Positions 1 through 64,000 of a stretch of DNA of 64,000 nucleotides are shown here, one piece after another (the stretch's first letter is position 1; each line of letters starts with the position of its first letter). Source of the DNA: Bradyrhizobium sp. WSM1743 (lineage in GTDB: Bacteria; Pseudomonadota; Alphaproteobacteria; Rhizobiales; Xanthobacteraceae); contig NZ_AXAZ01000004.1 of NCBI RefSeq assembly GCF_000473065.1, forward strand, positions 124,001-188,000. The letters run 5' to 3'. The position numbers and the translations under genes were made by a program. The notes under the pieces were generated by a model, which saw nothing but the letters and a program-made list of their open reading frames with translations, made no database searches and was not told the origin of the DNA.

Positions 1-490
1 GCGTCGTGAGGAATTCGACCACCTCGGCAATGTCGAGATAGTCGTAGCGCAGCGCGATGTTGATCTCGTCGAGCACGACCATGCGCAGGTGCGCATCTGA
101 TATCAGCTCCTTGGCCTTCTCCCAGCCGGCGCGCGCAGCGGCGATGTCGCGGGCACGGTCCTGCGTCTCCCAGGTAAAGCCTTCGCCCATGGCGTGGAAC
201 TGGCAGAGGTCGCCGAAATGGCCGGTGAGCAGGCGCCGCTCGCCGGTGTCCCAGGCGCCCTTGATGAACTGTACGACCGCGCAGGGCAGGCCATGGGCGA
301 CGCAGCGCACGATCATGCCGAAAGCGGAGGAGGATTTTCCCTTCCCGGCGCCGGTGTGGACGATGATCAGGCCCTTTTCGTCGCTCTTGGTCGCCATGAT
401 CTTGTCGCGGGCAGCCTTCTTCTTCGCCATTTTCTGGGCGTGCCGGGCGTCGGTTTCCTCGGCTGTTTGGGTGTCCGGTTCAGGCGTCAT
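1..490 (-). CDS. cobO: Cob(I)yrinic acid a,c-diamide adenosyltransferase, 3'-truncated by window edge
   Basis: Transfers the 5'-deoxyadenosyl group of ATP to the cobalt of cob(I)yrinic acid a,c-diamide or later corrinoids in the cytoplasm. About 163 codons are present and the C-terminus lies left of the window; the family is usually about 200 residues. A Lys/Ala-rich N-terminus is followed by the P-loop TGAGKGKS (residues 46-53) and, near the window edge, the conserved DEINIALRYDYLD segment of CobO/BtuR proteins. The ATG is the complement of 488-490. The gene is divergent from the riboswitch-led cob operon, about 50 nt from riboswitch 1. Because the riboswitch lies on the other strand, it cannot directly control this gene's mRNA. 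The family call is secure; only the C-terminus is unseen. Confidence 0.93.
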   Translation of the reverse strand, partial: MTPEPDTQTAEETDARHAQKMAKKKAARDKIMATKSDEKGLIIVHTGAGKGKSSSAFGMIVRCVAHGLPCAVVQFIKGAWDTGERRLLTGHFGDLCQFHAMGEGFTWETQDRARDIAAARAGWEKAKELISDAHLRMVVLDEINIALRYDYLDIAEVVEFLTT

Positions 491-505
491 CGGTACCGGT
501 CCTTC

Positions 506-534
506 TTGACAAGTGGCGGCCACCGGCAAATGGT
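506..534 (+). promoter_or_regulatory. Predicted sigma70-type promoter of the cob operon
   Basis: A perfect TTGACA lies at 506-511, and a weak AT-richer -10 region (AAATGG/AATGGT) lies around 528-534 after a 16-17 nt spacer. Transcription would start near 541, the first base of riboswitch P1. The other two riboswitches have a TTGACN element at the same distance, which strengthens the call. The -10 is poor. Confidence 0.45.
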
Positions 535-538
535 GGCC
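518..538. repeat. Inverted repeat in the cobO/cob-operon divergent promoter region
   Basis: GGCCACC (518-524) and GGTGGCC (532-538) form a perfect 7-bp dyad with a 7-nt centre. It overlaps the likely -10 element of the plus-strand promoter and lies about 30 nt before the cobO start codon. It could be an operator or a hairpin in the cobO leader; the sequence alone does not decide. Confidence 0.4.
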
Positions 539-540
539 CG

Positions 541-736
541 GCGTTGGTTCCTGTCCTATGACAGGCGAAGAGGGAATGCGATAGGGTCCGAATCGGCAAG
601 ATTTGGATCCAAACTGCAGCCGCCCCCGCGACCGTGACCGGAGAGATGCCCGAAGCCACTGATTCCCTTTGGAATCGGGAAGGCGGGGATCGAAGGGCCA
701 AAACCCTGCTCCGCAAGCCGGGAGACCTGCCAGCGC
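541..736 (+). promoter_or_regulatory. Cobalamin riboswitch 1, upstream of the cob operon
   Basis: Contains the conserved B12 aptamer blocks in order: the GAGGGAATGCG block (about 570-580), AGCCGCCCCCGCGACCGTG (618-636), GCCACTG (655-661), GGGAAGGCGG (677-686) and the B12 box AAGCCGGGAGACCTGCC (715-731). P1 can form between GCGTTGG (541-547) and CCAGCGC (730-736) with one G-U pair. It should lower expression of the DUF1636-cobW-cobN operon when adenosylcobalamin is present. A hairpin over the first gene's start region (803-854) is a plausible expression platform. Confidence 0.93.
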
Positions 737-802
737 GGACGAGTTTTGGACCGGCGGACGGGGTGTTCCGCGACGGGGAAACGGCCTCTCAAGTCGGGGT
801 CC

Positions 803-854
803 GTGTGCCTCATCGCCTCCCGCTGTTATCTGGAAGAGGCGATGACCGTCACAC
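803..854 (+). promoter_or_regulatory. Start-codon sequestering hairpin (expression platform candidate of riboswitch 1)
   Basis: TCATCGCCTC (810-819) is perfectly complementary to GAGGCGATGA (836-845), which contains the purine-rich ribosome-binding region and the ATG (842-844) of the first operon gene. The helix can extend across a small internal loop with GTGTG (803-807) pairing to CACAC (850-854). No U-tract follows, so translational control is more likely than termination. Confidence 0.6.
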
Positions 855-1216
855 TTCATGTCTGCATCACCTGCCGTGCCGGCCAGACGCTGGGCGAGGG
901 CGAGACGACACCCGGGAAGCGCCTGCATGGCGCGATCATCGAGGCCGGTGTGCCCGACGGCGTCAATGTGGTTCCCGTCGAATGCCTGTCGGCCTGCAGC
1001 CAGGGCTGCTCGGTCGCGCTGAGCGCACCCGGCCGCTGGTCCTATGTCTATGGCCGCCTGTCGGATGCGAATGCGCGTGACGTGGTCGCAGGCGCTGCGG
1101 CCTATGCGGCCGCGCCGGATGGTATCGTGCCCTGGCGCAGCCGTCCCGAAATCTTCCGCAAGCAGTCGCTTGCCCGCATTCCCCCCATCGCCGTCGTGCC
1201 GGAGGCCGCCGAATGA
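842..1216 (+). CDS. DUF1636 family predicted metal-binding protein
   Basis: A 124-residue cytoplasmic protein of the DUF1636 family, which often sits beside cobalamin or cobalt genes and resembles small thioredoxin-fold [2Fe-2S] ferredoxins. The CxxC pair (CITC, near residue 8) and a second Cys group (CLSACSQGC, near residues 45-55) fit a metal or Fe-S site. Its biochemical role is not established; electron supply or metal handling for CobG or the CobN/CobW step is possible but inferred. The ATG at 842 was chosen over an in-frame upstream start because it follows GAAGAGGCG and because homology begins there. It overlaps cobW by ATGA and is the first gene under riboswitch 1. Confidence 0.85.
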   Translation: MTVTLHVCITCRAGQTLGEGETTPGKRLHGAIIEAGVPDGVNVVPVECLSACSQGCSVALSAPGRWSYVYGRLSDANARDVVAGAAAYAAAPDGIVPWRSRPEIFRKQSLARIPPIAVVPEAAE

Positions 1217-2262
1217 ACTCGCTCGCAAAAGTCCCGGTGACCGTGGTCACGGGGTTCCTCGGCTCCGGCAAGACGACGCTGATCCAGCATCTGCTCAGCA
1301 ATGCGAATGGAAAGAAGCTCGCTGTGCTCGTCAATGAGTTCGGCAGCGAGGGTGTTGACGGCGAGATCCTGAAATCTTGCGCCGATGCGAACTGCCCGGA
1401 AGAGAACATCGTCGAACTCGCCAATGGCTGCATCTGCTGCACCGTCGCCGACGATTTCATTCCGACCATGGAGCAGTTGCTGGCGCGGCCGGTGCGGCCC
1501 GATCACATCCTGATCGAGACCTCTGGCCTTGCCCTGCCAAAGCCGCTGCTGAAGGCGTTCGACTGGCCGGAGATCCGTTCGCGCATCACGGTGGACGGCG
1601 TGATCGCGCTGGCCGATGCCGAGGCCGTCGCGGCCGGCCGCTTCGCGCCAGATCCGGCGGCTGTCGAAGCGCAGCGCGCGGCGGACGAAAGTCTCGACCA
1701 CGAGACGCCGCTGTCGGAGGTGTTTGAGGACCAGATCGCCTGCGCGGACATCGTGCTGCTGACCAAGGCGGATCTTGCGGGCGCGGCGGGAATCGAAGCC
1801 GCCAAGGCGGCGATCACTGCCGAGATGCCGCGCCGCGTGCCGATGCTGCCCGTGACTGACGGCGCGATCGATGCGCGCGTCATCCTCGGCCTCGGCGCGG
1901 CCGCCGAAAACGATCTCGCCGCGCGGCCTTCCCATCACGACGGCGAGGAGGAGCACGAGCATGATGATTTCGCCTCAGTCGTGATCGATCTTCCTGAGGT
2001 GGCGGATATCGATGCGCTGATCGCATCGGTTCAGAAGTTGGCGCGTGAGCAGAACGTGCTGCGCGCAAAGGGGTACATCGCAGTCGCGGGCAAGCCGATG
2101 CGCCTGTTGCTGCAGGCCGTCGGCGAGCGCGTGCGCCACCAGTTCGACAAGCCCTGGGGCGCGGGTCTCAGGCAGTCAAAGCTCGTCGTGATCGGCGAGC
2201 ACGGCGATATCGACGAGGCCGCGATCAGGTCAGGACTCGGTCTTTCAGGATCTGGCATCTGA
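1213..2262 (+). CDS. cobW: Cobalamin biosynthesis GTPase CobW (COG0523)
   Basis: A 349-residue cytoplasmic G3E-family P-loop GTPase thought to act as a cobalt metallochaperone for the aerobic cobaltochelatase. Walker A GFLGSGKT is at residues 14-21, the family's metal-binding CxCC motif (GCICC) at 72-76, and a TKAD guanine-specificity motif is in the middle. A His/Glu/Asp-rich loop (HHDGEEEHEHDD, about 237-248) fits metal binding, and a CobW C-terminal domain follows. It starts in an ATGA overlap with the DUF1636 gene and ends in a TGATG overlap with cobN, which supports a shared role in cobalt insertion. The position next to cobN separates it from zinc-related COG0523 paralogues. Confidence 0.95.
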   Translation: MNSLAKVPVTVVTGFLGSGKTTLIQHLLSNANGKKLAVLVNEFGSEGVDGEILKSCADANCPEENIVELANGCICCTVADDFIPTMEQLLARPVRPDHILIETSGLALPKPLLKAFDWPEIRSRITVDGVIALADAEAVAAGRFAPDPAAVEAQRAADESLDHETPLSEVFEDQIACADIVLLTKADLAGAAGIEAAKAAITAEMPRRVPMLPVTDGAIDARVILGLGAAAENDLAARPSHHDGEEEHEHDDFASVVIDLPEVADIDALIASVQKLAREQNVLRAKGYIAVAGKPMRLLLQAVGERVRHQFDKPWGAGLRQSKLVVIGEHGDIDEAAIRSGLGLSGSGI

Positions 2263-5200
2263 TGCACGTCGTCTTCCGCGAGAGCCATGGTCTTGAGGAG
2301 ACCGCGACGCCAAGAGACATCGGCCAGGACCCGGCCGATCTCGTGGTGCTCTCGTATTCGGATTCCGATCTTGCCGCATTCGCGGCCGGCTGGCGGCGCG
2401 GCTGTGATAGCCTGCCGTCGCTGCGCCTCGCCAATCTCGCGGAGCTGCGTCATCCGTTGTCGGTCGACACCTATATCGAGCGCACGCTGTCGCAGGCGCG
2501 CGGCATCCTGGTGCGCCTGATCGGCGGTGAATCCTATTGGCCGTACGGGCTCGCGGCCCTGCAGCAACTCGCCAAGGATCGCGGCATTGCGCTGGCCGTG
2601 CTGCCGGCCGATGGCCGCGATGACACGCGGCTCGACGCGTATTCGACCCTGCCAGTTTCCACGCTGCGCCGGCTCAAGGTGCTCTGCGACGCCGGCGGCC
2701 CGGTCGCCGCGCAAGCTGCGATTGCACAGCTCGCGCTCGCCTCGGGGCTTTATGCAGGGCCGGTCGTCGGCGAGATGACCGTGCCCGAGATGGGCTTTTA
2801 TGATCCCGCGCGCGGTGTCATTGCTCCGCCTGCCGGTGCCGAGGAGAAGCCGCGCGCGCTGGTGACGTTCTATCGCTCCTATCTCACCGCTGCGGATACC
2901 GGCCCGGTCGATGCCCTGATTGCGGCGCTGCGCGAGAGGGGATTTGATGCTTATGGCGTGTTCCTCACCTCGCTGAAGACCGCAAGCGTCGCCGATTGGT
3001 TGCGCGCGCATCTCGCGCAAAATCCGGCGGCTGCAATCGTCAACGCGACGGCGTTCTCGGCCCTGGGCGACGACGGCACGACGCCGTTCGATGCCGCATC
3101 CTGTCCGGTGTTTCAGGTCGCACTCTCCACGGCGCGGCGCGAGGATTGGGCTACCTCGCTGCGCGGCCTCTCGGCCGGCGATCTCGCGATGCATGTGGTG
3201 CTGCCAGAGGTCGACGGCCGCCTGTTCGCGGGCGTGGTGAGCTTCAAATCGGCCGAGATGCGCGACCCCGATCTGCAATTTTCGCATCTGGCGCACAGGC
3301 CCGATGAGGAGCGCGTGAAAGCCGTCGCCGCGCGTGTCGCGGCCTCGCGGCATCTTGCAGAGAAGCCCGCCAGCGAGAAGCGGCTGGCGATCGTGCTCTC
3401 GAACTATCCGGGACGTCCGCACCAGATCGCGCATGCGGTTGGTCTCGATGCGCTTGCCTCGGTCGAAGCCCTGGTATCCGATCTCGCGGAAGCGGGATTC
3501 GAGGTTGCGCCGGTCGACGCGCTCGGCGAAACGCTACTGAGGCAGCAGCTCACCTGGAGTTTTGCCGAGTACCGTGCGGCGCTCGCGCGCCTTCCGCAAG
3601 TCTTGCAGGACGATCTCGCGCAAGCCTGGGGCGCGCCAGAGAATGATCCGAGCTGCCGCGATGGCGCGTTCCACTTCGCCGCGATTGAGTGCGGCCGCTC
3701 GATCATCGCGGTCCAGCCGGAGCGCGGCGAGACCGCTACGCGCGATGCCGACTATCACGATCTAGCTCGTACGCCGCGACACGCTTATGTCGCGTTCTAT
3801 CTCTGGCTCCGGGCGCAGGGCAGCGATGCCGTCGTGCACATGGGCGCGCATGGCACGCTGGAATGGCTGCCCGGCAAATCCGTGGCGCTGTCGCAAGCGT
3901 GCTGGCCCGAAGCTTTGATCGGCGATCTCCCTGTCATCTATCCCTTCATCGTCAACGATCCCGGCGAGGCCGCACAGGCCAAGCGGCGCATCGGCGCGGT
4001 GACGATCGGCCATTTGCCGCCGCCGCTGGAAACATCCACGGTGCCGGAAGGGCTGCGCCGGCTTGAGCGCTTGCTCGACGAATATTCGACCGCCGACGGC
4101 CTCGATCCCGCCCGCCGCCAGCGGCTGATCGCGGCGATCCGTGATGAGGCGCGTGCCGCGGGCCTCGAAGAGGATCTCGGTCTCGATGCATCGGCCGCGC
4201 CGGCCGAAGCGATCCCGCGGATCGACCGCTTCGTCTGCGATCTCAAGGAAAGCCAGTTCGGCGACGGCCTGCACGTGTTCGGCCGCGGCGCCTGCGGCGA
4301 GGCGGAGCGGGAAGCGCTGCGTGCGGCGCTCGCGGGACAGCGCGTTGTGCCGGGGCCGTCGGGCTCGCCCTATCGCGGGCGACAGGACGTGCTGCCGACC
4401 GGGCGCAATCTCTTCGCCGTCGATCCGCGCGCGGTGCCGACGCCGTCCGCGCATGCGCAAGGCATCAAGCTTGCCGAGGAGCTGCTGCGCCGCCATTTGC
4501 AGGATCACGGCGATTGGCCGAAGGGCCTCGTCGTCGATCTCTGGGGTTCGGCGACGATGCGCACCGCAGGCGAAGAGTTTGCAATGGCGCTGCATCTGGC
4601 CGGCCTCGCGCCGCGCTGGGATTACGCCTCCGGCCGCGTCATCGGCTACGACATCATCCCGCCGGCCGAGCTCGGCCGTCCGCGCATCGACGTCACGCTG
4701 CGCGTATCCGGCCTGTTCCGCGATGTCTTCGCAGGCCTTGCGCAATTGTTCGAAGCCGCCTCCGAGGCGCTCGCGGCGCGCGAAGAGGAGGGCGATGAGA
4801 ATCCATATCGCCACCGCACCTCCCGCGTGTTCGCGCCGCGGCCTGGACAATACGGCGTCGGCCTTTCGGCGATCCCGGATGCCTTCACGCCGGAGACGCG
4901 CGAGGCCGCCGGCGAGGCGTGGTTGTCGGCATCGTCCTGGGCATTCTCAGTGGATGGTACAATGCAGCCGGATCGCGCAGGCATCGAATCGCGGCTCACG
5001 TCCGCAGACGTTTTTGTCCATATCCAGGACCTACCCGAAACCGATTTGCTGCTCGCCGCCGACTACGCCGCGCATGAAGCAGGCGTCGCCGCGGCTGCAG
5101 CTCACCTCGGTGCAGGCGCGCCGTCTCTCTATCATCTCGACGCGACGCGTCCCGACCAGCCGCATGCGCGCACGCTGACCGAGGAGATCTCGCGCGTGGT

Positions 5201-5510
5201 CCGCGCACGCGCGGCTAATCCAGCCTGGATCGCCGGCATGATGCGTCACGGTTTTCGCGGCGCCGCCGAGATCACCGCGACGCTGGAGCACATGGCCGCC
5301 TTCGCGCATCTCGCCGCCGCCGTGCCGCCGCACTTGTTCGACCTCTATTACGATGCGACGCTCGGCAGCGAGGATGTCCGCGCCTTCATGGCCCGCGAAA
5401 ATCCGTCTGCGCTCGCCGCGATGGAGACCTGCTTCGCCCGTCTGCATGAAGCTTCACTCTGGCGAACCCGCCGCAATTCGATCGCGGCGGCGCTGCGGGA
5501 GGCCTCATGA
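2262..5510 (+). CDS. cobN: Aerobic cobaltochelatase subunit CobN
   Basis: The large subunit (1082 residues) of the ATP-dependent cobaltochelatase that inserts Co(II) into hydrogenobyrinic acid a,c-diamide in the aerobic pathway. It shares the CobN/magnesium-chelatase BchH fold; the conserved HMGAHGTLEWLPGK block lies near residue 525. It is shorter than the roughly 1270-residue Pseudomonas denitrificans enzyme but aligns with family features from start to end, and the reading frame is intact. The CobS and CobT AAA+ partners are not in this window and must be encoded elsewhere. The start overlaps the cobW stop (TGATG) and the end overlaps cobG (ATGA), so translation is probably coupled. Confidence 0.95.
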   Translation: MHVVFRESHGLEETATPRDIGQDPADLVVLSYSDSDLAAFAAGWRRGCDSLPSLRLANLAELRHPLSVDTYIERTLSQARGILVRLIGGESYWPYGLAALQQLAKDRGIALAVLPADGRDDTRLDAYSTLPVSTLRRLKVLCDAGGPVAAQAAIAQLALASGLYAGPVVGEMTVPEMGFYDPARGVIAPPAGAEEKPRALVTFYRSYLTAADTGPVDALIAALRERGFDAYGVFLTSLKTASVADWLRAHLAQNPAAAIVNATAFSALGDDGTTPFDAASCPVFQVALSTARREDWATSLRGLSAGDLAMHVVLPEVDGRLFAGVVSFKSAEMRDPDLQFSHLAHRPDEERVKAVAARVAASRHLAEKPASEKRLAIVLSNYPGRPHQIAHAVGLDALASVEALVSDLAEAGFEVAPVDALGETLLRQQLTWSFAEYRAALARLPQVLQDDLAQAWGAPENDPSCRDGAFHFAAIECGRSIIAVQPERGETATRDADYHDLARTPRHAYVAFYLWLRAQGSDAVVHMGAHGTLEWLPGKSVALSQACWPEALIGDLPVIYPFIVNDPGEAAQAKRRIGAVTIGHLPPPLETSTVPEGLRRLERLLDEYSTADGLDPARRQRLIAAIRDEARAAGLEEDLGLDASAAPAEAIPRIDRFVCDLKESQFGDGLHVFGRGACGEAEREALRAALAGQRVVPGPSGSPYRGRQDVLPTGRNLFAVDPRAVPTPSAHAQGIKLAEELLRRHLQDHGDWPKGLVVDLWGSATMRTAGEEFAMALHLAGLAPRWDYASGRVIGYDIIPPAELGRPRIDVTLRVSGLFRDVFAGLAQLFEAASEALAAREEEGDENPYRHRTSRVFAPRPGQYGVGLSAIPDAFTPETREAAGEAWLSASSWAFSVDGTMQPDRAGIESRLTSADVFVHIQDLPETDLLLAADYAAHEAGVAAAAAHLGAGAPSLYHLDATRPDQPHARTLTEEISRVVRARAANPAWIAGMMRHGFRGAAEITATLEHMAAFAHLAAAVPPHLFDLYYDATLGSEDVRAFMARENPSALAAMETCFARLHEASLWRTRRNSIAAALREAS

Positions 5511-6670
5511 GCGCGTCTGCGGTCAAGGGCTGGTGTCCCGGCGCGCTTCGCCCGATGCAATCGGGCGACGGGCTCGTGGTGCGCGTGCGTCCGTTTGGCG
5601 GGCGTCTTGAAGCACCACAAATCTCCGGGCTTGCGGAACTCGCCGAGCGCTTCGGCAATGGCCTGATCGACGTCACGAGCCGGGCCAATCTGCAAATCAG
5701 GGGCGTCAAGGAGGAGGGCCATCGGCCGCTGCTCGACGGCCTTGCACGACTGGCGTTGCTCGATCCCGACGCCGATATCGAAGCCAGGCGCAACATTCTG
5801 GTGACGCCGTTCTGGAGCAGCGGCGACGAAACGCAGTCGCTGGCCGCGGAGCTCGAGGAGGCGCTCGCCGATTCCGGCCTCGCGCTTCCGACCAAATTCG
5901 GCTTCGCCATTGATGACGGGCGATCGCGCGTTCTGGCCGGCGATTCCGCCGACATCCGCATCGAGCGCGATCGCTCGGGCCGTCTCCTGGTGCGGGCCGA
6001 CGGCGCAAGGCTCGGCTGCTGCGTCGAACGCGGACAGGTCGTGAGCGCCGCGCTGGCGCTCGCAAGCTGGTTCCTCATCTCCGGCGGCGCGAGGGGCGGG
6101 CGAGGGCGCATGGCAGCCCACGTCGCATCCGGCCCGGCGTTGCCTCAATCGCTGCGCGGCGAGACCGAGCCGGCGCCCGTGATGGCCGCGGCGCGGCCCG
6201 GGCACTATCCGCAAGGCGCGATGGTCGGCGTCGCGTTCGGGCAGATGCTGAACGCGACGCTCCATCAGTTCTCAGATTGCGGACATGCACTGCGCATGAC
6301 ACCCTGGCGGATGGTGCTCAGTGAGGGCAAGCGCGAGATGCCGAGCGGGACGGGCCTCATCACCGAGCCGCATGATCCGGCGCTGCGCGTCATCGCCTGC
6401 AGCGGCGCGCCGCGCTGCCGGGAAGCCCATGCCGATACGCGTGCGCTCGCAGCAGCGCTCGCGCCGCGCATGGCCGCCGATGCGCGGCTCCACATCTCCG
6501 GCTGCGGCAAGGGCTGCGCCCATTCCGGCACGGCTGCGGTCACGCTGATTGCGACGCGCGCCGGGTTCGATCTCGTCCGCGACGGCTCGACCCGCGACGC
6601 GCCGGTCCTGCGCGCGCTGAACGGCGCCGACATCGTCAGCGATCCCTCCATCCTGGTCGGAGGGAACTGA
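5507..6670 (+). CDS. cobG: Precorrin-3B synthase
   Basis: A 387-residue Fe-S mono-oxygenase that uses O2 to convert precorrin-3A into precorrin-3B, the step that defines the aerobic B12 pathway. It belongs to the nitrite/sulfite reductase ferredoxin-like family. The N-terminal half carries WCPGALRPMQSGDG and a TSRANLQIRG motif; the C-terminal half has the [4Fe-4S] cysteines in CSGAPRC and SGCGKGC, about 35 residues apart, as in siroheme reductases. It starts in an ATGA overlap with cobN and ends in a TGATG overlap with cobH. Its presence implies that the host makes B12 under oxic conditions. Confidence 0.95.
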   Translation: MSASAVKGWCPGALRPMQSGDGLVVRVRPFGGRLEAPQISGLAELAERFGNGLIDVTSRANLQIRGVKEEGHRPLLDGLARLALLDPDADIEARRNILVTPFWSSGDETQSLAAELEEALADSGLALPTKFGFAIDDGRSRVLAGDSADIRIERDRSGRLLVRADGARLGCCVERGQVVSAALALASWFLISGGARGGRGRMAAHVASGPALPQSLRGETEPAPVMAAARPGHYPQGAMVGVAFGQMLNATLHQFSDCGHALRMTPWRMVLSEGKREMPSGTGLITEPHDPALRVIACSGAPRCREAHADTRALAAALAPRMAADARLHISGCGKGCAHSGTAAVTLIATRAGFDLVRDGSTRDAPVLRALNGADIVSDPSILVGGN

Positions 6671-7299
6671 TGCCGCACACCTACGAGACCGATGGCGCGG
6701 CGATCTACCGGCAATCCTTCGCCACCATCCGGGCCGAGGCCGATCTTGCGCGCTTCACGCGGGACGAGGAGCAGGTGGTCGTGCGGATGATCCATGCCGC
6801 CGGCATGGTCGGCCTGGAAGCGCATATCCGCTTCACGCCTGATATGGCGGCTGCCGCGCGCACGGCTTTGCAGAAGGGCGCGCCGATCCTGTGCGACGCG
6901 CGCATGGTCTCCGAAGGCATTACGCGCGCGAGATTGCCCGCGGCCAATGCCGTGATCTGCACGCTCGGCGATCCCGCCGTGCCCGGGCTGGCGCAGTCCA
7001 TGCGCAACACGCGCTCGGCTGCCGCGCTGGAGCTCTGGAGGCCGCATCTTGATGGCGCGATCGTCGCGATCGGCAATGCACCGACCGCGCTGTTTCATCT
7101 GCTCAACATGCTGGAGGATCGCGACTGTCCGCGGCCTGCGGCGATCATCGGCTGTCCCGTCGGCTTCGTCGGCGCCGCCGAATCCAAGGCCGCGCTGATG
7201 GCCGATCCGCCGGCGCCCGCGCTGACGGTCGAGGGCCGCCTCGGCGGCTCCGCGATCACGGTCGCTGCCGTGAACGCGCTGGCGAGCCGGAGCGAATAG
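6670..7299 (+). CDS. cobH: Precorrin-8X methylmutase
   Basis: A 209-residue cytoplasmic enzyme that moves the C-11 methyl group of precorrin-8X to C-12, giving hydrogenobyrinic acid. His42 in the RMIHAAGMVG motif corresponds to the catalytic histidine of the family. The substrate-binding region with CDARMVSEGITR and the C-terminal GCPVGFVGAAESK segment are intact. The length is typical (about 210). The start codon overlaps the cobG stop (TGATG) and cobI follows 2 nt after the stop. Confidence 0.95.
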   Translation: MPHTYETDGAAIYRQSFATIRAEADLARFTRDEEQVVVRMIHAAGMVGLEAHIRFTPDMAAAARTALQKGAPILCDARMVSEGITRARLPAANAVICTLGDPAVPGLAQSMRNTRSAAALELWRPHLDGAIVAIGNAPTALFHLLNMLEDRDCPRPAAIIGCPVGFVGAAESKAALMADPPAPALTVEGRLGGSAITVAAVNALASRSE

Positions 7300-7301
7300 T
7301 C

Positions 7302-8033
7302 ATGGGGCGCATCATTTGCTGCGGTCTCGGCCCAGGCGATCCTGATTTGATGAGCGTGCGCGCCGATCGCACCGTGCGCGGCGCGCAGCATGTTGCTTAT
7401 TTCCGCAAGAAGGGCAGGCCGGGTCAGGCGCGACGCATCGTCGAGGGCATGCTCGCTGCCGGCGTCACTGAATATCCCATGGAATATCCTGTCACGACCG
7501 AGATCGCCTTCGACAGTCCTGACTACGTGCAACTGCTCGCCGGCTTCTACGACGAATGGGCCGAGCGCCTGGCGCGCCTTTCGCGCGCGGTCGACGTCGT
7601 CGTGCTCTGCGAGGGCGATCCTTACTTCTATGGCTCCTTCATGCATCTGCACACGCGCCTGCAGGGCCGCGTTGAGATCGAGGTGATCGCCGGCATTCCC
7701 GGGATGGTCGGCTGCTGGAACGGCGTCGGACAGCCGATCGCCCTCGGCGACGACGTCACGACCGTGCTGATGGGCACCTTGGCCGAAGACGAGCTCGAGC
7801 GGCGCATGCGCGATTCCGATGCGCTCGTCGTCATGAAGACCGGCCGCAATCTCGCGAAGGTGCGCCGCGCGCTTCGCTCCGCGGGCCGGCTGGACGACGC
7901 CTGGCTGGTCGAGCGCGGTACCATGCCGGGCGAGCGCGTGGCGCGGCTCGCCGAGATCGATGCGGCCGACTGTCCTTACTTCGCGATCGTGCTCGTGCAC
8001 GGCAAAGGCCGGCATCTGGACGCGGCCGAATGA
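7302..8033 (+). CDS. cobI: Precorrin-2 C20-methyltransferase
   Basis: A 243-residue SAM-dependent methyltransferase of the tetrapyrrole methylase family that methylates precorrin-2 at C-20, giving precorrin-3A. The N-terminal CGLGPGDPDL loop, the VLCEGDPYFYGSF motif and the VIAGIPGMVGCWN motif are the usual SAM- and substrate-binding elements. The length fits the family (about 240). It starts 2 nt after cobH and overlaps cobJ by ATGA. Distinguishing the C20 enzyme from other methylases rests on the CobI-like sequence and gene order. Confidence 0.93.
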   Translation: MGRIICCGLGPGDPDLMSVRADRTVRGAQHVAYFRKKGRPGQARRIVEGMLAAGVTEYPMEYPVTTEIAFDSPDYVQLLAGFYDEWAERLARLSRAVDVVVLCEGDPYFYGSFMHLHTRLQGRVEIEVIAGIPGMVGCWNGVGQPIALGDDVTTVLMGTLAEDELERRMRDSDALVVMKTGRNLAKVRRALRSAGRLDDAWLVERGTMPGERVARLAEIDAADCPYFAIVLVHGKGRHLDAAE

Positions 8034-8764
8034 CGGGCACCCTGACCATCGCCGGCCTTGGCCCGGGCAGCGAGACGCTGGTGACGCCGGAAGTCTCGGC
8101 CGCGCTTGCGACGGCGACGGACATTTTGGGCTACGCACCCTATGTCGCACGCGTGCCGGCGCGGCCTGGGCTCACACTGCATCCCTCCGATAATCGCGAA
8201 GAGCTGCAGCGCGCGAGCGAGGCTTTGCGGCTCGCCGCCGACGGCGGGCAGGTCGTCGTCGTGTCCTCCGGTGATCCCGGCGTGTTCGCGATGGCGTCCG
8301 CCGTGTTCGAGGCGCTCGAACAGGCGCCGCAATATCGCAAGCTTCCGATCCGTGTGCTGCCGGGCATCACGGCGATGCTGGCGGCGGCTGCACGCGCCGG
8401 GGCGCCGCTCGGCCATGATTTTTGCGCGATCAATCTTTCCGACAATCTCAAGCCCTGGACGGTGATCGAGAAGCGCCTCCGCCTTGCGGCGCAAGCCGAT
8501 TTTGCCATCGCGATGTACAATCCGCGCTCGGCGAGCCGGCCGGAAGGCTTTGGCCGCGCGCTGGCGCTGCTGAAGGAAGCCGGCTGCGGCGAGCGCTTCG
8601 TGATCTTCGCCCACGCGATCAGTACGCCCAATGAAAAGATCGAGACCGTCACGCTGAACGAGGCGCGGCCCGAGATGGCCGACATGCGCACGCTGGTGAT
8701 CGTCGGCAACTCGCAGACGCGCCGCGTCGGCCGCTGGATCTATGCACCGAGGCAGGTCCGATGA
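8030..8764 (+). CDS. cobJ: Precorrin-3B C17-methyltransferase
   Basis: A 244-residue tetrapyrrole methylase that methylates C-17 of precorrin-3B with ring contraction, giving precorrin-4. The GLGPGSETLVTPE loop near the N-terminus, the VVVSSGDPGVFAMA motif and the VLPGITAMLAAAARAGAPLG motif are characteristic of CobJ/CbiH. It is a single domain, without the CobE/CbiG-like fusion found in some bacteria. It starts inside the cobI stop (ATGA). Its 3' end overlaps the 3' end of the opposite-strand cobK by 25 nt, so the two mRNAs are complementary there. Confidence 0.94.
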   Translation: MTGTLTIAGLGPGSETLVTPEVSAALATATDILGYAPYVARVPARPGLTLHPSDNREELQRASEALRLAADGGQVVVVSSGDPGVFAMASAVFEALEQAPQYRKLPIRVLPGITAMLAAAARAGAPLGHDFCAINLSDNLKPWTVIEKRLRLAAQADFAIAMYNPRSASRPEGFGRALALLKEAGCGERFVIFAHAISTPNEKIETVTLNEARPEMADMRTLVIVGNSQTRRVGRWIYAPRQVR

Positions 8765-9486
8765 CCGAGCCACTGCATCACCTCCGTGACGCTCTCGACC
8801 CGCAACCGTTCGGGCAGTTGCGGTCGCGAGATCATGACCACGGGGAGGCCGAGCATGCGGGCAGCGTCGATCTTGGCGCGCGCACCGTCGCCGCCGGAAT
8901 TGCGGGCGACGATCCATGCGATGCCGCGCGTGCGCAGCATCTCCAGCTCTCCGTCGAGGGTGAAGGGTCCACGCGACACGATCACATCGGCCGCGAAGAG
9001 CAGGGGCGCTTCGGGCGGGTCGACGAAGCGCAGCGTGTAGGAATGCTGCGACTTGGCCGCGAACGGCGCGATGTGCTGGCGGCCGATGGCGAGGAACACG
9101 TTTGCCGGCGCGTTGGGCAGCGCGGCGACGGCGGCGTGGACGTCGACGACTTCGATCCAATCGTCGCCAGGAGCTTTGGTCCAGGGCGCGCGCTCCAACG
9201 CAATCAAGGGCGTGCCGGTCTCCGCACACGCCTCGACCGCGTTCCGGCTCATCTCGGCCGCGAAGGGATGCGTCGCGTCGATGACATGCGTGATGCCCTC
9301 ACGACGAATATAGTCGGCAAGGCCGCTCACGCCGCCAAAACCGCCGATGCGGGTCGGCAGCGGCTGGTCGGCCGGCGCGCGGGTGCGGCCTCCGTACGAA
9401 TACACGGCGTCAATACCAGCGCACGCGATCGCCGCTGCGAGCAGGCTCGCGTCGCTCGTTCCGCCCAGAATGAGGGCGCGCGTCAT
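8740..9486 (-). CDS. cobK: Precorrin-6A reductase
   Basis: A 248-residue NADPH-dependent reductase that reduces precorrin-6A to dihydroprecorrin-6[15 protein letters not shown] opens a Rossmann-like domain; the THPFAAEMSRNAVEAC and SRGPFTLDGELEML segments are family hallmarks. The true start is the ATG complementary to 9484-9486; an upstream in-frame extension has no homology. It is the only member of this block on the minus strand. Its 3' end overlaps cobJ by 25 nt, and its start codon shares two bases with the divergent cobL start (CATG at 9484-9487). Its mRNA would be antisense to any cobJ-cobL readthrough. No separate promoter is evident because its upstream region lies inside cobL. Confidence 0.93.
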   Translation of the reverse strand: MTRALILGGTSDASLLAAAIACAGIDAVYSYGGRTRAPADQPLPTRIGGFGGVSGLADYIRREGITHVIDATHPFAAEMSRNAVEACAETGTPLIALERAPWTKAPGDDWIEVVDVHAAVAALPNAPANVFLAIGRQHIAPFAAKSQHSYTLRFVDPPEAPLLFAADVIVSRGPFTLDGELEMLRTRGIAWIVARNSGGDGARAKIDAARMLGLPVVMISRPQLPERLRVESVTEVMQWLGHRTCLGA

Positions 9487-10666
9487 GGCTGATCCCTGGT
9501 TGACCATCATCGGTATCGGCGAAGATGGCCTTGCCGGGCTGTCGGAGGCAAGCCGAAAGGCGCTCGATGATGCCGAAACCGTGTTCGGCGGCAAGCGCCA
9601 TCTTGCGCTCGCCGGCATAACCGGCCGCGGCCGCCCATGGCCGATGCCGTTCGACGCAGACGTCGTGTTGAACTGCCGTGGCCGTCCGACCGCGGTGCTC
9701 GCCTCCGGTGATCCGTTCTGGCATGGCGCCGGCGCAAGCCTTGCCGAGAAGCTCGATGGCGACGAGTGGATCGCGTACCCCGCGCCATCGACCTTTTCGC
9801 TTGCGGCCGCGCGGCTGGGCTGGCGCCTGGAGTCTGTGACGTGCATCGGCCTTCATGCGGCCCCGTTCGAGCGTCTGGTGCCGCATCTGGCGCGAGATGC
9901 GCGCATCATCTGCCTCGTGCGCGATGCAACGGCGGTTAGCGACCTCGCGAAGTGGCTGACGGAACGCGGATGGGGCGCTTCACTGTTGTGGACGCTCGAG
10001 GCGCTTGGCGGCCCACGCGAATACATTGACCAGCATCGCGTCGACCGCTTTGCCGAGGACATTGCTGGAGATCTGGTCGCGGTGGCGCTGCTGGCGGTGG
10101 GGACGCAGGGCATTCCCCGTAGCTCGGGCCTGTCAGACGATCTCTTCGTCCATGACGGCCAGATCACCAAGCGGCCGGTCCGCGCGCTGGCGCTCTCGGC
10201 GCTGGCGCCGCGTCCGGGCGAGCGACTGTGGGATATCGGCGCCGGATCGGGGTCGATCTCGGTCGAGTGGGCGCTGTGCGGGGGAACGGCGACGGCCGTC
10301 GAGGCGCGAGAGGATCGCGTGGAGAATATCCACAAGAATGCGGCCGCGTTCGGGCTGGTGCATCGGATCACTGTTGTCACCGGGAAAGCGCCCGAAGCCC
10401 TCGCTACGCTGGAGGCCCCGGACGCCGTCTTCATCGGCGGCGGCCTTGATAGCGCGATGTTCGATGCGATCTGGTCGCGGCTCGCGCCAAAAGCGCGGCT
10501 GGTCGCCCATTCCGTGACGTTGGAGACGGAAGCGCTGCTCGGCGAGCTGCATCAGCGCCACGGCGGCGAGCTGATGCGGGTGGAGATCGCGCATGCCGCG
10601 CCCCTCGGCCGCTATCGCTCCTGGGAGGCGGCGCGGCCGGTGGTGCAGTGGGGTGTGGTCCGATGA
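9485..10666 (+). CDS. cobL: Precorrin-6Y C5,15-methyltransferase (decarboxylating)
   Basis: A 393-residue bifunctional enzyme that methylates C-5 and C-15 of precorrin-6Y and decarboxylates the C-12 acetate, giving precorrin-8X. The N-terminal half (about 1-200) is a CbiE-type tetrapyrrole methylase with [17 protein letters not shown] and [12 protein letters not shown]. The C-terminal half (about 220-393) is a CbiT-type Rossmann SAM domain with [16 protein letters not shown]. The ATG at 9485 was chosen because homology begins there; it shares bases with the cobK start on the other strand. It ends in an ATGA overlap with cobE. Confidence 0.95.
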
Positions 10667-11031
10667 AGGTCGCCGGGCTCGGATTCAGGCGCGATGTGAC
10701 GCTGGCTTCGCTGCGCGAGGCGCTGCTGGCGGCGGGCGGGCCCGAAGGGATCGCCGCGGTGGCAACTGTCGGCGACAAGGCGGATACCGCGGCGCTGAAG
10801 CAACTCGCGCGCGAGTGCGGTGTGCCGATCAGGGCCGTTCCGATCGAGATACTGGCCGGCATCGACACGCTCACGCAATCGGAGCTCGTCGCGCAAAAGT
10901 TCGGCACGGGATCTGTTGCCGAAGCCGCGGCGCTCGCCGCTGCCGGCCCTGGGGCCCGGCTCATTGCGACGCGCGTGGTCTCGCAGGATCGCACGGCCAC
11001 TGCCGCAATCGCGGAAGGAGACGGCCCATGA
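10663..11031 (+). CDS. cobE: Cobalamin biosynthesis protein CobE (CbiG C-terminal type)
   Basis: A 122-residue protein matching the CobE/CbiG C-terminal domain, needed in the aerobic pathway but without a firmly established reaction; a role in handling a pathway intermediate has been proposed. The opening [19 protein letters not shown] and the central [26 protein letters not shown] are the conserved blocks. The ATG at 10663 overlaps the cobL stop and is preferred over an upstream in-frame ATG at 10648. It ends in an ATGA overlap with cobM. Confidence 0.9.
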
Positions 11032-11810
11032 CCGTCCATTTCATCGGCGCCGGGCCCGGCGCGCCCGATTTGCTGACGCTGCGGGGCCGTGATCTGATCG
11101 CGGCCTGTCCGGTCTGCCTCTATGCCGGCTCGCTGGTACCCGAAGGTGTCTTGGCGCATTGCCCGCCCGGTGCGCGCATCGTCAACACCGCGCCGTTGTC
11201 GCTCGACGAGATCATCGCCGAAATCGCTGGCGCACATGCCGAGGGCAAGGATGTCGCGCGGCTGCATTCCGGCGACCTCTCGATCTGGTCGGCGATGGGC
11301 GAGCAGCTGCGCCGTTTGCGCTCGCTCGGGATTTCCTACACAGTGACACCCGGCGTGCCTTCGTTCTCGGCTGCCGCGGCGGCGCTAGAGGCCGAACTGA
11401 CTTTGCCCGGTTTGGCTCAGACCGTAGTGCTGACGCGCACGCCCGGCCGCGCCAGCGCGATGCCCGAGGGCGAGAAGCTCGCCGCATTCGCCGCCACCGG
11501 CGCGGTGCTCGCGATCCATCTATCGATCCATCTGCTCGACAAGGTCATCGCCGAGTTGACGCCGCATTACGGCGCAGACTGCGCAGTCGCGATCGTGTGG
11601 CGCGCGAGCTGGCCGGAACAGCGGATCGTGCGCGCGACGCTTGCGACGCTCGATGCGGCTGTGGGCGGCGAGATGGAGCGCACCGCGTTGATCCTGGTCG
11701 GCAGGACGCTTGGTGCTGCGGATTTTGACGAGAGCCGGCTCTATGCCGTCGATTACGATCGCCGCTACCGGCCGGTCGGTGCCGCGCCGCGCTTTCCGGA
11801 GGCGTCGTGA
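11028..11810 (+). CDS. cobM: Precorrin-4 C11-methyltransferase
   Basis: A 260-residue tetrapyrrole methylase that methylates precorrin-4 at C-11, giving precorrin-5. [20 protein letters not shown] at the N-terminus, [32 protein letters not shown] and [17 protein letters not shown] are typical CobM/CbiF motifs. The ATG at 11028 overlaps the cobE stop by ATGA. The C-terminus overlaps the start of cobB (GTGATG around 11807-11812). Confidence 0.95.
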
Positions 11811-13120
11811 TGGCGGCAGCGCTCGTCATCTCCGCACCTGCTTCAGGCGTCGGCAAGACGACGCTGACGCTGGCGCTCGCCCGTGCCTGGCGCAATCGGG
11901 GCCTGAACGTGCAGTGCTTCAAGAGCGGCCCCGACTACATCGATCCCGCCTTCCACGCCGCCGCCACGGGACGCGCCTCTGTCAACGTCGACAGCTGGGC
12001 GATGGACGGCGCAGCGATTGCGCATCTCGTCAGCCGCGGTGCGGACGCCGATGTCGTGCTCGCCGAAGGCTCGATGGGCCTGTTCGACGGCGTGGCCGCA
12101 CGCGGCGTCTCCGGCACCGGTGCCACCGCCGATATCGCGGAGATGCTGGGCTGGCCTGTACTGCTGGTGATCGATCCCTCCGGACAAGCGCAGACTGCGG
12201 CAGCGATCGCCGCAGGTCTTCGCGATTACCGCGCCGGCGTGCGTCTTGCCGGCGTCGTGCTCAACCGCGTCGCCAGCCCACGGCACGAGGATCTCGTGCG
12301 GCGTGCGCTGAACGATGCCGGCATCGCCGTGTTCGGCGCGCTGCCGCGCCATGCCGAGATCAGCCTGCCGAAGCGGCATCTTGGTCTCGTGCAGGCCGAG
12401 GAGCAGGCGGAGATCGGCAAGCTGATCGACGAGGCCGCGCGCTTTGTCGCCGAGCATGTCGATCTCGATGCCGTGCTGCGATCCGCGGCCGGCTGGTCGC
12501 CACACGCTGCGGCGAATGGCCTCAACGTGACGCCGCCCGGCCAGCGCATCGCACTGGCCCGCGATGCGGCATTCTCCTTCGTCTATCCGCATATGCTGGA
12601 GGCCTGGCGCGCGGCGGGCGCCGAGATCGTGCCGTTCTCGCCGCTGGCCGATGAAGCGCCAGACGCGAGCGCCGACGTATGCTGGCTGCCCGGCGGCTAT
12701 CCCGAGCTTCATGCCGGCAGGATCGCAGCCAATGCACGCTTTCGCAGCGGCCTGCGCGCCTTCGCGGAGACGCGGCCCGTGCATGGCGAGTGCGGGGGCT
12801 ATATGGTGCTGGGTGCCGCTTTGACCGACGCCGACGGTGTCCGCCATGAGATGGCGGGGTTGCTCGGCCTGGAGACCAGCTTTGCCAAGCGCCGCATGCA
12901 TCTGGGCTATCGTCTTGCCGAACTGGCCGCGCCGATGCCGGGGCATGAGGTCGGTGTGCGCCTGCGCGGCCACGAGTTCCACTATTCGACCATCCTTGCC
13001 GAGCCCGATACGCCGCTGGCGGTCGTGCACGACGCAACGGGCGCGGTCATCGCCGAGACCGGCTCGCGGCGCGGCCGTGCCACCGGCACATTCTTTCATC
13101 TGATCGCGGAGGACCGGTGA
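11810..13120 (+). CDS. cobB: Hydrogenobyrinic acid a,c-diamide synthase
   Basis: A 436-residue glutamine- and ATP-dependent amidase that amidates the a and c side chains of hydrogenobyrinic acid. The N-terminal dethiobiotin-synthetase-like domain has the P-loop SAPASGVGKTTL; the C-terminal class I glutaminase-like domain has the nucleophile Cys in HGECGGYMVLGAAL and a conserved His in RGHEFHYS. ATG 11810 (TGATG overlap with cobM) was chosen; GTG 11807 in the same frame would add one residue. It ends in a GTGA overlap with cobA. Confidence 0.94.
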   Translation: MAAALVISAPASGVGKTTLTLALARAWRNRGLNVQCFKSGPDYIDPAFHAAATGRASVNVDSWAMDGAAIAHLVSRGADADVVLAEGSMGLFDGVAARGVSGTGATADIAEMLGWPVLLVIDPSGQAQTAAAIAAGLRDYRAGVRLAGVVLNRVASPRHEDLVRRALNDAGIAVFGALPRHAEISLPKRHLGLVQAEEQAEIGKLIDEAARFVAEHVDLDAVLRSAAGWSPHAAANGLNVTPPGQRIALARDAAFSFVYPHMLEAWRAAGAEIVPFSPLADEAPDASADVCWLPGGYPELHAGRIAANARFRSGLRAFAETRPVHGECGGYMVLGAALTDADGVRHEMAGLLGLETSFAKRRMHLGYRLAELAAPMPGHEVGVRLRGHEFHYSTILAEPDTPLAVVHDATGAVIAETGSRRGRATGTFFHLIAEDR

Positions 13121-13848
13121 GCGGTTTTGTCTCTTTCGTTTCCGCCGGTCCCGGCGATCCCGAGCTCCTCACGGTGAAGGGCGCCGCGCGGCTGCGCGAG
13201 GCCGATGTCGTGCTTTATGACGATCTTGCCTCCGGCGCGATCCTCGATCTCGCCCGGCCCGGCGCCAATCTCGTCGCGGTCGGAAAGCGAGCAGGGCGGC
13301 CTTCGACCAAGCAGCACCACGTCAATCGTCTGTTGGTCGACTATGCCGCAACCGGCGCGCGCGTGGTGCGGCTGAAGTCGGGCGATGCCGGAATTTTCGG
13401 CCGGCTCGAGGAGGAGCTGGAAACGCTGCGCGAAGCCGGCATCGGCTACGAGATCGTTCCCGGTGTGACATCCGCCTGTGTCGCCGCCGCTCAGGCCGGC
13501 ATTCCCCTGACCCGTCGGCATACCTCCCGCCGGGTGCAGTTCATCACCGGTGCTGACATCACGGGCGAGCTGCCGCCCAACCTGAATTGGGCGGCGCTGG
13601 CTGATCCCGAGGCCACGACCGTGGTCTATATGGGCCGGCGCACCTTTCCGGCGCTTGCCGCAAAATTGATCGCGCGCGGCCTCGCCCCCAACACCCCGGC
13701 GTTGTTCGCCGAATCCCTTGGGCGGTCTGACGAACGGCTGGTCCGCACCACCATTGCCGAGCTTGCCGAGCAGCTTGCGCGCGGCGGCGCCGCTTCCACC
13801 GCGGCCGTGATCCTGTTCGGCGCGCTGGCGGGGGATTATCCGTCATGA
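13117..13848 (+). CDS. cobA: Uroporphyrinogen-III C-methyltransferase
   Basis: A 243-residue SUMT that makes precorrin-2 from uroporphyrinogen III and so commits tetrapyrrole to B12. VSAGPGDPELLTVKGAARL, the DVVLYDDL motif and VPGVTSACVAAAQAGIPLTRR are family signatures. The motif usually read as GDPFVFGR is GDAGIFGR here. No siroheme dehydrogenase or chelatase domain is fused, so it is the stand-alone CobA form. The GTG start at 13117 overlaps the cobB stop. It is the last gene of this run; riboswitch 2 begins about 60 nt after its stop. Confidence 0.93.
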   Translation: MSGFVSFVSAGPGDPELLTVKGAARLREADVVLYDDLASGAILDLARPGANLVAVGKRAGRPSTKQHHVNRLLVDYAATGARVVRLKSGDAGIFGRLEEELETLREAGIGYEIVPGVTSACVAAAQAGIPLTRRHTSRRVQFITGADITGELPPNLNWAALADPEATTVVYMGRRTFPALAAKLIARGLAPNTPALFAESLGRSDERLVRTTIAELAEQLARGGAASTAAVILFGALAGDYPS

Positions 13849-13871
13849 CGGCCGCGGCCACCCTTCGCCCC

Positions 13872-13901
13872 TTGACGCCGGCTCCGCGAAAGGGGCACAC
13901 A
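13872..13901 (+). promoter_or_regulatory. Possible promoter of the cbiM-cobF unit
   Basis: TTGACG at 13872-13877 lies 36 nt before the first base of riboswitch 2 P1, matching the geometry at the other two riboswitches. The -10 position (about 13895-13901, CACACA) is not recognisable as a consensus hexamer, so the call rests mainly on spacing. Confidence 0.3.
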
Positions 13902-13907
13902 GGAGAG

Positions 13908-14100
13908 GCATGGTGCTCGACGCGGCGCAAAGCGCCGGAGCATAATCGGGAATGGGGGTGGGCGGACCCAGTTGCGGCGCCCAAAACCCCAGCCGCCCCC
14001 GCGACTGTAAGCGGTGAGGGACTCCAATCAGCCACTGGGCCGCAGGGTCCGGGAAGGCCGGTGAACCCCAGTGAACCGCGAGCCAGGAGACCGGCCGTGC
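13908..14100 (+). promoter_or_regulatory. Cobalamin riboswitch 2, upstream of the CbiM-like permease
   Basis: Aptamer blocks in order: ATCGGGAATGGGGGTG (about 13945-13960), AGCCGCCCCCGCGACTGTAA (13991-14010), GCCACTGG (14031-14038), GGGAAGGC (14051-14058) and the B12 box GAGCCAGGAGACCGGCC (14080-14096). P1 pairs GCATGGT (13908-13914) with GCCGTGC (14094-14100) using G-U pairs. Downstream, GCCGTC (14117-14122) and GACGGC (14129-14134) form a small hairpin directly before the AGGAAGG ribosome-binding site. It should repress cobalt uptake and late B12 genes when cobalamin is abundant. Confidence 0.94.
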
Positions 14101-14150
14101 ATGTTTTGAGGCCAAGGCCGTCGGGTGTGACGGCAGGAAGGAATTGAGCC

Positions 14151-14828
14151 ATGCATATCGAACCCGAAATCGTGACGGGCGCCAAGCTCGTGTTGAGTTA
14201 TGCAACCGGCATCGCCGCAGGCGGCGTAGCGCTGAAGCTTGCGGCCGAAACCGTGCGCGAGCAGGGCGTTGGCTCGTTCGCGGCGCGCACGCTCGCTACC
14301 ACGGGCCTCGTCTTCACCTTCTTCCAGATCCTGCCGCACTTCCCCGTCGGGGTGTCCGAGGTGCACTTTATCCTCGGCTCGACCCTGTTCCTGCTGTTCG
14401 GTGCTGCGCCCGCGGCCTTCGGCCTCGCGCTCGGCCTCCTGCTCCAGGGCGTGTTGTTCGTGCCGACCGACCTGCCGCAATATGGCATGAACGTCACCAC
14501 CCTCCTGGTGCCGCTGTTCGCGATTAAGGCGCTCGCCACGCGGATCATTCCGCGCAACACCGCTTATGTCGACCTGAAGTATCGTCAGGCGCTGGCGCTC
14601 TCCACCGCCTATCAGTCCGGCATCGTCGCCTGGGTGGCGTTCTGGGCGCTCTACGGCTCCGGCTTCGGTGCGACCAACCTCGCCAACATCGCGGCGTTTG
14701 CCGGGTCCTATGCGCTGGTCATCGTGATCGAGCCGCTCGCCGATCTCGCCGTGCTGGCGCTGGCGAAGTCGCTGCGTGGCGTCACTGCGCCCGGCCTCGT
14801 CACGCCGCGCCTGCACAACGCGGCCTGA
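14151..14828 (+). CDS. cbiM: CbiM-like energy-coupling factor permease (cobalt uptake)
   Basis: A 225-residue polytopic inner-membrane protein of the CbiM/NikM substrate-capture family, probably importing Co(II) for corrin synthesis. It begins with Met-His, the N-terminal pair that takes part in metal binding in CbiM/NikM; the metal site is completed by conserved His residues, one candidate being LPHFPVGVSEVHF. Six or so hydrophobic segments are visible. AGGAAGG (14135-14141) serves as the ribosome-binding site. No CbiN, CbiQ or CbiO partner is nearby, so it may act alone, use shared ECF components from elsewhere, or represent a variant transporter. Riboswitch 2 supports a B12/cobalt role over nickel. 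The symbol is assigned by family resemblance. Confidence 0.8.
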   Translation: MHIEPEIVTGAKLVLSYATGIAAGGVALKLAAETVREQGVGSFAARTLATTGLVFTFFQILPHFPVGVSEVHFILGSTLFLLFGAAPAAFGLALGLLLQGVLFVPTDLPQYGMNVTTLLVPLFAIKALATRIIPRNTAYVDLKYRQALALSTAYQSGIVAWVAFWALYGSGFGATNLANIAAFAGSYALVIVIEPLADLAVLALAKSLRGVTAPGLVTPRLHNAA

Positions 14829-14874
14829 GAGACAAGCGAAAGGGCGGCCGCTGCGACCGCCCATCGCGCTCGTG

Positions 14875-15624
14875 ATGCTCACGCTCTCCCTGATAGGCAT
14901 CGGTTGCGGCGATCCCGAGCAGCTCACGCGCGCCGCGATTGCCGCCATCAACGCGGCCGATCTCGTCCTGATCCCGCGCAAGGGGACTGCGAAGTCTGAT
15001 CTCGCTGATCTCAGACGGACGATCTGCGCCGACGTGCTCACCAGCGACAAGACGGCCGTCGCCGAATTCGATCTTCCTGTGCGCGACGCAGGCGAAGCCG
15101 ATTACCGCAAGGGCGTGAACGATTGGCACGATGCGGTTGCCGCGACCTGGTCGCAGACGATCGCGAGGCATCTCGCAGGCGACGGCAAGGTCGCGCTGCT
15201 GATCTGGGGCGATCCGTCGCTCTACGACTCCTCGCTGCGCATTGCGCGCCGGCTCGATCCCTTGCCGAAGATCGAAGTCGTGCCGGGCATCACCTCGATC
15301 CAGGCGCTGTGCGCGGCGCATGCGCTGCCGCTCAACGACATCGGCGAGCCGTTCCTGGTCACGACAGGGCGGCGCTTGCGCGACGGCGGCTGGCCGCAGG
15401 GCGTCGATACTGTGGTGGTGATGCTCGACGGCGGCACGGCGTTTCAATCGCTCGATCCGGCCGGGCTCCACATTTGGTGGGGCGCCTATCTCGGCATGCC
15501 CGATCAGATCATCTTGTCCGGCGCGCTGGCCGAGGTCGGTCCGCGCATCGTCGCGTTGCGGCAAGAGGCGCGCGAGCGGCACGGCTGGATCATGGACAGC
15601 TATATTCTCAAACGCAGGCGTTGA
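14875..15624 (+). CDS. cobF: Precorrin-6A synthase (deacetylating)
   Basis: A 249-residue tetrapyrrole methylase that methylates precorrin-5 at C-1 and releases acetate, giving precorrin-6A. LIGIGCGDPEQLTRAAI at the N-terminus, LIWGDPSLYDSSLRIA and VVPGITSIQALCAAHALPLN are clear CobF motifs. The ATG at 14875 was chosen because homology begins there; an in-frame extension back to 14776 overlaps cbiM and is not family-like. It lies 46 nt after cbiM and 10 nt before the phosphoribosyltransferase gene, so it is probably under riboswitch 2. Confidence 0.92.
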   Translation: MLTLSLIGIGCGDPEQLTRAAIAAINAADLVLIPRKGTAKSDLADLRRTICADVLTSDKTAVAEFDLPVRDAGEADYRKGVNDWHDAVAATWSQTIARHLAGDGKVALLIWGDPSLYDSSLRIARRLDPLPKIEVVPGITSIQALCAAHALPLNDIGEPFLVTTGRRLRDGGWPQGVDTVVVMLDGGTAFQSLDPAGLHIWWGAYLGMPDQIILSGALAEVGPRIVALRQEARERHGWIMDSYILKRRR

Positions 15625-15634
15625 GCGAGGCAGC

Positions 15635-16687
15635 ATGCTTCCCGAATGGGTTTACCAGAACTGCCCCGAGGTCTCCGCGGTCCCTCGCGCGGCGGCCATT
15701 GCGCGGCAAGCGCAACTGACGAAACCGACCGGCGCGCTCGGCCGGCTCGAGCAGCTCGCGATCGAGCTTGCGGGCTTGCAGGCCACCGAGCAGCCGCGCG
15801 CCGCGCGGGTCCCGATCATCATCTTCGCGGGCGACCACGGCATCGTCGCGCAGGGCGTGTCGGCCTATCCGCAAGCCGTTACTATCGCGATGATGGCGAA
15901 TTTTGCCTCCGGAGGCGCCGCGATCTCGGTGCTGGCGCGCGAGCTGGGGTCGAGCCTCGAGGTGGTCGACGCCGGCACGCTGGCCGAGGAGCAGATGGCG
16001 GGAATCGTCACCGACAAGCCGCGCAGCGGCACGCGCGATTTCAGCGTCGAGGCTGCGCTCACGCCGGCGGAATTGGCCTTCGCCTTCGAGGCCGGCCAGC
16101 GCGCGGTGGCGCGCGCCGAGGCCAGTCAGCCCGATCTGTTGATCTTCGGCGAGATGGGCATCGGCAACACCACGACGTCAGCGGCGATTGCCGCGAGCCT
16201 GGCTGGCGTGAGCGCCGAGGAGATCGCGGGCAGCGGGACCGGCGTCGATGCGGCCGGCCGGGCGCACAAGGCGCGGGTGATCGATGCGGCGATCGCGCGC
16301 CACGGCATTGCCGGAGCCTCGGTCGAGGAGATCCTGTATGCCGTCGGCGGCCTCGAGATCGCGGCGATCTCAGGTGCCATCATCGCGGCCGCGCAGCGCC
16401 GCCTTCCCGTATTGATCGACGGGTTCATCGTGTCGGTCGCGGCGCTGGCGGCGGCGCGCCTCAATCCGTCGTGTCAACCGTTTCTGTTGCCCTCGCATCA
16501 ATCGGCGGAGCAGGGACATCGGCTGGTGTTGCGTGCGCTGAACGTGCAGCCGCTGATCAGCCTCGATCTCAGGCTTGGCGAGGGATCGGGCGCGGCCATC
16601 GCGCTGCCGCTGGTCCGCTCGGCCTGTGCGCTTCACAATGGCATGGCGACGTTCGCGCAGGCCAACGTACCGGATCGGCCTAACTGA
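15635..16687 (+). CDS. cobT: Nicotinate-nucleotide:dimethylbenzimidazole phosphoribosyltransferase
   Basis: A 350-residue enzyme that makes alpha-ribazole 5'-phosphate from nicotinate mononucleotide and dimethylbenzimidazole, activating the lower ligand for nucleotide-loop assembly. It is called cobT in Salmonella and cobU in Pseudomonas denitrificans. FAGDHGIVAQGVSAYPQAVT, the phosphate-binding FGEMGIGNTTTSAAI region and the C-terminal catalytic Glu region RLGEGSGAAIALPL are intact. It overlaps the 3' end of the convergent phosphatase gene by 8 nt. Confidence 0.95.
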   Translation: MLPEWVYQNCPEVSAVPRAAAIARQAQLTKPTGALGRLEQLAIELAGLQATEQPRAARVPIIIFAGDHGIVAQGVSAYPQAVTIAMMANFASGGAAISVLARELGSSLEVVDAGTLAEEQMAGIVTDKPRSGTRDFSVEAALTPAELAFAFEAGQRAVARAEASQPDLLIFGEMGIGNTTTSAAIAASLAGVSAEEIAGSGTGVDAAGRAHKARVIDAAIARHGIAGASVEEILYAVGGLEIAAISGAIIAAAQRRLPVLIDGFIVSVAALAAARLNPSCQPFLLPSHQSAEQGHRLVLRALNVQPLISLDLRLGEGSGAAIALPLVRSACALHNGMATFAQANVPDRPN

Positions 16688-17252
16688 TCCGCTGGTTGAC
16701 CGAGACGACGCGCCAGCCGCCCGCGAGCCGATCGATCCGGGTGAGCGACAGCGGATCGATCACGAAGCGCAAGGCGGCTTGCGGCGTCAGGTCCAGCGCG
16801 ATGCAGAGCGCGGCGCGGATGGTGCCGGAATGTACGACCAGCGCTGCGGAGCCTGCGCCAATCCGCGACAGACCCAGCCGGACGCGGGCGACCTGATCCG
16901 CAAAGCTCTCGCCGTTCGGCGGCCGTCCGCGCGCCGCATCGCGCCAGAACTGCGCATAGTCATTGCGACCGGTCGCAGCGAGCTCGTCGTGCCGATGACC
17001 GGTCCAGTCGCCGAAATCCTGCTCGCGGAATTCGCTGACCAACTCCGGTTCGAGCCCCAGTGCGCGCGCCGTCTCGACCGTGCGCCGCGACGGGCTGGCA
17101 TAGCTCCCAGCATCCCGCGGCAGGCGTTGTCGCAGCGCTTCCAGTTGCGCGCGGTCGGTCAGGTCCGCCGGCGCATCGACCGCATGGATCGTCCCTTTGA
17201 CGCCGTCGACAGGGGCATGTCGGATCAGCCAGAGGAAGGTCGCGCCTTCCAT
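16680..17252 (-). CDS. cobC: Histidine phosphatase family protein, probable alpha-ribazole phosphatase
   Basis: A 190-residue phosphoglycerate-mutase-type phosphatase. Next to cobT-type and cobF genes it is probably the enzyme that dephosphorylates alpha-ribazole phosphate or adenosylcobalamin phosphate. The catalytic RHA motif is in WLIRHAPVDG near residue 12, the second catalytic His is in VVHSGTIRAAL, and an Arg-rich SPSRRTVETA helix and the acid/base Glu region EFREQDFGDW are present. ATG at 17250-17252 (complement) follows a GGAG; a longer in-frame start exists upstream without family similarity. It is convergent with cobT and divergent from riboswitch 3. Confidence 0.8.
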   Translation of the reverse strand: MEGATFLWLIRHAPVDGVKGTIHAVDAPADLTDRAQLEALRQRLPRDAGSYASPSRRTVETARALGLEPELVSEFREQDFGDWTGHRHDELAATGRNDYAQFWRDAARGRPPNGESFADQVARVRLGLSRIGAGSAALVVHSGTIRAALCIALDLTPQAALRFVIDPLSLTRIDRLAGGWRVVSVNQRIS

Positions 17253-17304
17253 GCAAATCTCCGGGGAAGTTGGTGGCTGTGGCAATATCGCCGCAGCTTG
17301 CACA

Positions 17305-17334
17305 TTGACTCCGTCTTGATCGTAATCCTAGATG
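17305..17334 (+). promoter_or_regulatory. Predicted promoter of the TonB receptor transcript
   Basis: TTGACT (17305-17310), a 17-nt spacer and CTAGAT (17328-17333) lie so that transcription would start near 17340, the first base of riboswitch 3 P1. The -10 match is partial, but the -35 and the geometry agree with the other riboswitch promoters. Confidence 0.5.
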
Positions 17335-17339
17335 CTCGC

Positions 17340-17511
17340 GACGGTTTTCCCGAGAGGGAATGAAAAGGGAATGCGGTGCGGGGCGTTGTCCCCAATACCG
17401 TGGCTGCCCCCGCAACTGTGAGCGGATAATCCTTCGTCACAAGCCACTGGGTCCTCGGCCCCGGGAAGGCGACGAAGCGGTGATGACCCGCGAGCCAGGA
17501 GACCTGCCGTC
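17340..17511 (+). promoter_or_regulatory. Cobalamin riboswitch 3, upstream of the TonB-dependent receptor
   Basis: Aptamer blocks in order: AAAGGGAATGCGG (about 17364-17376), CTGCCCCCGCAACTGTGAGCG (17404-17424), AAGCCACTGGG (17441-17451), CCGGGAAGGCG (17461-17471) and the B12 box GAGCCAGGAGACCTGCC (17492-17508). P1 pairs GACGG (17340-17344) with CCGTC (17507-17511). This is the closest to consensus of the three. It implies that the receptor and PepSY gene downstream answer to cobalamin status. Confidence 0.95.
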
Positions 17512-17591
17512 AGCCGTGGTCACACGCGAAGATGTCGGTCGGGGAGTACAGACATTCGGCTTCATCGGACGGCTGCAAGGCCAAAGGTGAG

Positions 17592-17632
17592 ACCTCGTTC
17601 GCTGTGACGTGCCACTGACGTCATACCGAGGT
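17592..17632 (+). promoter_or_regulatory. Two-part hairpin before the TonB receptor start (expression platform candidate)
   Basis: ACCTCG (17592-17597) pairs with CGAGGT (17627-17632), and TGACGT (17605-17610) pairs inside it with ACGTCA (17618-17623). The outer right arm contains GAGG, the likely Shine-Dalgarno of the GTG start at 17641, so folding would hide it. TTTTGTT follows the stem, so a terminator role is also possible. Confidence 0.55.
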
Positions 17633-17640
17633 TTTGTTCC

Positions 17641-19998
17641 GTGTCTTCCATCCGTATCGCGCGACCGCGCCGCTTCCTGCTTGCCTCCGCCGCGTTCACA
17701 TTCCTTGCCGTTGTTGATCTGCCGGCCGCACTGGCGCAGCAGGCCCGAGAGCCGCTGCCACCCGTCGAGGTGTCGCCCGCCCAACCGCGCAAGCCGGCCA
17801 AACCGGTTGCACGGGAGGCGCAGAGCGCACGCCGCACGGTAGTGCGCAGGCCAGCGGCTGTATCCGCAGCGTCCAAGCCTGTTATGCCGGCTTCGACGGC
17901 GCAAACCCCGCTCAACACCAATGCCGTTGCCGAAAGCGCCTCGCGGCTTGGCCTGACCGTGCGGCAGACGCCCGCGACGGTCGAGGTGATCTCGGCCGCG
18001 ACGATGCGCGAGCAGGGCTATCGCACCGTGTCCGAGGTGGCGCAGGGCGCGGTCGGCGTCACCTCCGGCGACAACCCGGCCGAGCCTTCGGCCTTCGCCA
18101 TGCGCGGCTTCACCAACAGCCAGATCAACACGCTCTACAACGGCATCAAGATCGGTCCGCAGAACATGACCTCGCGGATCGTCGACACCGCCAATCTGGA
18201 GGCCGTGGAATTCCTGAAAGGTCCGGCCTCGCTGATCTCGGGCGAGGGCGCCGCGGGCGGCGCGATCAACTTCGTCGCCAAGCAACCGCACACCGGAGCG
18301 ATCCGGAACGAGGCGAACTTCTCCTGGGACTCGCTGAACTCGTTCCGTGCGCATTACGGTTCCGGCGGCAGCACGAATGTGCAGGGGCTGGACTATCGCT
18401 TCGACATCAGCCGCTCCACGCTCAACGGCTTTGCCGACGATACTAACATCAAGACGTTCGGCACGTCCGGCCAGCTCAATTACCGCATCTCCGACAGCCT
18501 CAAGATCTGGGGCGCGCTCGAGTACCGGGAGGATCGCTCGAAAGCCTATTGGGGCGCGCCGCTGGTGCCGGTCGCCTTCAGCGGCTCGCACGCGACGACT
18601 GGGATCGTCTCCGGCAACTACGTCTCGAATTACAACGGAACGAATCTTGGCGCCGTCACCGTCGACGACCGCACCTTCAAAACCAATTACAACGTCCTCG
18701 ACAACCGTAACGTCGCCCAGGAAGTGTGGTTGCGCGGCGGCTTCGAGCTGAAGCTCGCGCCCGATCTGACGCTGAAGAGCCAGGCCTATGGCTACGGCGC
18801 AGAACGGACCTGGTTCAACAACGAGATCGAGGCGTTCAACTCCACCACGAACCTCGTTGATCGCGAGCGCTTCTATGTCGCGCACAGCCAGCGTCTGGTC
18901 GGCAACATCACTGACCTGATCTGGGACACGAACATCGCAGGATTCGACAACCGGCTGGTGACGACGCTCTCGTCGAGCTATCTCGATTTCGTCAGGCCCG
19001 GCGCGGCAAACTTTCCCGGCGATTCCGTTTCGCTGGTCGATCCCAACCGAGGTTTCTACGGCCTGCTCACAACCAAGCAGCAGACGGCGCGCATCGACAA
19101 CGAGGCTCTGTCGTTCGAGGATCGGCTGAAGCTGACGCGCAGCTTCGCGCTGATCGGCGGCCTGCGGGTCGAGCATATCGGGCTTGATCGCAATTCGACC
19201 GACCCTGCCGGGCTTGTGAAAGCAGGCTTCCCGTTCACGAAAGACTGGGCGCCGGTGACGGGCCGCATCGGCTACACCTGGGAGGCCGTTCCAGGCCTGA
19301 CCTTCTTCAGCCAGTACGCCACCGGTGCCGACGTATCCGCCAACAACATCTTCCTGCTGTTGCCGACCCAGCCGCTCGACCTGACCACGTCGCGCACCTA
19401 TGAGACCGGCGTCAAGCATCTGTTCTGGGACAACAGGGCGGAATGGTCGTTCTCGGCCTACGACATCTTGCGCAAGAACGTCTATGCGGCGGCGGGCGGC
19501 ATGCAGCTGAATATCGCCGGACGGCAGGAGTCAAAGGGTGTCGAGCTTGCCGCCTCCGTGCGGCCGATCGAGCCGTTGCGTCTCTGGGGCAACATCGCCT
19601 ATGTCGATGCCCGCTACGCCGACTACAATTTCACCGGCGGCTCGTTCTCCGGCAACACGCCGCCGAACGTGCCGCGCATCGTGGCGAATGCCGGTGCGTC
19701 CTGGCGGTTCTTTACGCCCTGGCCGGTGGAGCTCGGCATCACCGGCCGCCATGTCGGAGACCGCTACAACACCGATGCCAACGTCGTGACGATGAAGGCG
19801 TACACGGTGGCCGACGTCTATGCCTTCGTCGACATCCCCAGGACGGTGTTCAATGCGGTCGAGCAGGCTCGCCTGACCTTCCGTGTGCGCAACATCACCG
19901 ACAAGCGCTACGCGATCTGGGGCGATCCGTTCTATCCCGATCAGATCCTCCTGGGCGCGCCGCGCACCTATGAGATCTCCGCTGCGTTCAAATGGTGA
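17641..19998 (+). CDS. TonB-dependent siderophore-type receptor under B12 riboswitch control
   Basis: A 785-residue outer-membrane receptor that takes up a chelate using TonB energy. The N-terminal signal peptide ends near ALAQQ (residue 33); a Pro/Arg-rich linker with a TonB-box-like PPVEVSP follows. A plug domain (about 100-240, with FAMRGFTNSQINTLYNGIK and AVEFLKGPASLISGEGAAGG) precedes a barrel that ends in the aromatic Trp typical of outer-membrane proteins. The sequence resembles FpvA/FhuE ferrisiderophore receptors more than BtuB, yet riboswitch 3 lies directly upstream. The substrate may be a corrinoid, or a metal chelate linked to cobalt. The GTG start has an SD-like GAGG 9 nt upstream and immediately begins the signal peptide. 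A PepSY protein gene follows 12 nt after the stop. Confidence 0.88.
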   Translation: MSSIRIARPRRFLLASAAFTFLAVVDLPAALAQQAREPLPPVEVSPAQPRKPAKPVAREAQSARRTVVRRPAAVSAASKPVMPASTAQTPLNTNAVAESASRLGLTVRQTPATVEVISAATMREQGYRTVSEVAQGAVGVTSGDNPAEPSAFAMRGFTNSQINTLYNGIKIGPQNMTSRIVDTANLEAVEFLKGPASLISGEGAAGGAINFVAKQPHTGAIRNEANFSWDSLNSFRAHYGSGGSTNVQGLDYRFDISRSTLNGFADDTNIKTFGTSGQLNYRISDSLKIWGALEYREDRSKAYWGAPLVPVAFSGSHATTGIVSGNYVSNYNGTNLGAVTVDDRTFKTNYNVLDNRNVAQEVWLRGGFELKLAPDLTLKSQAYGYGAERTWFNNEIEAFNSTTNLVDRERFYVAHSQRLVGNITDLIWDTNIAGFDNRLVTTLSSSYLDFVRPGAANFPGDSVSLVDPNRGFYGLLTTKQQTARIDNEALSFEDRLKLTRSFALIGGLRVEHIGLDRNSTDPAGLVKAGFPFTKDWAPVTGRIGYTWEAVPGLTFFSQYATGADVSANNIFLLLPTQPLDLTTSRTYETGVKHLFWDNRAEWSFSAYDILRKNVYAAAGGMQLNIAGRQESKGVELAASVRPIEPLRLWGNIAYVDARYADYNFTGGSFSGNTPPNVPRIVANAGASWRFFTPWPVELGITGRHVGDRYNTDANVVTMKAYTVADVYAFVDIPRTVFNAVEQARLTFRVRNITDKRYAIWGDPFYPDQILLGAPRTYEISAAFKW

Positions 19999-20010
19999 GG
20001 CCTTCTGCCG

Positions 20011-21444
20011 ATGATGAGCGCGATCGTCGTCTCGCACCGCTGGCTCGGGATCGCGTTCTGCCTGCTGTTCGCGATGTGGTTCGCGACTGGAATCGTCATG
20101 CACTTCGTTCCGTTTCCATCGCTGACGGAAGCGGAGCGATTTGCCGGCCTCGCGCCGCTGGATCGCGGCGGGCCGAGGATCTCGGTGGCGGAGGCCGTTG
20201 CGGCGAGCGGGATCGCCGATGCCACGCGCGTTCGGCTGATCCAGCGGGGTGATGGACCAGTCTACATCGTGTCGGGACCGTCCCGTTCGCGTGCGGTCCG
20301 CGCCTCCGACGGAGCGGACGGGTCGGTGACGTCCGTCGATGTCGCGCTCACGGTCGTGCAAAGCCACGCGGATCGGCGCGGGCTCGACGCGCTGCGGGCT
20401 GCGATCGTCGCTCGTTCCGACTACGATCAATGGAGCGTGCCGAACGGTTTTGATCGCCATCGACCGTTGTTTCGCGCCGCTTTCGGTGATGCCGCCGGAA
20501 CGGAGATCTATGTCTCGTCACCGACCGGCGAGGTGGTGCTCGATACGACGCGCAGCGAGCGCGGGTGGAATTGGGCCGGCAGTGTGCTGCACTGGATTTA
20601 TCCGACGGTTCTGCGAAGCAACTGGGCGCTGTGGGATCGGGTGGTCTGGACACTGTCGCTGCTGGCCTTGATCGCAGCATTGCTTGGTGCGGTGCTCGGA
20701 ATCGTGCGGATCAGGTTTCGCGAAGGCCAAACCGCCTCGCCGTACCGTGGCTGGCATGCGCTGCATCACCTGATTGGCCTCGCGGCGATGCTGTTCCTGC
20801 TGACCTGGATTCTCAGCGGCTGGCTCTCGATGGATCACGGCCGATTGTTCTCGCACGGGCAATTAACTCCAACAGAGGCCGGCGTGGTCGATGCCGCCCC
20901 GGATTGGCGAGACGCTTCATCGCTCGATCTGCAGCCAACGTCACCCTCGACTCGCGAGGTCGAATGGTTCGCCTTCAACGGTAAAGTCTACCGCCGCGAT
21001 CGGGTTGATCTCAGTCGTCAGATGTTGACCAAGGTGGGGGAGGCGCCGCGCGATGAACCGGTGGCATTCCTGGATGTGCAGGAGATCGGGAATCTGACGG
21101 CGCGCCTCGCCGCCGGCTGCGCCGCACCGTTCGTGCTCGCCGGCAATGACAACTATCCGGCGCAATCCAGCATTCCGGGGGCTCCTGTCTACCGCTCGAC
21201 CTGCGGCGATCTCTGGTTCGATGTCGATGCAGCCAATGGCAGCGTGCTGCAAAGACTGGACCCGTCGCGACGCGCGTATCGCTGGCTTTACAGTGCGCTG
21301 CACACGCTTGATTTTCCGATTCTGCTGGCTCATGCGCGGCTGCGTGATGCTCTCATTGTCGGCCTCTGTATGCTCGGACTGACGTTCTCCATCACTGGCA
21401 TCGTCATCGGTTGGCGACGCTTGCGGGCTTCGCTGGCAGCCTAA
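20011..21444 (+). CDS. PepSY domain-containing inner-membrane protein
   Basis: A 477-residue membrane protein with an N-terminal transmembrane helix (about 10-30), a periplasmic PepSY-like region, two central helices (about 212-235 and 248-270), a second periplasmic region and a C-terminal helix (about 445-467) before Arg-rich ends. This is the PepSY-TM layout; relatives such as FoxB are linked to reductive release of metal from siderophores. His residues at the helix ends (SHRWLG, WHALHHLIG, YSALHTLDF) could bind heme, by inference. It lies 12 nt downstream of the receptor gene and is probably co-transcribed under riboswitch 3. The start may be ATG 20011 or 20014. Confidence 0.82.
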   Translation: MMSAIVVSHRWLGIAFCLLFAMWFATGIVMHFVPFPSLTEAERFAGLAPLDRGGPRISVAEAVAASGIADATRVRLIQRGDGPVYIVSGPSRSRAVRASDGADGSVTSVDVALTVVQSHADRRGLDALRAAIVARSDYDQWSVPNGFDRHRPLFRAAFGDAAGTEIYVSSPTGEVVLDTTRSERGWNWAGSVLHWIYPTVLRSNWALWDRVVWTLSLLALIAALLGAVLGIVRIRFREGQTASPYRGWHALHHLIGLAAMLFLLTWILSGWLSMDHGRLFSHGQLTPTEAGVVDAAPDWRDASSLDLQPTSPSTREVEWFAFNGKVYRRDRVDLSRQMLTKVGEAPRDEPVAFLDVQEIGNLTARLAAGCAAPFVLAGNDNYPAQSSIPGAPVYRSTCGDLWFDVDAANGSVLQRLDPSRRAYRWLYSALHTLDFPILLAHARLRDALIVGLCMLGLTFSITGIVIGWRRLRASLAA

Positions 21445-21606
21445 AGCAGGCCGCAACTGCGGGCACGGTATGGGTTGGCAGAGCAGCGATGCGCTGAGCG
21501 GCAGCACGGTCTCTTTTCGCCTGCCGGCTTTCGGTGTAGCTCTGCGCCGGCTTGGAACGGCGGGAGCCAATCCAGACGACGACCGCAAATCATGGAGGCA
21601 GCACGG

Positions 21607-23040
21607 ATGTACCCGAAAGTTCAGATGTTCATTGCCGGCGAGTGGACCGAAGGGTCGTCAGGCAAATCGGAGGACATCCTCAATCCGGCCACCGGCCAGC
21701 CGATCGGCAAGACGCCCCACGCCGCGAAGGCGGATCTCGACCGCGCGCTGGAGGCGGCCAAAGCCGGCTTCGACATCTGGCGCAAGACCTCGCCGTTCGA
21801 CCGCTACAAGCTGATGCGCAAGGCCGCCGACATCATCCGCTCGCGGGCCGCCGAAATTGCGCCCGTGATGACCATGGAGCAGGGCAAGCCCGTAGTGGAA
21901 GCGCAGGGCGAGACCATGCTGGCCGGCGACCTCATCGACTGGTTCGCGGAAGAAGCGCGCCGCGCCTATGGCCGCATCGTGCCGCCGCGGATGGGCAATG
22001 TCTCCCAGCTCGTGGCCAAGGAGCCGGTTGGCCCGGTCGCAGCGTTCACGCCCTGGAATTTCCCGATCAACCAGGCGGTGCGCAAGATCTCGGCCGCGCT
22101 CGCCGCCGGCTGCTCGATCATCGTCAAGGGGCCGGAAGAGACGCCGGCGAGCTGCATGGAGCTGGTGCGCGCCTATGCCGACGCGGGCATTCCTGCCGGC
22201 GTCGTCCAACTGGTGTTCGGTGTGCCCGCGGAAGTGTCGGAATATCTCATCCCGCACCCGATCATCCGCAAGATCAGCTTCACCGGCTCGACCGCGGTCG
22301 GCAAGCATCTGGCCGCGCTCGCCGGCCTGCACATGAAGCGCGTCACCATGGAGCTCGGCGGCCACGCGCCGGCGATCGTGTTCGCGGATGCCGACCTCGA
22401 TAACGCCGCCAAGATTCTGTCGGCCAACAAGTTCCGCAACGCCGGCCAGGTCTGCGTCTCGCCAACGCGCTTCCTGGTGCATGAGAGCGTCTACGAGCCT
22501 TTCGTCGACAAGTTCGTGGCGGCGGCCAAGAGCCTCAAGGTCGGCAATGGCCTCGACAAGGACACCCGCATGGGCCCGCTGGCGAACCCGCGCCGCGTCG
22601 ACGCGATGGAAGGCTTCGTCTCCGACGCCGTTCAGCGCGGCGCCAAGGTGCAAGCCGGCGGCAAGCGCATCGGCAACGAAGGCTTCTTCTTCGAGCCGAC
22701 CGTGCTGACCGACGTGCCGCGCGATGCCCGCATCATGAACGAGGAGCCGTTCGGCCCGCTGGCGCCGATCACCTCCTTCCGCAGCTATGACGAGGTGGTG
22801 GCCGAGGCCAACCGTCTGCCTTACGGCCTGGCGGCCTATGCCTACACCACCTCGACCAAGACGATGCAGGCCATCGGTGCCGACATCGAGAGCGGCATGG
22901 TCTCGATCAACCATCACGGGCTCGCGCTGCCCGAAGTGCCGTTCGGCGGCATCAAGGATTCCGGCTACGGCTCCGAAGGCGGCCTCGAGGCGATCGAAGG
23001 TTATCTCAACACGAAGTTCGTCACCCAGGCGAGTGCATAG
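21607..23040 (+). CDS. NAD(P)-dependent aldehyde dehydrogenase, succinate-semialdehyde dehydrogenase type
   Basis: A 477-residue cytoplasmic aldehyde dehydrogenase of the GabD/SSADH-like class, which oxidises an aldehyde (succinate semialdehyde or similar) to the acid. Asn151 (TPWNFP), Glu249 (TMELGGHAP) and the nucleophile Cys283 (NAGQVCVSP) are all present. The C-terminal [13 protein letters not shown] matches the GabD family. The ATG at 21607 follows GGAGG (21595-21599); longer in-frame starts lack family similarity. It is separated from the PepSY gene by about 160 nt and from hyuA by 535 nt, so it is probably its own unit. Whether it serves the amino-acid products of the hydantoin genes is unknown. 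Confidence 0.9.
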
Positions 23041-23061
23041 CCAATCGCGAAATCTCTGTAC

Positions 23062-23089
23062 CCCGGCGCGACCCGTTCGGCGCGCCGGG
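23062..23089 (+). terminator. GC-rich hairpin after the aldehyde dehydrogenase gene
   Basis: CCCGGCGCG (23062-23070) and CGCGCCGGG (23081-23089) form a perfect 9-bp stem with a 10-nt loop, about 20 nt after the stop codon. No U-tract follows, so it would be an imperfect intrinsic terminator or an mRNA-stabilising structure. Confidence 0.4.
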
Positions 23090-23345
23090 TGCTACGCCTG
23101 GTTATCCACCAGCGGCCGGTGATATCCTCGCTTACTGACCGTACAATAAAGAGAGGCTGAGCCGACCTGCGTGCATAGCTCCTGGTCAGTCCTCTCTCCC
23201 GCACCGCAGTTCGATCGCCTGCAAATTAGACAAACGGCCTTGCGCGGCCGATTGCAGTGCAACGGGCATTTCTATTTGCGTCGAAGAATCCAAGGGTGCG
23301 CTGCACATTTCTGCTTCGTATCCGGCTGCTCTCTGCGCGAGCAGC

Positions 23346-23365
23346 GCTGCACCAAAACGTGCAGC
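23346..23365. promoter_or_regulatory. Inverted repeat, possible operator upstream of hyuA
   Basis: GCTGCAC (23346-23352), a 6-nt centre CAAAAC and GTGCAGC (23359-23365) form a perfect dyad. The half-site GCTGCAC also occurs at 23300-23306. No regulator gene is adjacent, so the binding protein is unknown. Confidence 0.35.
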
Positions 23366-23575
23366 CGATGGTGCGCCGCGCAATGCCGGTGGCTTGGTGG
23401 CGCTTTGGTTTGCGACAACTCTGACCCTATCCCGAGGCCATCGCTCTGTCGCACGCTCGTACGTGATGGCATGACAGGGAATGACGATGAGCGTGCTCGC
23501 TTTGACATTGGACGCGGCGATGGGCGGGAAGGACCCGGCGTCCGGTCCGGACGTCGCGCGTAGCTGACTGTGCAG

Positions 23576-25585
23576 ATGAGCGATTCCGGCAATCACTGGG
23601 AGGTCGGCACCGATATCGGTGGCACCTTCACCGACATCATCGCCATCCGGCGCGATTCCGCGGAAGCGCGAATTGCGAAGGTGCCGTCGCGCCCACAGGC
23701 GCCGGTTCAGGCAATGCTGGAGGCGATCGAGGCGGTGGGCCTACGCAAGAGCGAGGTCAAGCGCTTCGTCCATGGCACCACGCGCGTGACCAACGCCATC
23801 GTCGAGAACCGGCTGCCGAAGGTGGCGCTGGTCGCGACCGAAGGCTTTGCCGATGTGCTGGAGATCGCGCGCTATCGCCGCCGCGATCTCTATCGTCTCG
23901 ACATTGCGCCGAAATCGCCGCCGCTGGTTCCGCCCGAACGCTGCTTCGGGCTTGCCGAGCGCCTCGATCACGAGGGCCGCGTACTGAGGGCGCTGGACGA
24001 AGCCGACATCGAGCGCCTGCTGGCGTGGCTGAAAGAGACCGGCGTGCAGAGCGTCGCGGTCGCGCTGCTGCACGCCTATGCCAATCCGGTGCATGAAAAG
24101 ATGCTCGGCGAGCGGCTCAAGGATGTCGTCGCCCATGTCTCGCTGTCGCACGAGGTCAACCCCGAGGCACGCGAATATGAGCGGACCTCGGCAACCGTAT
24201 TCAACGCCGCCGCGATGCCGATCGCGGTCGAATATCTCAGCGAGCTGGAGCAGCGGCTGCCGATCGGCTCCGGCCTGCAGGTGTTTCATTCCGCCGGCGC
24301 CATGATTCCGATCTCCGCGGTGAAGCGACGGCCGCTGGTGATGGCGATGTCGGGGCCGGCCGCCGGCGTCTCGGCCTCTGTCAGCATTGCGCGCCAGCTC
24401 GGCACCTCGCGGATGTTGACGTTTGACATGGGTGGCACCACGACCGACGTCTGCCTGATCGTGGATGGCCAGGCCGAGATGACCGACGGCCGCATGCTCG
24501 GCGACAAGCCGCTGCGCCAGCCGATGCTCGCGGTGCATTCCATCGGCGCGGGCGGAGGATCGATCGTCCGCAACGGTCCCGGCGGCCTGACGGTCGGCCC
24601 GGAGAGCGCCGGCTCCGAACCGGGGCCGGCGTGCTACGGTCGAGGCGGCCATGAGCCGACCATCACCGATGCCAATGCCGTGCTCGGCTATGTCAATCCC
24701 GAGACCAAGCTTGGTGACCGCATCGGCATCGACATCGAGAGCGCCAAGCGTGTCATCGAGCCGATCGCGCGCGCACTTGGGCTGAGCCTCACCGAAACGG
24801 CGCTCGGCATCATCAAGGTCGCGAACGCGACCATGGCCCGCGCGCTTCGCCGCGTCACGGTCGAGCGCGGCATCGACGGACGCGACTGCACGCTGCTCGC
24901 GTTCGGCGGCGGCGGCCCGATGCATGCTGCGGGCCTTGCCGATCTCTACGGGATTGCGGAGGTCGTTGTGCCGAGCGCCTCGAGTGCGTTCTCGGCGCTG
25001 GGCTGCCTCACCGCCGATTTCAGCTTCCTCCAGCAGCAGACCCTTCGCGCCGCCCTCGACGGCATCGATCTCGCCCGCGTGTCGGACCGGATCGACGCCT
25101 TGATTGACGATGCCTCGGCGCCGCTCATCGCCAATGGCGTTGCGAAGGCGGAGATCCAGGTCGAGTTGGTGGCCTTGATGCGCTATGCGGCGCAGAACGA
25201 CGCCGTTCCGGTGCCGTTCACGCTGCCGCTCGATGTCATCAAGCTCAAGCAGGATTTCCTGATGCGGCATCATGAGCTGTTCGGCTATGCAACCGGCGAG
25301 CCCTGCGTCATCGAATCCGTGCGGGTGCAGGCCCGTCGCCCGTCGACGACCGTCGTGAGCCGGCCGACGACGGCCGTGAGGGCGGTATCTACGGGCACGC
25401 GCAGCTGCTCGTTCGACGGCTTCCACGAGATCGCGACAGCAATCATCGACCGCGCCGCGCTGACGGAAACCGTTACCGGTCCGGCCATCATCGAAGACGC
25501 GTGGTCGACGGTGGTTGTGCCGCCGGGCTGGCAGGCAAAGCCTGATACCGCCGGCAATCTCTTCCTGACGCGGGGGGCAGCATGA
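23576..25585 (+). CDS. hyuA: Hydantoinase/oxoprolinase family protein, subunit A
   Basis: A 669-residue protein of the HyuA/N-methylhydantoinase A/5-oxoprolinase family, which opens a cyclic amide using ATP together with a HyuB partner. It starts with the Hydant_A N-terminal block EVGTDIGGTFTDI; the central FDMGGTTTDVCLI (about residue 282) is the second actin-like nucleotide-binding motif, and GAGGGSIV follows. A C-terminal oxoprolinase-type domain completes it. ATG 23576 was chosen; a GTG two codons upstream is in frame. It overlaps hyuB by ATGA. The substrate cannot be read from sequence: hydantoins, N-methylhydantoin and 5-oxoproline analogues, or ketone carboxylation in related enzymes, are all possible. 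Confidence 0.9.
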   Translation: MSDSGNHWEVGTDIGGTFTDIIAIRRDSAEARIAKVPSRPQAPVQAMLEAIEAVGLRKSEVKRFVHGTTRVTNAIVENRLPKVALVATEGFADVLEIARYRRRDLYRLDIAPKSPPLVPPERCFGLAERLDHEGRVLRALDEADIERLLAWLKETGVQSVAVALLHAYANPVHEKMLGERLKDVVAHVSLSHEVNPEAREYERTSATVFNAAAMPIAVEYLSELEQRLPIGSGLQVFHSAGAMIPISAVKRRPLVMAMSGPAAGVSASVSIARQLGTSRMLTFDMGGTTTDVCLIVDGQAEMTDGRMLGDKPLRQPMLAVHSIGAGGGSIVRNGPGGLTVGPESAGSEPGPACYGRGGHEPTITDANAVLGYVNPETKLGDRIGIDIESAKRVIEPIARALGLSLTETALGIIKVANATMARALRRVTVERGIDGRDCTLLAFGGGGPMHAAGLADLYGIAEVVVPSASSAFSALGCLTADFSFLQQQTLRAALDGIDLARVSDRIDALIDDASAPLIANGVAKAEIQVELVALMRYAAQNDAVPVPFTLPLDVIKLKQDFLMRHHELFGYATGEPCVIESVRVQARRPSTTVVSRPTTAVRAVSTGTRSCSFDGFHEIATAIIDRAALTETVTGPAIIEDAWSTVVVPPGWQAKPDTAGNLFLTRGAA

Positions 25586-27162
25586 AGCTCGATCCGTTCG
25601 TCGTCGAGGTCATCAGGCACGGGCTCTCAGCCGCGGCCGAGGAGATGAGCCTGGTGATGACCCGCTCCGCGCGCTCGCCGCTCTTGCGCGAGGCCGGCGA
25701 CCTATCGTCCGCGATTACCGACGGCTACGGCGGCCTGGTCGGGCAGGGCCGCGACATCCCGATCCATCTCGGCGCGATGGCCTATACCATCCCAGAGTTA
25801 CTGAAGGTGATGCCGCGCGACGGCCTGAATGACGGCGACGTGCTGATCTACAATGTGGGTCCGCTCGGCGGCAACCATCTCAATGACGTCAAGGTCGTGC
25901 GTCCCGTCTTCTTCGAGGGCGAGATCGTGGCCTTCGCGGTCAGCCTCGCACACTGGCCCGATATCGGCGGCACCTGGCCCGGCAGCTATTTTGCCAAGGC
26001 GATCGACACGTTCCAGGAGGCGATGCGGATTCCGCCGGTGCTGATCGCAACCGCAGCCGGCGTCAACGCGCCGATCGTGCACCTGCTCAAGGCCAACGTT
26101 CGCGATGCCGAGTCCTGCGAGGGCGATCTTCTGGCCCAGATCGCGGCGACGAAGGCCGGCGAAAAGCGCATCGTCGAGCTCTGCCGCGAGCATGGCAAGG
26201 CCGTCTTCATGGCGACGCAGGCGCGCCTGCACGATCTCTCGGAAATCGAGATGCGCGAGGCACTGCGCGACCTGCCGGACGGCGTCTATGAGGGCGAGGA
26301 CTACCTCGACGACGGCAGCGAAAACAACGCGCCGGCGCGCATCCACGTGAAGATCACCATTCGCGGCGACGAGGCGACCTTCGACCTCTCCGGCAGCTGC
26401 GACCGCGTCTCCAATTTCTGCAACACGACGCCGTTCATGGCGCGATCGGCTGTGGCCTATGCCGCACGCATCATGAGCGGACGCGACATGCAGCAGAACG
26501 CTGGCGCGCTGCGGCCTCTGACCATCATCACGCGCCCCGGCTCGATCCTGGAGCCGGGCTGGACCGCGTCCGTTGCTGCCGGCAACCACGAGACGTCGAT
26601 GCGCATTGTCGATGCGATCTTCCGCGCCATGCAGGACACCATTCCCGAGCGCCTGTCGGCGGGCGGGGCGACCACCGCGGGCGTGCTGTTCTTTGCCGAG
26701 CCGCGGCCGAACGGGTCATGGAAGATGCTCTACGAGGTCCATGGCGGCGGCGAAGGCGCGCGGCACGACCGGCCCGGCATCTCTGCCACCCGCGTGCATC
26801 TGTCCAACACCTCGAACACACCGGTTGAGGTGATCGAGGCGAATTACGCGATCCGGCTCGAGCAACAGGCCATCCGCCGGCAGTCCGGCGGCGCGGGAGC
26901 GCACCGCGGCGGTGACGGCTCGGTTCGCACCTACCGCATCCTCGCGCCCTCGATGCACCTGACCACCTGCATCGAGCGCTTGGTGATTGCGCCCTGGGGC
27001 ATGCAGGGCGGCGAGTCCGGCAAGGCCTGTCGCATCTCGCTGGTCAGGCAGGGCGCGAACGTCGCCATCGACGGTAAGTCGAACCTGGTGCTGCAGCAAG
27101 GCGATCTCGTCACGATCGAGATGTGCGGGGGCGGCGGTTACGGTGCTGCAGCTGCGAAGTGA
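25582..27162 (+). CDS. hyuB: Hydantoinase B/oxoprolinase family protein
   Basis: A 526-residue partner of HyuA in the ATP-dependent hydantoinase/oxoprolinase family. The N-terminal LDPFVVEVIRHGLSAAAEEM and RSPLLREAGDLSSAI blocks and the central DGDVLIYN and GNHLNDVKVVRPVF segments are typical of Hydantoinase_B. The Gly-rich C-terminus (GGESGKA, then CGGGGYG) is also family-like. Translational coupling with hyuA through ATGA indicates a two-subunit enzyme. The aminotransferase frame starts 9 nt after its stop. Confidence 0.92.
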   Translation: MKLDPFVVEVIRHGLSAAAEEMSLVMTRSARSPLLREAGDLSSAITDGYGGLVGQGRDIPIHLGAMAYTIPELLKVMPRDGLNDGDVLIYNVGPLGGNHLNDVKVVRPVFFEGEIVAFAVSLAHWPDIGGTWPGSYFAKAIDTFQEAMRIPPVLIATAAGVNAPIVHLLKANVRDAESCEGDLLAQIAATKAGEKRIVELCREHGKAVFMATQARLHDLSEIEMREALRDLPDGVYEGEDYLDDGSENNAPARIHVKITIRGDEATFDLSGSCDRVSNFCNTTPFMARSAVAYAARIMSGRDMQQNAGALRPLTIITRPGSILEPGWTASVAAGNHETSMRIVDAIFRAMQDTIPERLSAGGATTAGVLFFAEPRPNGSWKMLYEVHGGGEGARHDRPGISATRVHLSNTSNTPVEVIEANYAIRLEQQAIRRQSGGAGAHRGGDGSVRTYRILAPSMHLTTCIERLVIAPWGMQGGESGKACRISLVRQGANVAIDGKSNLVLQQGDLVTIEMCGGGGYGAAAAK

Positions 27163-27171
27163 GGAATTGCG

Positions 27172-28467
27172 ATGAGCAGATTGTTGCGAACCGGACTGAA
27201 CGCGGGCGAGGCCGCACCGATGGCCGTGGTCGGCGGCGAGGGCGTCTACTTCCACCTGTCCGATGGGCGCAAGCTGATCGACGGCAGCAATACCGGCGGC
27301 GGTCTCGGCCATCGCCATCCCGCGATGGTGGAGGCGATCCGCCGCGCGGCGGATACGCCTGTCGTCAATGAAGGCTGGACCTGGGTCGGACGCGAGCAGG
27401 CCGCCGACGATCTCATGACGACGGCGTTCAAGGGCGAAGAGGATTGGGTCGGCGCGGTGCGCTTCTGCATCAGCGGCAGCGAGGCCAACGACATGGCGCT
27501 GTCGCTCTGCTAGGCACTGACGCAGCGCTCAGCACTGGCGACGCGCGAGCGCGCCTATCACGGCATCACCGGCCTGTCGCGCAGAATGACCGTGCAGCCG
27601 CAATGGCACGGTGGCCTCGCCGTGCATGCCGGTGGTTCGAAGCTCCCGGCGCCTATGGCGCCGGTGCGGATCCTTCCTGCGCCGAATGGCGCGATCTATG
27701 GCGGGCCGGCCAACAACACCCCGCCGAGCGAATATCTCGCGGATGCCACGCGGCGGCTCTCAGACACGGCGGCAACTATCATCGATTACACCCAGGGCGG
27801 CATCTACTACGACGGCGCCTATCAGGACGAGGTGGCCCGCTGTGCGCGGCAGGCCGGTTCTTACTGGATTGCCGACGAGGTCGTCACCGGCGCCGGGCGC
27901 GCGGGCCGCTGGTTCGCTTTCCAGGGCGCGCAAAGCCGCCCCGATATCGTGACGCTCGGCAAGTCGCTCGGGGGCGGCGCGGCGGCGGTCGCTGCGGTGG
28001 TGGTGTCGAAAGACATCGTCGAGCGGCTGAAGGGCACGAGCTGGCAGAATTACGGCACGCTGCGCGGTCATCCGATCAGCATGGCGGCCGTCAGCGCCTA
28101 TCTGAAAATCATCACCGACGACAAGATTCTGGAGCACGTGCAAAATCTGGAGAAGCTGTTCGTCCGCCGCCTGCTTGCGATCGCGCAAAAGCATCCGAGC
28201 GTGCAGCGCGTGGCGGGGCAGGGGCTGCACTGGACGGTGGAGCTACACGGCCCGGACTGGCGCGACTGGCACGCCGACACCACGGAGGTGCCGATCGCCT
28301 CGCGCGTCGCGGAGCGGGCGCTGGAGGCCGGCGCCGTGATCGGAACTAGCGGTGAGCAGACCTCGCTGTTCCTGGCGCCGCCGCTTGTGATCTCCGAGCG
28401 CGAGGCTGCGCTCCTGCTCGACGCGCTTGATTACGGCCTCGATATCGCGGACAAGGAGCACGGGTGA
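27172..28467 (+). pseudogene. Class III aminotransferase interrupted by an in-frame TAG at codon 114
   Basis: The single frame 27172-28467 would encode 431 residues of a PLP-dependent class III aminotransferase (omega-aminotransferase/glutamate-1-semialdehyde aminotransferase type). It is cut by TAG at 27511-27513, between SGSEANDMALSLC and ALTQRSALATRERAYHG. The frame is otherwise uninterrupted: the PLP-anchoring Asp (codon 235, ADEVVTGAGR) and Schiff-base Lys (codon 264, TLGKSLGGG) are both present after the stop. One C-to-T change (CAG to TAG) would explain it. A restart at ATG 27586 would give 293 residues lacking the SGSEAND cofactor-binding region, so activity is unlikely. Codon use after the stop is still gene-like, which suggests a recent mutation, a sequencing error or, less likely, suppression. 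It lies between hyuB and the CoA ligase, which starts in its stop codon (GTGA). Confidence 0.88.
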
Positions 28468-30146
28468 GCGTCGATCACGCAACATCCCGCCGCTCGCCAG
28501 CCTGGCCGGCGGATGAGCCCTGGCATCTGGCGATGCCGGAGGGGACGCTCTATGACGCACTGGTGCGAGCCGCGCATGCACGGCCTTCGCATCCGGCGAC
28601 GGTGTTCTACGGCGCGAGCCTGAGCTGCGCCGAGCTGCGCGACCGGGTCGATGCCGTGGCAGGCTTTCTGCAAAGCGTTTGCGGCATCAAGCGCGGCGAT
28701 CGCGTCATGATCGCGCTGCAGAACTCGCCGCAATATGTCATCGCCTATTATGCGGTGATGCGGGCGGACGCCGTGATCGTCCCTGTCAATCCCATGAACA
28801 AGACCGCCGAGATCGCGTATCTCGCTGCGGATAGTGGCGCCAGTGTCGCGATCATCGGCAGCGAGCTGAGCGATGTGTTTGCCTCGCTCGTGGGCGAGGC
28901 CATCACGCATGCGATTGTCGCGCAGTATCGCGACGAAGTTCCAGCCGCGACGCCCTACACGCTGCCATCATGCGTAACGGAAGCGCCGTCGCAGGTGCCG
29001 TCACCGCCGGGCTGGCATTCCTGGTCGGCCGCGATCGCGCAAAGCTTGCGGCCGGGTGCGATGGAGGCTGGGCCGAACGATCTCATGATCCTGCCCTACA
29101 CGTCGGGCACGACAGGCAAGCCCAAGGCGTGCATGCACACGCATCGCAGCGCACTGTTCACCGCGGTGTTGCAGGCGCGCTGGTATGGGCTCGATGACAC
29201 GGACGTGATGACAGGCTTCATGCCTTTGTTCCATGTGGCGGGCATGCAGGGGTCGATGAATGCCGCCATCGTCACCGGCGCCACGCTGCTGCTGATGGCG
29301 CGTTGGGACAAGGATCTGCTGCCGGACCTGTTCGAGACCTATGGCGTGACGTTCTGGAACGCAGCGCCGACCATGATCGTGGATGTGCTCGCAAGCGCCA
29401 GCTTCCGCGACCGGTGCTTTGCGAAGCTCAAGGTGCTGACTGGCGGTGGCGCGGCGATGCCGACCGCGGTCGCTGAACGACTCAAGGAGCGGTTTGGTGT
29501 CGATTTCGTCGAGGGCTACGGCATGACCGAGACGATGTCGCCGACCCACCTCAATCCGATGGCGGCGCCGAAGCGACAGTGCCTCGGCATCGCCGTGCAC
29601 CAGACCGACGCCAGGGTCGTCGATCCCGAGAGCCTGATCGAGCTCGACGACAACATCGTCGGCGAGATCGTCGTGCACGGGCCGCAAGTGCTGCAGGGTT
29701 ACTGGAACAGGCCGCAGGCGGATGCTGAAGCCTTCATCGAACGCGACGGCAAGCGGTTCCTGCGCACCGGCGATCTCGGCTACCGCGATCGCGAAGGCTA
29801 TTTCTTCGCGGTCGACCGGCTGAAGCGGATGATCAATGTCAGCGGCTTCAAGGTGTGGCCGGCAGAGGTCGAGGCGGCGATGTACCAGAACAGCGCCATC
29901 CGCGAGTGCTGCATCGTCTCGGCGCCGGACGGCTATCGCGGCGAGACCGTCAAGGCGCTGGTGGTGCTGGATGAGGCCGCACGCGCGACGACGTCGGCGG
30001 ACGATATCGTCGGCTGGGCGCGCGGCGCGATGGCAAGCTACAAGGCGCCGCGCGCCGTGGTCTTCGTCGAGTCCCTGCCGCGCACCGCCAGCAACAAGGT
30101 CAACTGGCGGCTTTTGCAGGACGCCGAATGGGGGCGGACGGCATGA
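28464..30146 (+). CDS. AMP-dependent acyl-CoA synthetase/ligase
   Basis: A 560-residue ANL-superfamily enzyme that activates a carboxylic acid to its CoA thioester through an acyl-adenylate. The phosphate-binding loop PYTSGTTGKPK (about 212-222), the GYGMTETM motif, the RTGDLGYRDREGYF hinge region and the C-terminal catalytic Lys region LPRTASNKVNWRL are all present. The GTG start overlaps the aminotransferase stop. The substrate is unknown; the context suggests a keto- or hydroxy-acid made from the amino acid released by the hydantoin pathway. A closely coupled 35-codon frame lies between it and the D-carbamoylase gene. Confidence 0.9.
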   Translation: MSVDHATSRRSPAWPADEPWHLAMPEGTLYDALVRAAHARPSHPATVFYGASLSCAELRDRVDAVAGFLQSVCGIKRGDRVMIALQNSPQYVIAYYAVMRADAVIVPVNPMNKTAEIAYLAADSGASVAIIGSELSDVFASLVGEAITHAIVAQYRDEVPAATPYTLPSCVTEAPSQVPSPPGWHSWSAAIAQSLRPGAMEAGPNDLMILPYTSGTTGKPKACMHTHRSALFTAVLQARWYGLDDTDVMTGFMPLFHVAGMQGSMNAAIVTGATLLLMARWDKDLLPDLFETYGVTFWNAAPTMIVDVLASASFRDRCFAKLKVLTGGGAAMPTAVAERLKERFGVDFVEGYGMTETMSPTHLNPMAAPKRQCLGIAVHQTDARVVDPESLIELDDNIVGEIVVHGPQVLQGYWNRPQADAEAFIERDGKRFLRTGDLGYRDREGYFFAVDRLKRMINVSGFKVWPAEVEAAMYQNSAIRECCIVSAPDGYRGETVKALVVLDEAARATTSADDIVGWARGAMASYKAPRAVVFVESLPRTASNKVNWRLLQDAEWGRTA

Positions 30147-30250
30147 AAGCTGCTTGGCTGGAAAATCGGCGCGAGGCCGCGTTATGCTGCGTGCGCTGGA
30201 ACATCCTTGAAGCCGCGGCTTCCCCCGAGAGATCACTAGGAATTCGCTGA
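30143..30250 (+). CDS. Possible 35-residue ORF coupled to both neighbours
   Basis: An ATG inside the CoA-ligase stop (ATGA) opens a 35-codon frame whose TGA shares its A with the ATG of the D-carbamoylase gene (TGATG at 30248-30252). The product would start MKAAWLENRREAA and matches no family I know; the opening loosely recalls zinc-type alcohol dehydrogenase N-termini. The D-carbamoylase has its own AGGAA site, so the frame may only couple translation or be fortuitous. Confidence 0.3.
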   Translation: MKAAWLENRREAALCCVRWNILEAAASPERSLGIR

Positions 30251-31182
30251 TGCGTATCGTCAATGTCGCCGCCGCCCAGATGGGCCCGATCCAGAAAGCC
30301 GACAGCCGCGAGGCCGTGGTCAAGCGCATGATCGCGCTGATGGACGAGGCGAAGAGCAAGGGTGCCGACCTGATTGTCTATCCCGAATTGGCACTGACGA
30401 CGTTCTTCCCGCGCTGGTATGTCGAGGACCGCTCCGAGTTCGACATCTGGTTCGAGCGCGAGATGCCGAATGCGGCGACCAGGCCGCTGTTCGAGCGTGC
30501 GGCGCAGCACGGAATGGCGATGAACTTTGGCTATGCGGAGCTGACGCCGGACGGCCATCACTTCAACACCGCGATCCTGACCGACAAGTCCGGGACGATC
30601 GTCGGCAAATACCGCAAAGTCCATCTGCCGGGTCATGTCGAGTACGACACGAAGCGCTCGCATCAGCATCTGGAGAAGCGCTATTTCGAGCCGGGCGATC
30701 TCGGCTTCAACGTCTGGCGCGAGCTCGGCGGCATCATCGGCATGGCGATCTGCAACGATCGCCGCTGGCCCGAGACCTATCGCGTCATGGGCCTGCAGGG
30801 CGTCGAGATGGTGCTGATCGGCTACAACACGCCGTCGGTGAATGCGGAGAGGAGCGACGAGGGCGTCGAGAAGCGCCTGTTCCACAACCGCCTTTCGGTG
30901 CAGGCCGGTGCCTATCAGAACGCGACCTGGGTGGTCGCGGTCGCCAAGGCCGGCGTCGAGGACGGCCACCCGCTGTTCGGTGGCAGCCTGATCGTCGATC
31001 CCAACGGCGAGATCGTCGCCGAGGCGAAGACGGAAGGTGAGGAGGTTCTGGTTCACGCCTGCGACCTCGACGCCACCATTTTCGGTAAGACCACGATCTT
31101 CGATTTCGCCCGGCATCGCCGCATCGAGCATTACGGCCTGATCACCAGCCAGACCGGCGCTGTGCTGCCGCCGGAGAAGTGA
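30250..31182 (+). CDS. N-carbamoyl-D-amino acid hydrolase (nitrilase superfamily)
   Basis: A 310-residue carbon-nitrogen hydrolase that removes the N-carbamoyl group from N-carbamoyl-D-amino acids, giving the D-amino acid, CO2 and ammonia. The Glu-Lys-Cys triad sits at Glu46 (YPELALT), Lys123 (KYRKVHLPG) and Cys168 (AICNDRRWPE), closely matching Glu47/Lys127/Cys172 of the Agrobacterium D-carbamoylase. The length and the HVEYD segment also match that enzyme. With the racemase and D-hydantoinase genes nearby it completes a D-amino-acid route from hydantoins. AGGAA precedes the ATG by about 7-8 nt. Confidence 0.9.
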   Translation: MRIVNVAAAQMGPIQKADSREAVVKRMIALMDEAKSKGADLIVYPELALTTFFPRWYVEDRSEFDIWFEREMPNAATRPLFERAAQHGMAMNFGYAELTPDGHHFNTAILTDKSGTIVGKYRKVHLPGHVEYDTKRSHQHLEKRYFEPGDLGFNVWRELGGIIGMAICNDRRWPETYRVMGLQGVEMVLIGYNTPSVNAERSDEGVEKRLFHNRLSVQAGAYQNATWVVAVAKAGVEDGHPLFGGSLIVDPNGEIVAEAKTEGEEVLVHACDLDATIFGKTTIFDFARHRRIEHYGLITSQTGAVLPPEK

Positions 31183-31187
31183 CGCCG

Positions 31188-31847
31188 ATGGCGGACAAGG
31201 GCATATCACTGCGTGAACTGGATCCGCGCGATCGCTACAAGCTGCTCTGCGGCGTGGTCGTGCCGCGGCCGATTGCGCTGGTCACGACGCTGGATGAGAA
31301 CGGTGCGGTCAATGCCGCACCGTTCAGCTTCTTCAATGTGTTCTCGGAAAACCCCGCGCTGATCGTGCTCGGGCTCCAGCACAAGCCGGACCACTCGCCG
31401 AAGGACACCACCCGCAACATCCATCGCGATGGCGAGTTCGTCGTGCACATGGTGGACGAGGCGCTGTCGGTCGCCATGAACGACTGCGCGGTCGATTTTC
31501 CGTCCGGCGACAGCGAGGTCGCCGCGACTGGGCTTGCGACGCTTGCCTCGATCGACGTGAAGGTGCCGCGCCTCGCGGCCGCGCCGTTTGCGCTGGAATG
31601 CCGGCGCCATGTCGTGCTGAACTTCTCGCCGGATCGCGAGCTCCTGGTTGGCGAGGTGCTCAGGGTGCACGCCCGCGAGGGCCTGGTCGACACCGCCAAC
31701 ATGTATGTCGATCTCGAAGCCTATCGGCCGATCGGCCGCATGTTCGGCAATCTCTACACCACGCAGCGGGATACGTTTGCTTTGACGCGCGAGAGCCATG
31801 CGCAATGGCTCGCGCGCCAGGACGCCAAAGAGCTGAAGGACGCCTAG
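31188..31847 (+). CDS. Flavin reductase-like FMN-binding split-barrel protein
   Basis: A 219-residue member of the flavin reductase/DIM6-NTAB family, which binds FMN and may supply reduced flavin to an oxygenase or act as an oxidoreductase. The VVPRPIALVTTLDENGAVNAAPFSFFN segment (seen in two parts: VVPRPIALVTT and AAPFSFFN) is the FMN-binding core. ATG 31188 is preferred because GGAG lies about 11 nt upstream; GTG 31179, in the stop of the D-carbamoylase gene, is an alternative. A partner might be the flavin-dependent oxidoreductase at 35771. It overlaps the racemase gene tail to tail by 4 nt. Confidence 0.85.
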   Translation: MADKGISLRELDPRDRYKLLCGVVVPRPIALVTTLDENGAVNAAPFSFFNVFSENPALIVLGLQHKPDHSPKDTTRNIHRDGEFVVHMVDEALSVAMNDCAVDFPSGDSEVAATGLATLASIDVKVPRLAAAPFALECRRHVVLNFSPDRELLVGEVLRVHAREGLVDTANMYVDLEAYRPIGRMFGNLYTTQRDTFALTRESHAQWLARQDAKELKDA

Positions 31848-32506
31848 TGAGCCGAGAACTGCACCGTACCCAGCGCCATGGTGACGGCCGCCTGTGTCGG
31901 GTCGATCACGGGAATGCGCAGCGCCTCTTCGAGCGGGCGGCGGTGGCGCGCCATGCCGGCGCAGCCCATCACGATGGTGCGGGCGCCATCCTCGTCACGC
32001 AGCGCGCGGCCGACCTCGATCATCTTAGCGAGCGTGCCTTCGCCCGAGGCGGTTTCGGCGACGCTCATGTTCAGCGGCCGCTCGCCGGCAAGGCGCTCGG
32101 TCAGTCCCATCTGCCTGAGATAGCGCATGTGACGCGGGATCGAGCGCTGGGCAATCGCAATGACGCCGAATGTTTCGGCTCGCGCCAGCGCCGTCAGCAC
32201 GCCGCACTCGGCAATGCCGAACACGGGCCGGTCGGTGCCTTCGCGGCAGACCTGAAGCCCGGGATCGCTGTAGCAGGCGATGACGAAGGCGGCCGAGCCG
32301 TTGTCGCTCTCGACCAGCTTTCGCAGCGGTATCGCGACGCTATCGACGTCCGCCTGGCTCTCGATGCCGAACGGACCCTCGGCCAGCGTCTGGCAGACCA
32401 CCTCCGGTCCGCCCTCGAAACCGAGCGGCTTCAACGCATCCTCCAGCCCTTGCGTGACCTCATGGTTGGAGTTCGGGTTGATGACGAGAATGCGCGGCCG
32501 AGACAT
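31844..32506 (-). CDS. Hydantoin racemase (Asp/Glu racemase superfamily)
   Basis: A 220-residue cofactor-independent racemase that interconverts D- and L-5-monosubstituted hydantoins so that the D-specific hydantoinase can use all of the substrate. The two catalytic cysteines sit at Cys78 (VIACYSDPG) and Cys182 (VMGCAGMA), matching Cys76/Cys181 of Agrobacterium HyuA racemase. It is the only minus-strand gene in the hydantoin cluster, convergent with the flavin reductase gene and divergent from the hydantoinase gene, with 56 nt between their start codons. An AGGAAG lies before its ATG. Confidence 0.9.
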   Translation of the reverse strand: MSRPRILVINPNSNHEVTQGLEDALKPLGFEGGPEVVCQTLAEGPFGIESQADVDSVAIPLRKLVESDNGSAAFVIACYSDPGLQVCREGTDRPVFGIAECGVLTALARAETFGVIAIAQRSIPRHMRYLRQMGLTERLAGERPLNMSVAETASGEGTLAKMIEVGRALRDEDGARTIVMGCAGMARHRRPLEEALRIPVIDPTQAAVTMALGTVQFSAH

Positions 32507-32562
32507 GATGGTCTTCCTGCGAAATTACCTGAACGTGCCTTGAGCCTATCACGGAGTGCCTC

Positions 32563-34032
32563 ATGACTGAACCCGCTTACGACCTGATCATCCGCGGCGG
32601 CCGCGTCGCCACCACCACCGACGTCTTCGAGGCCGACGTCGCCATCTCAGGCGAGACCATCGCGGCCATCGGCCGCGGGCTTCCGGCGGCCAAGCGCGAG
32701 ATCGACGCGCGTGGCAAGCTGGTGCTGCCCGGCGGCGTCGACAGTCACGCCCATATCGAGCAGCTGTCGGCCGCCGGTATCATGAACGCGGACACGTTTG
32801 AGAGCGCGACCGTGTCGGCGGCTTTCGGCGGCACGACCACGGTGATCCCGTTCGCCGCCCAGCACGTCGGCATGAAGCTGCCGCAGGTGGTGGAGGACTA
32901 TCACGCGCTGGCCAAGAAGGGCGCGGTGATCGACTACGCCTTTCACATGATCATTGCGGACGCCACCAAGGAGACGGTCGAGGAGCACATCCCGGCGCTG
33001 GTGAAGCAGGGCCATGCCTCGATCAAGATCTTCATGACCTATGACCGGCTCAAGGTCGACGACGAGCCGCTGCTCGACATCCTTCTCGCCGCGCGACAGT
33101 CCGGTGCGATGTTGTGCGCCCATGCCGAAAACCACGGCATCATCGCCTGGATGGTGAAGCGGCTGCTCGCGCGCGGCTACACCATGCCGAAATACCACGC
33201 CGTCAGCCACGCCCGCGTGTCGGAGGCCGAAGCGTTCACCCGGCTGATCGGCATGGCCGCGCTGATCGACCAGCCGATCATGATTTTCCACGTCTCGACC
33301 GCCGAAGGCGCCAAGGTGATCCGCGATTCCCGCGGGCAGGGGCTCAAGGTGTTCGCCGAGACCTGTCCGCAATACCTGTTCCTGACCGCCAACGATCTCG
33401 ACAAGCCCGGCGCCGAAGGTGCCAAATGGATGTGCAGCCCGCCGCCGCGCACCCATGCCGACCAGGAGGCGCTGTGGCAGGCACTCTCGCTCGGCGATCT
33501 CCAGACCATCTCGTCGGATCACGCGCCATATCGCTTTGATGAGACCGGCAAGCTGCGTGCCGGCCCCAATCCGAATTTCAAGCAGGTCGCCAACGGCCTG
33601 CCCGGACTGGAGCTGCGGCTGCCGCTGCTGTTCGACGCGATGGTGTCGAAGGGACGGCTGGGCCTAGAAAAATTCGTCGAGCTGACCGCAACGGCGCCGG
33701 CAAAAATCTACAATCTGCATCCGCGCAAGGGCTCGATCGCGGTCGGCGCCGATGCCGATATCGCGATATGGGATCCCAACCGCGAAGTCACCGTCGCCGA
33801 CGAGATGATGCACGATCTCGCCGGCTACACGCCGTTCGCGGGCCGCAAGCTGAAGGGCTGGCCGGTGTCGGTGCTCTCGCGCGGTCGCGTGGTCATCGAG
33901 GGCAACAAGTGCCTGGCAAGCGCCGGCAGCGGACAATTCCTGGCGCGCAGCGGCGGCGAGGCGGCCAAGCCCACCGGCCGGCTCGTTGCGGACATGGATC
34001 CGGAACGGAATTTTGGAGCCAACCTGCTGTGA
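32563..34032 (+). CDS. hydA: D-hydantoinase/dihydropyrimidinase
   Basis: A 489-residue cyclic amidohydrolase that opens hydantoins or dihydropyrimidines to N-carbamoyl acids without ATP, using a dinuclear zinc site. Metal and catalytic residues are visible: His62 and His64 (SHAHIEQ), carboxylated Lys155 (SIKIFMTYD) with Tyr160, His187 or His191 (AHAENH), His243 (FHVSTAEG) and Asp319 (ISSDHAPY). These match dihydropyrimidinases and D-hydantoinases rather than allantoinase or dihydroorotase. The ATG follows GGAG and is divergent from the racemase. Pyrimidine degradation is an alternative role, but the racemase and D-carbamoylase favour hydantoins. Confidence 0.92.
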   Translation: MTEPAYDLIIRGGRVATTTDVFEADVAISGETIAAIGRGLPAAKREIDARGKLVLPGGVDSHAHIEQLSAAGIMNADTFESATVSAAFGGTTTVIPFAAQHVGMKLPQVVEDYHALAKKGAVIDYAFHMIIADATKETVEEHIPALVKQGHASIKIFMTYDRLKVDDEPLLDILLAARQSGAMLCAHAENHGIIAWMVKRLLARGYTMPKYHAVSHARVSEAEAFTRLIGMAALIDQPIMIFHVSTAEGAKVIRDSRGQGLKVFAETCPQYLFLTANDLDKPGAEGAKWMCSPPPRTHADQEALWQALSLGDLQTISSDHAPYRFDETGKLRAGPNPNFKQVANGLPGLELRLPLLFDAMVSKGRLGLEKFVELTATAPAKIYNLHPRKGSIAVGADADIAIWDPNREVTVADEMMHDLAGYTPFAGRKLKGWPVSVLSRGRVVIEGNKCLASAGSGQFLARSGGEAAKPTGRLVADMDPERNFGANLL

Positions 34033-34048
34033 TGGTGGATCGCGCGCG

Positions 34049-35023
34049 ATGAAGATCGTCATCTTCGGTGGCACCGGCTTTGTCGGCCTCAATCTGGCCG
34101 AGGTGCTGCTCGCGCGCGGGCATGAGGTGACGCTGTATGATCGGGCGCCGCTGCCGCCGGCTGCGCAGCGATGGCTGGCGGATTATCGCGAGCGGCTCAA
34201 AGTCGTTCAGGGCGATATCACCGACGCGGAAGCCATCGACGCCCTCATTGCCGGGGGCTGCGATGCCATCGTGCTTGGCGCCGCGGTTACGGCCGGCGAT
34301 GACCTCGAACGGGCTTCGCCCGCGCGCGTTCTCGAGATCAACGTGATGGCGCAGATCCCCATTCTGCTTGCGGCGATCCGCCACGGTGTCCGGCGCGTCG
34401 TCAATCTGTCCTCGGCATCGGCCTACGGCGCATCGGGAGCGCGGTTCGAGGTCCTGGACGAGGAAGCGCCCTGCGATCCCGTCTCGTTCTACGCCATCAG
34501 CAAGTTCGCCTCGGAACGATCGGTCGCACGGCACGCGGAGCTTTTTGGCGGCGATTTCCTGAGCGTGCGGCTCAGTGCTGTCTTCGGTCCGTGGGAGCGG
34601 CCCGGCTCGATGCGCGATACGCCGAGTCTCCAGTTCCAGATTCTCGCCGCGTTCGCCCGCGGCGAGCCGGCGCTCCTCCCTGCGCCGGGCATCAAGGATT
34701 GGACCTACGCGCCGGATGCCGCCGAAGCCGTTGCAGTGCTGATCGAAGCCGAGCGGCCGCGCCATCGGCTCTACAACATCTCCAGCGGCGTGGCCTGGTC
34801 CGCGCTGCAGTGGGGCGAGGCGTTTGCCGCGCTGCACCCCGGGCTGGAGTGTCGGCTGGCGAATCCGGGCGAGAAGACCTTCATCAAGCTCCACGGCGGG
34901 GATCGTGCGCCGCTCTCCGTCGCGCGGATGGCCGACGAGTTCGGCTGGCGCGCCCGGTTCGGCTGCGCGGAGTCGGCCGCCGCGATGAGCGCCTGGTGGA
35001 GGCAGCACAAGGAGGGGATCTGA
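34049..35023 (+). CDS. NAD-dependent epimerase/dehydratase family protein
   Basis: A 324-residue extended-SDR enzyme with the NAD-binding GGTGFVG at residues 8-14 (opening MKIVIFGGTGFVG), an LSSASAYG strand and the catalytic YAISK motif (SFYAISKFASE). The substrate is unknown; these proteins epimerise, dehydrate or reduce sugar nucleotides and other small molecules. ATG 34049 was chosen because the fold starts there; an earlier in-frame start overlaps the hydantoinase gene. It begins 16 nt after the hydantoinase stop and ends 1 nt before the SDR gene, so it belongs to the same transcript. Its role in hydantoin metabolism is not obvious. Confidence 0.85.
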   Translation: MKIVIFGGTGFVGLNLAEVLLARGHEVTLYDRAPLPPAAQRWLADYRERLKVVQGDITDAEAIDALIAGGCDAIVLGAAVTAGDDLERASPARVLEINVMAQIPILLAAIRHGVRRVVNLSSASAYGASGARFEVLDEEAPCDPVSFYAISKFASERSVARHAELFGGDFLSVRLSAVFGPWERPGSMRDTPSLQFQILAAFARGEPALLPAPGIKDWTYAPDAAEAVAVLIEAERPRHRLYNISSGVAWSALQWGEAFAALHPGLECRLANPGEKTFIKLHGGDRAPLSVARMADEFGWRARFGCAESAAAMSAWWRQHKEGI

Positions 35024-35024
35024 C

Positions 35025-35774
35025 ATGCAGCTGCAGGGGCGCACGGCCATCATCACCGGCGCGGGCTCGGGCATCGGCCGCGCCAGCGCAAAACTGTTCG
35101 CGGAGCAGGGCGCGCGCCTTGCTCTGGTCGATCGCGATGCCGCTGGCCTCGAGGACACGCTGAGACTGGTGAGCGAGGCAACGACGCACGTCGGCGACGT
35201 CGGCGATGCCGCATTCGCCGAGACGGTCGTCGGCGACGTCGTGGCCCGGCATGGCCGGCTCGACATCCTCATGACCGCGGCCGGCTTCTCCTGCGGCGGC
35301 ACGGTGCTGACGACGAGCCTGGATGACTGGGATGCGGTGTTCCGCGCCAATGTCGGCGGCACCTGGCTGTGGGCGCGGGCCGCGGTGCCGCAGATGCAGC
35401 GGCAGAACAGCGGCTCGATCATCACGCTGGCATCGCAGCTCGCCATTGCCGGCGGCAAGGGCAACAGCGCCTATATCGCCGCCAAGGGCGCGATCATCAG
35501 CCTGACGCGGACCATGGCGGTGGACTTCGCAACGGACGGCATCCGCGTCAACGCGATTGCGCCTGGCGCGATCGACACGCCGATGCTCCGGCGCAGCTTT
35601 GCCCGCCACGCCAATCCGGACGAGGTGCGTGAGGTCTCGCGCAACCGGCACGCCATGAAGCGGTTCGGCCAGGCGGAGGAGATCGCGCAGACCGCGCTGC
35701 ATCTCGCCAGCGATGCCTCTTCGTTCACGACCGGCACCGTGATGGTGGTCGACGGGGGCTGGCTCGCGGCATGA
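35025..35774 (+). CDS. Short-chain dehydrogenase/reductase
   Basis: A 249-residue classical SDR that reduces or oxidises an alcohol/ketone with NAD(P). The cofactor motif TGAGSGIG is at residues 11-18; the active site is Ser (LASQLA region) with YIAAK, and PGAIDTPM and the C-terminal VVDGGWLA are intact. The Asp in ALVDRDAAG after the second strand points to NAD(H) preference. The start is 1 nt after the epimerase stop, and it overlaps the flavin-dependent oxidoreductase gene by ATGA. The substrate is unknown. Confidence 0.9.
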   Translation: MQLQGRTAIITGAGSGIGRASAKLFAEQGARLALVDRDAAGLEDTLRLVSEATTHVGDVGDAAFAETVVGDVVARHGRLDILMTAAGFSCGGTVLTTSLDDWDAVFRANVGGTWLWARAAVPQMQRQNSGSIITLASQLAIAGGKGNSAYIAAKGAIISLTRTMAVDFATDGIRVNAIAPGAIDTPMLRRSFARHANPDEVREVSRNRHAMKRFGQAEEIAQTALHLASDASSFTTGTVMVVDGGWLAA

Positions 35775-37207
35775 GTGAGGCGCTCACCCAGCTCGAGGTC
35801 GATATTCGCGCCGATCTGGCGATGATCGCGCATCCCGGCGCTGTGTGGCTTGAAACGAAAACGGGGCCCGACGGCAAACCGGCGCTGGATGTCCTCATCG
35901 TCGGCGCGGGCCAGTCCGGCATCGCCATCGGCTTTGGCCTGATGCGCTCCCGCGTCAGCAACATCCTGCTGCTCGACAAGGCCGAGGAGGGGAAGGAGGG
36001 CCCATGGCTCACCTATGCCCGGATGCCGACGCTGCGCAGCCCGAAGGACTACACCGGCCCGGACCTCGATATCCCCAGCCTGACCTACCAGTCCTGGCAC
36101 GAAGCCCGCTTCGGCAAGGAGAGCTGGCAGACACTCGACCTGATCCCGCGCGCCCATTGGGCCGAGTACCTGCTCTGGCTGCGGCGTACGATCGGCTTGC
36201 CGGTGCGCAACGCTTGCGAGCTCCTGGAGATCGGGCCTGCGTCTGACGGCCTGCTCGCCGCGTGCGTGAAACGGGCAGGAGAGGTCGAGACGCTCTACGC
36301 CCGCAAGATCGTGCTCGCGACGGGGCAGGAAGGCATGGGCGATTGGATGATCCCGGGGCAGCTAGCGCATCTGCCCGCGAGCTCAGTCGCAACTGTCGCC
36401 GACGACATCGACTTCGAACAGCTTCGCGGCAAGCGCGTCGCCGTGATCGGGGCCGGTGCCTCCGCCTTCGACAACGCGGCCACCGCGCTGGAGGCGGGCG
36501 CCGCCGAGGTTCACCTGCTGTGCCGCCGCGCGCAGATCCAGGTGATCCAGCCCTATCGCTGGCTGACCTTCCGCGGCTTCCTGCGCCATCTCAGCGACCT
36601 TGACGATGCCTGGCGCTGGCGCTTCATGCGCAAGATCCTCGAGATGCGTGAGGGATTTCCGCAACCAACCTATGACCGCTGCGCGCGGCACGCCAATTTC
36701 ACACTGCACGAGGGCGCGCCGGTCGAAGCCGCGCGCAAGACCGATAACGGCATCGAATTGCAGACGCCGCGTGGCGTCATCTCCGCCGATTTCGTCATCT
36801 GCGGCACCGGCATCGATATGAACTTTGCCGGGCGCAGCGAACTCTCCAGGTTCGCCGGCAATATCGCCAATTGGGCCGATCGCTATCATCCGCCGGAAGA
36901 CGAACGCAACGAACGCCTCGGCCGCTTTCCCTATCTTGCCGACGACTATGCCTTCACCGAGCGCGTGCCGGGAAAGACGCCGTGGATCTCCGACATCCAT
37001 CTCTTCGCCATCGCCTCCACCATGAGCTTCGGTCCGTCGGGATCGTCGATCAATGCGATGACGACAGCCGTGCCGAAGCTGGTCCACGGCCTGACACGTG
37101 GCCTGTTCCGCGCCGATGTTGAACGACACTGGGCTTCGCTCAGCGCGTACGACGTGCCGCAGGCCGTGGTCACGCGGCCGGCGCGAAAAATGGAGGAATC
37201 GCTGTGA
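35771..37207 (+). CDS. FAD/NAD(P)-binding oxidoreductase, flavin monooxygenase-like
   Basis: A 478-residue protein with two Rossmann dinucleotide-binding motifs: VLIVGAGQSGIAIG near residue 40 for FAD, and VAVIGAGASAFDNA near residue 225 for NAD(P)H. This is the layout of class B flavoprotein monooxygenases and related lysine/ornithine hydroxylase-like proteins. I do not see the full Baeyer-Villiger fingerprint, so the reaction is open. It overlaps the SDR gene by ATGA and ends the run started at the hydantoinase gene. It may oxidise the imported compound before or after ring opening; that is inference. Confidence 0.8.
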   Translation: MSEALTQLEVDIRADLAMIAHPGAVWLETKTGPDGKPALDVLIVGAGQSGIAIGFGLMRSRVSNILLLDKAEEGKEGPWLTYARMPTLRSPKDYTGPDLDIPSLTYQSWHEARFGKESWQTLDLIPRAHWAEYLLWLRRTIGLPVRNACELLEIGPASDGLLAACVKRAGEVETLYARKIVLATGQEGMGDWMIPGQLAHLPASSVATVADDIDFEQLRGKRVAVIGAGASAFDNAATALEAGAAEVHLLCRRAQIQVIQPYRWLTFRGFLRHLSDLDDAWRWRFMRKILEMREGFPQPTYDRCARHANFTLHEGAPVEAARKTDNGIELQTPRGVISADFVICGTGIDMNFAGRSELSRFAGNIANWADRYHPPEDERNERLGRFPYLADDYAFTERVPGKTPWISDIHLFAIASTMSFGPSGSSINAMTTAVPKLVHGLTRGLFRADVERHWASLSAYDVPQAVVTRPARKMEESL

Positions 37208-37326
37208 TCATCCATGCACCGCCGCGACGATGCATCCGCAAAAACGCCCCATGAGACTGGCGCGCAACTTGCTTCTTTCTTAACCTGCCTTGCTGGCGTT
37301 CTCGTTCGAAATTCAGGGAAAAACCG

Positions 37327-38946
37327 ATGCGTTTTGTGTCTTTCAGGCCGGCGACCTCAGTCCTCGCTGCCACCGCGCTGTTGCTCATCGCCAATGCGCC
37401 GTCGCAAGCGCAAACCAGGGCCGAGACATTGCGCTACGTGACCGGCGCGTCCGTCAACACGCTTGATCCCAACATTCCCGGCTCGACCCGCGAGTCCTTT
37501 GCGCTGAGCATGAGCACTTATGACCGGCTGGTCGCATTCGGCCGCAAGCAGCTCAACGGCAAATGGGTGTTCGATCTCGACACGATCACCGGCGAGCTCG
37601 CCGAATCCTATGACGTCAGCCCCGACGGCCTCAAGCTCACCTTCCGCCTGCGCAAGGACGCAAAATTCCAGGACGGCTCGCCCGTCACGGCCGAGGACGT
37701 CAAATGGTCGCTCGACCGCTGTGTCACCGCGCCGATCCTCGGCAAGGCGCAGCTGCTGACGGGCTCGCTGACGTCGGCCGACCAGTTCAAGGTGATCGAT
37801 CCCCTCACCATCGAGGTGACGCTGCCCAAGCCGGACAAGCTCGCGCTGCCGAACCTGGCCACCGTCTATCCCATGATCATCAACTCAAAGGTCGCCAAGG
37901 CGCACGCGACCCCGGACGATCCGTGGGCGACCGCATGGCTCAAGGAGCACACCGCCGGCAGCGGCGCCTATGTGGTCGAGACCTTCAAGCCGGGCGAGCA
38001 GGTGATCCTCAAGCGAGACGAGAGCTGGAATCGCGGCTCGGCCAACAAGCCTGCGTTCTTCAAGCGCGTGATCGTGCAATCCGTGCCGGAGCCGGCGACC
38101 CGCGCCAATCTGGTGGAGCGCGGGGATGCCGATCTCGTCGTTGATCTCCAGCCCAGCGACGTGCAGTCACTGGAGGCCAAGGGCAAGCTCAAGGTGATCT
38201 CGACGCCGCAGTACAATGCGATCACCTACGTCTCGATGAACAACCAGATTCCGCCCTTCGACAACGTGAATGTGCGCCGCGCCATCGCTTATGCGTTGCC
38301 CTATGACGACATGTTCAAGGCCGCCCTGTTCGGACGCGGCGCGCCGCTGTTCGGCGCGACCTGGCCGGATGGCAAGCCGCTGAATGGCATCTATCCGTTC
38401 CAGCAGCCGGTGAAAATGGATCTCGACAAGGCCAGGGAGTATCTAAAGGCCGCAGGACTTCCGGAAGGCTTCTCGACCACGTTCAGCTTCAACGTCGGCC
38501 AATCGTCGACCGCGGAGCCAATGGCCGCGCTTGTCAAGGAGTCGCTTGCCAAGATCGGCATCAAGGTCGACATTCAGAAGTTGCCGGATGCGCAGATGTC
38601 GACGCAGATCAACGAGAAGAAGCTGCCCTTCTTCACCGAGGGCATCGTCGCCTGGCTGCCGTCGACCGACTATTTCTACCGCAACTTCTACACCGGCAAT
38701 CAGCGCTGGAATTACAGCTCGATCAACAATCCCGACCTTGCCGCGATCGCGCAGGAGGCGCGCTTCGAGCCGGATAAGGCCAAGTATGAGGAAGCCGGCC
38801 GCAAGCTCAACGCGATGCATATGGACCTGATGCCGCAGATCATGCTGTGGCAGCCGAACCAGGATGCGGTGATGGCGTCGTCGATCGAAGGCTACACCTA
38901 TGAGTTCCATCGCCAGGTGGACTATCGCGATGTCAGCCGCAAATGA
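37327..38946 (+). CDS. Peptide/opine ABC importer substrate-binding protein 1 (SBP_bac_5)
   Basis: A 539-residue periplasmic binding protein of the DppA/OppA family. A Sec signal peptide ends near APSQAQT (residue 30). The family core is evident in LAESYDVSPDGLKLTFRLR, DGSPVTAEDVKWSLDR and the GSGAYVVETFKPGEQV segment. The substrate is not readable from sequence; adjacency to the hydantoin genes suggests a hydantoin-type, carbamoyl or peptide-like compound. It stands about 120 nt after the oxidoreductase gene with an AGGGAA site, and 28 nt before its cognate permease gene, so it starts the first importer operon. Confidence 0.9.
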   Translation: MRFVSFRPATSVLAATALLLIANAPSQAQTRAETLRYVTGASVNTLDPNIPGSTRESFALSMSTYDRLVAFGRKQLNGKWVFDLDTITGELAESYDVSPDGLKLTFRLRKDAKFQDGSPVTAEDVKWSLDRCVTAPILGKAQLLTGSLTSADQFKVIDPLTIEVTLPKPDKLALPNLATVYPMIINSKVAKAHATPDDPWATAWLKEHTAGSGAYVVETFKPGEQVILKRDESWNRGSANKPAFFKRVIVQSVPEPATRANLVERGDADLVVDLQPSDVQSLEAKGKLKVISTPQYNAITYVSMNNQIPPFDNVNVRRAIAYALPYDDMFKAALFGRGAPLFGATWPDGKPLNGIYPFQQPVKMDLDKAREYLKAAGLPEGFSTTFSFNVGQSSTAEPMAALVKESLAKIGIKVDIQKLPDAQMSTQINEKKLPFFTEGIVAWLPSTDYFYRNFYTGNQRWNYSSINNPDLAAIAQEARFEPDKAKYEEAGRKLNAMHMDLMPQIMLWQPNQDAVMASSIEGYTYEFHRQVDYRDVSRK

Positions 38947-38974
38947 CATCGGCGGCCAACAGGAGCGCTGAAGG

Positions 38975-40009
38975 GTGATGACCGGTCTTGGCGCAACGGT
39001 GACGCGGGCGGGCAGGCGGCTTCTGTCGTCACTGCCGGCGCTGTTCGGCGTGCTGGTCTTCACCTTCCTGCTGATGCGCGTCCTGCCCGGGGATCCCGCG
39101 GTGTTCTTCGCCTCGGGGCCCAATGCCGGCAAGGAGGAGATCGAGCAGATCCGCAAGCAAATGGGGCTCGACAAATCGGTGCCGGAGCAACTCGTGTTCT
39201 ATCTTTCCGACATCGGCCAAGGCAATCTCGGCCGTTCCATGATGACCGGGCAGCCGGTGCTGAAGGACCTGCGCGAGCGGTTGCCGGCGTCGCTGGAGCT
39301 CACCTTCACCGCGCTCCTGATCGCGCTGATCGCGGCAGTGCCGCTCGGCGTCATCGCGGCGCTTCGGCCGGGATCGGTCGTCGATCACGGCGTGCGGCTG
39401 TTCTGCGCGCTCGGTGTCTGCGTGCCGACCTTCGTCTCGGGCCTGCTCTTGATCTACGTCTTCTACTACCTGCTCGGGCTTGCTCCTGATCCCACCGGGC
39501 GAATAGACGTCTTCACCTCGCTGCCGCCGCAGCGCACCGGCTTCCTGCTGATCGATTTCCTGCTCGCCGGTGATGTCGAGGGGTGGTGGACGGCCTGCAA
39601 GCAGCTGATCCTGCCGGCGGTGAGCATGGCCTTGTTCGTCATTGCGCCGCTGGCGCGGATCACGCGGGCCTCGATGCTGGTCTCGCTCGGCAGCGATTTC
39701 GTGCGCACCGCGCGCTCGGTCGGATTGTCCTGGCGCAAAGTGGTCGTGACCTACGCGCTGCGTAATGCGATCCTTCCCGTCATCACCATCGCCGGCATCG
39801 TGTTCTCGACCATGCTGGGTGCCAATGTGCTGGTGGAAAAAGTGTTCTCCTGGCCGGGCGTTGCCTCCTATGCGCTCGATGCGCTGCTGTCCTCCGACTA
39901 TGCGCCGGTGCAGGGCTTCGTGCTGCTGATGGCCAGCCTGTTTGTGCTGGTCAATCTCGTGGTCGATATCTGCTACGGCATCGCCGATCCCAGGGTGTCG
40001 ATCGAATGA
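38975..40009 (+). CDS. ABC transporter permease 1 (DppB type)
   Basis: A 344-residue inner-membrane permease of the peptide importer family, forming the channel with the DppC-type protein encoded next. The N-terminal helix (LLSSLPALFGVLVFTFLLM) and MRVLPGDPAVFF are typical of DppB/OppB, and the EAA-like loop lies in ARSVGLSWRKVVVTYALRNA. About six transmembrane helices are visible. ATG 38975 gives the expected N-terminal helix; a second Met follows at once. It overlaps the next permease gene by ATGA. Confidence 0.9.
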   Translation: MMTGLGATVTRAGRRLLSSLPALFGVLVFTFLLMRVLPGDPAVFFASGPNAGKEEIEQIRKQMGLDKSVPEQLVFYLSDIGQGNLGRSMMTGQPVLKDLRERLPASLELTFTALLIALIAAVPLGVIAALRPGSVVDHGVRLFCALGVCVPTFVSGLLLIYVFYYLLGLAPDPTGRIDVFTSLPPQRTGFLLIDFLLAGDVEGWWTACKQLILPAVSMALFVIAPLARITRASMLVSLGSDFVRTARSVGLSWRKVVVTYALRNAILPVITIAGIVFSTMLGANVLVEKVFSWPGVASYALDALLSSDYAPVQGFVLLMASLFVLVNLVVDICYGIADPRVSIE

Positions 40010-40854
40010 CCAGTGCAACTCTCCGCCATTCCGTCTGGATCCTGCGCGGCAATCCGCTGACGGCGGTGGCCGCGGCCGGTGTGACGCTGTTCGTCCTGCT
40101 CGCGATCTTCGGCCCCTGGATCGTGCCCTATGATCCCGTGGTTTCCAATGTCTCGGAGGCGTTGCAGCCGCCGAGCGCGGCGCATCTCGCCGGCACCGAC
40201 CAGCTCGGGCGCGACGTATTCAGCCGTCTCATCATCGCGGCGCGGCTTGATCTCGCCATTGCCGTCTCCGCGGTCGGCATCTCCTTCGTGATCGGCGCCG
40301 TCGTCGGCGCGTTCTGCGGCTATGCGGGCGGGCGGCTCGATCGTGCCGTCGGCCGTTTCGTCGACGTGATGATGGCCTTTCCGCTGTTCGTGCTGGCGAT
40401 GGCGATGGTTGCGGCATTGGGCAACCGGATCGAGAACATCGTGATCGCGACCGCGATCATCAATCTTCCTTTCTACATCCGCTTCGCACGGGCCGAGGTG
40501 AACGTCAGGCGCAATGTCGGCTGGGTCGAGGCCGCGCGCGCCTGCGGCGAGAGTCACTTCTCCGTGGTGCTGCGCTTCCTGCTGCCGAACATCCTGCCGG
40601 CGATGGCGGTGCAGATCTCGCTCAATCTCGGCTGGGCGATCCTGAATGCGGCCGGATTGTCCTTCATCGGCCTCGGCGTCAAGCCGCCGACGCCGGAATG
40701 GGGCATCATGGTCGCGGAGGGTGCGCGCTTCATCTCGACCGGACGGTGGTGGCTGGTGGCCTTTCCTGGCCTTGCGCTGATGTTGGCGGTGCTGTGCTTC
40801 AACCTGCTCGGCGACGGGATGCGGGACATTCTCGATCCCCGGATGCGCACATGA
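40006..40854 (+). CDS. ABC transporter permease 1 (DppC type)
   Basis: A 282-residue inner-membrane permease pairing with the preceding DppB-type protein. GTDQLGRDVFSRLIIAARLDL is the conserved DppC periplasmic/helix motif, and the cytoplasmic EAA loop is seen in EAARACGESHFSVVLRF. Six hydrophobic segments fit the family. It overlaps both neighbours by four bases (ATGA), so all subunits of this importer are probably made in step. Confidence 0.9.
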   Translation: MTSATLRHSVWILRGNPLTAVAAAGVTLFVLLAIFGPWIVPYDPVVSNVSEALQPPSAAHLAGTDQLGRDVFSRLIIAARLDLAIAVSAVGISFVIGAVVGAFCGYAGGRLDRAVGRFVDVMMAFPLFVLAMAMVAALGNRIENIVIATAIINLPFYIRFARAEVNVRRNVGWVEAARACGESHFSVVLRFLLPNILPAMAVQISLNLGWAILNAAGLSFIGLGVKPPTPEWGIMVAEGARFISTGRWWLVAFPGLALMLAVLCFNLLGDGMRDILDPRMRT

Positions 40855-42521
40855 GCGAGGAACTGCTCAGGATCGACGACCTCCACGTCGCGTTCTCGAC
40901 GCGGCGCGGAATGGTCGAGGCCGTGCGCGGCGTGACGCTCACGGTCAAGGCCGGTGAGATGCTCGGCCTCGTCGGCGAGAGTGGCTCGGGCAAGTCGGTG
41001 ACCGGCTTTGCCACGACGCGGCTGCTGGATGCCGCCGGCCGCGTCACCGGCGGCAAGATCCTGTTCCGCGGGCAGGACGTGACGAAGCTCCGGGGTGATG
41101 AGCTCCGACAGCTGCAGGGCGCTGCGATGTCGATGATCTTCCAGAACCCGCGGGCGGCGCTCAATCCGATCCGGGCGATCGGATTGCAGATCGCGGACGC
41201 GATCCTCACCCATAAGCGTATCTCGAAAGAGGCCGCGCGCGCCGAGGCGCTGGACTTGCTGCGCGCCGTCCAGATCCGTGATCCCGAGCAGCGGATGAAC
41301 GCCTATCCGCACGAGCTCTCCGGCGGCATGTGCCAGCGTGTCATGATCGCGATCGCGATCTCCTGCAATCCCGCGCTACTGATCGCCGACGAGCCGACCA
41401 CCGGGCTCGACGTCACCACCCAGAAGGTGGTGATGGACCTTCTTGCGGACATCGCCGCCGCGCGCGGCATGGCGACGATCCTGATCACGCATGATCTCGG
41501 CCTCGCAGCGCGCTATTGCCGCCGCATCGCCGTGATGGAGCGCGGCCGCATCGTCGAGGAGGCAAGTCCCAGCACCCTCTTCAGCGCGCCGCAGCATGCC
41601 TATACCAGACGCCTGGTTGCGGCATCGCCGACGGCGACGTCACGGATCGAAGACCTGGTCACGGAGGAGGAGCGGGAGCGTTACCCCGCTATTGTCAGCA
41701 AGCCGAGGCAGGAGCCCGCTCACGGCACGCCACCGCTGCTGGAGGTGCGCAAGCTCGCAAAGCGCTTCGATCAGGGCTCTGCGGCGGTTGCCGACTTCTC
41801 GATGACAATGGCCGGCGGCGAGAGCGTCGGGCTCGTCGGCGAGTCCGGCTCCGGCAAGAGCACGACCTCGCGCATGATCTGCCGTCTGATCGATCCGAGC
41901 GAGGGCGACATCGTGTTCGACGGTCAGTCGATCGGCCACGTCGCGTCGCGTGATTTTCACCGCTCGCCATTGCGCAAAGACATCCAGATGGTGTTTCAGG
42001 ATCCGAACGAGAGCCTCAACCCGCGCTTTACGGCGTTCGATTGTATTGCCCACCCCTTGATGCGGCTCGACGGCATGCGCGCGGGCGAGGCGTTGCGCCA
42101 GCGGGTGGTAGAATGCGCGCAGCGCGTGGGACTGCCGCTCGATCTGTTGCCACGGTTTCCGCATCAGCTCTCCGGCGGGCAGAAAGCCCGTGTCGGCATC
42201 GCCCGTGCCATCGCCTGCCAGCCGCGGCTCTTGGTGCTGGACGAGCCGACCGCCGCGCTCGACGTCTCGGTGCAGGCGGTTGTGCTGCAGCTGCTCGATC
42301 GCCTGCGGCGCGAGAACGATATCGCGCTGCTGTTCGTCAGCCACGATCTCAACGTGGTGCGCATGCTGTGCGACCGCACCATCGTGCTGCACAATGGCGG
42401 CATCGTGGAGCAGGGCGAGAGCCGGGCGCTGTTCGATAATCCGAAGACCGACTACACGCGCAAATTGGTCGAGGCGATCCCCCACATCGAGACCGGGCCG
42501 ACGCTGGCGGCTGCGCTCTGA
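40851..42521 (+). CDS. Fused two-domain ABC transporter ATPase (DppD-DppF type)
   Basis: A 556-residue cytoplasmic ATPase holding both nucleotide-binding domains of the peptide importer in one chain. The first domain (about 1-265) has Walker A GESGSGKS, signature LSGGM and Walker B LLIADEPT; the second (about 290-556) repeats [13 protein letters not shown] and LLVLDEPT. The oligopeptide-type C-terminal extension after the first domain is short. ATG 40851 overlaps the permease stop; a longer in-frame start inside the permease gene is not supported. The fused form contrasts with the second importer just downstream, which has two separate ATPases. Confidence 0.92.
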
Positions 42522-42573
42522 GCCCGTATCGGCCCGAATGAAGGTGAGATCCCGCTGGCGAAGGCGCATTTAG

Positions 42574-42598
42574 TGGCATACCATTTGCTTGCAAATGG
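42574..42598. promoter_or_regulatory. Palindromic operator candidate between the two importers
   Basis: CCATTTGC (42581-42588), TT, GCAAATGG (42591-42598) is a perfect 8-bp-arm dyad. It overlaps TGGCATACCA (42574-42583), which resembles GntR/FadR-type half-sites (TGG...CCA). It lies about 65 nt before the start of binding protein 2, where a promoter is expected. The regulator is unknown. Confidence 0.5.
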
Positions 42599-42661
42599 GC
42601 TCGGTTTCACTTGCCCTTTGCCAATGAACAGCTGGCATCACGGCATTACTGGGAGGACTTC

Positions 42662-44266
42662 ATGGATCGCAGGACCGTATTGAAGGGACTGGCCGGCGCG
42701 GGCAGTCTGGCGTTGACGGGTGGCCTGTCGGCCCCGGCGATCGCCCAGGGTGCGGCGGCACGCACCCTGCGTTTCGTGCCGCAGGCCAATCTCGCCAATT
42801 TCGACCCGATCTGGGGCACGCAATATGTCGTGCGCAATGCCGCCGCGATGGTCTGGGATACGCTCTACGGCATCGACGCACAGCTTCAGCCGCAACGGCA
42901 GATGGTCGAGTCCGAGGAAGTGACCGACGATGGCACGACCTGGACGTTCAAGCTGCGGCCGGGGCTCAAGTTCCATGACGGTGAGCCGGTGCTGAGCAAG
43001 GACGTCGTTGCAAGCCTGACGCGCTGGTCGGCGCGCGATCCCATGGGATTGATGATCAAGGCGCTGCAGCAGGAGCTCACCGCCGTCGACGACCGCACCT
43101 TCAAATGGGTTCTCAAGCAACCCTTCCCAAAGATGCTCTATGCGCTGGCCAAGAACAACTCGCCGTGCGGCTTCATCATGCCGGAGCGCATCGCGCAGAC
43201 CGATCCGTTCAAGCAAATCACAGATTATGTCGGCTCCGGGCCGATGAAGTTCGCCAAGGGCGAATGGGTGCCCGGCGCGAAGGCGGTGTTCGAGAAGTTC
43301 ACCGATTACGTGCCGCGGCAGGAGAAGGCGTCGTGGCTCGCCGGCGGCAAGCAGATGCAGCTTGATCGCATCGAATGGATCGTGATGCCGGATCCGGCCA
43401 CGGCCGCCGCTGCCTTGCAGAACGGCGAGGTCGATTGGTGGGAAAACCCGATTGCAGACCTCGTTCCAGTCCTGAAGAAGAACAAGAACATCAGCGTCGA
43501 CATCGGCGATCCCCTCGGCAATATCGGCTCGTTCCGCATGAACCATCTGTTCGCGCCCTTCAACGACGTGCGGGCGCGGCGCGCGGTGCTGATGGCGCTG
43601 AGCCAGGAAGACTATATGCGCGCGATCGTCGGCGACGACACCGCGCTGTGGAAGCCGCTGCCCGGCTTCTTCACGCCGGATACGCCGCTCTACAGCGAAG
43701 TCGGCGGCGAGATCCTGAAAGGCAAGCGCGACTTCGATGCGGCCAAGAAGCTGCTCGCAGAGAGCGGCTATTCCGGCCAGCCGGTGACGTGCCTCGTGGC
43801 GCAGGACCAGCCGATCACCAAGGCGCAGGGCGACGTCACTGCGGACCTCCTCAAGAAGCTCGGCATGAATGTCGACTTCGTCGCCACCGACTGGGGCACG
43901 GTCGGCTCCCGCCGCGCGCAGAAGACGCCGCCGGGGCAGGGCGGCTGGAACATGTTCCACACCTGGCACGCGGGCGCCGACTGCATCAATCCGGCTCCCT
44001 ACACCGCCATTCGCGCCAATGGCGACAAGGCCTGGTTCGGCTGGCCCAACAGCCCCGGTACCGAGAAAGAGGTCGCGTCATGGTTCGAGGCCAAGAACCT
44101 CGACGAGGAGAAGGCCGCCATCGGCCGTCTCAACAAGGCGGCGCTCGATGACGTCGTCTATGCGCCGACGGGCTTCTTCCTGAGCTATACCGCGTGGCGC
44201 AAGAACGTGTCCGGCATCACCAAGGGGCCGCTGCCGTTCTTCTGGGGCGTGTCGAAGTCCGTATGA
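42662..44266 (+). CDS. Peptide/opine ABC importer substrate-binding protein 2 (SBP_bac_5, Tat-type signal)
   Basis: A 534-residue periplasmic binding protein. The N-terminus MDRRTVLKGLAGAG carries a twin-arginine motif followed by a hydrophobic segment and a cleavage site near APAIAQG (residue 29), so export by Tat is likely. SBP_bac_5 features are clear in WTFKLRPGLKFHDGEPVLSKD (read as adjacent blocks) and NNSPCGFIMPERI. ATG 42662 follows GGAGG by about 6 nt and gives the complete signal; an upstream in-frame start at 42611 would hide it. It begins the second importer operon. Confidence 0.92.
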   Translation: MDRRTVLKGLAGAGSLALTGGLSAPAIAQGAAARTLRFVPQANLANFDPIWGTQYVVRNAAAMVWDTLYGIDAQLQPQRQMVESEEVTDDGTTWTFKLRPGLKFHDGEPVLSKDVVASLTRWSARDPMGLMIKALQQELTAVDDRTFKWVLKQPFPKMLYALAKNNSPCGFIMPERIAQTDPFKQITDYVGSGPMKFAKGEWVPGAKAVFEKFTDYVPRQEKASWLAGGKQMQLDRIEWIVMPDPATAAAALQNGEVDWWENPIADLVPVLKKNKNISVDIGDPLGNIGSFRMNHLFAPFNDVRARRAVLMALSQEDYMRAIVGDDTALWKPLPGFFTPDTPLYSEVGGEILKGKRDFDAAKKLLAESGYSGQPVTCLVAQDQPITKAQGDVTADLLKKLGMNVDFVATDWGTVGSRRAQKTPPGQGGWNMFHTWHAGADCINPAPYTAIRANGDKAWFGWPNSPGTEKEVASWFEAKNLDEEKAAIGRLNKAALDDVVYAPTGFFLSYTAWRKNVSGITKGPLPFFWGVSKSV

Positions 44267-44283
44267 TCGTGCGCTGAGGCCAG

Positions 44284-45225
44284 ATGCTCTCCTACATCCT
44301 CCGTCGTATCGTCGCGACCTTGCCGGTGATGGCAATCGTCGCGCTGTTCGTGTTCAGCCTGCTCTACATCGCGCCGGGTGATCCGGCCGTGGTGATTGCG
44401 GGCGACCAGGCGAGCCCGGAGGATGTGGAGCGCATCCGCCAGAGCCTCGGCCTCGACCGTCCGTTCCTGATCCAGTTCGGCAGCTGGGTCTGGCGTATAC
44501 TGCACGGCGATCTCGGCACCTCGATCTTCACCAACCTGCCGGTCTCGGCGATGATCGGGCAGCGTCTCGGACCGACGCTGTCGCTGATGATCGTCACGCT
44601 GCTGCTCACGATCGTGGTGGCGGTGCCGCTCGGCGTGGTGGCGGCCTGGAAGGCCGGCAGCCTGATCGACCGCGTCATCATGGGGTTTGCGGTGTTCGGC
44701 TTCTCGCTGCCCGTCTTCGTGGTCGGCTACATGCTCGCCTATATCTTCGCGCTCGAGCTGGAATGGCTGCCGGTGCAGGGCTACACGCCGCTCAGCTCAG
44801 GCTTCTGGCCGTGGCTCGAGAACCTGATCCTGCCGGCGGTTGCGCTCGGCTGCGTCTATATCGCGCTGGTGGCGCGTATCACGCGGGCAGCCATGCTCGA
44901 AGTGCTGCAGCAGGACTATATCCGCACCGCCAAGGCCAAGGGCCTCGGGCAGGGCGGCATCCTGTTCATTCACGCGCTGAAGAACGCGGCGGTACCGATC
45001 GTCACCGTGATCGGGATCGGCATCGCGCTGCTGATCGGCGGCGCGGTCGTGACAGAAAGCGTGTTCGCGATCCCCGGCCTCGGCCGCCTCACGATCGATG
45101 CGATCCTGCGCCGTGACTATCCGGTGATCCAGGGCATCGTGCTGCTGTTCAGCTTCGTCTACGTCCTCGTCAATCTGATGATCGACGTCGTCTATACGCT
45201 CGTTGACCCGAGGATCCGCTATTGA
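44284..45225 (+). CDS. ABC transporter permease 2 (DppB type)
   Basis: A 313-residue inner-membrane permease for importer 2. LSYILRRIVATLPVMAIVAL at the N-terminus, YIAPGDPAVVIAGDQA, and the EAA-like loop RTAKAKGLGQGGILFIHALK are typical of DppB. About six helices are visible. It starts 17 nt after binding protein 2 and its TGA shares bases with the TTG start of the next permease gene. Confidence 0.92.
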   Translation: MLSYILRRIVATLPVMAIVALFVFSLLYIAPGDPAVVIAGDQASPEDVERIRQSLGLDRPFLIQFGSWVWRILHGDLGTSIFTNLPVSAMIGQRLGPTLSLMIVTLLLTIVVAVPLGVVAAWKAGSLIDRVIMGFAVFGFSLPVFVVGYMLAYIFALELEWLPVQGYTPLSSGFWPWLENLILPAVALGCVYIALVARITRAAMLEVLQQDYIRTAKAKGLGQGGILFIHALKNAAVPIVTVIGIGIALLIGGAVVTESVFAIPGLGRLTIDAILRRDYPVIQGIVLLFSFVYVLVNLMIDVVYTLVDPRIRY

Positions 45226-46145
45226 CCGACACCACCGTCAATCCGCAATCGCTTCCAGCCGGCCTCGTCGTCGCGCCGCAACTGCCGGAGATCCTCCGGC
45301 CGGTCAAGATCCGGCGCGGCTTCGTCGGCCTCTTGCGCGGCCATCCGACGGTCGCCATCGGCGGCGCGCTGCTGCTGACGCTCGTTCTGATCGCGGTCTT
45401 TGCGCCTCACCTCGGCACGGTCGACCCGACGGCGCTCGCGCCCGCCAAGCGCACACGGGCGCCGTCGGCCGATTTCTGGTTCGGCACCGACGTGCTCGGC
45501 CGCGACGTCTATTCACGCGTGTTGTTTGGAGCACGGGTCTCGCTCACGGTCGGCCTGTCGGTCGCGATCTTCGCGTCGGCGGTTGGCCTCGCCATCGGCA
45601 TGGTCTCCGGCTTCATCCGCTGGGCCGACGGCATCCTGATGCGGTTCATGGACGGCTTGATGTCCATTCCGCCGATCCTGCTGGCGATCGCGCTGATGGC
45701 GCTGACGCGCGGCAGCGTCGGCAACGTGATCCTGGCCATCACCATCGCCGAAATCCCGCGCGTCTCGCGCCTCGTGCGCAGCGTCGTGCTGTCCTTGCGC
45801 GAGCAGCCCTATGTCGATGCGGCCGTGGCCTGCGGCACGCGCACGCCGATGATCATCCTCCGCCACATCCTGCCGAACACAGTGGCGCCGATGCTGGTGC
45901 AGGCGACCTATATCTGTGCCAGCGCCATGATCACGGAGGCGATCCTGTCCTTCATTGGCGCCGGCACGCCGCCGACCATTCCGTCCTGGGGCAACATCAT
46001 GGCTGAGGGCCGCGCGCTGTGGCAGGTCAAGCCCTACATCGTGTTCTTCCCGGCGGCGTTCCTGTCCGTCACCGTGCTCGCCGTGAACCTCCTCGGCGAC
46101 GGCCTTCGCGATGCGCTCGACCCGCGCATGGCCAAGAGCCTCTGA
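45222..46145 (+). CDS. ABC transporter permease 2 (DppC type)
   Basis: A 307-residue permease paired with the preceding DppB-type protein. [20 protein letters not shown] is the conserved DppC motif, and [20 protein letters not shown] and ILSFIGAG lie in the last helices. It starts at TTG 45222, in a TTGA overlap with the upstream stop; no ATG or GTG is available in frame before the conserved region without losing the N-terminal arm. The ATPase gene follows 19 nt later. Confidence 0.9.
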
Positions 46146-46164
46146 TGGATCGAGGCTGACCACG

Positions 46165-47150
<986 letters not shown>

Positions 47151-47154
<4 letters not shown>

Positions 47155-48128
47155 GCCCTCCGCTGCTCCAGGTCAACGACCTCAAGAAGCATTTTCCGGT
47201 CAAGACCGGCCTGTTCGGCCGCAAGTCCGAATTCGTCTATGCGGTGGACGGCGTCTCCTTCGAGATCGCGCGCGGCGAGACGCTGTCGCTGGTCGGCGAG
47301 TCCGGTTGCGGCAAGTCGACGGTCGGCCGCGCCATTTTGCGGTTGTTCGAGATCACCTCGGGCCAGGTCATCCTGGATGGTCAGCGCATCGACGACGCAC
47401 ATCCGAGCACGATGCGGCAGATGCGCCGCCGCGTGCAGGTGGTGTTCCAGGATCCGTTCTCGAGCCTCAATCCGCGCATGCGCGTGCGCGACATTCTCGC
47501 CGAGCCGATCCGCAATTTCGGCCTCGCCAAATCCGCCGAGGATCTCGAGGTCCGCGTCACCGCGCTGATGGATACCGTGCGCCTGCCGCGCGAGGCGCTG
47601 AACCGTCGGCCGCACGAATTCTCGGGCGGCCAGCGTCAGCGCATCGGCATCGCGCGCGCGCTCGCGGCCGAGCCCGAACTGATCGTCTGCGACGAGGCAG
47701 TGTCCGCGCTCGACGTCTCAGTCAAGGCGCAGATCGTCAACCTGCTTCAGGACCTCCAGCGCGAGTTCGGCCTGGCGCTGTTGTTCATCAGCCACGATCT
47801 CGCCATTGTCGAGCACATGACGCATCGGGTCGCAGTGATGTATCTCGGCAAGATCGTGGAAGTGGCACCGCGCCGCGAGATCTTTGCCGCGCCAAGGCAT
47901 CCCTACACCAAGGCGCTGCTCTCTGCTGTGCCGCTGCCAGAGCCCGGAGCACAGCGCAATCCCATCATTCTTAGGGGTGACGTGCCGAGCCCGATCAACC
48001 CGCCGAAGGGATGCCGCTTCCACACCCGCTGCCCGTTCGTCTTCGACCGCTGCCGGACCGAGGAGCCGGCGCTGCGCTCGACGGGAGCCGAGCAGTGGGT
48101 AGCCTGTCATCTCGAAGAGCCGCCGTAG
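47151..48128 (+). CDS. ABC transporter ATP-binding protein 2 (DppF type)
   Basis: A 325-residue second ATPase of importer 2. Walker [10 protein letters not shown]-loop [14 protein letters not shown], signature FSGGQRQR (Phe replacing the usual Leu) and the Walker B region LIVCDEAV are present; the last carries Ala where DEPT is usual, as in many DppF proteins. A C-terminal extension with CRFHTRCPF and CHLEE Cys residues follows. It is convergent with the minus-strand catabolic operon: 4 nt separate its stop from the end of the YciI gene. Confidence 0.92.
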
Positions 48129-48132
48129 GAGC

Positions 48133-48420
48133 TCAACCCTGCCGGCGCATGAAGCCCGTGATCGTGACCTTTTCCCAGATGCCGGCCGCGGCAAAGGGAT
48201 CGGCGCGGTTGAAGGCTTCGACCTCGGCGCGGCCCGGTGCCTCGATCAGGAACAGGCTGCCGATCATCGTCTCGCCGTCGTCGGAGACCAGCGGTCCCGA
48301 CATGACGATCTTGACGCCGAAGCGCGAGGTATCGCTCAGGAAAGCCTTGTGGGCGTCATAATTGGCAAGCCGGGTCGGCAGCGCGCCGGTGCGGTCGACG
48401 GCGTGAATGGCAAACAGCAT
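48133..48420 (-). CDS. YciI family protein
   Basis: A 95-residue protein of the YciI family, a dimeric alpha+beta barrel fold shared with muconolactone isomerases and Dabb proteins. The FAIHAVDRTGALPTRLANYDAH opening (split here into FAIHAVDRTGA and RLANYDAH) and the central GSLFLIEAPGRAEVEAF with the DPFAAAGIW block are family-typical; a conserved His/Asp pair (YDAHK, ADPF) is proposed to be catalytic in some members. It is the last gene of the minus-strand catabolic operon, 71 nt after the binding-protein gene with a strong hairpin in between. A role as a lactone or ring-product hydrolase or isomerase is inference. Confidence 0.85.
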   Translation of the reverse strand: MLFAIHAVDRTGALPTRLANYDAHKAFLSDTSRFGVKIVMSGPLVSDDGETMIGSLFLIEAPGRAEVEAFNRADPFAAAGIWEKVTITGFMRRQG

Positions 48421-48449
48421 GATGTTTCCGTTTCTTGCTTCAGTTCTTG

Positions 48450-48473
48450 GGACGGCCGCAGGAGCGGCCGTCC
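48450..48473 (-). terminator. Perfect 10-bp hairpin between binding-protein and YciI genes
   Basis: GGACGGCCGC (48450-48459), a 4-nt loop and GCGGCCGTCC (48464-48473) form an uninterrupted stem 18 nt after the binding-protein stop. No U-tract follows on the minus strand, so it may be a processing or stabilising element that raises binding-protein mRNA relative to downstream genes, or a weak terminator. Confidence 0.45.
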
Positions 48474-48491
48474 GGACTCGTGGTGCTCGGC

Positions 48492-49466
48492 TTATTTCGC
48501 GCCGAGCTTGCCGGCCTCCTCGAAGGTCGGGCAGGTCCGCTGCTCCAGCGGCACGTCGAACGGCCCGTAATTGTCCTTGGTGATGACGGTCGGCTTCAGC
48601 ACGATCTCGTTGATGACTGGCTGATTGCGCAAGGAGCGGATCGCCATCATGGTGCCGAGGCAGCCTTGCGCGAATCCGTTGTAGTCGCCACTCGCCAGCA
48701 GCTTGCCGGACTTGATCGCGTCGATCGCCTCCTTGGTGCCGTTGATGCCGATCACCTGCGCCTTCCGGTTGGCGCCGTCGAGCGCCTCGATTGCCCCGAC
48801 CGCCATGGCGTCGTTGGCGGCGAGCACACCGTCGATCTGCGAATTCGACTGCATCAGATTCTCCATCACCTGGAGCGCCTGGAGTCGCTGGTAGTTGCCG
48901 GGCTGCGAAGCCAGGAGCTTGGCACCCGGGCTTTCCTTGAGCGCGTCGTTGAAGCCGCGGACGCGGTCGACATTGGTCAGCGAGCCCTTGACGCCTTCGA
49001 TGATGACGATGTTGCCCTTGCCGCCGAGCGTCTTGAGCAGGAAACGCGCCGTCTCCAAGCCAAGGCTGTAATCATCGGCGCCGACGAAGGACAGGAACTT
49101 GCCGCCAGCAGAACGGTCGGTGATGTTGACGACGGGGATTTTGGCCTCGTTGATCTTCTCGACGCCCGGCACCATCGCCTTGTAGTCGACCGGCGTGAAC
49201 ACGATCGCGCTCGGCTTCTTCACCACGACGTCCTCGATCTGGCTGAGCTGCTCGGGGATGCTGTCGGGCTTGGTCGGGATGTATTGCAGCGTCTTCGCGT
49301 TCAGCGTCTTCGCCATGTTGTCGGCGCCGACCCGCACCGTCTGGAAGAACGGGTTGGTCTGGTTCTTGGTGAAGACAGCGATGGTCTCGCCGTCAGCACG
49401 CGCTCCAGTGCTGAACGCGGCCGCGATCAGCAGCGGCAGCGCCAGATAGCCCAGTTTACGTTTCAT
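48492..49466 (-). CDS. Sugar-type ABC importer substrate-binding protein (RbsB-like)
   Basis: A 324-residue periplasmic binding protein of the Peripla_BP_4 family. The signal peptide MKRKLGYLALPLLIAAAFS ends near GARAD (residue 27). VFTKNQTNPFFQTVR is the first ligand-site strand, and VLAANDAMAVGAIEALDG and GDYNGFAQG are conserved later. ATG at the complement of 49464-49466 was chosen because it opens the signal peptide directly; a longer frame starts at 49484. It follows the permease gene by 42 nt. RbsB-type proteins in aromatic or heterocycle operons bind non-sugar ligands in some cases, so the ligand is open. Confidence 0.9.
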   Translation of the reverse strand: MKRKLGYLALPLLIAAAFSTGARADGETIAVFTKNQTNPFFQTVRVGADNMAKTLNAKTLQYIPTKPDSIPEQLSQIEDVVVKKPSAIVFTPVDYKAMVPGVEKINEAKIPVVNITDRSAGGKFLSFVGADDYSLGLETARFLLKTLGGKGNIVIIEGVKGSLTNVDRVRGFNDALKESPGAKLLASQPGNYQRLQALQVMENLMQSNSQIDGVLAANDAMAVGAIEALDGANRKAQVIGINGTKEAIDAIKSGKLLASGDYNGFAQGCLGTMMAIRSLRNQPVINEIVLKPTVITKDNYGPFDVPLEQRTCPTFEEAGKLGAK

Positions 49467-49508
49467 GTTGCCTCCATCCCTCATTTTGCTTGTTGGAACT
49501 CTAGGAAC

Positions 49509-50486
49509 TCATTGCGCACGGCGGCGGGTCTTCATGTCGAGCCAGACCGCGAGAATGACGATGACGCCGGTGACGAGCGGCTGCCAATTGGCGCTGACCG
49601 ACAAGAGGTTCATGCCGTTCAGCACCAAGGTCAGGATCAGCGCGCCGATGAAGGTGCCGAACACGGTGCCGACGCCGCCGAACAGCGAGGTGCCGCCGAT
49701 CAGCACGGCCGCGATCGCCGGCAAGGTCAGGCTCTCGCCGATATCGGCCTCGGCTGAATTGAGCCGCGACAGGAAGATGATCGAGGCGAGCCCGGCCATG
49801 GTGCCTGATACCGCGTAGACCAGCAGCAGTCGACGCGCGACGGGAATGCCTGACAGCCGAGCTGCGACCGGATTGGCACCGATCGCGTAGATCTCCTGAC
49901 CCCAGATCGTCCGCTGCGCGAACATCGTCCCGATCCCGAGGAACACCAGCAGCAGATAGACCGGGATGGGCAGGCCGAACAAATAGCCGCTGCCGATCTG
50001 GCGGAAGCCGGCGGGAAAGCCGTGCAGGGTCTCACCCGCCATGTACCAATAGGTGAGGCCGTTCAGCACCCACAGCATGCCGTAGGTGGCGATGAAGGAG
50101 GGGATGCGGAGCGCGGTGACCATGATGCCGTTGAGCAGGCCAACGATGCCGCCGCAGGCAAGCCCGGTGAGGATGCCGAGCGCCGGCGAGCCGGTCTTGT
50201 GGATCACGGTGCCGGCGATGCAGGCGGACAGCGCGACATTGGCGCCGACCGAGAGGTCGAGGCCGGCGGTCAGCACCACGAGCGTGAGGCCGGAGGCGAT
50301 GAAGAAGGTCAGGCTCGCCTGCCGGAGCACGTTGAGGATGTTGCCGAGGCTCAGGAAGGAATCGCTGAGCACGGCGAGCACCGCGCAGATCAGCAGCGCC
50401 GCGAGCAGGCGATAGAACAGCTGGACCGCGTCCTGCGAGAGGAAGGAGCGGGGCGGCGCGATGGCGCCCTTGGTGATGTCGGTCAT
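49509..50486 (-). CDS. Sugar-type ABC importer permease (RbsC-like), second copy
   Basis: A 325-residue inner-membrane permease of the BPD_transp_2 family. TLVVLTAGLDLSVGANVALS is the hallmark of RbsC-type proteins, and IGGTSLFGGVGTVFGTFIGA is the conserved cytoplasmic loop and helix. Around eight to ten hydrophobic segments are visible. It is encoded 4 nt into the end of the other permease gene and probably forms a heterodimer with it. Confidence 0.92.
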   Translation of the reverse strand: MTDITKGAIAPPRSFLSQDAVQLFYRLLAALLICAVLAVLSDSFLSLGNILNVLRQASLTFFIASGLTLVVLTAGLDLSVGANVALSACIAGTVIHKTGSPALGILTGLACGGIVGLLNGIMVTALRIPSFIATYGMLWVLNGLTYWYMAGETLHGFPAGFRQIGSGYLFGLPIPVYLLLVFLGIGTMFAQRTIWGQEIYAIGANPVAARLSGIPVARRLLLVYAVSGTMAGLASIIFLSRLNSAEADIGESLTLPAIAAVLIGGTSLFGGVGTVFGTFIGALILTLVLNGMNLLSVSANWQPLVTGVIVILAVWLDMKTRRRAQ

Positions 50487-51433
50487 GCGCGGCTCCTGAG
50501 GCCGTCGAGGAACAGGGCGACGATGACGAGCACGCCGGCGCTTGCGACCTGCACCGAGGACGGCAGCGAGATCAGGTTCAGCCCGTTGCGCAACACGCCG
50601 ACGGAGAGGACCCCGAGCAGCGTGCCGAGCAGCCAGCCATTGCCGCGCTCGAACGAAGTGCCGCCGACTGCGACAGCCGCGATGGCATCGAATTCGAGGC
50701 CAAGGCCAGCGGTCGGGTGCCCGGAATTCATCCGCGCGGTCATCAACAGGCCAGCGATGCCGGCCATGGCGCCGCCGATGGCGTAGACGGCGATCAAGAG
50801 CCGGTTCGGCGACAGGCCAGCATAGCGCAAGGCTTCGCGGTTGCCGCCGAGTGCAAAAATATAGGTGCCGAAGCGGGTGTAATAGAGCAGGCCGTGAAAG
50901 GCCGCGTAGGTGACCAGCGCCATCACGATCGGAACGGGAATGCCGAGCAGCGTCGCCGAATAGATGTCGCGCACGCTGTGGGGAATGCCCACCACGCTCT
51001 GGCCGTCGCTGACGATCAGCGACAGGCCCTGCGCCATGCCGAGCGTGCCGAGGGTCGCGACGAAGGGCGGAATGCCCAGGATCGCGACCAGCCAGCCATT
51101 GGCGACGCCGAAGGCCGCGCCGACCAGCAGGCCGGCCCCCAGGCCCAGCAACATCGATTTCGTGGCGAGCGAGACGATGGCGACGCAGAGCGAGGTCAGC
51201 GTCAGCACCGCGCCCATCGACAGGTCCAGCCCCTCGGTCATGATGATCAAGGTCATCGGCAGCGCGAGCATGGTCAGGATGGTCGACTGCACCAGCACGT
51301 TGGAGAGATTGGCGACCGACAGGAAGCCGGGTGCGATCGCGCTGAACAGCGCGATCAGCAGCACCAGCACCATGGCAACGCCGGGAATGCGTTGCAGCGG
51401 ATTGGGCTCCGAGACGACCGCGGCCTCACGCAT
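50483..51433 (-). CDS. Sugar-type ABC importer permease (RbsC-like), first copy
   Basis: A 316-residue inner-membrane permease of the RbsC/BPD_transp_2 family. TLIIMTEGLDLSMGAVLTLT and VAVGGTSFERGNGWLLGTLL are the conserved motifs. Its start overlaps the ATPase stop by 8 nt and its end overlaps the second permease gene by 4 nt. Two non-identical permeases in one operon suggest a heterodimeric channel rather than the homodimer of classical RbsC. Confidence 0.92.
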   Translation of the reverse strand: MREAAVVSEPNPLQRIPGVAMVLVLLIALFSAIAPGFLSVANLSNVLVQSTILTMLALPMTLIIMTEGLDLSMGAVLTLTSLCVAIVSLATKSMLLGLGAGLLVGAAFGVANGWLVAILGIPPFVATLGTLGMAQGLSLIVSDGQSVVGIPHSVRDIYSATLLGIPVPIVMALVTYAAFHGLLYYTRFGTYIFALGGNREALRYAGLSPNRLLIAVYAIGGAMAGIAGLLMTARMNSGHPTAGLGLEFDAIAAVAVGGTSFERGNGWLLGTLLGVLSVGVLRNGLNLISLPSSVQVASAGVLVIVALFLDGLRSRA

Positions 51434-52949
51434 GATGCATCCCCAGTCGCACGATGTTCTCCTCCGTCAATTCGCTGCGTGTCAGATGTCCGGCGATGCG
51501 CCCCTCGCACATCACATAGGCGCGATCGCAGACATGGCAGATCTCGACCTGCTCGGACGAGATCATCAGGGCCGCCGCGCCTTCGGCGACGAGGCGGTCG
51601 ATCAGCGCAAAGATCTCCGACTTGGCGCCGATATCGATGCCTCGGGTTGGCTCGTCGAAGATGAAGAGTTTTGAGCCGGCCGCCAGCCATTTGCCGATCA
51701 CGACCTTCTGCTGGTTGCCGCCCGAGAGCAGGCCGACGGTCTGGCGTGCGCTTGGCGTTGCGATGCGGAGCTGCCGGATCAGTCCGTCGGATGTACGCTG
51801 CGCACTGCGTTTGTCGAACAGGCCGCTCGGGAACAGCTTCCGCAGCGCCGACACCACCAGATTGTCGCTCACCGAACGCAGCAGCGCGAGCCCTTCACTC
51901 TTGCGGCTCTCAGGGATCAGCGCGATGCCGCGGCGGGCCGCAAGGTCGGGCTCGCCGGAAATGCTCTTGCCGTCGAAGATGATCTCGCCCGATGTCACGG
52001 GATCGGCGCCGAAGATGGCACGCGCAACCTCGCTCCGGCCAGAGCCGACCAGGCCACAGAGCCCGACGATCTCACCCCGGCGCACCTCGATGTTGATATC
52101 GGAGATGCCGGTCGATGCGCTCAGGCCCTTGACCTCGAGCAGCACTTCGCCCGGCTTGTCGGCAAAGTTGCGCGGATAGGTCATGTCGACGTTGCGGCCG
52201 ACCATCATGCGGACGAGCTGGTCCGGCGTGACGTCGGCAGGCCGGACACCGTCGATGCGGCGGCCGTCGCGCAGCACAGTGATGCGATCGCCGAGCGCAA
52301 ACACCTCGGCCATGCGGTGGGAGATGTAGACGATCGAAACGCCATCGGCCTTCAGCCGCGCGATCAGCGCGAACAGCAGCTCGGTCTCGCGGTCCGACAG
52401 CGCCGCGGTCGGCTCGTCCATCACGAGGATGCGGGCATTCTGGCTGATCGCCTTTGCGATCTCCACCATTTGCTGCTGTGCCACACCGAGCTTGTCGACG
52501 GTGGTGGAGGGATCGATGTCGAAGCCGATGGTGTCGAGCACGCGCTTGGCGTCGGCCAGAATTTTGCGGCGGTCGATGGTGCCGGGGATGCGGCCCTTCG
52601 GCTCGCGTCCCAGGAATATGTTCTGGGCGATATCGAGATAGGGGACCAGCGAGAATTCCTGGAAGATCACGGCAATGCCGAGCTTCTGCGCATCCGCGGT
52701 CGAGGAGATCGCGACCTTCTCGCCCTTGTGGTAGAACTCGCCGGCGTCCGCGCGGTAGGCGCCGCACAGCACCTTCATCAGGCTCGACTTGCCGGCACCG
52801 TTCTCGCCCAGCAGCATGTGGACCTCGCCGGGGTAGACGGCGAAGGACACGTCGTCCAGCGCTTTGACGCCTGGAAATTCCTTGCTGATGCCGCGCAGCT
52901 CCAGCAGCGGGGTGGGCGAGGTGACCTCGATCGGAAGCGCGTCGCTCAT
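51426..52949 (-). CDS. Sugar-type ABC importer ATPase (RbsA-like, two domains)
   Basis: A 507-residue cytoplasmic ATPase with tandem nucleotide-binding domains. The first has Walker A GENGAGKS (about residue 48) and Walker B ILVMDEPTAALS; the second is RbsA-like, with a degenerate P-loop region (GLVGSGRSEV) and [15 protein letters not shown] plus LFIFDEPTRGIDIG. This asymmetry is normal for the family. It overlaps the FAD-oxidase gene upstream by ATGA, which ties the importer to the catabolic enzymes. Confidence 0.93.
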   Translation of the reverse strand: MSDALPIEVTSPTPLLELRGISKEFPGVKALDDVSFAVYPGEVHMLLGENGAGKSSLMKVLCGAYRADAGEFYHKGEKVAISSTADAQKLGIAVIFQEFSLVPYLDIAQNIFLGREPKGRIPGTIDRRKILADAKRVLDTIGFDIDPSTTVDKLGVAQQQMVEIAKAISQNARILVMDEPTAALSDRETELLFALIARLKADGVSIVYISHRMAEVFALGDRITVLRDGRRIDGVRPADVTPDQLVRMMVGRNVDMTYPRNFADKPGEVLLEVKGLSASTGISDINIEVRRGEIVGLCGLVGSGRSEVARAIFGADPVTSGEIIFDGKSISGEPDLAARRGIALIPESRKSEGLALLRSVSDNLVVSALRKLFPSGLFDKRSAQRTSDGLIRQLRIATPSARQTVGLLSGGNQQKVVIGKWLAAGSKLFIFDEPTRGIDIGAKSEIFALIDRLVAEGAAALMISSEQVEICHVCDRAYVMCEGRIAGHLTRSELTEENIVRLGMHHA

Positions 52950-54340
52950 ATCTTGGCTCCGCTCGCAAAGATCTTTCCAGGGTTCATCAGTCCGATCGGG
53001 TCAAGCGCGGTCTTGATCTGCCGCATCACGTCGACGGCCTCGCCGAGCTCATCGGAGAGATAATCGATCTTGCCGAGCCCGATGCCGTGCTCGCCAGTGC
53101 AGGTGCCGTCCATGGCGATGGCGCGGGCGACCATGCGGGCCTGCAGCGCCTTGGCGGCTTCGGCCTCCTCGGGCTTGGCCGGGTCGATCAGGATCAGCAT
53201 GTGGAAATTGCCGTCGCCGACATGGCCGACGATCGGCGCGGTAAAGCCGTGCTCGTCAGCGTCGCGCCGCGTCTCGGTCAGGCATTCCGCCAGCCGCGAG
53301 ATCGGGACGCAGACATCGGTGATCACGGCGCGTGCGCCCGGCCGCAGGCCGAGGCCGGCATAGAGCGTGTTGTCGCGGGCGTGCCAGAGCCGGCTGCGGT
53401 CTTCCTGCGCCTTCGCCCAGGCAAAGCCGTGACCGCCATGGTCGGCGGCGATCGCCTGCGCAGCCTCGGCCTGTTCGGCGACGGAGGTTTCGGAGCCGTG
53501 GAATTCGAAGAACAGAGTGGGGGCCTCGCGATAGCCGAGCTTTGCGTAAGCGTTGATGCCGCGCATCATGACGTCGTCGAGCAGCTCGATGCGGGCGACG
53601 GGGATTGCGGACTGGATCACAGAGATCGCAGTGTCGACGGCGTCGTGCAGGGTGTCGAAGCTGCAGACCGCGGCCGAAATGGCCTGCGGCACGGGGTGGA
53701 CCTTCAGCGTGATCTCGGTGATGACGCCGAGCGTCCCCTCCGCGCCGACGAACATGCGTGTCACGTCGTAGCCGGCCGCCGATTTCCGCGCCCGCCGGGC
53801 GGTGCGGATCACGCGGCCGTCGGCCAGCACCACCTCCAGCGCCATGACATTGTCCTTCATGGTGCCGTAGCGCACCGCCATGGTGCCGGAGGCACGGGTG
53901 GACGTCATGCCCCCGATCGAGGCGTCGGCGCCGGGATCGATCGGGAAGAACAGGCCGGTGTTGCGCAGTTCGGCATTGAGCTGCTTGCGCGTGATGCCGG
54001 GCTGCACCACCACATCCATGTCGCTGTCGTGCACCGCAAGCACCTTGTTCATGCGCACGAAGTCGAAGCAGACGCCGCCGGCGACCGCAGCCGCATTGCC
54101 TTCGAGCGAGGTGCCGGCGCCGAACGGCACGATCGGCATGCCTGCGCCAGCGCAGAGCTTGACGATCTCGGCCACCTCCTGCGTCGTCTCGGGAAAGACG
54201 ACGATGTCTGGCGGCAGGTTGCGATAATGCGACTCGCTCTGCCCGTGTTGATCGAGCACGCCGCGCGCGACGCTCGCGCGCGGGCCGATCATGCCGGTAA
54301 GGCGCTCGGCCAATATGCTCGTGCTGACCCGCGGTCCCAT
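52946..54340 (-). CDS. FAD-binding oxidase, GlcD/D-lactate dehydrogenase type
   Basis: A 464-residue flavoprotein of the FAD_binding_4/FAD-oxidase_C family, which oxidises 2-hydroxy acids (glycolate, D-lactate and others) and passes electrons to a quinone or cytochrome. PFGAGTSLEGNAAAVAGGVC is the FAD pyrophosphate loop; GHVGDGNFHMLI and CTGEHGIGLGK are the C-terminal catalytic blocks. No cysteine-rich Fe-S partner is encoded here. In this operon it might oxidise a 2-hydroxyacid or a reduced catabolite downstream of ring cleavage; the substrate is unknown. It starts at the complement of 54338-54340, 51 nt after the dioxygenase gene. Confidence 0.88.
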   Translation of the reverse strand: MGPRVSTSILAERLTGMIGPRASVARGVLDQHGQSESHYRNLPPDIVVFPETTQEVAEIVKLCAGAGMPIVPFGAGTSLEGNAAAVAGGVCFDFVRMNKVLAVHDSDMDVVVQPGITRKQLNAELRNTGLFFPIDPGADASIGGMTSTRASGTMAVRYGTMKDNVMALEVVLADGRVIRTARRARKSAAGYDVTRMFVGAEGTLGVITEITLKVHPVPQAISAAVCSFDTLHDAVDTAISVIQSAIPVARIELLDDVMMRGINAYAKLGYREAPTLFFEFHGSETSVAEQAEAAQAIAADHGGHGFAWAKAQEDRSRLWHARDNTLYAGLGLRPGARAVITDVCVPISRLAECLTETRRDADEHGFTAPIVGHVGDGNFHMLILIDPAKPEEAEAAKALQARMVARAIAMDGTCTGEHGIGLGKIDYLSDELGEAVDVMRQIKTALDPIGLMNPGKIFASGAKI

Positions 54341-54391
54341 CCTCAGCTCCCGTCTGCTCCCTATCGGACTCTTGTTGGTCCGTCGTCCAGC

Positions 54392-55276
54392 TTAAGCGGC
54401 TCTCGCGTTGCTCGCGAGCTGCTTCAAGCCGAAATCGTAGCTGAGATGAAAATAATCGCGCTCCACCATGCGACCATCCGGCGCACGGCCGGCCGGCTGA
54501 CGGACGAACTCGCGGATCAGGCTGTCCTTGACGCCGAACACCACGTCAGAGTCGAGATATTTGTCGCCGGCGACGAACACGTGCGTCACGAGCTGTTCGA
54601 AACCTGGCGCCGAGATCATGAAATGCACATGTGCCGGTCGCCAGGGATGACGTCCTTGCACCTCCAGCATCTCGCCCACCGGGCCGTCATGCGGAATAGG
54701 GTAGGCCGCGGGCTTGATCGACCAGAAATGGAAGCGGCCATTGCTGTCAGTGTGGAAGCGCGCGCGCATCGCGAGATCGCCGATCTGGTCGAGCTGCTGC
54801 ACGTCGTAATAGCCGTCATCGTCGGAGTGCCAGACGTCGACGATGGCCCCCGCCAGCGGCTTTCCGTCCACGCTCGAGACCGAGCCGGTGACCAGCATCG
54901 GATCCCCTTCCATCGGGCCGGAGATATCCGCGCCGCTGTCCTTCTCCGGCGCGGCCTGGACGAAGAAGGGGCCGAGCACCGTGGTCTCGGTCGCGCCTTC
55001 GGGCACCGGATGGTTGATGGCGTCGACCAGCATGGAAACGCCGAGCGTGTCCGACAGCAGGATGAACTCCTGGCGCTTGTCGTCGCACATGTGCCCGGTG
55101 CGGGTCAGGAAATCGATCCCGTACTCCCATTCCTTCTGAGTCGGCCGCACCTCGCGGACGAAGGCGTGAAGGTGACGCACCAGCGCCTCGCTGATTTGTT
55201 TGATGCGCGGGTCGGTCACGCCCGCGATCCGCTCCAGCACCGCTTCCGTGATCGTGTTTTCGTTGAAGTTACGCAT
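54392..55276 (-). CDS. Intradiol ring-cleavage dioxygenase, hydroxyquinol 1,2-dioxygenase type
   Basis: A 294-residue Fe(III) dioxygenase that cleaves a catechol or hydroxyquinol between the hydroxyls. The four iron ligands can be placed: Tyr157 (DDGYYDVQ), Tyr192 (AAYPIPHDG), His216 and His218 (RPAHVHFMI). The GYYDVQ motif and the N-terminal helical domain are nearer to hydroxyquinol and chlorocatechol enzymes than to CatA, and the maleylacetate reductase gene in the same operon supports hydroxyquinol (product maleylacetate). ATG at the complement of 55274-55276 follows a GGAG; a GTG at 55294, overlapping the upstream stop, is an alternative. Confidence 0.9.
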   Translation of the reverse strand: MRNFNENTITEAVLERIAGVTDPRIKQISEALVRHLHAFVREVRPTQKEWEYGIDFLTRTGHMCDDKRQEFILLSDTLGVSMLVDAINHPVPEGATETTVLGPFFVQAAPEKDSGADISGPMEGDPMLVTGSVSSVDGKPLAGAIVDVWHSDDDGYYDVQQLDQIGDLAMRARFHTDSNGRFHFWSIKPAAYPIPHDGPVGEMLEVQGRHPWRPAHVHFMISAPGFEQLVTHVFVAGDKYLDSDVVFGVKDSLIREFVRQPAGRAPDGRMVERDYFHLSYDFGLKQLASNARAA

Positions 55277-55290
55277 AGGGGCTCCGTTGA

Positions 55291-56193
55291 TCACAGCTTC
55301 GGCTCGCCGAGGCCGGACAGCCGTTCGAGATGCTTGACGGTCGCGATGAAGTCGATCTCACCTTCGCCTTGCGCGACCAGCGAGCCATAGGTCTCGCGCA
55401 CCTGGGCTGCGAGCTGAAGCGGCACGCCGACGGCGTGGCCGGCACCTAAGATGAGGTCGAGATCCTTGGCCATCTGCTTGCAGGAGAAGGTGGACTCGAA
55501 GTCGCGGGTCCGCAGCGGCGCGGTCTTGTATTTCACCATGGGCGAGGCGACCGCGCTGTCGTCGAGCACTTTCAGGATGTCCTGCCAGGCGATGCCGCCC
55601 TTGCGCGCCAGCGCCAGGCTCTCCGCCATCATCGCCGCCGACACCGCGATCATCAGGTTGACCGAGAGCTTTGCGTAGCGCGCTTCCTCGGCCGGTCCGA
55701 GATAGGTCTGGGCGCGGGTGAAGGCCGCGAACAGCGGCTTGGCGCTTTCGAAGGCGTCCTTCGGCCCCGACACGAAGCAGGTCAGCGCGCCCGTGTGCAC
55801 GATGCTGGCATTGCCGGAGACCGGCGATCGAAGATAGGCAATGCCGCGTGCCTGCGCTGCGGCCGCAACTTCGGTGGACGCCTCGACGCTCACGGTGCTG
55901 GTCTCGATCAAGATGGCTCCGGGCGCCATCGCCACGATCAGGCCGGAGGCGCCAAGCAGGGTGCCGCGCAGTGCTACGTCATCGGGCAGGGAGGTGATGA
56001 GGGCTGCCTTGCCGTTCACGGCTTCGGCTGGCGAGGCGGCAATCGAGATGCCTTGCGCGCGAGCCTCATCGAGTCGCGCCACGCTCTGGTCGAACGCGGT
56101 GACGGCGTAACCCGCCTTGGCAACCAGCACTGACATCGGCAGGCCCATCTTGCCGATCCCGATGAAAGCAACATGCTTCGAAGCGTCTGTCAT
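55291..56193 (-). CDS. NAD(P)-dependent oxidoreductase, 3-hydroxyisobutyrate dehydrogenase-like
   Basis: A 300-residue beta-hydroxyacid dehydrogenase. The N-terminal Rossmann motif AFIGIGKMGLPMSVLVAKAG binds NAD(P); SPVSGNASIVHTGALT is the substrate-binding block, and the catalytic Lys lies in ARYAKLSVNLMIA (about residue 173). Family members act on 3-hydroxyisobutyrate, tartronate semialdehyde, 6-hydroxynicotinate-pathway or similar acids, so the substrate is open. It lies 21 nt after the amidohydrolase gene and its stop overlaps a possible GTG start of the dioxygenase gene. Confidence 0.88.
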   Translation of the reverse strand: MTDASKHVAFIGIGKMGLPMSVLVAKAGYAVTAFDQSVARLDEARAQGISIAASPAEAVNGKAALITSLPDDVALRGTLLGASGLIVAMAPGAILIETSTVSVEASTEVAAAAQARGIAYLRSPVSGNASIVHTGALTCFVSGPKDAFESAKPLFAAFTRAQTYLGPAEEARYAKLSVNLMIAVSAAMMAESLALARKGGIAWQDILKVLDDSAVASPMVKYKTAPLRTRDFESTFSCKQMAKDLDLILGAGHAVGVPLQLAAQVRETYGSLVAQGEGEIDFIATVKHLERLSGLGEPKL

Positions 56194-56214
56194 TGTTCTT
56201 GTCCATTGGCGCCG

Positions 56215-57588
56215 CTAGGCAGCGCGTTCCTGTCGTTCGATGTCCTGCACCAGCCGCTGGCCGGATTGCGCCAGCAGCTCCTTCTTCGCCTCCAGCCCCT
56301 CGACCAGCAGCCGTCCGTTCCGCTTCTTCCAGGCGCCGCCGATCATGACCGCCTCGATGTTGGCGAGGCTCGTCTGCATCACGACGGTCGCGACGGGATC
56401 GTGCACCGGGACAAGGTTGAGATCGGAGGCGTTGATGATCACGAGGTCGGCATGCTTACCCGGCGTCAGCGAACCGATCTGGTGCTCGCGGCCAAGCATG
56501 CGCGCGCCCTCCGTCGTGATCCAGCGCAGCGTCTCGCGCACCGGAATCGTGGTCGTCGCCGGAATGGTGCCGCTCAGTTTGCGCGACTCCGCATTGTCGA
56601 GCGCCCGCTGCATCGAGAGCGCAACGCGGGCGGCGGAGAGGAGATCGCCGGCCAGCACGGACTCCAGATCAATGCCGATGGTCGGCCGTACGCCGCGCGC
56701 GAGCAGCCGTCCGGTGATCGGAAAGCCATGGCCCTGGATCATCTCGTTCTCGGGCGTCACCGAGAACGACACGCCGAGGTCAATCATCCGGTCCAGCAAC
56801 TCATCGGGCAGATCGTTGCCGTGAACGACATTGACGCTGGCGCCGACGAGGCCCGCCTCGATCAGCTTCTCCCAGCCGCCGGGTGTCTTGGCGGGACCGC
56901 CGCCTTGATGCATCGATGCGATCAGGTTGAGCTCCCGTGCCAGGTGAAAATCATGCATGGCGACGTCGAGCGTCGAATAATGTGGGCCGAGAATGGCCAG
57001 CCCCAACGTGACGAGGCCGTCGCGGTCGGCGAGGGGGCCCGCCAGCAGGCGTTCAACCTCGTGGCGCGGATGCGGCACTTCCGAGAAATGAGGCTCGCCC
57101 AGTTTCGGCTCGGATTTTGGCGAGCCGTGGAAGAAGGCGGCGCGAATGCCGCTCTCGATCAGGCCGCGCACGGCGGCGTCGGTATGATCGGGCGTCGGAT
57201 TGTTGTGGCACCAGTCGACCAGCGTCGTGGTGCCGCAATTGATCTGGTTCAGCGCGCCGACGAGAGTCGCGATATGGATGTCCTCGGGCCGGAACACGGT
57301 CGCGAGGCCCGCATGCATGCGGCGGAAATATTCAAGCAGCGTCCAGTTCGCGGCAAAGCCGCGCAAGCCCGTCTGCCAGGTGTGCATGTGCGCGTTGATC
57401 AGGCCCGGGATGACGATGCGGCCCTTGCCGTCGACGATCTCGGTCTCGGCGGCGCCGCTGCCAAGATCGATCGATGGACGCACCTCAGCGATGCGGCTGC
57501 CCTCGACCAGCACGTCGCCGCTCGAGAGGTCGCCGATCGCGTCATCCATGCTGATGACGGTGGCCGATTTGATCAGCGTGCGCCGCAT
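56215..57588 (-). CDS. Metal-dependent amidohydrolase, TRZ/ATZ (cytosine deaminase-like) family
   Basis: A 457-residue amidohydrolase that deaminates or dechlorinates nitrogen heterocycles or hydrolyses related C-N bonds. Likely metal ligands are His67 and His69 (NAHMHTWQ), His227 (MHQGGG), His256 (VVHGND) and Asp307 (IGIDLES). The HMHTWQTGLRG block is typical of the TRZ/ATZ and 8-oxoguanine deaminase branch. The family's usual GTDS after the last strand is GIDLES here. It is flanked by ring-cleavage genes and may remove an amino group or side chain from the imported compound before oxidation. The MAR gene lies 4 nt upstream. Confidence 0.88.
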   Translation of the reverse strand: MRRTLIKSATVISMDDAIGDLSSGDVLVEGSRIAEVRPSIDLGSGAAETEIVDGKGRIVIPGLINAHMHTWQTGLRGFAANWTLLEYFRRMHAGLATVFRPEDIHIATLVGALNQINCGTTTLVDWCHNNPTPDHTDAAVRGLIESGIRAAFFHGSPKSEPKLGEPHFSEVPHPRHEVERLLAGPLADRDGLVTLGLAILGPHYSTLDVAMHDFHLARELNLIASMHQGGGPAKTPGGWEKLIEAGLVGASVNVVHGNDLPDELLDRMIDLGVSFSVTPENEMIQGHGFPITGRLLARGVRPTIGIDLESVLAGDLLSAARVALSMQRALDNAESRKLSGTIPATTTIPVRETLRWITTEGARMLGREHQIGSLTPGKHADLVIINASDLNLVPVHDPVATVVMQTSLANIEAVMIGGAWKKRNGRLLVEGLEAKKELLAQSGQRLVQDIERQERAA

Positions 57589-57592
57589 CGCC

Positions 57593-58672
57593 TCACGCCG
57601 CCGCTTTGGTGGCGCTCGGCGGCTCGCCGGCCCAGGAGCGCGCGATCAGGTCGCGAATGGCGCCACGGTCGAGCGGGCGCGGATTCCAGTAGGCATTCGT
57701 CACCGCGAGATCGGCCGCCTTGTCGATTCCGCTCTCGGGCATGCCGACATCGCGCAGCGCGAGCTTTGCACCCAGCCGCTTCGCAAGGTCGTACAGCCCT
57801 TTCGATGCATCGGCCGCGCCGATCGCGCGCGAGATGCGTACCATTGCATCGGGCACGGCCGGTGCGTTGTAGGCCAGCGCATGCGGCAGCACGATGGTGT
57901 GGGTTTCGGCGTGCGGCAGGTCGAAGGTGCCGCCGAGCGTGTGGCAGAGCTTGTGATGCAGCGCCATGCCAACGGTGCCCAGACAAACACCGCACAGCCA
58001 GGCGCCATAGAGCGCTTCGGTGCGGGCCTCGCGGTCGTCGGCCTTGGCGGCGATCGCGGGCAGGGCGCACGACAGCGCGCGGATGCCTTCTTCCGCCATC
58101 AGCGACGTCACGGGATTGGCATCGCGCGCGTAGAGCGCCTCGACCGCATGCGCGATCGCATTGATGCCGGATGTCGCGGCTAAGCTCGCCGGCAGCGTCA
58201 AGGTGAGATCCACATCGTAGATCACGGTCTCCGGCAGCACGGCGGCATCGCGCACCGTGGTCTTCAGCCCGTTCTCGGTCTGGCCGACGATCGGCGTCAT
58301 CTCCGAGCCGGCATAGGTGGTGGGAATGCAGAGCTGGTTGACACCGGTGCGCAAGGCCAGCGCCTTGCCGAGGCCGGTGGTCGAGCCGCCGCCGAGCGAG
58401 ACGACGCAGTCCGCCCCGCACGCCTTCATCACAGCGAGCGCACGTTCCGTGACCTCGACCGGCGTGTGCATGGTGGCGCCTGGAAAGATGCCGGCATAGA
58501 GCGGGCCGAGCGCGATCCCCAAGCTCTTGCCTTGCGCCTCTTGCTGCTGCGTCGTCAGCACCAGCGCGCGCGTGCCGCCGAGCCGCTCGAGCTCGGCCTT
58601 GGCGGCGGCCAGCGTGCCGCTGCCGAACACGACGCGGCAGGGCAGGTTTTCAAAGGTGAACGAACCGATCAT
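57593..58672 (-). CDS. Maleylacetate reductase
   Basis: A 359-residue iron-containing alcohol dehydrogenase family enzyme that reduces maleylacetate to 3-oxoadipate with NAD(P)H, the step after hydroxyquinol cleavage. GGGSTTGLGKALAL is the nucleotide-binding region, IPTTYAGSEMTPIVG is MAR-specific, and GINAIAHAVEALY and LHHKLCHTLGGTFDLPHAE include the metal-ligand His positions. ATG at the complement of 58670-58672 opens MIGSFTFENLPCRVVFG, the usual MAR N-terminus; a much longer in-frame reading has no family support. It overlaps the Dabb gene by ATGA. Confidence 0.93.
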   Translation of the reverse strand: MIGSFTFENLPCRVVFGSGTLAAAKAELERLGGTRALVLTTQQQEAQGKSLGIALGPLYAGIFPGATMHTPVEVTERALAVMKACGADCVVSLGGGSTTGLGKALALRTGVNQLCIPTTYAGSEMTPIVGQTENGLKTTVRDAAVLPETVIYDVDLTLTLPASLAATSGINAIAHAVEALYARDANPVTSLMAEEGIRALSCALPAIAAKADDREARTEALYGAWLCGVCLGTVGMALHHKLCHTLGGTFDLPHAETHTIVLPHALAYNAPAVPDAMVRISRAIGAADASKGLYDLAKRLGAKLALRDVGMPESGIDKAADLAVTNAYWNPRPLDRGAIRDLIARSWAGEPPSATKAAA

Positions 58673-58992
58673 GCGCCGGTCTCTTTGATGGGATAATCGA
58701 CCTGGAAGCGCCCGATCCGCAAGTCGCCCAAGGCCTCGCGCACCCGCAGGTGTTCGGGGTGGTTGGCATAGGCGGTAAGGGCGGCTTGGTCCTTGAATTC
58801 GGAGAACAGGACCACGTCGCAGGCGTAGTCGACCGCGCTGACGTCCATGCCGACTTCGATATGGGTGAGGCCCTCGATCCGGCCTTTGAGGCCCTCGAAC
58901 AGGGTCTTGACCTTGAGCCGGGCGGCGGAGCGCTCCGCAGGCGTCTCCCCGCGCAGCCGCCACATCACGATGTGCCTGATCGGGCCCGACAT
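58669..58992 (-). CDS. Dabb (stress-responsive alpha/beta barrel) family protein
   Basis: A 107-residue protein of the Dabb family, with the HIVMWRLRGETPAERSA opening and the conserved HIEVGMDVSA and YANHPEHLRV blocks. The fold is the dimeric alpha+beta barrel also used by muconolactone isomerases and YciI proteins. It is the first gene of the operon, with the LysR regulator divergent on the other side. Dabb proteins occur in several resorcinol and hydroxyquinol clusters, but no reaction is proven for this one. Confidence 0.85.
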   Translation of the reverse strand: MSGPIRHIVMWRLRGETPAERSAARLKVKTLFEGLKGRIEGLTHIEVGMDVSAVDYACDVVLFSEFKDQAALTAYANHPEHLRVREALGDLRIGRFQVDYPIKETGA

Positions 58993-59098
58993 TTCCTGAT
59001 TTCCTCGCCTGCGACGGTGTTTGTTGGCGGCATTTTGCCTTGCAGAAATCGGAAATAAAGGCCAAAATTTGTAAGTCTCTTTTCCTCATTCTGCAAAA
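58993..59098. promoter_or_regulatory. Divergent promoter/operator region of the catabolic operon and LysR gene
   Basis: This 106-nt gap separates the Dabb (minus) and LysR (plus) start codons. TTGCAGAA (59040-59047) and TTCTGCAA (59089-59096) form an 8-bp inverted repeat 41 nt apart, the latter ending 2 nt before the LysR ATG. ATTTTGCCTTGCAGAAAT (59032-59049) has the ATTT-N10-AAAT shape of a LysR box. These are candidate binding sites for the LysR protein. Confidence 0.5.
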
Positions 59099-60022
59099 AT
59101 GGACCGGCTGCTCCAACTCGAGGTCTTCTCCAAAACCGCTGAGCTCGGCAGCCTTTCCAAGGCTGCCGAAATGCTGCGGATGTCGAACGCGGCCGCGAGC
59201 CGTCATCTCAGCGCGCTGGAGGAGCGGCTTGCGGTCCGGCTGATCGAACGCAACACGCGCCGGCAATGGCTGACCGAAGCAGGGCAGGAGTTGTTGCAGC
59301 GCTGCAGTGCGCTGCTGAACGAGCTCGCCGAAGCCGAGGACGCCGTTTCCGACCGAGCGCTGTCGCCGAAGGGCATGCTGCGCGTCACGTCTTCGCTGTC
59401 CTTCGCGATGATCTATCTCGCGCCGATGCTGCCTGCCTTCCGCGCGCTCTATCCCAATCTCAGCGTGCAGATCATCAGCGCGAACCGCTACCCTGACTTC
59501 ATCGAAGCCGGCATCGACGTCGCGATCCGCACGCGGGAGCATGAGCCGGATTCCAACATCATCGTCCGCCGCATCGGCCAGATGCATCGCGTGCTCGCGG
59601 CCGCTCCCTCCTACCTCGAGAAGCACGGCCGGCCGGAGCATCCCGCCGATCTCGCCCGGCACAACATGCTGATCTACAATCTCGCCAACGATCCCTATTC
59701 GCTGCGGCTGAGCCAGGGCAGCACGACGCAGACGGTGCGGATCGCGCCGACGCTCGACAGCAACGATGGCCAGATCATCTGTGGTGCAGCGCGCGCGGGG
59801 CTCGGCATCCTGATCCAGCCGCTCTATATCGTGCAGGGCGATATCGCGGCCGGCCGGCTGGTGCCCGTGCTGAGGGACTGGCAGCTGCCGCTGCTCACCA
59901 TGAATATCGCCTATCAAAACCGCGTCCGGCTGCCCGCCAAGATCAGGGTGTTCTCCGACTTCCTGGTCAGCTACATCCGCGAGCATTCGGAGCCGGGGAT
60001 CTGGATCGACGCGGCGAAGTGA
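59099..60022 (+). CDS. LysR-type transcriptional regulator
   Basis: A 307-residue DNA-binding regulator with an N-terminal winged helix-turn-helix (about 1-60; GSLSKAAEMLRMSNAAASRH) and a LysR substrate-binding domain (about 90-295). It is the likely activator or repressor of the divergent hydroxyquinol-type operon, by the usual LysR arrangement. The inducer is unknown; a pathway intermediate is usual. Its C-terminal part resembles the CrgA/PecT branch, with ANRYPDFIEAGIDVAIRTRE. It lies 13 nt before the xylulokinase gene, so it may be co-transcribed with a sugar gene. Confidence 0.92.
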   Translation: MDRLLQLEVFSKTAELGSLSKAAEMLRMSNAAASRHLSALEERLAVRLIERNTRRQWLTEAGQELLQRCSALLNELAEAEDAVSDRALSPKGMLRVTSSLSFAMIYLAPMLPAFRALYPNLSVQIISANRYPDFIEAGIDVAIRTREHEPDSNIIVRRIGQMHRVLAAAPSYLEKHGRPEHPADLARHNMLIYNLANDPYSLRLSQGSTTQTVRIAPTLDSNDGQIICGAARAGLGILIQPLYIVQGDIAAGRLVPVLRDWQLPLLTMNIAYQNRVRLPAKIRVFSDFLVSYIREHSEPGIWIDAAK

Positions 60023-60035
60023 GCGGGAAGCATTC

Positions 60036-61481
60036 ATGTATCTCGGCATCGATCTCGGCACCTCGGCGGTCAAGACCGTTCTCGTCGACGATGCGCAGCG
60101 CGTGATTGCAAGCGAGAGCCGGGCGCTCGCGACCGCCTCGCCGCAATCAGGCTATTACGAGCAGGATCCCGCGCAATGGATCGAGGCGACCTTTGTGACG
60201 CTGGATGCCCTGAAGGCGTCACATGCCCGCGCGCTGGCGGCGGTCGAAGGCATTGGACTGTCCGGCCAGATGCACGGTGCCACGCTGCTCGACGCGAGCT
60301 CGAGGCCGCTGCGGCCTTGCATTCTCTGGAACGACGGCCGCTCGGCCGCTGAGTGCCGTGTCCTGGAGCAACGCTGGCCCGCCTTGCGTGCGACGACGGG
60401 CAACAAGGCGATGCCGGGTTTCACCGCGCCGAAGCTGCTCTGGATCGCCACGCACGAGCCTGAGATCTTTGCGGCGACCAAGCTTGTTCTGCTGCCAAAG
60501 GCCTATCTGCGCCTGATGCTATCAGGCGAGGCCGTCGAGGATGTCTCTGATGCATCGGGATCGCTGTGGCTCGACGCTGCGCGCCGGGACTGGTCGGACG
60601 CAGCCCTGGCAGCGACCGGCTTGTCGCGCGAGCACATGCCGCGCCTGGTTGAGGGATGCGCGCCCGCAACGACACTGCGCCGCGAGCTCGCGCAGCGCTG
60701 GGGCATGACCAAGCAGCCGGTGATCGCGGGCGGTGCCGGCGACAATCCGGCCGGCGCCGTCGGCATCGGCGCGATCCGGCCGGGAGCCGCGTTCGTGTCG
60801 CTGGGAACCTCGGGCGCCCTCATGGCGCCGACCGATAGGATCGCCGCGAATCCCGATCGCGTTGTGCACACGTTCTGCCACTCCATTCCCGGCATGTGGA
60901 TCCAGGCCGGCGCGATCCTCTCGGCCGCCTCCTGCCTCGCCTGGGTCGCGCACCTGTTCGGCGTCACTGAAGCCGAGCTGCTCGCGCCGCTCGGCTCGCG
61001 CCCGCGGGCTCCGTCGCCGGTGAGCTTCCTGCCTTATCTCGCGGGTGAACGGACCCCGCACGACGATCCCGCCGTGCGCGGCATGCTCGATGGCCTGAGC
61101 CACGGCACCGATCGCGCGGCGATCGTGCAGGCGGTGCTCGAGGGCGTTGCCTTCGCGCTCGCCGATTGTCGCGACGCGCTCGCCGATGCCGGCATTGCGA
61201 TTGCGGAAGCCGATGTCATTGGCGGTGGTTCGCGGTCCCGGTTCTGGCTCTCGGTGCTGACCAACGTGCTGAATGTTCCGGTCCATCGCTTTGCCGGCGG
61301 TGAGACCGGCGCGGCGTTCGGTGCGGCAAGATTGGGGCGGCTTGCTGTCACCGGTGAGGCAATCGGTGACGTTTGCACACGTCCGCAGCGCATCGAGACA
61401 TTCGAACCTGACGCCGGGCTGACGGACGCTTATGCCGAGCGGCTTCCCGCATGGCGCGAACTGTATCGGCCGCGCCACTAG
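60036..61481 (+). CDS. xylB: Xylulokinase
   Basis: A 481-residue FGGY-family carbohydrate kinase that phosphorylates D-xylulose to xylulose 5-phosphate. YLGIDLGTSAVKTVL is the first phosphate motif, LSGQMHGATLLD and ILWNDGRSAAEC are XylB-typical, and GGAGDNPAGAVG and GGGSRSRFWLSVL are the second and adenosine motifs. The FGGY substrate range is broad, so xylulose is the likely but unproven substrate. The neighbouring sugar-type ABC importer starting at 61622 supports pentose or pentitol use. It is 13 nt downstream of the LysR gene. Confidence 0.9.
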   Translation: MYLGIDLGTSAVKTVLVDDAQRVIASESRALATASPQSGYYEQDPAQWIEATFVTLDALKASHARALAAVEGIGLSGQMHGATLLDASSRPLRPCILWNDGRSAAECRVLEQRWPALRATTGNKAMPGFTAPKLLWIATHEPEIFAATKLVLLPKAYLRLMLSGEAVEDVSDASGSLWLDAARRDWSDAALAATGLSREHMPRLVEGCAPATTLRRELAQRWGMTKQPVIAGGAGDNPAGAVGIGAIRPGAAFVSLGTSGALMAPTDRIAANPDRVVHTFCHSIPGMWIQAGAILSAASCLAWVAHLFGVTEAELLAPLGSRPRAPSPVSFLPYLAGERTPHDDPAVRGMLDGLSHGTDRAAIVQAVLEGVAFALADCRDALADAGIAIAEADVIGGGSRSRFWLSVLTNVLNVPVHRFAGGETGAAFGAARLGRLAVTGEAIGDVCTRPQRIETFEPDAGLTDAYAERLPAWRELYRPRH

Positions 61482-61503
61482 CTGGCCCAATCTGGTTTGC
61501 ATA

Positions 61504-61527
61504 CTTCGGTATACTCGCCTTCGGTAT
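61504..61527. repeat. Direct repeat in the importer promoter region
   Basis: CTTCGGTAT occurs at 61504-61512 and again at 61519-61527, exactly 15 bp apart from start to start, in the 140-nt gap before the importer ATPase. This could be an operator with same-face half-sites or chance. No regulator is adjacent other than the LysR gene. Confidence 0.35.
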
Positions 61528-61621
61528 TGCCCTGCGTCACCCGCTTTTGTTTAATGACCAAACCGCGCTGACGAGAAGCTTGAGACGCGGGTAGGAAACG
61601 CATTGTGCGCCGGGAGGCACG

Positions 61622-63145
61622 ATGAACGATCCGATCCTCGAGATGCGCGGGGTCTCAAAATCCTTCTTTGGCATCAAGGCGCTGCGTTCCGTCGATCTCA
61701 CGGTCTATGCCGGCGAAATTCATGCCCTGATGGGCGAGAACGGCGCCGGCAAGTCGACGCTGATGAAGATCCTGTCCGGCGCCTATAGGCCTGATCCCGG
61801 CGGCGAGATCCGCATCGAAGGCAAGGCGGTGCGGATCGAAGGCCCGCTCGGCGGCCGCGCTGCGGGCATCTCCATCATCTATCAGGAGCTGTCGCTCGCG
61901 CCCAATCTCACTGTGGCCGAGAATATTTATCTCGGCCGGGAAATATCGCGATCAGGTTTGCTGGCGCGCGGGACGATGCGCGAGGGTGTCGGCCCCATCT
62001 TGACGAGACTGGGCGCAGACTTCCTGCCATCGACACTGGTGGCGAATCTGTCCATGGGCCAGCGGCAACTGGTCGAGATCGCGCGTGCGCTGCACGCCAG
62101 ATCAAAGATTCTGATCATGGATGAGCCGACCACTTCGTTGTCGGCTGCCGAGAGCGAGCGGCTATTCGCGCTGATCCGCCAGCTTCGTGCCGAGGGGCTT
62201 GCCATCATCTATATCTCGCATCGCATGGACGAGGTCTACGCGCTTGGCGACCGCGTCACGGTGCTGCGCGACGGTCGGCTGGTCGGCTCGCTGGACAAGC
62301 CCGAGATCCGCGCCGACACCATCGTCCGGCTGATGGTCGGGCGCGACGTCTCCTCGTTCTACAAGAAGGATCACGATCCGGAGGCGGGGCGAGGACATCC
62401 CGTGCTCGCGGCGATCGACATGGCCGATGGCCAGCGCGTCAAGGGTTGCTCGCTCACCGTGCATGCGGGTGAGGTGGTCGGGCTTGCCGGCCTGATCGGC
62501 GCCGGCCGCACCGAGCTTGCGCATCTCATCATCGGCGCGGCGCCCAAGATATCTGGCCGGCTCGAGCTGGAGGGACGCCCCGTCGATATCCGTACGCCGG
62601 GCGAGGCGCTCGAGGCCGGCATCGCCTATCTGACGGAAGACCGGAAGGCGCTCGGGCTGTTTCTCGACATGTCGTGCTTGGACAACATCAATCTCGCCGT
62701 GCTCGGGCACGATGCGAAGCTCGGCTGGGTTCTGGATCGCGACAAGGCGCGTGAGCGCGCTGAGCGGGCCTTCGCAGGCCTCAGCATCCGCGCCGCCAAT
62801 GTCGGCGTTTCCGCCGGCGGCCTCTCCGGCGGCAACCAGCAGAAGGTACTGCTGTCGCGGCTTCTGGCCATTGCGCCAAAAGTGCTGATCCTCGACGAGC
62901 CGACGCGTGGCGTCGACGTCGGCGCCAAGTCGGAGATTTATTCGATCATCGACAATCTGGCCAAGGCCGGCACCGCGATCCTGGTTATCTCGTCCGATCT
63001 GCCCGAGATCATCGGCATCTGCGACCGCGTCATCGTCATGCGGTCCGGGCACATCGCCGGTGAGATCAGGCGAACCGAGACTGCGCCGTTAAACCAAGAG
63101 GATATCATGGCACTTGCCACGGGGATGGAGCATCTCGATGCCTGA
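61622..63145 (+). CDS. Sugar-type ABC importer ATPase (RbsA/XylG-like)
   Basis: A 507-residue two-domain cytoplasmic ATPase for a pentose-type importer. Walker A GENGAGKS (about residue 40) and [16 protein letters not shown] lie in the first domain; the degenerate [10 protein letters not shown] and [15 protein letters not shown] plus [13 protein letters not shown] lie in the second, as in RbsA and XylG. The GGGAGG ribosome-binding site precedes the ATG. The next gene, a permease, overlaps it by 8 nt. No binding-protein gene lies upstream; it may follow the permease beyond the window. It is distinct from the other RbsA-like ATPase at 51426. Confidence 0.93.
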
Positions 63146-64000
63146 TAATGGTGCCTCGAAGGCCCAGGTCGCCCCAACGACGACCAATGGTGCTGCCGCA
63201 GAGACAAGGCGCCAGCGGATGAGGGTGCTGATCAGCGCACTCGGCATGCTGCCGGTGCTGCTGATTCTCTGCATCGGCTTCCACGCGCTGTCCGAGGGCC
63301 GCTTCTTCACCGGACAGAATCTCGGCATCGTGCTGCAGCAGGCCGCGGTGAACACCGTGCTCGCCGCCGGCATGACCTTCGTCATCCTCACCGGCGGCAT
63401 CGACCTCTCGGTCGGCTCAATCCTGGCGGCGTCCGCGATGGCCGGGTTGACGCTCTCCAAGCTACCGGAGCTCGGGATGCTGTGGCTGCCGGCCGCGCTG
63501 CTCACTGGCCTTGGCTTCGGCGTCGTCAACGGCGCGCTGATTGCGCTCCTCCGCCTGCCGCCCTTCATTGTCACGCTCGGCTCTCTCACGGCGGTGCGCG
63601 GCCTGGCGCGATTGCTCGGGGCCGACACCACCGTGTTCAATCCATCCATTCCCTACGCCTTTATCGGCAACGGCTCGCTGACGCTGGTTCCCGGCGTCGC
63701 GTCGATCCCGTGGCTCTCGGTGATCGCTTTGCTCGTCATCCTCGTCTCATGGCTGGTGCTGCGCCGGACCGTGCTCGGCGTGCACATCTATGCGGTGGGC
63801 GGCAATGAAAGCGCGGCTCGGCTTGCCGGCATCAAGGTCTGGGCCGTGCTGATCTTTGTCTACGGTGTCTCCGGCCTTTTCGCCGGGCTCGGCGGCGCCA
63901 TGCAGGCGGCGCGGCTCTATGCGGCCAATGGCCTGCAGCTCGGCCAGTCCTACGAGCTCGACGCCATCACCGCGGTGATCCTAGGCGGCACCTCCTTCGT
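63138..64000 (+). CDS. Sugar-type ABC importer permease (RbsC-like), 3'-truncated by window edge
   Basis: About 287 codons of an inner-membrane permease of the RbsC/BPD_transp_2 family; the C-terminus lies right of the window. A polar N-terminal tail of about 35 residues precedes the first helix; [18 protein letters not shown] is the family hallmark and [15 protein letters not shown] is the conserved loop. The ATG at 63138 overlaps the last codons of the ATPase gene by 8 nt. The final visible GGTSF motif is where the conserved cytoplasmic loop starts. Confidence 0.92.

Follow-up and report, generated by a model that had tools for sequence, protein, structure and literature searches.

A conserved hydroxyquinol operon in Bradyrhizobium and related bacteria that seems to import a sugar-like compound

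Results

Gene content and layout

The window, a stretch of 64,000 nucleotides from Bradyrhizobium sp. WSM1743, contains 11 minus-strand genes that span positions 48133-58992 and run divergently from a gene for a LysR-type regulator (Table 1). The genes are spaced by -8 to 71 bp; read from Dabb to YciI, the gaps are -4, 4, 21, -4, 51, -4, -8, -4, 24, and 71 bp. Every gene named in the original prediction is present on this strand, and the coordinates and gaps agree with its description of a single run with overlaps or short gaps. Pfam and NCBIfam scans covered 10 of the 11 proteins (all except permease 1), and the names used here fit the results for those 10. A scan for regulatory sites found one promoter-like and two terminator-like sites, all on the plus strand, and no minus-strand promoter-like or terminator-like site; this is compatible with a run free of internal promoters, for which such scans are a weak test in this organism.

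Table 1. Features of the operon and its control region (window positions)
Feature	Position	Strand	Basis or remark
YciI-family protein, last gene	48133-48420	-	Pfam YCII; PDB 4lbh, E 4e-10
CUT2 periplasmic binding protein	48492-49484	-	Pfam Peripla_BP_4; PDB 2ioy; E. coli RbsB alignment
CUT2 permease 2	49509-50486	-	Pfam BPD_transp_2, E 8e-40
CUT2 permease 1	50483-51433	-	Open reading frame; BLAST similarity to permease 2 copies; conserved order
CUT2 (Rbs-type) ABC importer ATPase	51426-52949	-	Pfam/NCBIfam scans
FAD-linked D-2-hydroxyacid dehydrogenase, D-lactate-dehydrogenase-like (GlcD-like)	52946-54340	-	PDB 8jdc, E 5e-160
Hydroxyquinol 1,2-dioxygenase (HQDO)	54392-55294	-	PDB 1tmx, E 3e-92; alignment
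3-HIBDH/tartronate-semialdehyde-reductase-like beta-hydroxyacid dehydrogenase (HIBDH-like)	55291-56193	-	Pfam NAD_binding_2 and NAD_binding_11; PDB 3pdu, E 7e-41
Amidohydrolase (AmiH), NCBIfam subfamily PRK08204	56215-57588	-	NCBIfam score; metal-ligand alignment
Maleylacetate reductase (MAR)	57593-58672	-	PDB matches including 3w5s and 3hl0
Dabb (A/B barrel) protein, first gene	58669-58992	-	Pfam Dabb, E 6e-24
Intergenic control region	58993-59098		Conserved blocks in a 69-sequence alignment
LysR-type regulator, divergent	59099-60022	+	Starts 106 bp from Dabb

The lower pathway

Hydroxyquinol 1,2-dioxygenase and maleylacetate reductase make up an established lower aromatic pathway, from hydroxyquinol through maleylacetate to 3-oxoadipate. 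Among solved structures, the dioxygenase of the operon scores 312.5 bits to 1tmx and 302.8 bits to 6-chlorohydroxyquinol dioxygenase, against 140.7 bits to the best catechol 1,2-dioxygenase in the PDB, and is therefore of the hydroxyquinol type rather than a plain catechol enzyme. Of the 1tmx residues that we take to mark the hydroxyquinol dioxygenase family (L80, D83, V107-F111, I199, P200, R218, and V251), 10 of 11 are kept in the alignment, with F108 replaced by leucine. MAR matches 3jzd, a structure named as an iron-containing alcohol dehydrogenase (E 4e-131), and is similar over its full length to the solved maleylacetate reductases 3w5s (E 3e-126) and 3hl0 (E 5e-123). The two assignments agree with the hydroxyquinol lower pathway that had been predicted.

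The importer and the regulators

The importer consists of a fused ATPase, two BPD_transp_2 permeases, and a Peripla_BP_4 binding protein, permease 1 being assigned by its similarity to permease 2 (about 36% by BLAST in related loci). The binding protein falls below the cut-offs of all 23 equivalog and subfamily models with which it was listed, including the RbsB equivalog (153.9 versus 337 bits). Aligned to E. coli RbsB, for which we assume the ribose contacts to be N13, F15, F16, D89, R90, S103, R141, F164, N190, D215, and Q235, it keeps N13, F15, F16, R141, and N190 and has tyrosine for F164, alanine for S103, asparagine for D215, and tyrosine for Q235; opposite D89 and R90 stand T and D, and moving the alignment by one residue would bring D-R into register. 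Since some of the sugar contacts are kept, the ligand may be an ordinary sugar. A LysR gene is divergent from the operon in all 65 complete loci, and a divergent gene of the LacI family is present in three relatives. The combination of a CUT2 importer with LacI suggests a sugar-like ligand.

The amidohydrolase

AmiH belongs to NCBIfam subfamily PRK08204, named only 'hypothetical protein' (615 bits, cut-off 391). Its closest solved relatives by sequence, atrazine chlorohydrolase (the best) and 8-oxoguanine deaminase, are distant (75 bits at best), and an AlphaFold model built from eight close sequences, with a mean pLDDT of 50.6, was set aside. The metal ligands H67, H69, H227, H256, and D307 (HxH, H, H, D) are invariant in 27 aligned rows, which hold one gene twice. 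None of these rows has the HxxE motif's Glu, which would stand three residues beyond the strand-5 His (H227): AmiH has H-Q-G-G where two 8-oxoguanine-deaminase-type chains have H-L-A-E. Of two E. coli controls, the putative aminohydrolase SsnA aligned with Gly at this position and GuaD failed to align; what carries the contrast is therefore the pair of 8-oxoguanine-deaminase-type alignments, and AtzA and TrzN lie outside it.

The original prediction took the importer and AmiH to point to a nitrogen-bearing aromatic or heterocyclic substrate. On such a reading, AmiH would deaminate this substrate or open an amide or lactam in it (for example, in a compound of the benzoxazinoid type) to give a hydroxyquinol precursor. 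The nearest solved relatives of AmiH fit this reading, an amide hydrolysis yielding glyoxylate would occupy the HIBDH-like and GlcD-like enzymes, and the absence of the Glu is not decisive, given that SsnA likewise lacks it. However, the missing Glu weakens a deaminase assignment, the Pfam and NCBIfam scans recognised no nitrogen-handling gene in the operon, and two strains without an AmiH orthologue keep the importer, the GlcD-like enzyme, YciI, and the dioxygenase. This part of the prediction is thus not supported, and we regard a nitrogen-bearing substrate as quite improbable.

In samples for which about four candidates were scored per genome, so that copies may be missed, AmiH was found in 8 of 398 genomes of the phylum (E 1e-80) and 2 of 385 genomes of the class (E 1e-150), all in this family; it also occurs outside the family on plasmid records. 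Among AmiH relatives at about 38-54% identity in other genera, no neighbourhood matched the operon; some of these neighbourhoods are alike among themselves. A Burkholderia anthina plasmid from sorghum carries a 48% identical AmiH beside a flavin monooxygenase, which was the source of the idea that sorgoleone is the substrate; we set this weak link aside, having found no open-access article that joins the terms.

The remaining enzymes

The HIBDH-like protein lies below the NCBIfam equivalog cut-offs for tartronate semialdehyde reductase and 3-hydroxyisobutyrate dehydrogenase (170 versus 341 and 159 versus 292 bits). The GlcD-like protein lies below the GlcD equivalog cut-off (341 versus 568 bits), has mitochondrial D-lactate dehydrogenase as its nearest match (536 bits), and has no GlcE or GlcF partner in the operon. 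Dabb, perhaps a tautomerase or cyclase-like helper, travels with LysR, MAR, and HQDO in three short loci (L063, L070, and L172).

In the PDB, YciI matches a single protein by sequence: TftG, the YciI-type 5-chloro-2-hydroxyhydroquinone dehydrochlorinase of the tft pathway for 2,4,5-T. Together with the best match of AmiH to atrazine chlorohydrolase, this could indicate a tft-type pathway for a halogenated aromatic, with YciI as a dehydrochlorinase and AmiH as a hydrolytic dehalogenase. We consider such a pathway very improbable: no chlorophenol monooxygenase is among the scanned operon proteins, the spread over several genera at 58-75% identity is, as judged from identities, unlike that of a recent xenobiotic pathway, and the CUT2 importer and LacI point to a ligand resembling a sugar.

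Five genomes have HIBDH beside HQDO, GlcD, and the importer, yet no MAR orthologue was found in them; of the five assemblies, two are incomplete and another has two generic matches of 32-35%. Strict complementarity of MAR and HIBDH was rejected, since among 12 HQDO genomes without an HIBDH orthologue (a set with no positive control for the HIBDH query, which matched its target in a separate search) 8 carry a MAR orthologue, unlike the other 4 (G549, G418, G620, and G518). The dioxygenases of these four are 58-68% identical and lie outside such an operon, and two of the four have generic MAR matches of 32-36%.

Conservation in relatives

Conservation of the gene order far exceeds what chance would give: in 65 of 80 related loci, all 11 genes follow one another in the same order and the divergent LysR is kept (counting BLAST hits with 50% identity or more that cover 40% or more of each protein). 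A further 40 regions from the family, selected largely because they are divergent and in part shared with the 80 loci, include 13 that keep LysR and all 11 genes; among these 13, HIBDH identity falls as low as 58%, and two have an additional gene for a binding protein. The full set with LysR is also present on a Bosea plasmid, and several related genera keep the order. In the family sample, HQDO occurs in 17 and an AmiH orthologue in 16 of the 27 genomes of the operon's own genus.

The operon could nevertheless hold two functions on one transcript, with sugar-acid use (importer, GlcD-like and HIBDH-like enzymes, AmiH, and YciI) merely fused to an ordinary hydroxyquinol pathway (LysR, Dabb, MAR, and HQDO). 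The short loci that have only Dabb, MAR, and HQDO fit such a fusion, as does one genome (G580) in which MAR-HQDO is separate from a unit AmiH-HIBDH-GlcD-importer-YciI, the latter beside a divergent LacI gene. Against it, HQDO lies within the run, flanked by HIBDH and GlcD, in 65 of the 80 loci and in further genera, and it is present in all 39 family genomes with an AmiH orthologue (38 of 296 with AmiH intact at 66% identity or more, and one with a split copy). Moreover, on a Skermanella plasmid the same four enzymes, AmiH (65% identical), HIBDH (58%), HQDO (64%), and MAR (63%), come after a CUT2 importer with a binding protein that has just 31% identity to the one in the operon. This pairing with a distant CUT2 importer argues that importer and pathway belong together, and with the domain scans and the conserved order it supports the prediction of an Rbs-type importer that goes with the pathway; a mere fusion seems unlikely to us. 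In Paraburkholderia D15, HQDO, AmiH, and MAR occur with an MFS transporter in place of the CUT2 importer, and a LysR gene 49% identical to that of the operon lies about 5 kb off. Single upper steps are dispensable, since AmiH is missing in the two strains mentioned above and GlcD in two of the 80 loci.

Discussion

Numerous relatives of Bradyrhizobium from soil and root nodules share the operon described here, a tightly ordered set that seems to import a sugar-like compound. We propose, with about as much belief as doubt, that it is a dedicated catabolic operon whose importer brings in a sugar-like aromatic conjugate or precursor that is turned into hydroxyquinol and then into 3-oxoadipate. 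The CUT2 importer would carry in a compound that is hydroxylated and sugar-like, the likeliest candidates being a plant-derived aromatic conjugate and a precursor of 1,2,4-trihydroxybenzene such as a quinone or cyclitol. The D-lactate-dehydrogenase-like flavoenzyme may oxidise an alcohol or 2-hydroxyacid group, the metal-dependent AmiH may then cleave hydrolytically, and the HIBDH-like enzyme may reduce the released aldehyde or keto acid, the order of these upper steps being conjectural. Homology suggests that YciI and Dabb assist steps on the ring, either tautomerisation or elimination, in the manner of TftG in the 2,4,5-T pathway. From their homology and the established roles of their families, HQDO would convert hydroxyquinol to maleylacetate and MAR maleylacetate to 3-oxoadipate, and in this lineage LysR would, judging by its position, regulate the divergent promoter.

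Since no gene of the operon was recognised as a hydroxylase, hydroxyquinol must either arise from the substrate of the operon without such an enzyme or be made elsewhere. A more specific scheme, compatible with the sequences but in our view doubtful, is that an imported sugar-like conjugate is oxidised and is cleaved hydrolytically by the Glu-less AmiH, so that hydroxyquinol forms with no monooxygenase, and that the HIBDH-like protein is a second, non-homologous maleylacetate reductase.

The frequency of HQDO and AmiH within the genus and the order kept in several genera make it probable that the compound is common in soil or around roots. The open-access literature that we searched names no compound for the operon and yielded no description of it, and to that extent the operon is, as had been supposed, undescribed. 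The chlorophenoxyacetate genes of Bradyrhizobium RD5-C2 are a tfd set, and hydroxyquinol is unmentioned in the excerpt of that article (PMC8446748); the excerpted text on phloroglucinol cyclohydrolase (PMC10470551) does not state the protein family, and that of PMC6321122 holds nothing on the operon. Identification of the ligand would reveal what a widespread importer carries and a possible hydroxylase-free route into hydroxyquinol, and would provide a function for an AmiH subfamily whose database model carries none.

Four known systems come closest to the operon or its parts. AmiH belongs by sequence to the fold family of the TRZ/ATZ amidohydrolases (AtzA, TrzN, and 8-oxoguanine deaminase) and has all five metal ligands, but it is distant from these enzymes and lacks the Glu that 8-oxoguanine deaminases have at the HxxE position. 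The importer has the make-up of CUT2 sugar importers, although its binding protein differs from RbsB in its equivalog score and at the residues aligned with D215 and Q235. The tft cluster likewise has a YciI protein alongside HQDO and MAR; the match of YciI to TftG is modest (E 4e-10) and of sequence only, no chlorophenol monooxygenase was found in the operon, and to our knowledge the tft cluster lacks the importer and upper enzymes described here. In the gra/tsd clusters for gamma-resorcylate and resorcinol, a decarboxylase and a hydroxylase stand beside HQDO and MAR. The operon shares these two lower enzymes, which have close solved relatives; neither a decarboxylase nor a hydroxylase is among its 10 scanned proteins, and it adds a CUT2 importer, AmiH, and HIBDH-like and D-lactate-dehydrogenase-like enzymes.

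Organization and conservation of the operon

The eleven minus-strand genes, spaced -8 to 71 bp apart, encode, in order, a Dabb protein, maleylacetate reductase (MAR), an amidohydrolase, a 3-hydroxyisobutyrate-dehydrogenase-like enzyme (HIBDH), an intradiol dioxygenase (hydroxyquinol 1,2-dioxygenase, HQDO), a GlcD-like enzyme, an ABC ATPase, two permeases, a binding protein, and YciI. A divergent LysR gene on the opposite strand has its start at a distance of 106 bp. These gene names agree with family scans for 10 of the 11 proteins (ten were scanned). The genome comprises 8.34 Mb in 163 contigs, and among the matches listed, those nearest to its dioxygenase are from Bradyrhizobium.

Coordinates of the features discussed
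Feature	Position	Strand
Hydantoinase A/B pair	window 23570-27162	+
Another amidohydrolase	window 32563-34032	+
Peptide-type (Opp/Dpp) importer genes	window 37327-45225	+
Eleven-gene operon	window 48133-58992	-
LysR gene	window 59099-60022	+
Xylulokinase and second CUT2-type ATPase genes	window 60036-63145	+
HQDO match in family genome G287	C1:1964395-1965282	

Among the best 80 of 260 dioxygenase-bearing loci in species genomes, 65 have all eleven genes in the window's order, each with the divergent LysR gene (65 of 65). Two of the 15 exceptions, L078 and L045, come from one strain. We also compared 40 further regions from the family, mostly more divergent and in some cases from strains already represented among the 80 loci. 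At E 1e-110 or better, the dioxygenase occurs in 51 of 296 family genomes, and in 17 of 27 from the window's own genus. An intact amidohydrolase of at least 66% identity occurs in 38 of the 296 and a split copy in one more (G580); all 39 fall within the 51 dioxygenase genomes, and 16 of the 27 from the window's own genus have this orthologue. In G287, the HQDO match contains one TAG stop in an otherwise complete operon, which may simply be the gene end read through.

Exceptions among the 80 loci, and gene content of the 40 further family regions
Set	Arrangement	Loci or number	Remark
80 loci	Short contigs	L021, L025, L044	
80 loci	Without GlcD, other ten genes in order	L045, L073	
80 loci	Without Dabb and LysR of the window's type	L083-L086	two named Tardiphaga
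80 loci	Without MAR and amidohydrolase	L079	
80 loci	Without amidohydrolase and HIBDH	L081	
80 loci	Dioxygenase plus only one or two of Dabb/MAR	L063, L070, L078, L080	
40 regions	LysR and all eleven genes	13	two with second binding-protein gene
40 regions	All but YciI	1	near contig end
40 regions	All but Dabb and LysR	4	
40 regions	Without Dabb, LysR, YciI	1	
40 regions	Without MAR, Dabb, LysR	4	one also cut by contig end
40 regions	Split arrangement	1	G580
40 regions	Strains of L079 and L081	2	
40 regions	Dioxygenase with at most MAR, Dabb, LysR	14	

The control region that separates Dabb from LysR is 103 to 108 bp long in all but two of the 69 cases aligned (67, including that of the window) and contains blocks kept in nearly all 69 sequences, which are a candidate LysR operator.

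The operon seems to combine two parts, a lower unit (LysR, Dabb, MAR, HQDO) and an upper one (amidohydrolase, HIBDH, GlcD, importer, YciI), because in G580 the two are separate: P450, ferredoxin, and FMN reductase genes are followed by MAR-HQDO, and about 2 kb on lies a unit of LacI, two-piece amidohydrolase, HIBDH, GlcD, importer, and YciI genes, with no dioxygenase in it. A divergent LacI gene in two more loci examined (L151 and L161) points the same way. The junction of the two units is kept in several genera.

Elsewhere in the window, only 13 bp beyond LysR, there is a xylulokinase gene with a second CUT2-type (Rbs-type) ATPase gene behind it. These genes may make up an operon of their own for a pentose or pentitol, and of the 65 complete loci 28 adjoin a xylulokinase match. 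Upstream, the window also has a hydantoinase A/B pair, another amidohydrolase, and peptide-type importer genes.

Predicted functions of the encoded proteins

The dioxygenase scores 312 bits against the hydroxyquinol 1,2-dioxygenase 1tmx, compared with 141 for the best catechol 1,2-dioxygenase, and its alignment retains 10 of the 11 residues of 1tmx said to mark the family. The reductase resembles maleylacetate reductases of solved structure (E 3e-126 and 5e-123). No hydroxylase is present among the ten scanned operon proteins.

The original prediction took the amidohydrolase and importer as pointing to a nitrogen-bearing substrate. The amidohydrolase belongs to NCBIfam subfamily PRK08204, a 'hypothetical protein' (615 bits, cut-off 391), and its metal ligands H67, H69, H227, H256, and D307 are invariant across 27 aligned rows from the window's genus and others (L083 and L151 are apparently one gene, and a fragmentary L159 copy was left out). 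It reads H-Q-G-G where two aligned 8-oxoguanine-deaminase-type chains read H-L-A-E, and the Glu is absent from all 27 rows. As judged from these alignments, the missing Glu speaks against the usual deaminase chemistry, yet would leave some nitrogen substrates possible; we keep this verdict limited because E. coli SsnA, a putative aminohydrolase, likewise lacks the Glu and no alignment was obtained at this position for E. coli GuaD. The AlphaFold model of the amidohydrolase was of too low quality for use.

By sequence, the GlcD-like enzyme comes closest to mitochondrial D-lactate dehydrogenase (E 5e-160); it does not reach the GlcD cut-off. The importer is of the CUT2 class, and its binding protein falls under every family cut-off among those listed for it. 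Of the sugar contacts of E. coli RbsB, N13, F15, F16, R141, and N190 are kept in the alignment, D215 is aligned to N, Q235 to Y, and F164 to Y, and D89-R90 is one residue out of register. YciI has a single PDB sequence match, TftG, which is a dehydrochlorinase whose substrate is a chlorinated hydroxyquinol.

HIBDH is, by sequence, a beta-hydroxyacid dehydrogenase, an assignment at class level. Its distribution suggests that it could take over maleylacetate reduction, because five genomes that have HIBDH-HQDO together with the importer yielded no MAR orthologue, and strain STM 3843 (G402/G603) shows the converse, with MAR present and no HIBDH orthologue found. Four of the five (G401, G628, G635, G621) gave zero MAR matches at the limits used, G635 and G621 being 77% and 87% complete and G401 having no completeness figure; the single-contig genome G561 gave only two generic matches (32-35%). 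Four genomes with divergent dioxygenases, in which neither orthologue was found, speak against a strict MAR/HIBDH rule.

Occurrence outside the family and comparison with known pathways

LysR and all eleven genes occur on a Bosea vaviloviae plasmid, and a second Bosea plasmid has the same arrangement, with three genes absent from its incomplete gene table. A Skermanella rosea plasmid carries a CUT2 importer, an SDR, a ThuA protein, amidohydrolase (65% identical to the window's protein), HIBDH (58%), HQDO (64%), a protein that exceeds the malonic-semialdehyde-reductase cut-off, MAR (63%), and a BKACE enzyme; GlcD, Dabb, and YciI are not among the annotated genes there. Its importer differs from the window's (binding protein 31% and ATPase 44% identical). 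On a Paraburkholderia plasmid are LysR (49%), an MFS transporter, a porin, HQDO (53%), amidohydrolase (57%), MAR (58%), a GMC oxidoreductase, a reductase of the same malonic-semialdehyde-reductase type as in Skermanella rosea, and, between HQDO and amidohydrolase, a Dabb-like remnant with stops. Since both the Skermanella and Paraburkholderia plasmids have it, the association of the amidohydrolase with HQDO and MAR extends over two classes, while importer and oxidoreductase differ. A Variovorax plasmid has a 60% amidohydrolase downstream of a GMC gene; HQDO is absent from the stretch examined there.

Other plasmids carry related genes in other company. Sinorhizobium meliloti Rm41 (L215) and Caballeronia NK8 (L219) have a different HQDO-MAR cluster that also encodes an NTF2-like protein, an aldo/keto reductase, a TIM-barrel or sugar phosphate isomerase and, in S. 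meliloti, a type II dehydroquinase. This gene content suggests that hydroxyquinol is reached there by another route, which may start from an alicyclic compound. Burkholderia anthina (from sorghum; L217) and Shinella (L221) share a unit with a 48% amidohydrolase, two alpha/beta hydrolases, and an FAD-dependent oxidoreductase; the Burkholderia flavoprotein exceeds the PRK06184 cut-off and matches aromatic monooxygenases more weakly.

In the route we propose, the importer would take up a sugar-like aromatic conjugate or hydroxyquinol precursor, which would be oxidized and then cleaved hydrolytically, with a side product subsequently reduced; ring cleavage would give maleylacetate, and its reduction 3-oxoadipate. 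Only the predicted ring cleavage and maleylacetate reduction rest on close solved relatives; import, oxidation, hydrolytic cleavage, and side-product reduction we infer from context. The operon thus read would be a known type of pathway in a new form, conserved in several genera.
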